A DNA stretch of 23,051 bases, from the IMG/VR virus record IMGVR_UViG_3300035670_001291, positions 1 to 23,051 of that record; one strand, 5' to 3'. The position numbers and the translations under genes are program-made. Below the pieces are notes generated by a model. That model was given only the letters and a program-made list of their open reading frames with translations. It ran no database searches and was not told the DNA's origin. Positions 1 to 23,051 of the stretch are shown piece after piece. This DNA is from a virus. The first letter of the stretch is position 1, and the number at the start of each line of letters is the position of its first letter.

Positions 1-126
1 TCATAACATTCTCCAAATGAAATAAAATAAACCAACCCAAAAGCCAATGATTGCACAGGTAAAAATAAACTTAAATGTAAAATATCCAATCTTATCAAAC
101 CAATACTCAAATGTTTGCTTACTCAT
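1..126 (-). CDS. 41-aa membrane protein with the MSKQT-array N-terminus
   Basis: Small gene translated from the ATG at 126 to a TGA at 1-3. It is the last visible member of the MSKQT array. It shares the first residues (MSKQTFEYW) with its four upstream neighbours but then becomes a hydrophobic segment (about residues 17-38, rich in F, I, G and W) that looks like one transmembrane helix. Its start overlaps the previous stop by 8 bases (ATGAGTAA), preceded by a GAGG Shine-Dalgarno inside the upstream gene. Its own end reads TTATGA, so a further gene may begin by ATGA overlap beyond the left edge. The function is unknown. The placement of start, RBS and stop makes it a credible gene despite its length. 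Confidence 0.6.
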   Translation of the reverse strand: MSKQTFEYWFDKIGYFTFKFIFTCAIIGFWVGLFYFIWRML

Positions 127-135
127 GGTCGCCTC
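114..135 (-). repeat. array junction repeat, D/E boundary
   Basis: A 22-base copy of the junction repeat. On the minus strand it reads GAGGCGACC-ATG-AGTAAGCAAA. It holds the end of member D, the Shine-Dalgarno and the start of the 41-aa gene. Confidence 0.8.
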
Positions 136-340
136 GTATAAATTCATCCCAGTATTTATTGCCGTTGTAATTTTCATCATCTATTAAAACTACTTCAGCT
201 ACACAATTACCAGTATTGATTATTTGTTCTTTCTCCATTTGCTTGGCTTGGTTAAATGCGTCTAAAAATGCTTCTCTAACTCTTGGGAACTTCATAAGCT
301 GCAACTTCTCCAACCAATCCACCGCTGTTTGCTTACTCAT
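119..340 (-). CDS. MSKQT-array small protein, member D (73 aa)
   Basis: The start was chosen at the ATG at 340 (MSKQTAVDWL) and not the upstream ATG at 361, because the internal start sits 5 bases after a GGAGG Shine-Dalgarno and all array members share it. The N-terminal MSKQTAVDWLEKL is followed by a helical, charged stretch with the array motif QAKQMEKEQI (about residues 32-41) and a C-terminus ending RGDHE. This last part departs from the YGGDHE of its siblings but keeps the bases needed for the next gene's RBS. It overlaps both neighbours by 8 bases. It resembles small proteins often present in several copies in Bacteroidota phages. I know no function for that family. Confidence 0.75.
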   Translation of the reverse strand: MSKQTAVDWLEKLQLMKFPRVREAFLDAFNQAKQMEKEQIINTGNCVAEVVLIDDENYNGNKYWDEFIRGDHE

Positions 341-361
341 GGTCGCCTCCGTAGGTTTCAT
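321..361 (-). repeat. array junction repeat, C/D boundary (41 bp)
   Basis: This 41-base stretch matches 598-638 at 39 of 41 positions. It encodes the ETYGGDHE end of member C and the first residues of member D in overlapping frames, with GGAGG as the ribosome binding site. Confidence 0.85.
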
Positions 362-617
362 TGTAGTATTGTTTTGCTTGTTTAGTTGCTTCCATTTCTA
401 ATGGATGTATAAGCCCTATTAAGTATGCATCCTCTATTTGCTCTTTTTCTTTTTGTAAGGCTTGGTGAAAAAACTCGTCTAATTTTTCGGGCTGTATTCT
501 AATTACAAGGTAATTGAAACTATCGCCTTTTTGGTTATAGTATAATTCCGAACCCCAATGTATAGACGTATTTTCTATACTTTGCTTCAACCACTCCACC
601 GACGTTTGCTTACTCAT
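333..617 (-). CDS. MSKQT-array small protein, member C (94 aa)
   Basis: Start at the ATG at 617 (MSKQTSVEWL), preceded by GGAGG with 5-base spacing. The ATG at 656 is in frame but lies inside the upstream gene. This is the longest member. An extra segment with about 25 additional residues (roughly 20-45) separates the conserved N-terminal motif from the helical motif ALQKEKEQIEDAY, and it ends KQYYNETYGGDHE. Overlaps with both neighbours are 8 bases. The conserved ends flank a variable middle, which is the pattern expected of a paralogous cassette family. The function is unknown. Confidence 0.78.
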   Translation of the reverse strand: MSKQTSVEWLKQSIENTSIHWGSELYYNQKGDSFNYLVIRIQPEKLDEFFHQALQKEKEQIEDAYLIGLIHPLEMEATKQAKQYYNETYGGDHE

Positions 618-638
618 GGTCGCCTCCGTAGGTTTCAT
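598..638 (-). repeat. array junction repeat, B/C boundary (41 bp)
   Basis: Near-identical to 321-361, with two adjacent mismatches. It encodes the end of member B and the start of member C. This repeat could support recombination that adds or removes a member. Confidence 0.85.
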
Positions 639-858
639 AGTAGTAATCATATGCATTGCCTAAACATTCAGTGCCTTTATGCATATATTCTATTGTATTC
701 AATTGCCCTTGCTGATATGCTTTTACTATTTGAATTTTTTCTATTTGTTTAGAATAATTAACTACATCTGCAATATAGTCCCATTTGCTTAATGGTATAT
801 AGTCTATTGCTTGGTTTATGTTAATTACCAACCACTCAACCGCAGTTTGCTTACTCAT
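610..858 (-). CDS. MSKQT-array small protein, member B (82 aa)
   Basis: Start at the ATG at 858 (MSKQTAVEWL), 5 bases after a GGAGG. The ATG at 906 would add a tail that merely reads through the upstream gene. The centre contains YSKQIEKIQIVKAYQQGQ, which aligns by eye with the QMEKEQI motif of its siblings, and the end is YYYETYGGDHE. Its last codons are nearly identical in DNA to those of member C (39 of 41 bases, 598-638 against 321-361). Probably soluble and helical. The function is unknown. Confidence 0.78.
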   Translation of the reverse strand: MSKQTAVEWLVININQAIDYIPLSKWDYIADVVNYSKQIEKIQIVKAYQQGQLNTIEYMHKGTECLGNAYDYYYETYGGDHE

Positions 859-867
859 TGTCGCCTC
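846..867 (-). repeat. array junction repeat, A/B boundary
   Basis: A 22-base copy with one substitution (ACAATG in place of ACCATG on the minus strand). It holds GGAGG, the end of member A and the start of member B. Confidence 0.8.
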
Positions 868-1069
868 CGTATGGTAATTCACCATGATAGAGTCTGTAAT
901 AATCATATCCGGTCACATCCATTGCCCTACGCTCCCATGCTTTTGCAATTTGCTCGCGTTCCATTTGTCTTGCTGTAATGAAAAATCCAACTAACTCCTC
1001 AAGTTCATGTACATTATTTTCCAACATTTGCTGCCATAACCAATCTACTGCTGTTTGTTGCTTACTCAT
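851..1069 (-). CDS. MSKQT-array small protein, member A (72 aa)
   Basis: First gene of the array in transcription order. It starts at the ATG at 1069, 8 bases after an AGGAG, and overlaps the stop of the 68-aa gene upstream by 8 bases. The N-terminus has one extra Q (MSKQQTAVDWL). The middle carries ARQMEREQIAKAWERR, matching the array motif, and the end is PYGGDNE. The D-N-E ending, compared with D-H-E in members B and C, comes from a single base change next to the following start codon. The function is unknown. It belongs to the same family as the next three genes. Confidence 0.78.
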   Translation of the reverse strand: MSKQQTAVDWLWQQMLENNVHELEELVGFFITARQMEREQIAKAWERRAMDVTGYDYYRLYHGELPYGGDNE

Positions 1070-1268
1070 CTCTATACTCCTGATACGGATCTCTTAAATT
1101 GCGAATCTTAACAAGCTCGCGTTTATGTATTGTCATTCTTGCTATGCTTACCATCTCTTTCTCGAAGCGGTCATACGCCCACTCTCTGACATCCTCTTCG
1201 GATAGCGAGTAGTCTAGGAGCACATCGTCCTCATCGAATGCGCCCCAGACTTCGAAGGTGTGACTCAT
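1062..1268 (-). CDS. hypothetical acidic protein (68 aa)
   Basis: ORF from the ATG at 1268, overlapping the ATPase stop by 4 bases (ATGA), to a TAA at 1062 that overlaps member A by 8 bases. The N-terminal half is acidic (FDEDDVLLDYSLSEEDVREW) and the C-terminal half basic, ending RDPYQEYRDE. There are no cysteines, membrane segments or recognisable motifs. The tight overlaps on both sides support it as a real gene translated with the Sak4-like ATPase and the array. I do not recognise the family. Confidence 0.7.
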   Translation of the reverse strand: MSHTFEVWGAFDEDDVLLDYSLSEEDVREWAYDRFEKEMVSIARMTIHKRELVKIRNLRDPYQEYRDE

Positions 1269-2158
1269 CTCACCACCTCTTCAAACTTACCACTCTCTTT
1301 ATTCCATTGCAAGCCGCGTTCTCCGAATGTAGTCACGACTGAAGCCCACACCGCGCGCTTTAAAGCATCCTCAAGGCCTGCTTTGCTAAGGTCCGAGACA
1401 AACTTATTCGCATCTTTTGCGGCTTTGGCTTTTTCAGTCCACTCGGATACGAGTGCAATTGCTGCCTCTTGCTCTTTGGAGCGTCGGCTAATTGCACTCT
1501 TGGTATGTTCGATAATATCAGCAAGGCAAGTAGTCATAGAGTGCAAGCCATCGACGTGAACAGGTGCAATTTCCGCGCAGTTCTTGGCTACAATGCTATC
1601 AGAGAGGTCAAAGGTTAGCACGCGCTTATTGCCTTGCGTTGTATAGTATCCGACAAGGTCACATGACTGCATAAGTAGGTCATAACTTGCGCCTGGTATC
1701 AAAGGGCGCTTGATACGCATATCGCCTTCTTCTTTCTCTTTTGCGTGTGCAATGAATACGACGTTTTTACCGGATAGCTTCAAAGGCGTAAAAAACTCTT
1801 GGAATATACGCTTTGTTTCGCCCCATAGTTTGATTGTATTGCGAAGAAGTCCGGGGTTGTTTGATACAAGGTGCATCTGCATTAATTCAATCACCGTGCC
1901 TGCTGTGTCCACGATAATAGTATCATGCTGTGCGAGGATTGCATCAAGTTCGGTCTTATTCGATAACAAGTCCTGCCATGACTCAAACTGCAAGCCGTTC
2001 TTAAGCAAAGAGGATCTATGAAGCCCTCTGTCGAAGTCTAATACAATTGGATTCGGCGCGGTATTCGCAAGCGTAGTCTTGCCGATCCCAGGATCGCCGT
2101 AAATTAGGACATTGAGCCCTGTTACTGTCATTCCGCTTGTTTGTGTGATGTGTCTCAT
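1265..2158 (-). CDS. Sak4-like phage RecA-fold ATPase (AAA_24 type)
   Basis: A 297-aa P-loop NTPase of the phage nucleotide-binding type. It has Walker A GDPGIGKT at residues 21-28, the strand PIVLDFDRGL at about 37-46, a Walker B strand TIIVDT at 80-85, and a later strand NVVFIAHAKEKEEGD followed by the RPLIPGASYDLL segment. This layout is typical of phage Sak4-like single-strand annealing or recombination ATPases, which are known to promote homologous recombination and often work with a phage single-stranded DNA binding protein. No SSB is visible nearby. The C-terminal 80 residues are helical and charged. The start at 2158 is supported by AAAGGAG 6-7 bases upstream. Its position in the small-gene module fits a DNA-metabolism role. 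The exact subfamily is inferred from motifs only. Confidence 0.82.
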   Translation of the reverse strand: MRHITQTSGMTVTGLNVLIYGDPGIGKTTLANTAPNPIVLDFDRGLHRSSLLKNGLQFESWQDLLSNKTELDAILAQHDTIIVDTAGTVIELMQMHLVSNNPGLLRNTIKLWGETKRIFQEFFTPLKLSGKNVVFIAHAKEKEEGDMRIKRPLIPGASYDLLMQSCDLVGYYTTQGNKRVLTFDLSDSIVAKNCAEIAPVHVDGLHSMTTCLADIIEHTKSAISRRSKEQEAAIALVSEWTEKAKAAKDANKFVSDLSKAGLEDALKRAVWASVVTTFGERGLQWNKESGKFEEVVR

Positions 2159-2180
2159 GCTGTTTCTCCTTTAAAAAAAA

Positions 2181-2366
2181 TTATCTTTCGTAATCGATGC
2201 CTAAAAGGTGCATCTGTTCTGTTGCTTCTTCAAGTTCGTTCTCTGCTTGCTCTAGTTCTTTCTCAAGGGCTCGGACTCTTTCTGTTGCTTTCATGTGTCT
2301 AGCAATTGCCTCTCGGCATTTCATTTGTTCGACCTCTACCATTGTGTCAATATCGCATTCATTCAT
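2181..2366 (-). CDS. small coiled-coil protein (61 aa)
   Basis: ORF overlapping the HTH gene stop by 4 bases (ATGA) and ending just before the AAAGGAG of the ATPase gene. From about residue 12 to 52 it is a highly charged helix with heptad-like spacing (RVRALEKELEQAENELEEA), so a coiled coil is likely. A single cysteine lies near each of positions 4 and 17. It may be a dimerising accessory factor for its neighbours, but nothing in the sequence shows which. Function unknown. Confidence 0.7.
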   Translation of the reverse strand: MNECDIDTMVEVEQMKCREAIARHMKATERVRALEKELEQAENELEEATEQMHLLGIDYER

Positions 2367-2575
2367 GCTAATACTCCAAAGTGTTTATTAAGTTCTTCGA
2401 CATTAAGTAAGTACATTGTTTTTTGTCCGTATGGTAGTGTCTTGATTTTGCGCAGTGTTGGTTTTTTCTCGTTGCGCTCATCATCTGCGGGGCGTCCTGT
2501 AGCCATATAGTGCAAGAGCCGCTTTGATACGCCATACATATCGGCGGCTTCGCTAATTGTTACCCATGCGCTCAT
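2363..2575 (-). CDS. MerR/excisionase-type HTH protein (70 aa)
   Basis: The start was set at the ATG at 2575, not the in-frame ATG at 2599, because AGGAGAT lies immediately upstream of the former. The N-terminus WVTISEAADMYGVSKRLLHY is a typical small helix-turn-helix of the MerR/excisionase (HTH_17-like) kind: T-I-S-E-A-A as the first helix, Y-G-V-S as the turn. A basic wing follows (GRPADDERNEKKPTLRKIKT), then a short C-terminal segment LLNVEELNKHF, typical of such proteins. It probably binds DNA as a regulator of this operon or as an excisionase-like factor. No integrase is visible in the window, so a regulator is the more cautious reading. Confidence 0.75.
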   Translation of the reverse strand: MSAWVTISEAADMYGVSKRLLHYMATGRPADDERNEKKPTLRKIKTLPYGQKTMYLLNVEELNKHFGVLA

Positions 2576-2670
2576 TTTATCTCCTGTCCGTAAAGCCAAA
2601 AGTCATAAGCTCGGATTGCTACAAAGCAAAGTGCAAGTATTACGGCTAAGTGCCATAGTTTGAGTTTCAT
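2572..2670 (-). CDS. micro-ORF, predicted 32-aa membrane peptide
   Basis: ATG at 2670 to TGA at 2572, overlapping the HTH gene by 4 bases (ATGA). The sequence MKLKLWHLAVILALCFVAIR is a short positive N-terminus followed by one hydrophobic helix, then AYDFWLYGQEIK. Its last codons carry the AGGAG used by the HTH gene, and its own start overlaps the upstream micro-ORF by ATGA. The chain of overlaps is the main evidence that it is translated. Function unknown. Small phage membrane peptides can be inhibitors or holin-like, but nothing specific is seen. Confidence 0.5.
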   Translation of the reverse strand: MKLKLWHLAVILALCFVAIRAYDFWLYGQEIK

Positions 2671-2777
2671 CTGATTATTCCGTTGATTAGTGAATACATA
2701 ATGATATAGCCGAAAAATAGAACCCAGCATATGCCGATAATTGCGGTCATGACTTCGTCTTTAAAATCCTCATTCAT
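2667..2777 (-). CDS. micro-ORF, predicted 36-aa membrane peptide
   Basis: ATG at 2777 to TGA at 2667. The acidic N-terminus MNEDFKDEVM is followed by a hydrophobic helix (about residues 11-34, TAIIGICWVLFFGYIIMYSL). It overlaps the next micro-ORF by ATGA and starts 2 bases after the stop of the previous one. An alternative in-frame ATG at 2773 does not exist (2773 is out of frame), so the start is reasonably clear. It is a likely single-pass inner membrane peptide of unknown function. Confidence 0.5.
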   Translation of the reverse strand: MNEDFKDEVMTAIIGICWVLFFGYIIMYSLINGIIR

Positions 2778-2779
2778 TT

Positions 2780-2908
2780 TCAGCCTCGTAAAACGATTAT
2801 CCATTTGCCGTTGTAGGGGACAACTTTTGCCTCGCCTGGTGGATACATAAACAGTGCGGTCATTGCATCTTTGTATGTTTGGTAGATTTTGTGTGGTTTG
2901 AGTTTCAT
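2780..2908 (-). CDS. micro-ORF, 42-aa basic protein
   Basis: ATG at 2908, preceded by GGAG with 8-base spacing, to TGA at 2780. The sequence begins MKLKPHKIYQTYKDAMTALF and continues with a beta-like end (AKVVPYNGKWIIVLRG). It is the first gene after the promoter at 2949-2979, with a leader of about 35 bases. No known family is recognised. The strong RBS and its position directly after the promoter make it plausible as a translated gene. Confidence 0.55.
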   Translation of the reverse strand: MKLKPHKIYQTYKDAMTALFMYPPGEAKVVPYNGKWIIVLRG

Positions 2909-2948
2909 CGCGTTCACTCCGTTTGTTAGTGCGTTGTTAATTACGGTG

Positions 2949-2979
2949 CGAACATACGCAATATGTGAACACGTGTCAA
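2949..2979 (-). promoter_or_regulatory. candidate promoter for the left small-gene operon
   Basis: On the minus strand there is TTGACA (2974-2979), a 17-base spacer and TATGTT (2951-2956), close to a sigma70 consensus. The same bases also read as TTG, 20 bases, then TATGTTCG, one mismatch from the Bacteroidota -7 element TAnnTTTG. The start would be near 2943, about 35 bases upstream of the first micro-ORF. A perfect 8-bp palindrome ACACGTGT (2969-2976) overlaps the upstream box and could be an operator. Confidence 0.6.
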
Positions 2980-2992
2980 GTATTTTTTTTAA

Positions 2993-3205
2993 TTATCTAA
3001 TTATTTCCACTTTGTTAGGTAGGTCAAGCGAGCGTAAGTAGTTGAATTCTCGGGGAGTTATGGCAATAACAAAAATTTTCGTAATGTCGCGAATTTCTGC
3101 AAGGTTTGCGACAGATTGCAGCGTAGGCACGGCGGCTCGATAGCTCTCGCCTGAAATTTTATGTATTTCTATTTGAATCATTTTAGTATATTTGAGTGTC
3201 ATCAT
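2993..3205 (-). CDS. hypothetical protein (70 aa, or 62 aa from an internal start)
   Basis: ORF lying alone between the late-operon terminators and the small-gene promoter. Three in-frame ATG codons compete (3205, 3202, 3181). The protein from 3181 begins MIQIEIHKISGESYRAAVP, which looks like a natural beta-strand start, but no clear Shine-Dalgarno precedes any of them. The rest alternates predicted strands and helices (LAEIRDITKIFVIAITPREFNYLRSL). There are no membrane segments or known motifs. The function is unknown. It may be transcribed from its own promoter, which I could not identify. Confidence 0.5.
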   Translation of the reverse strand: MMTLKYTKMIQIEIHKISGESYRAAVPTLQSVANLAEIRDITKIFVIAITPREFNYLRSLDLPNKVEIIR

Positions 3206-3250
3206 GCTTCATTTTTGCAGGTGGCCAAATACTCAAAGCATTGGCGTGCT

Positions 3251-3281
3251 AAAAAGGCTAACCGGGGAAGTTAGCCTTTTT
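3251..3281. terminator. bidirectional intrinsic terminator
   Basis: Perfect 12-bp inverted repeat AAAAAGGCTAAC / GTTAGCCTTTTT around a 7-base loop. It has a T run on the 3' side in both directions. On the minus strand it would end the late structural operon. Confidence 0.85.
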
Positions 3282-3345
3282 TATTTGCATTATACGGAAT
3301 TTTTACGTAGGTTGCAATCAGCGGCCCATCATAGCCGTCACTTAT
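3271..3345 (-). other. possible non-AUG micro-ORF or gene remnant (24 codons)
   Basis: Between the two hairpins, the minus strand carries a strong SD-like GGGGGGAG, then an open frame from an ATA at 3345 that encodes ISDGYDGPLIATYVKIPYN and closes with NKKG and a TAA inside the 3251-3281 hairpin. The frame is open back to a TAG at about 3392 but holds no ATG, GTG or TTG. A GTG at 8-base spacing in another frame gives only 7 codons. It could be a remnant, an ATA-initiated peptide or chance. Confidence 0.2.
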
Positions 3346-3370
3346 AGTTCTCCCCCCAAGTTGGACAAGA

Positions 3371-3403
3371 CCCTAGCAGAGTGTGCATCTGCTAGGGTTT
3401 TTT
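3371..3403 (+). terminator. strong hairpin with T tract on the plus strand
   Basis: Perfect 10-bp inverted repeat CCCTAGCAGA / TCTGCTAGGG, 7-base loop, followed by TTTTTT on the plus strand. On the minus strand it is preceded by the A run, lacks a U tract, and contains the TAG stop of the 65-aa gene. As drawn it best terminates plus-strand transcription. On the minus strand it may act as a 3' end stabiliser ahead of the next terminator. Confidence 0.7.
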
Positions 3404-3589
3404 ACTATACCAATCTTCTTTCATCACTCGTAGCATAAACTTAGCCGTAGCCGCTTCGCCTTGTGCAAAAGGGAGCTGGTCGCTATCTTTGATTGCGCGC
3501 AAGATCGCCTGTGCTGGCTTCAAGCCTTTGCTTGCAGCATACTTCTTGATAATCTTCACATCCTCGGGGTCGGTTATGCGAATTGTCAT
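3392..3589 (-). CDS. small ribbon-helix-helix-like protein (65 aa)
   Basis: Last gene of the late operon. MTIRITDPEDVKIIKKYAAS, followed by GLKPAQAILRAIKD, has the pattern of an Arc/MetJ ribbon-helix-helix fold: a short beta strand with alternating polar residues, helix A ending at a glycine, and helix B beginning K-P-A-Q. A 30-residue tail follows (ending VMKEDWYSKKP). It starts by TAATG overlap with the 59-aa gene. Its stop lies in the stem of the 3371-3403 hairpin. It may be a DNA-binding regulator. The fold call rests on the first 35 residues only. Confidence 0.6.
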   Translation of the reverse strand: MTIRITDPEDVKIIKKYAASKGLKPAQAILRAIKDSDQLPFAQGEAATAKFMLRVMKEDWYSKKP

Positions 3590-3768
3590 TAGGCATTACC
3601 GCCTAGTATCTCGCCAATTACATATTCCCATGTATCCGATACATCGTATTCTGTGCCATTAGTTAGGATTAGCCTGCAGATTTCCTCGCCTTTAAATGCT
3701 TCTTGAATGCTATTATTTGGAAGCGTAAAAGTATCTCCTGTGTTTGCATCAGTGAATGTTTTTGACAT
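3589..3768 (-). CDS. hypothetical 59-aa protein in the tail operon
   Basis: Read directly from the minus strand: ATG at 3768, sharing one base with the TAA of the 165-aa gene (TAATG), to a TAA at 3589 that shares one base with the next ATG. The sequence starts MSKTFTDANTGDTFTLPNN, contains EEICRLILTNGTEYDVSDTW, and ends EILGGNA. It looks like a small beta-rich domain. It is flanked by coupled genes on both sides, so it is very likely translated. No family is recognised, and its position suggests a minor virion or late accessory protein. Confidence 0.65.
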   Translation of the reverse strand: MSKTFTDANTGDTFTLPNNSIQEAFKGEEICRLILTNGTEYDVSDTWEYVIGEILGGNA

Positions 3769-4265
3769 TAGTCTGTCTCCACTACGATTTGTGCAACAAT
3801 ACGGCCTGTTGAGTTAAAAGTATAAGCGGCTCGAACTTCAGGAACGAGATAAAGCGTTGATGAGTTAGTCTGAAGCACAAAAGGCAAGTCAATTGTTTTC
3901 TCAACGCTTGCAACATTGGAGGCACAATCAATCCAATCAGTATTCAAGAATGATACCGTGCCTAAAAAGGCATCAAGTTGTGTTCCTGTGAATGCTTGAG
4001 CTGCGTTCCGTGCGGCTGGCACGATTGCAGAGCCGAATAGCCACAAGCGAAGTGCTGGCTTTTGAATGCTTCCACTTGTTGCGGTTTCTTTCATCATAAT
4101 TCGCACTACATTTCCTGACATACCTACTGCTCTTGCAACAGGTCCGAATGCGACTGCATTTGAAGAAAGTATATCGCCGGTAGCATAGGCATTTGTATCA
4201 AATTGCCCAAAGTCACCAACTACTCGCCTTCTATCTTTGCCGTATTTTCCTGAGTAAAATTCCAT
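3768..4265 (-). CDS. beta-rich tail-operon protein (165 aa)
   Basis: Follows the adhesin candidate by 14 bases and is coupled to the 59-aa gene by TAATG. The body alternates short hydrophobic strands and glycine/serine turns (YATGDILSS, VVRIMMKETATSG, LRLWLFGSA, TLYLVPEVRAAYTF) and ends STGRIVAQIVVETD. That composition fits a beta-sandwich virion protein such as a tail accessory or decoration protein. No catalytic motif is visible. It lies downstream of all core tail genes, where phages usually keep host-recognition and appendage genes. Function is inferred from context only. Confidence 0.65.
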   Translation of the reverse strand: MEFYSGKYGKDRRRVVGDFGQFDTNAYATGDILSSNAVAFGPVARAVGMSGNVVRIMMKETATSGSIQKPALRLWLFGSAIVPAARNAAQAFTGTQLDAFLGTVSFLNTDWIDCASNVASVEKTIDLPFVLQTNSSTLYLVPEVRAAYTFNSTGRIVAQIVVETD

Positions 4266-4279
4266 TGTTGATCCTGTTA

Positions 4280-4990
4280 TTAGAGAATAAGTCTTGTTGA
4301 ATGTTCGAGATCGGATAGTCTAAATACTTGCAAGTTAGCATAGGTATTAAAGCTATTAAAACTCACATTGCTATTGCTTGAATACAATCTGATTTTAAAG
4401 CCCGGTAATCCGCCGCCATTATTTTTAAATGCTTGCTCTGGCGCATTGAATAGCGTTGATCCATTTATTTGAGGATGCTTGCTTGTAAATCTATAATCCA
4501 TGTAAGTTGAGTATACTTCATAATTAGGGCTGTTGAGAGTAACATTTGATACTAACTTTATGCCCCATTCATGCCCTGCATTTACTTCAGGTGCGAAAAA
4601 AAATGCTTTTACAAAATACCAACCGGGTTTTCGAACATAGATATAGCGATCATACCAATTATACCAATACAAAGGCGATGAGACGATATTTCTTGTTTGA
4701 TTCCACGGAATATCAACTCCAACACTACCAGCATTAAAGTAAAAATCATTTATTCCTGTGATTTCAAATCCTGTGTTTTGCATATCCTGTTTTAAGGATG
4801 TTGCAGTCGCTTCGGCGCTTGCTTTTGCTTTTGCAAGAGTTGAATACGATACATCGCTTGAAGTATCTATAATTGTTTGTTCATTATTTACAACGGCATC
4901 AACATTATATTCGCTTGGATTGGTATCTACATCAAAAGCTACTTGCTGTCTTCCAATGCCGGCTGGCCTTATGGGTTCATTGAATTTCAT
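4280..4990 (-). CDS. candidate receptor-binding or tail appendage protein (236 aa)
   Basis: Starts by TAATG overlap with the 612-aa tail-tip gene. Residues 1-35 are extended. Residues about 45-70 (YSTLAKAKASAEATATSLKQ) form an alanine-rich helix that could be a trimeric coiled-coil stalk. The C-terminal 150 residues are rich in W, Y, F, N and G (DIPWNQTR, SPLYWYNWYDRYIYV, RKPGWYFVKAFFF), as in jelly-roll or C1q-like binding heads. A stalk plus an aromatic beta head after the tail tip suggests a receptor-binding protein. No enzymatic motif is seen. It could also be a structural tail-tip accessory. Confidence 0.6.
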   Translation of the reverse strand: MKFNEPIRPAGIGRQQVAFDVDTNPSEYNVDAVVNNEQTIIDTSSDVSYSTLAKAKASAEATATSLKQDMQNTGFEITGINDFYFNAGSVGVDIPWNQTRNIVSSPLYWYNWYDRYIYVRKPGWYFVKAFFFAPEVNAGHEWGIKLVSNVTLNSPNYEVYSTYMDYRFTSKHPQINGSTLFNAPEQAFKNNGGGLPGFKIRLYSSNSNVSFNSFNTYANLQVFRLSDLEHSTRLIL

Positions 4991-6828
4991 TAGATTGACT
5001 CCGCATCAATTCGTAGTGTAATATCTGACATGCCTTCATATATCTTATGCGAGTTAGCTACAATGACTGCCCGGGCTTTGTTAGTTCCGTAAATAGCTTG
5101 TAAAAGAGAATTATAATCATTTAAGTTTACTTCGCATCGCTTGCCTACATCGGGAAACTTAACTGCGCTATATGTGCTCGTCAAAGAGCCTTCTGCTTGT
5201 TTTGGCCGTCCGAGAAAGTTCACCATAGCAAGTGCCATCGTTGTAGGTAGTCCGCTTTCTTGCTGGTCAAGTAGCATCTGCACTTGTGCTCTATCTATAA
5301 GGCTATTAGTGCTTGAGTTTTGGGCAAAAGTCTCGCCACCAAAGGCAATCATGGTATAATGGCTAACCTTTCTTACTGATTCGATATATTCTGTTGTATC
5401 AAAATACAACAAATTACCAGAGTTTATAGTAAATCTAAACCATGCATATTCACCTGTGACTCCAAAATAAGTTATGCTTTTTCGATTTGTAATAATAGGC
5501 ACATTGTGAAACATAACTTTTAAGTCTTTACTATTATCGCCGCTTGTCCCTTGATTGCCGTATTTATAAATCTTTGTGTCGCTTTCGCCGTTCACATTAC
5601 TAACTGAAACATTGACTTGATTCAATGCTTCGCTAAACATCTTCATTTTGAAGTTGCCGTAAGTATTGTCCTGATTAAATTCAATACTCGGCGATGCAAG
5701 TGCTGGATACGGATTTGATGCTACCACAGTAGCCGTATATGCATCTGGCGTGCCCGTAGTGACTCCATATTCCAATCGTCCTATCTCAAGTGCATTCTCG
5801 GTTATTGAGCGATATACTTCATGAAAATTAGTAAACTGCTCAAACATTAGCGGATCTTTATGAGCGCCTGATACAAGGCGCGTGCCATCTGGCGTAATTT
5901 CCCAAATTTCAGCAACATAGCACAGATAATCATCACCTACTTCAACATTACTTATTACATTATTAGCATCATTCATTGTATAGAATGTTGTTGTTTCAGT
6001 AAAAAACTGGTGCGCCGTGAAACTTGCCGATACCTTTTGCGTAATTGATCTCATGTACGCACTATACATAGTGCCTATTTTCTCTTTCAATCGCTTGAAT
6101 GTAGATACATAAAGCAGATATGATCCACCAAGCCAATCAACTGCATATAACTCGCCAGATAATGAAGTCAATCCTGGATATTTACTAATGATAATTTCGC
6201 GAAAATTCGTATTCTCTGGCCTTGTAAGTGCAGTAGAATATGCAACTTGCTCGTCAGTAACTCGAAGCGCCATCTTCCACACATCAGGGCTTATGATCTC
6301 GCCAATGCATCGCATTATGTCGTAAATCTCAATGCTGAATCTAACGACATTATCCAAAGCGGTAACTTCAATCTCGTTCTCCGCGCTGTATTTTTGGCAT
6401 CCTATGAATGCGACTTTCCATCCGCTCCCGTCATTGTACTGCAGAATAAAAGTATTAAAAGCATCAAACTCAAGCTGGGAGTTTAGCAAAAGACCACTAA
6501 GAAAATTAGACCCATCGCTATTTAGCGGCTTGCGTTTTGCGGTCGTGCCTCGTAGTAAGTCGGCTCTTAGGTCATTGAGTGCGTCAGTGCCTTGCAAAGC
6601 GGCTATATTTACGCTGATTTTAAGCACTTGGCTAACAAGCCCTGCAGGGATGCTACCAAGCTCGGTATCAAGGCTCATATCTCGTAACAAGAACTCACTC
6701 GGCAGGGTAACATCGGAACTTACGCCGGGGCTTATGTAGTTTACACTGCTTGGAATGATATACATACGCCATTGAATGCTATCCTCGGAAGTCCAAGTGG
6801 TCACAAAGCGCTGATTTGTTAGAGCCAT
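4990..6828 (-). CDS. large tail-tip / baseplate protein (612 aa)
   Basis: Second gene after the tape measure. A long, mixed beta-rich protein beginning MALTNQRFVTTWTSEDSIQW, with no signal peptide or membrane segment. In siphoviruses the genes just after the tape measure encode the distal tail and tail-associated proteins, and the size and position here fit a Tal/baseplate-hub-like component. Blocks such as EIEVTALDNVVRFSIEIYD, at about residues 150-170, resemble the strand-rich hub domains of such proteins, but I cannot assign the family with certainty. It is coupled to both neighbours by TAATG, suggesting matched expression. No lysozyme or peptidase motif is seen. Confidence 0.65.
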   Translation of the reverse strand: MALTNQRFVTTWTSEDSIQWRMYIIPSSVNYISPGVSSDVTLPSEFLLRDMSLDTELGSIPAGLVSQVLKISVNIAALQGTDALNDLRADLLRGTTAKRKPLNSDGSNFLSGLLLNSQLEFDAFNTFILQYNDGSGWKVAFIGCQKYSAENEIEVTALDNVVRFSIEIYDIMRCIGEIISPDVWKMALRVTDEQVAYSTALTRPENTNFREIIISKYPGLTSLSGELYAVDWLGGSYLLYVSTFKRLKEKIGTMYSAYMRSITQKVSASFTAHQFFTETTTFYTMNDANNVISNVEVGDDYLCYVAEIWEITPDGTRLVSGAHKDPLMFEQFTNFHEVYRSITENALEIGRLEYGVTTGTPDAYTATVVASNPYPALASPSIEFNQDNTYGNFKMKMFSEALNQVNVSVSNVNGESDTKIYKYGNQGTSGDNSKDLKVMFHNVPIITNRKSITYFGVTGEYAWFRFTINSGNLLYFDTTEYIESVRKVSHYTMIAFGGETFAQNSSTNSLIDRAQVQMLLDQQESGLPTTMALAMVNFLGRPKQAEGSLTSTYSAVKFPDVGKRCEVNLNDYNSLLQAIYGTNKARAVIVANSHKIYEGMSDITLRIDAESI

Positions 6829-7289
6829 TAGATCAAGTCCTTGCGGTAACAGGTGATAGTGAACTTCTCAAGCCCTGAAGCCCATTGTTTCTCATTCGAG
6901 TAGTCACACCGTGCAAAAACAAAGGGAATTAGAGTTCGCATTTTTTCAAATTGCCCTCCGCTTTGGAATCTTGGGGGCATCTGCTTAGGGGCTGTCGGTT
7001 CAACTATGCGAGTGTATTTCATTTGCAATATATCATTAAGCAAATAGAGAATCGAATCCGTATTGACAGTATCATAGTCCCATGTGCTTACCGGGATGCA
7101 ATCTACCTCTAAAGATACCCGCACTCTGCGCTGTCCGATTTCCGTTCCGGACATGCTGACCTCGTTTGAGGATTCTACTTGATAGTTCGGATGGATACCA
7201 AAGATAGGGAGTTCGACTCCGAGTGTATTAACAGGATTGAAAGTAGGCTCTGTAGCACCTTCGAATTTTACCCAATATCTCCAAGACAT
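6828..7289 (-). CDS. tail-tip protein after tape measure (153 aa)
   Basis: Starts 2 bases after the tape measure stop and shares TAATG with the 612-aa gene. The sequence is strand-rich with aromatic residues (MSWRYWVKFEG, GQRRVRVSLEVDCIPVSTWDY, KFTITCYRKDLI), and three cysteines are scattered in it. In long-tailed phages this slot usually holds a distal tail (Dit-like) protein joining the tube to the tip, and the two proteins here could form that unit. The length is shorter than typical Dit proteins, so it may be only a Dit N-domain equivalent. The call is based on position. Confidence 0.55.
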   Translation of the reverse strand: MSWRYWVKFEGATEPTFNPVNTLGVELPIFGIHPNYQVESSNEVSMSGTEIGQRRVRVSLEVDCIPVSTWDYDTVNTDSILYLLNDILQMKYTRIVEPTAPKQMPPRFQSGGQFEKMRTLIPFVFARCDYSNEKQWASGLEKFTITCYRKDLI

Positions 7290-7291
7290 AA

Positions 7292-10200
7292 TTATCCTCT
7301 CCTTGCATTACGGCGGCGATCTCTTTCGATTACGGCCTTGATTGAGTTATTATCGGCTACAAGAGCGCCGCTTATTTCGACATGAGTATTCCGATTGATT
7401 TGCTTACCAAGCCCGCGGGTTTCTTCGCGAAGTTTTCTCACTTCTTGAATAAGATTGCCATCCTCTTGAACTGAATAGCGAACTTGGGGGGCTTGTGCTG
7501 TAAAGTAGTCGCGAATACTCATTCCGGGATTTGCATTCATCCACTCAAGCTCTTGGCGGTTTGCACGCGTACCCGCGGCTGTAATAACAGACTCGCCTTT
7601 TGAGAGCCATGCTGGTATTGAGTCGCTTCGCTCATCGCCCGGACCTTCGAGGCCTACAACGCCGTCTTTAAAGCCAAGAGAGCCACGCGCTGCTGAAAGG
7701 AGTAACTGAAGCCCTGCGGTCAATGTAGCAGCCACAATAGGCCCTGCAATCGGTCCGAGTGTGGTGATTGAACTTCCAAGAATACCGACCACAAAAGACG
7801 GTATCATTTTAGATACGGCATCGAATGCTGCACCCGCGGCGGCCGCTCCAAAGTCTGCTAATGTTGCTTTTCCGGATTCTGCAAGAGCGCCAAAAGATTC
7901 GAGTGTCTGACCGATTGCCTCATTGAATATCTTTTGATTGCCTTCCATGCCTTCGGCATTTTTCTTGAATATCTCGGACTGCGCTTTGAATACGCTCGCG
8001 GCGGTCTGATCTCCGACGGTTTTAAGGCGCTCAAGGAATGTAGTCTCCGTTTGCTCTTCGGCGGCCTGTCTTTGCGCGTCAATATCGGCAATTTTTGCGG
8101 CGTAATCCTCAAAGCTAATCTCTCTCTTTGCGAGGCTCTTTGTTAAGTCGTCTTCTTCAGCATTAAGAGCCCCTAAGCGTTCCTCACGAATCTTATCGTT
8201 TGCTTCTTTCTCTTTCTTGATTTTCTCTGCATTAAATACATCAAGAATGCTGGTCTGCAAAGCGGTTTGAATTTGGAACTCAAGTGTTGACTCGCGGGCG
8301 GCTTTCTCGATTGCGGTTTTGCTTTCAGTTCCGAATCGCTCTAGCCTAGAACTTAACAAGTTGATATTCTGAATATTGCTTTGTATAGACTCGCCAAATT
8401 TATCCGCCGCCTCTTGATTACCCGCCGCGATTGCCTCTGCTTGTTTGAGTGCGATTTCATCATTCTGAAGCTTTATGAAGTCGATATATTGTTGAACCGA
8501 CGCAATAGTGCCATCAAGTGCCTCTTGACTCGTGGCGAGGGTTTTGGGTACTAAAGACTCGGATGTTTTCTCGATTTCTTTTGCGAGATTAGCGTATTCT
8601 TTTTCAAAGTCTTTAAACTCGGGCGGCTTTGCACTGATACCTACTTCAACTACTAACTTATCCCCTAACTTCGCCATTTCTTGCGTATAGAAATTATCTA
8701 TATCTGCAACTGTTTCGCCTTTCTTTTTACTAGGAGTTATTTTTGCAGTAAGCTGGTTTTTATCAAGGAACACATTAGCATCTGCAATACCTCCGATACG
8801 CTCGTTAAGGTATTTCCGTAGCTCGACATTTGCTTCGGCTTCGAGTTGTGCCCTTAATGCTTTTTTATCCTTACCTCTGTTTTTTTCAGAGTTTAGCTCC
8901 CGCTCAATATCATTCTTTAGCTCGTCTTGGCGGCTTTTGTAGAATCTTTTGAGTTGCTGAAGTTCGGATTCTGCATCTTTTGCAGTTTGCGAGCCTTTTT
9001 TCTTTTTCTTTTCATCTTCTAATTTCTTCTTTTCTTCTTCAGTTAGCTCTGTAAGTTTTATGTTTTCAAGACCTGTTTTCTTCGTATCTTCTATTGCTTT
9101 CTTTTGCGCCTCTGCAGTTGCTTTAATAGTCTCTTTTGTTTTATTAAATCCGCGATCATACGCTTGACTTACTTTATCACCAAAACCAGTAAAAGCTTCA
9201 AGCGCTTTTTTAAGGTCAAACTGTGTAATAGCATCCCAAAACTCACCGATAGTAGTTTTGATTTGAATAAAGGACTCGCGAACGCCTCCGATAGTTCCTC
9301 GGATGTTATCGAATGCAGTGCGGAGCGTATCGACAAAACCTTTGGACTGTTTTACCGCCTCGCCTGACTGCTTTACTGATTCTGTATTTTTATCATTGCT
9401 TTGCATCCATCCTGCAATCGATCGCACTACATCAGCAATGACGGATATAACGGTTTCAAGTGGGGTAATTAAGAACTCTATAATTAGCCCGCCAAAGTCT
9501 GCAATAATGCCACCGACTTCGCCCATTACTTCAGTCATAAGATTCAAGCCATCTTGAAACATCTTAACGACATCCATGCCCTCACCAAGAGCGCCGTCTA
9601 GTCCGAATGCTTCTTTGAATACTTGTATCAAAGGCTGCAACGCGTTTACAATAGCGTCAAATGCTGATGAAAATACATCATAAATTGTAGTTATCACTAC
9701 CATAGCAGCATTTAGAACGCCAACTATATTTATCATTATCCCACCGCCAATCAATGCTAAAATAGGCTGCACAATTGACCATCCTCTTTCAAACGCACCA
9801 CCTATAGCATCACCAAGTTCGGTCAAAGTCGGCCCGATCGCTTGTGCTATCATGCCGAAAGTCTGAGATAAGCCTCCGACAACAAGCGCGCTGCCTTTTT
9901 CAAAGGCAAGCGATAAGTTACGACCAACCATATCAAAGCTTAGATACTGCCCTGCTGCATTCATAGCATCTTTACCGGCTTGCTCTGCTTTTTTCTTAAT
10001 TTCATCGACTGGTATTGGAGCGCCGAACATTTTGTTATAGGCTTCGACTCCAATATCTTCGGCTGGCGTTCCGGCAACTGCTACTTGTAATTGTGTAGCC
10101 ATCGCTTCGGAGATTTGCCCCGAATCGAATGCAGTTTTAATAGCTTCGCCTGATTTGCTTAAGAACTCTTTGATAGTAATTTGGCCACTTGATGCAAGTT

Positions 10201-11290
10201 GCTCAAGATTGCCAAGAGTTGAACCAAGCGCTTGCGGTAATTGAGTTTTTATATCTGCAAATGCCTTTGCCGTATCACCCGCTTTTAAGCGGATTTGCGC
10301 TTCTTTGATAGAGTCTGCAATCTTGTCGGTATTAAACAAGCCCTCTTGCCCTGCTATTGCCATTTGACCCGCGAACTCTTCAGCAGAGAATCCTGCTTCT
10401 TGCAATAACTGAGAATACTCGGCAAGTGTATCAAGCACGTCGTCTTGTGATGTCTTGCCCTCTTTGGCTGCAAAGGCAATCAAGTCGAATGCTTCTTGCC
10501 CGCCAAGACCGAACTGTTTAATAAAGGGCGCTGATTTCGCAACTACTTCGTTAACATCCTTGTCATAGAGAGCTCCAAGCGCTTGCGCCCCTGCTGTGAA
10601 TTTACCAAGTTCTTCGGTAGGGAGTGCCCCTTTTAGCACTACAGCCGCATTACTAATCACTTTCGTAGCTTCGGCTGCTGATTCACCAACGCCACCAAGG
10701 AATGCATCCTCGGCGGCTTTTTTAAGAGCTTCAAGTTCATCACCCGTCGCGCCTGTTTGAGCTTGCAAGTCTCCTTGTGCGGAAATAAGCCCGCGCCCTG
10801 CATCTACCACCGCTCCAAAGCCATCGACAATAGCACCGATACCAGTTTGAACAGCACCTGCAATACCACCACCAACAAGCCCGCCAATCAAACCACCTGA
10901 GAATGCATCATTAAGCCCGCCTTTTAGTCCCTCAAAAACGCCACCAATGCCACCAGCAGATGTCTCTACTTCTTGAAATGAGGCATTGACAGCATTAGTA
11001 GCATCTTCCATTTTTTTAAGCTCTACATTGGCTTCTTTAATGGCTGCTTCTATTTCTGCATAACTATCAGACCCCTCTTTGCCTTGCAATCGCAAGGCTA
11101 CTAAGAGCTGTTTTTGTTCATTGACAAAACTATTGAGCTTGTTTTGAGCCGAGGGTATATCGGATGCTATGGCATCTCCGACATCAGGGAGGCCTTTAAT
11201 ACCGTCATTGACTTTTTTTAATGCTACATCCAAACCGTTGAAGAGTTGAGATGCATCTAAACCAAGTTTGATTTTAATATCATCGGCCAT
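7292..11290 (-). CDS. tail tape measure protein (1332 aa)
   Basis: The longest ORF in the window. It overlaps the chaperone frame by 11 bases and starts MADDIKIKLGLDASQL, a common tape-measure opening. It has helical segments throughout. A glycine-rich hydrophobic stretch lies at about residues 131-165 and another at 508-540 (ILALIGGGIMINIVGVLNAA). A lysine-rich coiled coil follows at about 740-830. Near the C-terminus a hydrophobic block precedes the motif GFKDGVVGLEGPGDERSDSI, a form known in tape measures. The protein sets tail length and is thought to help DNA cross the membrane. At about 1.5 angstrom per residue, its length predicts a tail near 200 nm. Confidence 0.93.
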   Translation of the reverse strand: MADDIKIKLGLDASQLFNGLDVALKKVNDGIKGLPDVGDAIASDIPSAQNKLNSFVNEQKQLLVALRLQGKEGSDSYAEIEAAIKEANVELKKMEDATNAVNASFQEVETSAGGIGGVFEGLKGGLNDAFSGGLIGGLVGGGIAGAVQTGIGAIVDGFGAVVDAGRGLISAQGDLQAQTGATGDELEALKKAAEDAFLGGVGESAAEATKVISNAAVVLKGALPTEELGKFTAGAQALGALYDKDVNEVVAKSAPFIKQFGLGGQEAFDLIAFAAKEGKTSQDDVLDTLAEYSQLLQEAGFSAEEFAGQMAIAGQEGLFNTDKIADSIKEAQIRLKAGDTAKAFADIKTQLPQALGSTLGNLEQLASSGQITIKEFLSKSGEAIKTAFDSGQISEAMATQLQVAVAGTPAEDIGVEAYNKMFGAPIPVDEIKKKAEQAGKDAMNAAGQYLSFDMVGRNLSLAFEKGSALVVGGLSQTFGMIAQAIGPTLTELGDAIGGAFERGWSIVQPILALIGGGIMINIVGVLNAAMVVITTIYDVFSSAFDAIVNALQPLIQVFKEAFGLDGALGEGMDVVKMFQDGLNLMTEVMGEVGGIIADFGGLIIEFLITPLETVISVIADVVRSIAGWMQSNDKNTESVKQSGEAVKQSKGFVDTLRTAFDNIRGTIGGVRESFIQIKTTIGEFWDAITQFDLKKALEAFTGFGDKVSQAYDRGFNKTKETIKATAEAQKKAIEDTKKTGLENIKLTELTEEEKKKLEDEKKKKKGSQTAKDAESELQQLKRFYKSRQDELKNDIERELNSEKNRGKDKKALRAQLEAEANVELRKYLNERIGGIADANVFLDKNQLTAKITPSKKKGETVADIDNFYTQEMAKLGDKLVVEVGISAKPPEFKDFEKEYANLAKEIEKTSESLVPKTLATSQEALDGTIASVQQYIDFIKLQNDEIALKQAEAIAAGNQEAADKFGESIQSNIQNINLLSSRLERFGTESKTAIEKAARESTLEFQIQTALQTSILDVFNAEKIKKEKEANDKIREERLGALNAEEDDLTKSLAKREISFEDYAAKIADIDAQRQAAEEQTETTFLERLKTVGDQTAASVFKAQSEIFKKNAEGMEGNQKIFNEAIGQTLESFGALAESGKATLADFGAAAAGAAFDAVSKMIPSFVVGILGSSITTLGPIAGPIVAATLTAGLQLLLSAARGSLGFKDGVVGLEGPGDERSDSIPAWLSKGESVITAAGTRANRQELEWMNANPGMSIRDYFTAQAPQVRYSVQEDGNLIQEVRKLREETRGLGKQINRNTHVEISGALVADNNSIKAVIERDRRRNARRG

Positions 11291-11603
11291 TGATTCTGCG
11301 CTCCATTTTGCGGCGTTCTTTGTGGTAATTTACGGTATAGGCATATGTGCGGATTACATCGACACGGGGCGTGTCGTAGTAAAGTCTCAAATACGCTGCA
11401 GGATCGCCGCCTGCAACGCCTTTGAATATCCAATAAGAGCCTATAAGTTCGCCGAGATAATACGCACTGTCATCGTCACTCTCTTCATACTCGTCATCGT
11501 CTGGGTCATTAAAGACCACAAGCTCATTCAAATAGTACTCACACAATGCGGATTCGTTTGCATACTGTTTCACGAAAAAACTTAAGTGAGTCCAAGATTC
11601 CAT
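11280..11603 (-). CDS. tail assembly chaperone, downstream frame (GT-like extension)
   Basis: ORF between the G-like chaperone and the tape measure. It is in the +1 frame relative to the upstream gene. The frame is open from about 11654 (GTG), and the only ATG is at 11603 (MESWTHLSFFVKQYANES). Neither start has a convincing RBS, so I think it is made mainly by frameshifting at 11574-11580, giving a 251-aa fusion. It contains an acidic patch (NDPDDDEYEESDDDSAYY) and a basic end (YHKERRKMERRINGR). In known phages the G and GT forms help fold and load the tape measure, and the location fits exactly. The coordinates give the ATG version. The frameshifted part would run 11573-11280. Confidence 0.65.
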   Translation of the reverse strand: MESWTHLSFFVKQYANESALCEYYLNELVVFNDPDDDEYEESDDDSAYYLGELIGSYWIFKGVAGGDPAAYLRLYYDTPRVDVIRTYAYTVNYHKERRKMERRINGR

Positions 11604-12036
11604 CAAGATCTTGGTTTTGCCAAAACTCGCTTGTAACTTCGGACTGAATACCACTCAAGAGCTCTGTATTCTGCACTTTGCTCTCATCTATCACTGCTTT
11701 CACAAACTCAAAGATTTTCGGTATGGTTGTATCATCGACATTGATAAGCTCGAATAAGTTTGCACGGACTTTCAAATATGCAGTCTTTACAATCTCTTGA
11801 AACTCAAACTCATTCATAATATCTTTGAACGCTTCTTGCCCCTTTGTCAAGTCTATCTTTTTTGCAAGGCTCTCGCGGCTAAATACCTTCTCCATGATCT
11901 CGGTCTCGGCGGCTGCTTGAGCGCCTTTAGTATTTGCAAGTTCTGAGAGAAGCGGCGTAACCTTGTCATAAAGAGCAGGGGTCAATTTAGTGTAAAGTGC
12001 TACTTCGTGTGCTGTTTCGTTTAGGTATAATTTCAT
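11539..12036 (-). CDS. tail assembly chaperone, upstream frame (G-like)
   Basis: A 165-aa helical protein starting at 12036 with AAGGAG 6 bases upstream. The sequence MKLYLNETAHEVALYTKLT opens with strands, followed by helices (ALYDKVTPLLSELAN, LFELINVDDTTIPKIFEFV). It sits between the major tail protein and the tape measure, and its 3' end overlaps the next ORF by over 60 bases. Siphophage tail chaperones typically show exactly this size, place and overlapping partner. Its last residues after the slippery site (RETVCKRIRIV) belong only to the non-shifted form. The family call is inference from synteny, and the sequence alone is not diagnostic. Confidence 0.72.
   Translation of the reverse strand: MKLYLNETAHEVALYTKLTPALYDKVTPLLSELANTKGAQAAAETEIMEKVFSRESLAKKIDLTKGQEAFKDIMNEFEFQEIVKTAYLKVRANLFELINVDDTTIPKIFEFVKAVIDESKVQNTELLSGIQSEVTSEFWQNQDLDGILDSLKFFRETVCKRIRIV
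11571..11583 (-). other. candidate +1 ribosomal slippery site
   Basis: On the minus strand the upstream frame reads AAG TTT TTT CGT (11583-11572). Slipping one base forward lets the Phe tRNA move from TTT to TTC, and translation then continues GTG AAA CAG in the downstream frame. Lys152-Phe153-Phe154 would join VKQYANES. It lies 12 codons before the upstream stop, in the overlap. Confidence 0.5.
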
Positions 12037-12060
12037 GCAATCTCCTTTGTGTTAAATAAT

Positions 12061-12081
12061 GGGGCGGGCAAAACCCGCCCC
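12061..12081. terminator. strong hairpin after the major tail protein gene
   Basis: Perfect 8-bp GC stem GGGGCGGG / CCCGCCCC around a 5-base loop. It lies 9 bases downstream of the major tail protein stop on the minus strand and is followed by ATTATTTAAC, a weak T-rich run. It may be a leaky terminator or an mRNA 3' stabiliser that lets the tail tube gene be expressed above the chaperones. Confidence 0.7.
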
Positions 12082-12090
12082 TTGTGTAAA

Positions 12091-12639
12091 TTACGGCGTA
12101 TTAGGGTCTGTGAACCATACTTCTTTGTAGCCAATCTTTGCGGGGATTGTAACTGCTTCCAAGCCTGTTACAAGAGTAGTCAAAAAGTAGCTTGTCCCAA
12201 TAACCAAGTCAGTATCGTTGTTCACGATATCGCCTGCTACCTTTGGCTTTGTATACTTACCTGACTCTTGATCGAATGAACCAGCATCTTGAGCCATTTT
12301 GCAAAGCATCAAGACTACCTTACGCTTCTTGCTCACTGTGTCAACGCCACCATATACGATTTGCAAAAGTGTGTCGCTTGTCGCTTGTGATGAGTTGAAC
12401 TTTGTGCCATCCTCATACTCACCTTGGTCTGCAGTTACGGTTGTAACAGGTGCATATTCTTCGAGGAAGTCTGTGAGTTCCGGATTGTCTTCGTTTTGAT
12501 CGATTGTAAATGTTGTTCTTGTCAATGAAGTTTTGATTTTGCGCTTCATTGAATAAACAGGGGTCGCTCCGACTGTTGGATTTGTCCCGAGTTCATTGGC
12601 TGTGTAAAATACGCTAAGGTTAGCGCCGCCTACTACCAT
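12091..12639 (-). CDS. major tail (tube) protein candidate (182 aa)
   Basis: Starts at 12639 with AAGAGG upstream (ATATC spacing) and ends before the GC hairpin. It opens MVVGGANLSVFYTANELGTN and is beta-rich throughout (KIKTSLTRTTFTIDQNEDN, LLQIVYGGVDTVSKKRKVVL), with threonine-rich strands, the usual look of phage tail tube proteins. It sits between the terminator candidate and the chaperones, as expected. A strong RBS and a stabilising hairpin fit a highly expressed virion protein. It is also the closest potential substrate for the glycosyltransferase encoded just before it. The identity rests on synteny plus composition. Confidence 0.75.
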   Translation of the reverse strand: MVVGGANLSVFYTANELGTNPTVGATPVYSMKRKIKTSLTRTTFTIDQNEDNPELTDFLEEYAPVTTVTADQGEYEDGTKFNSSQATSDTLLQIVYGGVDTVSKKRKVVLMLCKMAQDAGSFDQESGKYTKPKVAGDIVNNDTDLVIGTSYFLTTLVTGLEAVTIPAKIGYKEVWFTDPNTP

Positions 12640-12643
12640 GATA

Positions 12644-13339
12644 TTACCTCTTGGATAATTGTTTTACATAAGAAAAAGTGTTAACTAAATAGTCCCAGTT
12701 TCGTTGTGATTTCTCGCGTGTGTATTCTCGCACCATTAAGCCGCCGTTTCGTTTTGCTTTCTCAAGTATCGCCTCTTTGTCTTGGCTATATCCTTTGTGG
12801 TATAGCAAAATATCCGTATCGGCTGTGACCGTGCCATCAAGATCTAAATGCAGTGTCTCATGGCAAATTGCCTTCCACTTTAGGAACGAACTACGGCGGT
12901 GCAATCTCATTGCAGGGATATTATACCGAGTGCGTATGTTTGGGAATTTCTCATCAATGTCATAATTGCATCCTGCAATAGAGACATACGCCGCGACTGC
13001 TTCAGTTGGATTGATCTCGCTCAAATACGCCCAAAACTCATCATGCGGACTTGCAAGGCGCTCATCGGAGTCCATGTGCAATATCCAATCACCAGTAGCA
13101 TATTCATCTAGCTTGTTTCTGCAATAACTAAAGTCAAAATACTCTTCAAAACTCGGATACTCCCAAGACAATACGACATGATCGCTTGTGCGACCAATCT
13201 CACGAAACTCTGGCTCTTTGAGGTCCGGGTTCACTGCAGTTCGAAGAGCAATCACCTCGACATTGTCTTCGGGCAAAGAGTCGCGCCATCCTTTCAGGTC
13301 ATCTCCATCCTGAAAGATTACACAAGCACTCAATTTCAT
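12644..13339 (-). CDS. GT2-type glycosyltransferase in the tail operon (231 aa)
   Basis: Overlaps the tail-terminator gene by ATGA and ends 4 bases before the next ATG. Motifs typical of family 2 glycosyltransferases of the SunS-like group are visible. The opening strand MKLSACVIFQDGDDL comes first. Then FSYCRNKLDEYATGDWILHM and D-S-D-E-R-L place the metal-binding DxD at residues 90-92. A final block, AMRLHRRSSFLKWKAICHE at about 143-161, resembles the R-x-x-R-W-x-x-HE pattern of that group. The enzyme is short but has both halves of the GT-A fold. It would transfer a sugar from a nucleotide donor. Its position suggests a virion protein or a host surface target. Substrate unknown. Confidence 0.85.
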   Translation of the reverse strand: MKLSACVIFQDGDDLKGWRDSLPEDNVEVIALRTAVNPDLKEPEFREIGRTSDHVVLSWEYPSFEEYFDFSYCRNKLDEYATGDWILHMDSDERLASPHDEFWAYLSEINPTEAVAAYVSIAGCNYDIDEKFPNIRTRYNIPAMRLHRRSSFLKWKAICHETLHLDLDGTVTADTDILLYHKGYSQDKEAILEKAKRNGGLMVREYTREKSQRNWDYLVNTFSYVKQLSKR

Positions 13340-13800
13340 ACTTCACCTCTGTAATATACCGTTCTAAATGTCATAAATGAGATGCCTTTGGTCTCATCGT
13401 CGTTATATGTTACCGCTTGAGAGTCTATAAAGTGCACAGGCGCAAATATCGTGCGCTCATAATCGGACTCATAGACTGTAGGGCTGTAATTTGTGAGCTT
13501 ATTTTCAATTGCCTCGCATAGATCGGCTAAAGCATCGCGTAAATTCGCCTTACCCGCGGTGCTATTCTTCTTGACTTGCACTCCGACAAGCAAATACATA
13601 TCCAAAGTGCCCTTGTTAGCAAAAGCGGAGTCATCTTCGAGCCCAATGACCTCGCGAGCGTCTGCACCTGAAAGAATACCGACAAAAGGGAACTGATAGG
13701 TATTCCACTTGTCAAGCATCACTTGGTCATAGACTTTCACACCGCTCATAGTGCGTAGTTTATCGGCTATAGATTTGAGCGCCGCTGATTCTCTTGCCAT
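13336..13800 (-). CDS. tail terminator / completion protein candidate (154 aa)
   Basis: Overlaps the gp10-like gene by 34 bases and the glycosyltransferase by ATGA. Helix-rich start ESAALKSIADKLRTMSGVKV, then DQVMLDKWNTYQFPFVGIL, where the Y-Q-F-P-F-V strand is common in minor tail or tail terminator proteins. Later come MYLLVGVQVKKN and LRDALADLCEAIENKLTN, the usual alternation of strands and an amphipathic helix, and finally the paired strands FMTFRTVYYRGEV. The order connector, gp10-like, this gene, major tail protein matches siphophage head-tail joining genes. Family assigned from layout and fold pattern. Confidence 0.68.
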   Translation of the reverse strand: MARESAALKSIADKLRTMSGVKVYDQVMLDKWNTYQFPFVGILSGADAREVIGLEDDSAFANKGTLDMYLLVGVQVKKNSTAGKANLRDALADLCEAIENKLTNYSPTVYESDYERTIFAPVHFIDSQAVTYNDDETKGISFMTFRTVYYRGEV

Positions 13801-14360
13801 TGTTGTATTCCGGATATGACTTGTTGTTTTATATCGTTTGCAAATTTAGAGTCTTGCCTGAGCCGCTCAACTGCGGGATTAAAGTAAGGTCGCGCGGGTA
13901 TATTCACACCGCCTTTCTTTTCGACTCCAAGTGCAAGGCGTTTGAAGTACGGCTGCTTTGTTTCATAGAACTTAGCCCAAAAGAATTGAGCCATTGCATA
14001 AGTGGACTTGTTCATCTTACGACCGCTTTTGCTTTTAATCACGGTCAATGGTGATGCTTTAATAAACCCGCCAAATTCTTGTATTGCAGCATATCGAACA
14101 CTTGAACCGTATTCTACCTCAAAGTTATTGCCTTGTTCTGAGACTTTGAAAACATTTCCGGGCTGTCCTTTTGCAAAACTTCGGAAAAGAGCACCAGAGT
14201 AAGTTGTTAGTTTATCGCTCTTTGATGGTGCGATTCTATCGGCTTGACCCTGAAAGGTCATATTCGCTCCGATATACGCCTGCATCACAAACGGCATCCG
14301 TTCCAAGCTATTTAGGATAACTGGCCGTAAAATGCCCTTTAAAGCTTCAGCATTGATCAT
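13767..14360 (-). CDS. head-tail joining / morphogenesis protein, HK97 gp10 or Mu gpG-like (197 aa)
   Basis: It begins 2 bases before the connector stop region and overlaps the tail terminator gene. Key motif: EVEYGSSVRYAAIQEFGG at about residues 79-96 and later VNIPARPYFNPAVERL, the typical YAxxxEFGG and PARPFxxPA pattern of the phage virion morphogenesis / HK97 gp10 family. Between them is an insertion with a helix (MAQFFWAKFYETKQPYFKRL), which is longer than in minimal family members. It ends in a charged helix IQQWQENQRRSNL. In known phages these proteins close the connector and join head to tail. Confidence 0.82.
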   Translation of the reverse strand: MINAEALKGILRPVILNSLERMPFVMQAYIGANMTFQGQADRIAPSKSDKLTTYSGALFRSFAKGQPGNVFKVSEQGNNFEVEYGSSVRYAAIQEFGGFIKASPLTVIKSKSGRKMNKSTYAMAQFFWAKFYETKQPYFKRLALGVEKKGGVNIPARPYFNPAVERLRQDSKFANDIKQQVISGIQQWQENQRRSNL

Positions 14361-14362
14361 AA

Positions 14363-14989
14363 TTAGACCGTTGGTATAACGAACTGCGCAAAGTACTTAT
14401 GCCATCCTATATCGGTTTTGAGCGATTGGCTAACTGTTTGACCCGCGCCGCCTGTTGCTACCGAGTTAAGTCCGAACCAATTGCCGCCTTGAGGGCTTTG
14501 TTTGTATGCAAGTGCTACCATTTCGGCTATGCCTTGCAAGATTGTATATGGCATTGCTGCGTCGGTATAACCAGTCGCAAGCGTCGCTTTAAATTGTCCT
14601 GTTGTCTTATCACGAAATACAATATAATTCGCATATGGCTCTGCATTCCATGCGTAATTACCCGCGTCAAAATTCGCATATGTGCCAAACTCATTCTCAC
14701 GCCATTGCAGAGCCGTGAGAGTGGTATTTGCAGCATAGGGTATGTATTTCCATGAGTGATTCGCTTCGAGGCCTCTTTGGGCTTTAGAAGCGTAAAATTG
14801 ATAATTTACCGTACCGCTACGGAGAGGCTGGCCACAATAGGACTCAGCCTCCACATAGCACGTCGTAATCAGGTCATCAAACCAAGTATAGAGCGCCGTA
14901 TCCTCGGATGTCGGATCGCCATTAACTTCCAAATTAAGAAAGGTCATAAGAGCCGAGAAAGCCCTTGGATTTGCACTTGTATATGGCAT
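14363..14989 (-). CDS. head-tail connector (gp6-like) protein (208 aa)
   Basis: Starts at 14989, 2 bases after the stop of the 55-aa gene. The N-terminal half is helical with a signature-like ALYTWFDDLITTCYVEAESY, the long helix of gp6/YqbG-type connectors, followed by CGQPLRSGTV. The middle contains aromatic strands (NYQFYASKA, NHSWKYIPYAANTTLTALQW). The C-terminal helix LQGIAEMVALAYKQSPQGG is likewise typical of this fold. These proteins form the ring below the portal. It is a little longer than minimal family members because of the strand insertion. Context (after capsid, before gp10-like) supports the call. Confidence 0.8.
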   Translation of the reverse strand: MPYTSANPRAFSALMTFLNLEVNGDPTSEDTALYTWFDDLITTCYVEAESYCGQPLRSGTVNYQFYASKAQRGLEANHSWKYIPYAANTTLTALQWRENEFGTYANFDAGNYAWNAEPYANYIVFRDKTTGQFKATLATGYTDAAMPYTILQGIAEMVALAYKQSPQGGNWFGLNSVATGGAGQTVSQSLKTDIGWHKYFAQFVIPTV

Positions 14990-14991
14990 GA

Positions 14992-15159
14992 TTATTTACC
15001 TGTTTTCTTTGTTTCTACTTTTGGCGCGGGCTTTGGAGCGTGTGCATCTTTAGCCTTGCCTTCTTTAATAAGAGCCTCGGCAATCTCGGCGGGAAGAGAA
15101 GTCTCATATCCCGCCGATACGCCATTATACGGCTCGATTAGAATTACATCTACGAGCAT
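14992..15159 (-). CDS. 55-aa protein between capsid and connector
   Basis: Read from the minus strand: ATG at 15159 to TAA at 14992, 2 bases before the next ATG. The sequence MLVDVILIEPYNGVSAGYET, then SLPAEIAEALIKEGKAKD, follows a pattern I recognise in small phage proteins near the capsid gene (V-x-x-L-x-x-P-Y-N-G-x-x-A-G, then L-P-x-x-x-A-x-x-L-I-x-x-G-x-A). The C-terminus is lysine- and proline-rich. A clear Shine-Dalgarno (TTAGGTGATTT, AGGTG) lies just upstream. The role is unknown. It is often found between major capsid and connector genes, which supports it being real. Confidence 0.75.
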   Translation of the reverse strand: MLVDVILIEPYNGVSAGYETSLPAEIAEALIKEGKAKDAHAPKPAPKVETKKTGK

Positions 15160-15170
15160 AAATCACCTAA

Positions 15171-16355
15171 TTAGGTTGTTGAAGTTTTGAGAACGCCGAT
15201 TGCAGAAGGAGCTGGGAATGCGAAAGCAACGCGCTCAACTACTTCGATACCTTTTTGATGAGTTCCACCCAAGCCAGTAGCACCAAAGTATTCTTTGTAT
15301 TCGTTAACTGTAACGTCTTCGCGGATACCCATTACTGTAAATTGTGAGAAGTCACAATAAATTGCAGATGCTTTGTTTGCTGCGCTTGATGGGAAGAGTG
15401 CATCAGGTACAACATGCATCGGGCGGCCTGTTGGTGTGAAGTATGTATTTCCTGTGAGTGCTGTGAGGCCAATTGAAGGAACATCAAGCGGTCTAATCAT
15501 ATCGAATACAGGGCGGCTGCCTGCTGTTTCTTTCATCAAGAATCCGAATACGCTTTGAGGCACTACGAATACGCCATTAGCACCAACGCCAGAGTTAATA
15601 CCAAGGCGCAAGTTCCAAAGGTCTGTCCAAGAAATATCGGAGAATGCATCTTTTGTAGATGAATCTGAACCACCTTGGCGAACTACTGTAGTATTTGCTG
15701 TATTGAGCAATCCTGTAAAGTTAGCACCTGAACCGTCACCATTGAAAAATTGCTTGTCTTCAGTTTCAGCAAGAGCGCGACCAAGGCCGTTCACAACATA
15801 ATCCAAGAATGCAGGAGTTGCATCTTGCAATTGCTCTTCGGAGATAATCGCACCAGCTACGAGCTTCTTAGCACTCATTGCAGTTGCTGTGAAGAAGTTT
15901 GTTGAGTCTGTAAGTGTCAAACCAGAACCTTCAGCAACTACTGCGCCTGTGAACGCGCCGCTTGATACCAAGTTCTCTGTTTTGCCGCGCATTGGATAGA
16001 TTTTTGCGAGTGCTCTTGCATATCCGTATTGGTCTGCAAAAGACATGATTTCTTCTACCCAAAACTGAGGAACTGCAGCGCCACCTTGTGAGGATGTGCC
16101 AGTGTTGAAGTTTGCGCGTGTGATATACTTCTCGTTTGCTTTGCGTGCAATGTCATCTGCTTGACCTTCGCGGCCTTTGTGAACTGCGAGAATGTAATCA
16201 GCAACTACGCGAGCTTGGTCGCGGCGTGCATCATGGTCTGCTTTAATAGATACAAAGCCATTAGTTGCAGTTGGCTTTTGTGTGCGAAGTTGGTCTGCTA
16301 CCTTGCGGTCTACAACTTCTTTGAGTTGGTCTTTTGTTACGATAATGTTTTCCAT
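15171..16355 (-). CDS. major capsid protein, HK97 fold (394 aa)
   Basis: Starts at 16355 with AAGGAT upstream. Residues 1-80 form a charged helical region (MENIIVTKDQLKEVVDRKVA), followed by the typical mature start region FNTGTSSQGGAAVPQFW at about residues 83-99. The body has strand-rich segments with EEQLQDATPAFLDYVVNGLG, AETEDKQFFNGDGSGANFTG and the spine-like GIEVVERVAFAFPAPSAIG near the end, as in HK97-type capsids. Known relatives lose the N-terminal delta domain by action of the adjacent protease. The length matches the family. Cleavage at about 80-90 is inferred. Confidence 0.92.
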   Translation of the reverse strand: MENIIVTKDQLKEVVDRKVADQLRTQKPTATNGFVSIKADHDARRDQARVVADYILAVHKGREGQADDIARKANEKYITRANFNTGTSSQGGAAVPQFWVEEIMSFADQYGYARALAKIYPMRGKTENLVSSGAFTGAVVAEGSGLTLTDSTNFFTATAMSAKKLVAGAIISEEQLQDATPAFLDYVVNGLGRALAETEDKQFFNGDGSGANFTGLLNTANTTVVRQGGSDSSTKDAFSDISWTDLWNLRLGINSGVGANGVFVVPQSVFGFLMKETAGSRPVFDMIRPLDVPSIGLTALTGNTYFTPTGRPMHVVPDALFPSSAANKASAIYCDFSQFTVMGIREDVTVNEYKEYFGATGLGGTHQKGIEVVERVAFAFPAPSAIGVLKTSTT

Positions 16356-16368
16356 TATGCTAATATCC

Positions 16369-16827
16369 TTAGATTAAATTAAGTAATTCTTCAGTGTTAA
16401 GTTTTTTAGGCATATTCAACGTAATTGAACGGCCTGCTTCGCCGGCTACTGCAGTCTTGATGATTTTGTAACCGGCTTGGATCATATCCATACCTTCATT
16501 GATTTGCGCTTGTGTGGAAGCTGCAATTTTCTTACCTACGCGAACTTCAGGGGCTTTGAATCCCGCTTGCACTTCTTCTTCAGCAACCACTTCAACTGGT
16601 GGCTCGGCTGCTGCTGGTTCAGGTGCTACTTCAGGCTCAACTACGGCGGGTGCTTCGCCTTTGAGAACTGCAAGCATTGGAGGCGCGCCTGCTGTGATAA
16701 ATGCATTAACTGAGGCTTCGGCTTCTTCAGGTGAAAAGCCAAGATTGATTACCTCATTAACGAATGCTTCCTTAATTGCAGGAAGTAACTCGTCTTTGAT
16801 CTTTTGCTCGATCTCAGGGGTTAACAT
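16369..16827 (-). CDS. nested in-frame scaffold candidate (152 aa)
   Basis: Internal in-frame ATG at 16827 (residue 181 of the protease ORF) preceded by AGGA at 16835-16838 with 7-base spacing, in an A-rich leader. The product would begin MLTPEIEQKIKDELLPAIKE and consist only of the helical scaffold-like region. This is the arrangement of lambda C/Nu3 and several other phages, where the scaffold is the 3' end of the protease gene. Seen here: SD, start and composition. Inferred: expression and role. Confidence 0.6.
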   Translation of the reverse strand: MLTPEIEQKIKDELLPAIKEAFVNEVINLGFSPEEAEASVNAFITAGAPPMLAVLKGEAPAVVEPEVAPEPAAAEPPVEVVAEEEVQAGFKAPEVRVGKKIAASTQAQINEGMDMIQAGYKIIKTAVAGEAGRSITLNMPKKLNTEELLNLI

Positions 16828-17367
16828 TCTTTTTTCCTTTTTGAATTTATTGATTGATTCTTGTAGCAATGTCTTGATTGATTTCTTAATAAGAGCTTGG
16901 CGATTTGCTGGGACTGAAACAACGCTAAACTCTACTAGTTCGGATTGAGTGTATACTGTTACTTTTTGACCATCGATTGTTTGCTCTTCGTATTCCTTTG
17001 GAATGATACCTACAGACACGGCTTTGACAAATCCGGCATTGATGAGTTTATTGAGCTTTTTGCCTTCTTCGGTAATACACTCAATTTGAATCGTCGCTTC
17101 TAAATTCTCACCATTCATTGCAAAACCCAAGCAGCGACCAATAGGCCACTTGTCAGAGTCATGTTGTGCTAAGACAATGGGATTATTTAGATATGCTGTA
17201 TAGTCTATTCCGCTTGGAACTATAATAGTGCCATAGCGATCAACTTCGGGAGTGGAGACTACAAAGGTATAGAGATCGTTCTCTTTTTCTTCGTATTCTT
17301 TGCCCTCTTTTTCGTACTCGTAGCCGTCCCTAAGTTGCAGGTTCAGCTCGCGTGTTATTAAATCCAT
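16369..17367 (-). CDS. prohead protease (HK97 family) with C-terminal scaffold-like half (332 aa)
   Basis: The N-terminal half (about residues 25-165) is an HK97-family (S78) prohead protease. EVDRYGTIIVPSGIDYTAYL leads to the catalytic His69 in VLAQHDSDKWPIGR and the catalytic Ser118 in GFVKAVSVGIIPKE, and then ELVEFSVVSVPANRQALIKK. The C-terminal 150 residues (from Met181) are helical and rich in alanine, glutamate and proline, with blocks such as PAVVEPEVAPEPAAAEPPVE. This resembles phage scaffolds. An internal start at Met181 has its own Shine-Dalgarno. The full-length protein would process the capsid N-terminus. The start at 17367 is supported by AGAGG upstream. Confidence 0.85.
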   Translation of the reverse strand: MDLITRELNLQLRDGYEYEKEGKEYEEKENDLYTFVVSTPEVDRYGTIIVPSGIDYTAYLNNPIVLAQHDSDKWPIGRCLGFAMNGENLEATIQIECITEEGKKLNKLINAGFVKAVSVGIIPKEYEEQTIDGQKVTVYTQSELVEFSVVSVPANRQALIKKSIKTLLQESINKFKKEKRMLTPEIEQKIKDELLPAIKEAFVNEVINLGFSPEEAEASVNAFITAGAPPMLAVLKGEAPAVVEPEVAPEPAAAEPPVEVVAEEEVQAGFKAPEVRVGKKIAASTQAQINEGMDMIQAGYKIIKTAVAGEAGRSITLNMPKKLNTEELLNLI

Positions 17368-17385
17368 ATTAAAACCTCTATTTTA

Positions 17386-19401
17386 TTACTTTTCAACTGG
17401 GAATAATTGGCATCGGCAATTGATAGCATTGGAAGCGCTTAAGCCCTCACCAAGCGGGCGCTTTGCCTTTTCGGTTGTTGTGCTTATGATATTGCCTTCG
17501 GAGTCTCTTACTTCATTCACTACCGTAAAGTATCCATCCGCGCCTTGCTTTGAGCCTTCCATGCGAGCATGAGACGGTCTTACGCGGCTATCTCTTTGAG
17601 TTAGCCATACCATCTCAAAGCCCTCGTCTTTATAGACTGCATATTGCATCCCGCTTGTAACATTTGCGGCGGTTGTATTTGCGATTGCACGCGCTCTGCT
17701 TGTTTGCAAAGAGTCGAACTTGCTTGTAAGTATCTTAAACAGCTCGTCTTTGTCTTTACCAGCATTTGCAGTTAAAGTCGCTTGAACTTCTTGCTTGATA
17801 ACTCCGATAGAATCGCGAATCTTTGCGCTTGATTCTTCGACCAAAGCTACCACCTCTGCAGTTGGAGGCACGCCGCCTTCGATTGCAAGTGTAGCATAGA
17901 GTTCTTGTGCTACTTCATTACACGCCTCGGCAATGATTGCATCGTATTGTGCAAGTTCAGCTTCGGGAATATCCACAGTTGCAAGAGTTAAAACGCCTTC
18001 ATCTGCTAATTGAAAAACTTGTTCTTTGATTTGAGCAATAATCATCTCAATAACATTCTCAAGAGATCCGGCATTTGCCTCTGTTATGCCGTCGAAGTTT
18101 CTCCAGAACAAGTCCTTTGCATCGGCTGTTATGAGTGGGAGCTTACCGTTTGATCGTGTTAGTAATTTCCGAGCCGCTACGGGCACAGGAGCGGGGTTTG
18201 CGACGTTTTGCAAAGGAACTAAGCCACTTGCAATGAGGGGCACATTACCTTCTGGCACAGGATCATATCCACGAGCGCCGCGTGCTTCGTTGATTGTCTT
18301 GATTCCCCACTTAAGCTCAAACTCTTCTTGCCTCAAATCAGCGTCGGGATCTGCATAAGTGTACGGCTGTGCTTCGATTAAGACATCCTCTTCCCATCTA
18401 CGGAAGTGGCGCGTAAATTCCTCTGCAATATAGAGCGCTTCGGGGTCTATTGTGTTTTGCCTAAAAATTGCCCACTGAACATCTGCAGTCGCTCTGTTTT
18501 GAAACGAGCCATCGAGCATACCAGGAGGCACGCCAAAGACTTGTGCGATTTGAGCGCGGGTATCACGGCTCACTGCGTCATAGCTCACCGCAAGCTCGCC
18601 TTTTGGTGGTAGTTCTAATTGCATTCCACCACCAAGCAAAGCGCGGAGCTTGTAGTCCGGTAGTTCTTCATTCCAAGCGCTCTTAAGCTTTTGCCATTCG
18701 TCTTGGTCGAATCTTTCAGGGAACTTTGCAATAAGAGGCGGGACCGTATTATTCGCAAAGAGACGCGCTAAATACGCACTCACCTCGCGGTCTATGTTCG
18801 CATATTCAAGAGCGGCTGAAACAAGACCAACGCCAAAGATATTCATTCCAATGATTTCTTCAGGGCGGCTCGCGGGGTGGAGCTTTGCAAGGTGAATAAC
18901 CTCTTTTTCAGGTATTGCGATATTGCCTTCTTGCGCTGACTGATAGACATACCCATCAATAAAGTTATTCTCGCCTTTTATGACTCGCATTCTTGTCGGA
19001 TTTAGCACCCACATCTGCAAAGGCACGCGGTAGCCGTTTGTAGGTGTCCATATAAACGCATTGCCGTTAATTGAGAGCCAGTTTTCAATATATCCGAAAA
19101 CTTGAGAGCGAGTAAAATACGGATTAGGATTTGCAAGAAGCTCACTAGTCCAATGACCGCGACCAAGTTCCTCTTTCTCCCAATTTTGCTCTTTATACGC
19201 ATCAAACTTGATACCACTCAAAGCATTGGCTCGATGCTGTAAACAAGCAAAGACAGTGCCTCGAAGCGACGCGGTTAACTCATTGCCGACTTGAGTAGCA
19301 CCGATATTGCGAGAGCCACCTGACCGTATAAACGGTCTGTCATTCTTGCGCGGTGCAACTGCAGCCGCGATCCTATCTCTAAGTTGGTCAAGTAGACTCA
19401 T
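17386..19401 (-). CDS. portal protein fused to a MuF-type minor head domain (671 aa)
   Basis: Starts by ATGA overlap with the terminase. Residues 1-400 match an HK97-family portal: the N-terminal FACLQHRANALSGIKFDAYK, a middle section VIHLAKLHPASRP and LLGGGMQLELPPKGE, and the FGVPPGMLDGSFQNRATADV region at 289-308. A proline-rich linker (about 400-411) is followed by a helical region, and then by a Mu gpF-like domain at about 570-668. That domain contains the WLTQRDSRVRPSHARMEG motif at 599-616 and the terminal NAINCRCQLF. The MuF protein, usually a separate minor head protein attached to the portal, is here covalently fused, with no start or stop between. Confidence 0.9.
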   Translation of the reverse strand: MSLLDQLRDRIAAAVAPRKNDRPFIRSGGSRNIGATQVGNELTASLRGTVFACLQHRANALSGIKFDAYKEQNWEKEELGRGHWTSELLANPNPYFTRSQVFGYIENWLSINGNAFIWTPTNGYRVPLQMWVLNPTRMRVIKGENNFIDGYVYQSAQEGNIAIPEKEVIHLAKLHPASRPEEIIGMNIFGVGLVSAALEYANIDREVSAYLARLFANNTVPPLIAKFPERFDQDEWQKLKSAWNEELPDYKLRALLGGGMQLELPPKGELAVSYDAVSRDTRAQIAQVFGVPPGMLDGSFQNRATADVQWAIFRQNTIDPEALYIAEEFTRHFRRWEEDVLIEAQPYTYADPDADLRQEEFELKWGIKTINEARGARGYDPVPEGNVPLIASGLVPLQNVANPAPVPVAARKLLTRSNGKLPLITADAKDLFWRNFDGITEANAGSLENVIEMIIAQIKEQVFQLADEGVLTLATVDIPEAELAQYDAIIAEACNEVAQELYATLAIEGGVPPTAEVVALVEESSAKIRDSIGVIKQEVQATLTANAGKDKDELFKILTSKFDSLQTSRARAIANTTAANVTSGMQYAVYKDEGFEMVWLTQRDSRVRPSHARMEGSKQGADGYFTVVNEVRDSEGNIISTTTEKAKRPLGEGLSASNAINCRCQLFPVEK

Positions 19402-20558
19402 ACATATATCTGTGGTGTTTTGCGAATCGCATTGAAAGCATAGCCCAATGCATCAATAAAGTCATCATGTTTGTCTTGCGGAGTGCCCGTAAAACTGAGC
19501 AGCTCCTCAGTAAATTCCGGATTGATATGAGGCACGTGATATACAAGCCCTTGCTCGTATCTTGCTTCAACTGGTTGGAAGCGTATCACCTTGTCTCTAT
19601 CAGCTCGGACACCGACTACATTCATCTTGGTATTTCGTTTCAGCTCTTGAACCATCCAAGCCTGCGCTTGATTTGATTCGACTGCAACTACTCTTGCATT
19701 CCATCTTTGTTCTGCTGCAATGATTCTGCGTCCTATCTCTTGAAACTGCGCTCTAAAGTGGTCCGCTTCAACTACAACAACCTCGCCTTCTTTTGTCGTG
19801 CCTATTACAACGATTGCCGTATAGTCTGCAGTCTCTTTCTGGCTAATTGCCAAGTCAACTCCAATGTAATACGCCGTGCATTCTTGGCCGTTTGTCGTGC
19901 GTAGCCATTCACGCTTGATCTTAGCAGCAGAGCGGTCAACATATTCTGCAAGAAACTCTTGAGCAAATACCAAGCTCGGAAGCATCTCTTTTTGTCTATC
20001 AATTTCGCTGACTTTGATTTGACCGCCGTCATAAGTGCTATAGTGAAACGACTGCCAGTCTTGCATTGTCTCTGACATTTGGTCAAGCTGCCAAAAATGA
20101 TTTTTGCCTTTTGGCGTGGAGAAGAAAAACGCATCTCCTTCATAATCGGCAAGCATCGGACTTATGACAAAATTCCAATCGTCTTCAGCATTCGAACAGT
20201 GAGCCCACTCATCACCAATAAAGCGGTGAAACTTATTACCGCGAAGACCGTCGGCACGGTAAATACCTTGCAATACCAATGTACTACGGCCTAGTTTAAT
20301 TTGGCCTTGTTTGTAAGTTGCACCAAGGGGTGCAAAGAACTGCTGCGCTTCTGTTTCTCTACCTGATAGCTCGGTATATGAGGGCGCGGTGTATAAGACA
20401 TACGCTCCATCAATTTCCAGCATTTTCTCAAGGGCCAAAGCAAAAGCGAGATAAGACTTGCCAAAGCGACGACCGCACCGAACAACATTAAAGCGCTTCC
20501 GATTCCGAAGTATCTCAAGCTGTTTATCATGCGGTTTTATCCGTACTACTGTGTCCAT
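19398..20558 (-). CDS. terL: terminase large subunit (386 aa)
   Basis: ATPase domain: Walker A CGRRFGKS at residues 28-35 (preceded by FNVVR), Walker B/FIGDEW at 113-118, and the coupling motif FFFSTPKG at 144-151. Nuclease domain, RNase H-like: GVDLA at 233-237, a glutamate strand VVAVESNQAQAW at 290-301 with Glu294, and the acidic KHDDFIDALGYAF at 363-375. Together these are the expected catalytic parts for DNA translocation and cutting during packaging. At 386 residues it is at the short end for large terminases but keeps all motifs. It overlaps the small-subunit candidate by 32 bases and the portal by ATGA. Confidence 0.94.
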   Translation of the reverse strand: MDTVVRIKPHDKQLEILRNRKRFNVVRCGRRFGKSYLAFALALEKMLEIDGAYVLYTAPSYTELSGRETEAQQFFAPLGATYKQGQIKLGRSTLVLQGIYRADGLRGNKFHRFIGDEWAHCSNAEDDWNFVISPMLADYEGDAFFFSTPKGKNHFWQLDQMSETMQDWQSFHYSTYDGGQIKVSEIDRQKEMLPSLVFAQEFLAEYVDRSAAKIKREWLRTTNGQECTAYYIGVDLAISQKETADYTAIVVIGTTKEGEVVVVEADHFRAQFQEIGRRIIAAEQRWNARVVAVESNQAQAWMVQELKRNTKMNVVGVRADRDKVIRFQPVEARYEQGLVYHVPHINPEFTEELLSFTGTPQDKHDDFIDALGYAFNAIRKTPQIYV

Positions 20559-20865
20559 TCTGTGAACCCCACTCTATAATCATTTTGCCTTTTTCTGCTA
20601 CTTGGTTATCCAAGTGTGCGAGTAACTCCATTAGCACTTTCATCGCGGTAATATCTTCTTTTAGCAAGATCTTCTTATGTATCAGCATATTGATAATATC
20701 ACCAGCGACGGTCTCTTTGTCTTTGCCGGGTTTTGAAAGCTCCTCGGCTGCCATCTTTGCAAGGTCTTTGACATAAGTAATTGAGCCCTTTGGCCTACCA
20801 TTCCGATTGATACGCTCGGGCTTGTCTCTGAAGCTATGTCCTTTGAGATTATCAGCGCCTGCCAT
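20527..20865 (-). CDS. terminase small subunit candidate (112 aa)
   Basis: Sits immediately upstream of terL and overlaps it by 32 bases. AGGAG lies inside the preceding gene, 6 bases before the ATG at 20865. The N-terminus has DKPERINRNGRPKGSITY, the N-G-R-P-K-G signature of DUF5681-like and related small terminase or regulatory proteins, thought to give DNA contact. It is followed by a helical segment (VKDLAKMAAEELSKPGKD) and a C-terminal helix MKVLMELLAHLDNQVAEKGK that could mediate oligomerisation. The position supports a DNA-recognition role in packaging. The family match is to the short motif only. Confidence 0.75.
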   Translation of the reverse strand: MAGADNLKGHSFRDKPERINRNGRPKGSITYVKDLAKMAAEELSKPGKDKETVAGDIINMLIHKKILLKEDITAMKVLMELLAHLDNQVAEKGKMIIEWGSQNGHSSTDKTA

Positions 20866-21328
20866 AATAAACTCCTAAACCTAATCCAATACCAAGTGCG
20901 CCAACTACCCAACTCCAATTATTCTCTGTGCGAATTTCAGTCGGCAAAGTAATTACCTTAATTGAGTCAGGTCTTGGGCGGTAAACAAGTGAAAAATGTC
21001 CTTTGCGGTTTGCATAGGCAAAAGCCATATTGATTGTGTCTTGAGTCGCGGTAATTACTGAGTCGCTTTGTGCTATAAATGCAGTATCTCCGCATGGTAT
21101 TTCAACAGGGCGATCAAGAAAGTAAATAGTATCTTTAGTGCGAATAGTTACGGACTTCGTATGTACTGAGTCTCTAATCGTCACAGGGCGCTCTAAGACC
21201 TGAACTTGAGTAATTGTATCAGTTAGTCTTTTTTGGCTTGTCTTGCCTATGTGAAGCCCTGAAACAAAGCCGATAATAATCAAGACTCCAACCAGAATAG
21301 CAGCATTGAGTATGTCGTTAAATTTCAT
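20852..21328 (-). CDS. two-membrane-segment protein, spanin-like candidate (158 aa)
   Basis: Overlaps the phosphoesterase by ATGA and the small terminase by 14 bases. A hydrophobic helix at about residues 8-26 (NAAILVGVLIIIGFVSGLH) lies near the N-terminus. A second at about 138-155 (WSWVVGALGIGLGLGVYY) ends in GRR. Between them is a soluble, strand-rich region of about 100 residues (TVTIRTKDTIYFL; IPCGDTAFIAQSD). Bacteroidota phages often carry similar proteins of unknown role. Placement of the loop outside the cytoplasm is inferred. A spanin, superinfection exclusion or entry role are possible but not shown. Confidence 0.6.
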   Translation of the reverse strand: MKFNDILNAAILVGVLIIIGFVSGLHIGKTSQKRLTDTITQVQVLERPVTIRDSVHTKSVTIRTKDTIYFLDRPVEIPCGDTAFIAQSDSVITATQDTINMAFAYANRKGHFSLVYRPRPDSIKVITLPTEIRTENNWSWVVGALGIGLGLGVYYGRR

Positions 21329-22188
21329 TGCACTACTCCGTTCTCAATAAAGAGATTATCCACAACGCCATTCTCTTGAATGATTGCAAAACCGTGATTG
21401 CTATTTGAGTGTGGCATATAGTTTTGTTTCAGCTTGCACAAACAGCCCGTTGTATATGCCTTGTAAAACTTACCGTCCAAGCTCTTGATAGATGCAAAAG
21501 AAGTTCTATGTACATGTCCCATCACGACATTCGCCGCCGCTTTGAGAATCAAAGCGCGGGCGGGGTTTACGCCGCCGCTTACTTTCATCTCGTGACCATG
21601 GACTATGTATGTATTTTCTATGCGCATAAACTGTGTCGACTCAACATACCTAATATCAAACTCATCAAGCTTGAGTAAATGGCGGTAATGAATCAGCTCC
21701 GCAACTGCATCGGCTTTTGCCATCAAATAGCGTTGCAATCTATCCTCGTGATTGCCTAATTTAAAGTATATCTTTTGCTCTTTGAACTCTGAACGCAAGC
21801 CCTCTAAAAACTGCTTGGTAAGTTCGAGCTCGTTTAGGAACTTCGGCGTATCGGCTGTCTTCGGATGTCCTGAGATTTGAGCCGCATCTAGTATATCGCC
21901 GTTTAGAATGATATTCTCGACTCGGTCTTGCTTCGCATATTGTATCGCTGCAATCAAAGCCGCTTTGTCATGGATACCTAAATGAATATCCGAAAATACA
22001 GCGGTCTTACCTTCGATGCGAAGCGTCGGTAAAACCTCTTCGCGTCCATCTTCCATCGTGTTAAGCCACTCTGGCACTATTGTAGGCTCGCTTACCTGTA
22101 TTGCATCAGGATCAAAGCGCTTGCCTTGTCTATACTTCAGTATAGCAGCGTATTCTTGCTCATTCAAACGCGGTCTGTATTCACTCAC
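21325..22188 (-). CDS. calcineurin-like metallophosphoesterase (287 aa)
   Basis: Clear signature of the superfamily in order: VFSDIHLG (Asp67, His69), LNGDILD (Asp98), KLGNHED (Asn146, His147), IVHGHE (His197, His199) and VMGHVHRTS (His225, His227). These are the five metal-ligand blocks for a two-metal phosphoesterase. The N-terminal 50 residues form a helical extension with no extra domain. The start is a GTG at 22188 that overlaps the previous stop by 8 bases. It is cytoplasmic and lacks a signal peptide. The substrate is unknown. Phage relatives occur next to terminase or DNA-processing genes, which agrees with its place here. Confidence 0.88.
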   Translation of the reverse strand: MSEYRPRLNEQEYAAILKYRQGKRFDPDAIQVSEPTIVPEWLNTMEDGREEVLPTLRIEGKTAVFSDIHLGIHDKAALIAAIQYAKQDRVENIILNGDILDAAQISGHPKTADTPKFLNELELTKQFLEGLRSEFKEQKIYFKLGNHEDRLQRYLMAKADAVAELIHYRHLLKLDEFDIRYVESTQFMRIENTYIVHGHEMKVSGGVNPARALILKAAANVVMGHVHRTSFASIKSLDGKFYKAYTTGCLCKLKQNYMPHSNSNHGFAIIQENGVVDNLFIENGVVQ

Positions 22189-22396
22189 TCGATATACTAC
22201 CTAATATGATACTCGCTGCATCTTCTTCAGTGCCATCAATACCAGTCTCGGTATTCCATAAATTGCCGTTCTCGTCTCGGAATTTCCATAGCAGAACGGG
22301 GAAAGGCTCGCCGTATTCCGTTGGGTTGCCATCTGCATCCCATGCTATTGCAGGGGTGCTCATGGCTTGACTAACTTTGTATAATTCTATTGTCAT
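22181..22396 (-). CDS. hypothetical 71-aa protein after the tail-fibre gene
   Basis: Start taken at the ATG at 22396, where TAATG couples it to the fibre gene. An upstream in-frame ATG at 22423 lies within that gene and has no RBS. The sequence MTIELYKVSQAMSTPAIAWD, then PFPVLLWKFRDENGNLWNTE, is beta-like with many tryptophans and acidic residues. It ends IILGSISSE, where its stop overlaps the phosphoesterase GTG by 8 bases. I do not recognise it. It may be a tail-fibre partner or chaperone by position, which is speculative. Confidence 0.6.
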   Translation of the reverse strand: MTIELYKVSQAMSTPAIAWDADGNPTEYGEPFPVLLWKFRDENGNLWNTETGIDGTEEDAASIILGSISSE

Positions 22397-23051
22397 TATA
22401 CTGTCTCGTAAACAACTAAACAACTACCTTTATGCACTTTTACACCAGTCGTGGAGCTTGTATTTTGAGCCCATTTGAATTTAAGTGTATAATTACTTGT
22501 GCATTTTATGGCTATCTGGAACTGCGCACTACGCGGAACATCTGCATTTGTTGTAGTTGTTTGCACAGGACCAGTAGTGCTCCCATCCGCTAAAACAGTT
22601 GCTATATATCCCATTGAATTACCATCAATTGCGAATTTTAAGCCAGGACTTGCAGACGTATTAACACGTCCAAAAAGCAACTGCAATTCAAAAAAATAAT
22701 TACGCCCGCTTGTCATTGCATATTCAAGCTCATTATCATCTTGCAATGTCGTGGAGCTTGTAACTGTCTCGTCTGCAGTTTTGTAGACTATCGCCTTTGG
22801 TGCAATTGCACTCAAAGTCGTGCCACTCAAACTCAACCCACTACCAATCGTTATTTCCTCTGCATCACCAGCGCCAGCGGTTGCGCGCCCTAATAAGCGA
22901 TTCGTTGCACTAACATCTTGCAACTTTGCATAAGTTACTACGCCATTGTCAATAGTCCAAGTGCCCCCTGAACTTGACACGGTAATGTCCCCTTTATCGC
23001 CATCGGAAACACCACCCGCCGTAGTCCAAGACAAATTACCACTACCATCAG
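22396..23051 (-). CDS. tail fibre-like protein, partial (C-terminal end)
   Basis: The frame is open to the right edge. The bases before the reported TTG at 23034 encode DGSGNLSWTTAGGV without interruption, so the gene begins outside the window and only its C-terminal 217 or so residues are seen. Visible motifs are typical of phage fibre or virion surface proteins: DGDKGDITVSSSGGTW, then DNGVVTYAKLQDVSATNRLL and the GSGLSLSGTTLSA repeat-like element, at about the first 80 residues. The last 120 residues look like a beta-sandwich (FFELQLLFGRVN, AQFQIAIKC, GSCLVVYETV) that could be the receptor-binding head. It is coupled to the next gene by TAATG. Confidence 0.8.
   Translation of the reverse strand, partial: DGSGNLSWTTAGGVSDGDKGDITVSSSGGTWTIDNGVVTYAKLQDVSATNRLLGRATAGAGDAEEITIGSGLSLSGTTLSAIAPKAIVYKTADETVTSSTTLQDDNELEYAMTSGRNYFFELQLLFGRVNTSASPGLKFAIDGNSMGYIATVLADGSTTGPVQTTTTNADVPRSAQFQIAIKCTSNYTLKFKWAQNTSSTTGVKVHKGSCLVVYETV

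Follow-up and report, generated by a model that had tools for sequence, protein, structure and literature searches.

On balance, we think that the viral record analyzed here, a stretch of 23,051 nucleotides that we refer to as the window, encodes a late, cytosolic protein glycosyltransferase (GT) of the SunS/ThuS/GmaR kind that adds sugar to a virion protein, most likely the adjacent putative major tail protein (MTP). The GT frame is intact, begins with ATG and encodes 231 residues, and it lies within a siphovirus-type order of genes: terminase, portal, protease, capsid, adaptor, Neck1, putative tail terminator (TT), GT, putative MTP, two overlapping frames, and tape measure (Table 1). An earlier note on this DNA had described the gene as joined to its neighbors by ATGA and a 4-base gap, and we confirmed both; the 4 bases (12640-12643) separate the GT stop from the ATG of the putative MTP gene. 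In the mechanism that we propose, the enzyme is small, soluble, and metal-dependent. Its translation from the head-tail operon would be late and coupled to that of the TT and the MTP, and it would take its sugar from a nucleotide sugar supplied by the host and attach it to a virion protein, either ahead of tail assembly or in the course of it; the MTP, the product of the next gene, is the most likely acceptor.

Table 1. Features of the window on and around the GT gene
Feature	Coordinates	Strand	Basis or remark
SunS/GmaR-like GT-A fold glycosyltransferase (GT), 231 aa, single domain, no TPR tail	12644-13339	-	fold and profile searches
DSDE motif codons (GT residues 90-93)	13061-13072	-	no variation at D90, D92 or E93 in 26 clade members
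HE motif codons (GT residues 160-161)	12857-12862	-	invariant in 26 clade members
ATGA overlap of GT start and putative tail terminator stop	13336-13339	-	same -4 overlap in most relatives
Putative tail terminator (TT), 154 aa, by position	13336-13800	-	between Neck1 and MTP; conserved in clade
Putative major tail (tube) protein (MTP), 182 aa, by position	12091-12639	-	5' of tail-assembly-chaperone pair and TMP
Putative tail assembly chaperone, first frame	11539-12036	-	overlaps next frame; invariant TTTTTTCG
TTTTTTCGT, putative +1 programmed frameshift site	11572-11580	-	T-run and CG invariant in 14/14 aligned relatives
Putative tail assembly chaperone extension, +1 frame	11280-11654	-	overlap with first frame
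Tape measure protein (TMP)	7292-11290	-	PHROG tape-measure matches up to 4e-18
Neck1 / tail completion protein	13767-14360	-	phrog_26, 3e-6
Putative head-tail adaptor	14363-14989	-	phrog_442, E 0.03, weak
Major capsid protein (MCP, HK97 type)	15171-16355	-	PF05065, 7e-23
Prohead protease	16369-17367	-	PF04586, 3.5e-8
Portal protein with C-terminal MuF-like domain, same frame	17386-19401	-	PF04860, 2e-40; PF04233, 3e-9
Large terminase	19398-20558	-	phrog_38, 8e-37

Relatives were gathered by a single scan with the GT protein and by additional ones with alignments of the GT, MTP, TT, and MCP, and they span identities down to approximately 51% for the TT and 34% for the GT. The GT lies directly after the TT in all 64 distinct TT..GT viral stretches, and the MTP is also visible downstream of it in 55 of these; in every locus without a GT, the contig breaks off before reaching the place where the GT would lie. 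Comparison of the locus with relatives, which the earlier note had proposed as a check, thus found the same GT in the same place in close and distant relatives alike (64/64). An unrelated insertion or moron is ruled out, as the GT occupies the slot of every relative whose contig reaches that slot. The TT-GT junction lies between -4 and +2 in all but two distinct proteins, mostly as a -4 overlap, and the GT-MTP junction ranges from -17 to +10. The dN/dS of the GT against nearer relatives is approximately 0.04-0.09, indicating purifying selection, and the GT diverges faster than its neighbors (83% at a TT identity of 92%; 57% at a TT identity of 82%). The 64 distinct stretches without exception, together with this dN/dS, indicate that the arrangement is more than chance; a spurious ORF at this position is ruled out by the dN/dS and by the predicted fold. 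Virion glycosylation has been measured in a few mycobacteriophages and discussed there as antibody shielding, and the earlier note had offered evasion of antibodies or of host recognition as a purpose, for which our analysis gave no support. That every member found of this uncultivated clade keeps the enzyme inside the tail operon suggests an assembly or environmental role rather than occasional immune evasion.

We found no cultured phage in INPHARED that matched the GT (tblastn, E 1e-3) or the MTP, and no literature report of the GT clade; bacterial genomes yielded two short GT matches only. In searches aimed at the host, the capsid, portal, terminase, and metallophosphoesterase gave distant matches only, in phages of mixed hosts, and the gene at 20852-21328 gave none.

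Searches of Pfam with the single GT sequence returned PF13704 (E 6e-4, 20.7 bits, cut-off 27.5) and PF00535 (E 5e-3, 17.3 bits, cut-off 23.3), both short of their thresholds, so we file the GT as a GT-A enzyme by its fold and not as a member of either family. The best NCBIfam match was SunS (TIGR04195, E 1.2e-8), at 34.3 bits also below its cut-off of 350. The only PHROG with a convincing match was phrog_13126 (phage beta-1,4-glycosyltransferase; E 5e-5), a weak partial match to a profile of 394 positions that is longer than the GT. Against the PDB, the single sequence matched SunS at 5e-6, and a profile built from the clade alone matched GmaR at 2.6e-17, SunS at 4.9e-11, and ThuS at 1.3e-10; we quote the clade-only profile because one that includes the distant TPR-bearing GTs inflates the GmaR score. 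The AlphaFold2 model (pLDDT 92.9, pTM 0.88) has a GT-A fold, and the six PDB entries that it matches best are chains of SunS or ThuS (TM 0.65-0.70, E 3.5e-12 to 2.6e-11), followed by SpsA and other GT2 enzymes, with TarP, TarS, and RmlT among the weaker ones. There are 172 PDB matches at E <= 0.001, and the best 50 of the 172 are dominated by GT-A/GT2 enzymes. Since fold and profile agree, the glycosyltransferase assignment is secure. The earlier note had spoken of clear GT2 motifs; the identity of the enzyme holds, although this wording is slightly too strong for Pfam matches that fall below cut-off.

SunS and ThuS glycosylate Cys of peptides, and ThuS also Ser (PMC6405829), and GmaR modifies flagellin with GlcNAc (PMC9638930). 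Because these closest matches all modify proteins or peptides, a protein is favored over a host glycan as the acceptor. With SunS/ThuS (PDB 7msn, 7msp, 7msk; TIGR04195) the GT has in common the GT-A core and the signature DFSxxRN...WI..xDxD, HE, HxGY...K..RN, but identity is approximately 18% and the GT is without the C-terminal TPR/helical domain, the donor-site Asp, and a nearby bacteriocin peptide; no glycocin cluster is present among the window genes read. The GT domain of GmaR (PDB 22ao), a Listeria flagellin O-GlcNAc transferase, is the best match of the clade-only profile, and the substrate of GmaR is a protein whose subunits build a helical filament (PMC9638930). Unlike the GT, GmaR has TPR, linker, and antirepressor domains, the canonical donor loop VDTGSTD, and a different acceptor; its TPR segment has been proposed to bring the protein substrate (PMC9638930). 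The mycobacteriophage enzymes Che8 gp110, Corndog gp38, and the Myrna GT glycosylate capsid and tail-tube proteins, as far as Freeman et al. 2023 is summarized in PMC12363180 and PMC12619734, and the analogy between them and the window GT concerns function alone, which was measured there and is predicted here.

Examination of the active site revealed no change at D90, D92, E93, R145, H160, E161, or H181 across 26 diverse clade members, with the DSDE that the earlier note had placed at residues 90-93 found there and the HE that it had placed near 160 found at 160-161. In GT2 enzymes, the Asp of the VVDTGSTD region after strand 2 contacts the nucleotide. None of the 26 clade members has this Asp, their residue at the site being R, Q, E, K, or V; all eight TPR-bearing phage homologs have it. 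Approximately 12-14 extra residues follow the lost Asp, modeled as two strands (44-50 and 54-61) and not as the usual loop and helix. Given that the Asp is replaced and the following loop and helix are remodeled, donor binding is uncertain. The structural comparison that the earlier note had proposed places the GT-A fold closest to SunS/ThuS, while the donor pocket, missing the usual nucleotide-contacting Asp, is not simply SunS-like. The GT ends after two C-terminal helices at residue 231, and its homologs continue into TPRs. With the donor Asp lost and the TPRs absent, both the donor pocket and the part that recognizes the acceptor have changed, and the metal and HE sites are kept. From these residues, we infer that the GT is probably an active but specialized enzyme. 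A single-domain protein GT without TPRs would be a handy tool for studying acceptor choice.

The putative TT had no HMM match in Pfam or PHROG, and a PDB profile search with it gave nothing useful. Likewise, the putative MTP had no HMM match and no PDB sequence match, and its AlphaFold2 model (pLDDT 77.8) had no significant PDB fold match; tail tubes (NF5, P1) are among its non-significant Foldseek matches. Both names are positional assignments, with which the flanking Neck1, chaperone-like pair, and TMP genes are consistent. In the overlapping frames between the MTP and TMP genes, all 14 relatives in the alignment carry the same TTTTTTCG, the second frame lies in +1, and the pair probably encodes frameshifted tail assembly chaperones produced by a programmed frameshift. 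This chaperone-like pair supports the assignment of the MTP by position.

Co-variation was assessed in 45 genomes with all genes by partial Mantel tests from which co-variation with other genes had been removed. GT distances track those of the MTP best (r 0.35 overall, 0.47 in one subset and 0.41 in a second, with p 0.0005 in each case), a co-variation for part of which physical linkage could account. The corresponding values for the TT were 0.11 overall and 0.44 and 0.22 in the two subsets, significant in both subsets, and partial co-variation with the MCP and the adaptor was weak or inconsistent. As to the source of the sugar, 16 contigs of 35-48 kb were examined, some of which may be incomplete; 15 have no GT2 match other than the GT, and no epimerase, nucleotidyltransferase, or thymidylate-synthase/hydroxymethylase-type gene was detected in the 16. 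Since they yielded no sugar-nucleotide genes, the nucleotide sugar is probably host-made. The contig of the most diverged clade genome (locus L164, genome G011) has a second, sub-threshold GT2-like match at 3420-3599.

Distant GT matches are mostly TPR-bearing SunS-like enzymes, and many of them adjoin virion genes on unrelated contigs. The loci were picked out by their similarity in sequence and were not sampled by context, and their placements stand without a background rate; the contexts come from the order of the ORFs, with PHROG confirming part of them. L109 and L110 each have phrog_30644 and tape measure genes downstream, with Neck1 upstream in L110, and major-tail-like genes lie directly downstream of the GT in L093. 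The GT lies between Neck1 and tape measure genes in L104, precedes adaptor, Neck1, and minor tail protein genes in L111, lies between portal and capsid genes in L094, and follows the capsid gene in L097 and L118. In L101, L112, and L358-L368, TPR-bearing SunS-like GTs likewise have capsid, neck, tail, or tape measure genes as neighbors, and the loci added by a scan with the L109 enzyme lie mostly just after capsid-like genes, as judged by eye. The contexts of some other loci (L102, L106, L108, and L116) are ambiguous. This recurrent placement beside virion genes favors a virion acceptor in general, not a tail acceptor in particular. In L362, a capsid-like gene and a small gene are followed immediately by a tandem pair of SunS-like GT genes (3965-6556).

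Given that adjacency does not fix the acceptor, the same type of enzyme might instead modify another virion protein, namely the major capsid, tail terminator, tape measure, or receptor-binding protein. That the TPR-bearing GTs of other phage contigs often adjoin capsid and not tail genes would fit such an acceptor, as would the significant co-variation with the TT in both subsets, but the position beside the MTP never changes within the clade and the MCP and the adaptor show weak or no consistent partial co-variation with the GT; we regard a different virion acceptor as unlikely, though deserving of some weight. The earlier note had named late modification of host-surface glycans as its alternative, and an enzyme acting on such a glycan or envelope polymer could, for example, counter re-adsorption of progeny to debris or superinfection. 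Surface glycans are the products of many GT2 enzymes, TarP, TarS, and RmlT appear among the weaker fold matches, and phage-encoded serotype-converting GTs are known, as far as summarized in PMC12619734. However, the GT has no membrane segment (the maximum mean hydropathy over 19 residues is 0.78), its closest folds and profiles are those of protein-directed enzymes, and its gene is locked inside the tail operon, which makes a host-glycan acceptor improbable.

We also consider it quite improbable that catalysis has been lost and that the GT serves as a tail assembly factor or minor structural protein. While its fixation in the tail operon and the loss of the canonical donor Asp and nearby loop would suit such a protein, the constancy of DxD, E93, R145, and HE down to 34% GT identity is unexpected for a scaffold role alone. 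Glycosylation of phage DNA bases seems scarcely credible, even though some viruses do encode GTs that hypermodify DNA (Pyle 2024, as cited in PMC12619734). The gene lies in the tail module, away from DNA genes, and the finding of no thymidylate-synthase-type gene in the 16 contigs renders DNA modification unlikely; a Tet/JBP search carries no weight here, its control having given no match either.

Since neither the comparison of the locus nor the predicted fold spoke against it, glycosylation of a virion protein is the best reading. The earlier note had suggested that the phage glycosylates its own tail or capsid, and this finds partial support, although we only infer which tail or head protein accepts the sugar. 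The fixed slot between the same two tail genes and the protein-directed kind of enzyme together suggest that these phages probably sugar-coat part of their own tail, to a benefit that might be, for example, tail stability, masking, or adsorption. Against glycosylation of the MTP stand the replaced donor Asp, the remodeled loop, the absent TPR segment, and the MTP itself, which has no obvious Ser/Thr-rich extension. The GT and the adjacent MTP, at approximately 230 and 180 residues, make a clean, testable candidate enzyme-substrate pair. More tentatively, tail-protein glycosylation may be an obligate ancestral assembly step in the whole clade, carried out by a minimal TPR-less GT with a remodeled donor site that possibly takes an unusual nucleotide sugar, with such GTs placed repeatedly in the head/tail operons of unrelated phages.

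Near the start of the window, at positions 94-895, four diverged copies of a 70-nucleotide repeat (66-87% alike) lie about the points where small ORFs begin and end; Rfam matched nothing in the window. The proteins of the small ORFs at 119-361, 333-656, and 610-906 share TEATMSKQT(A/S)V(E/D)WL close to their N-termini and GDHE at their C-termini, and by this likeness of sequence the three are tandemly duplicated small genes.
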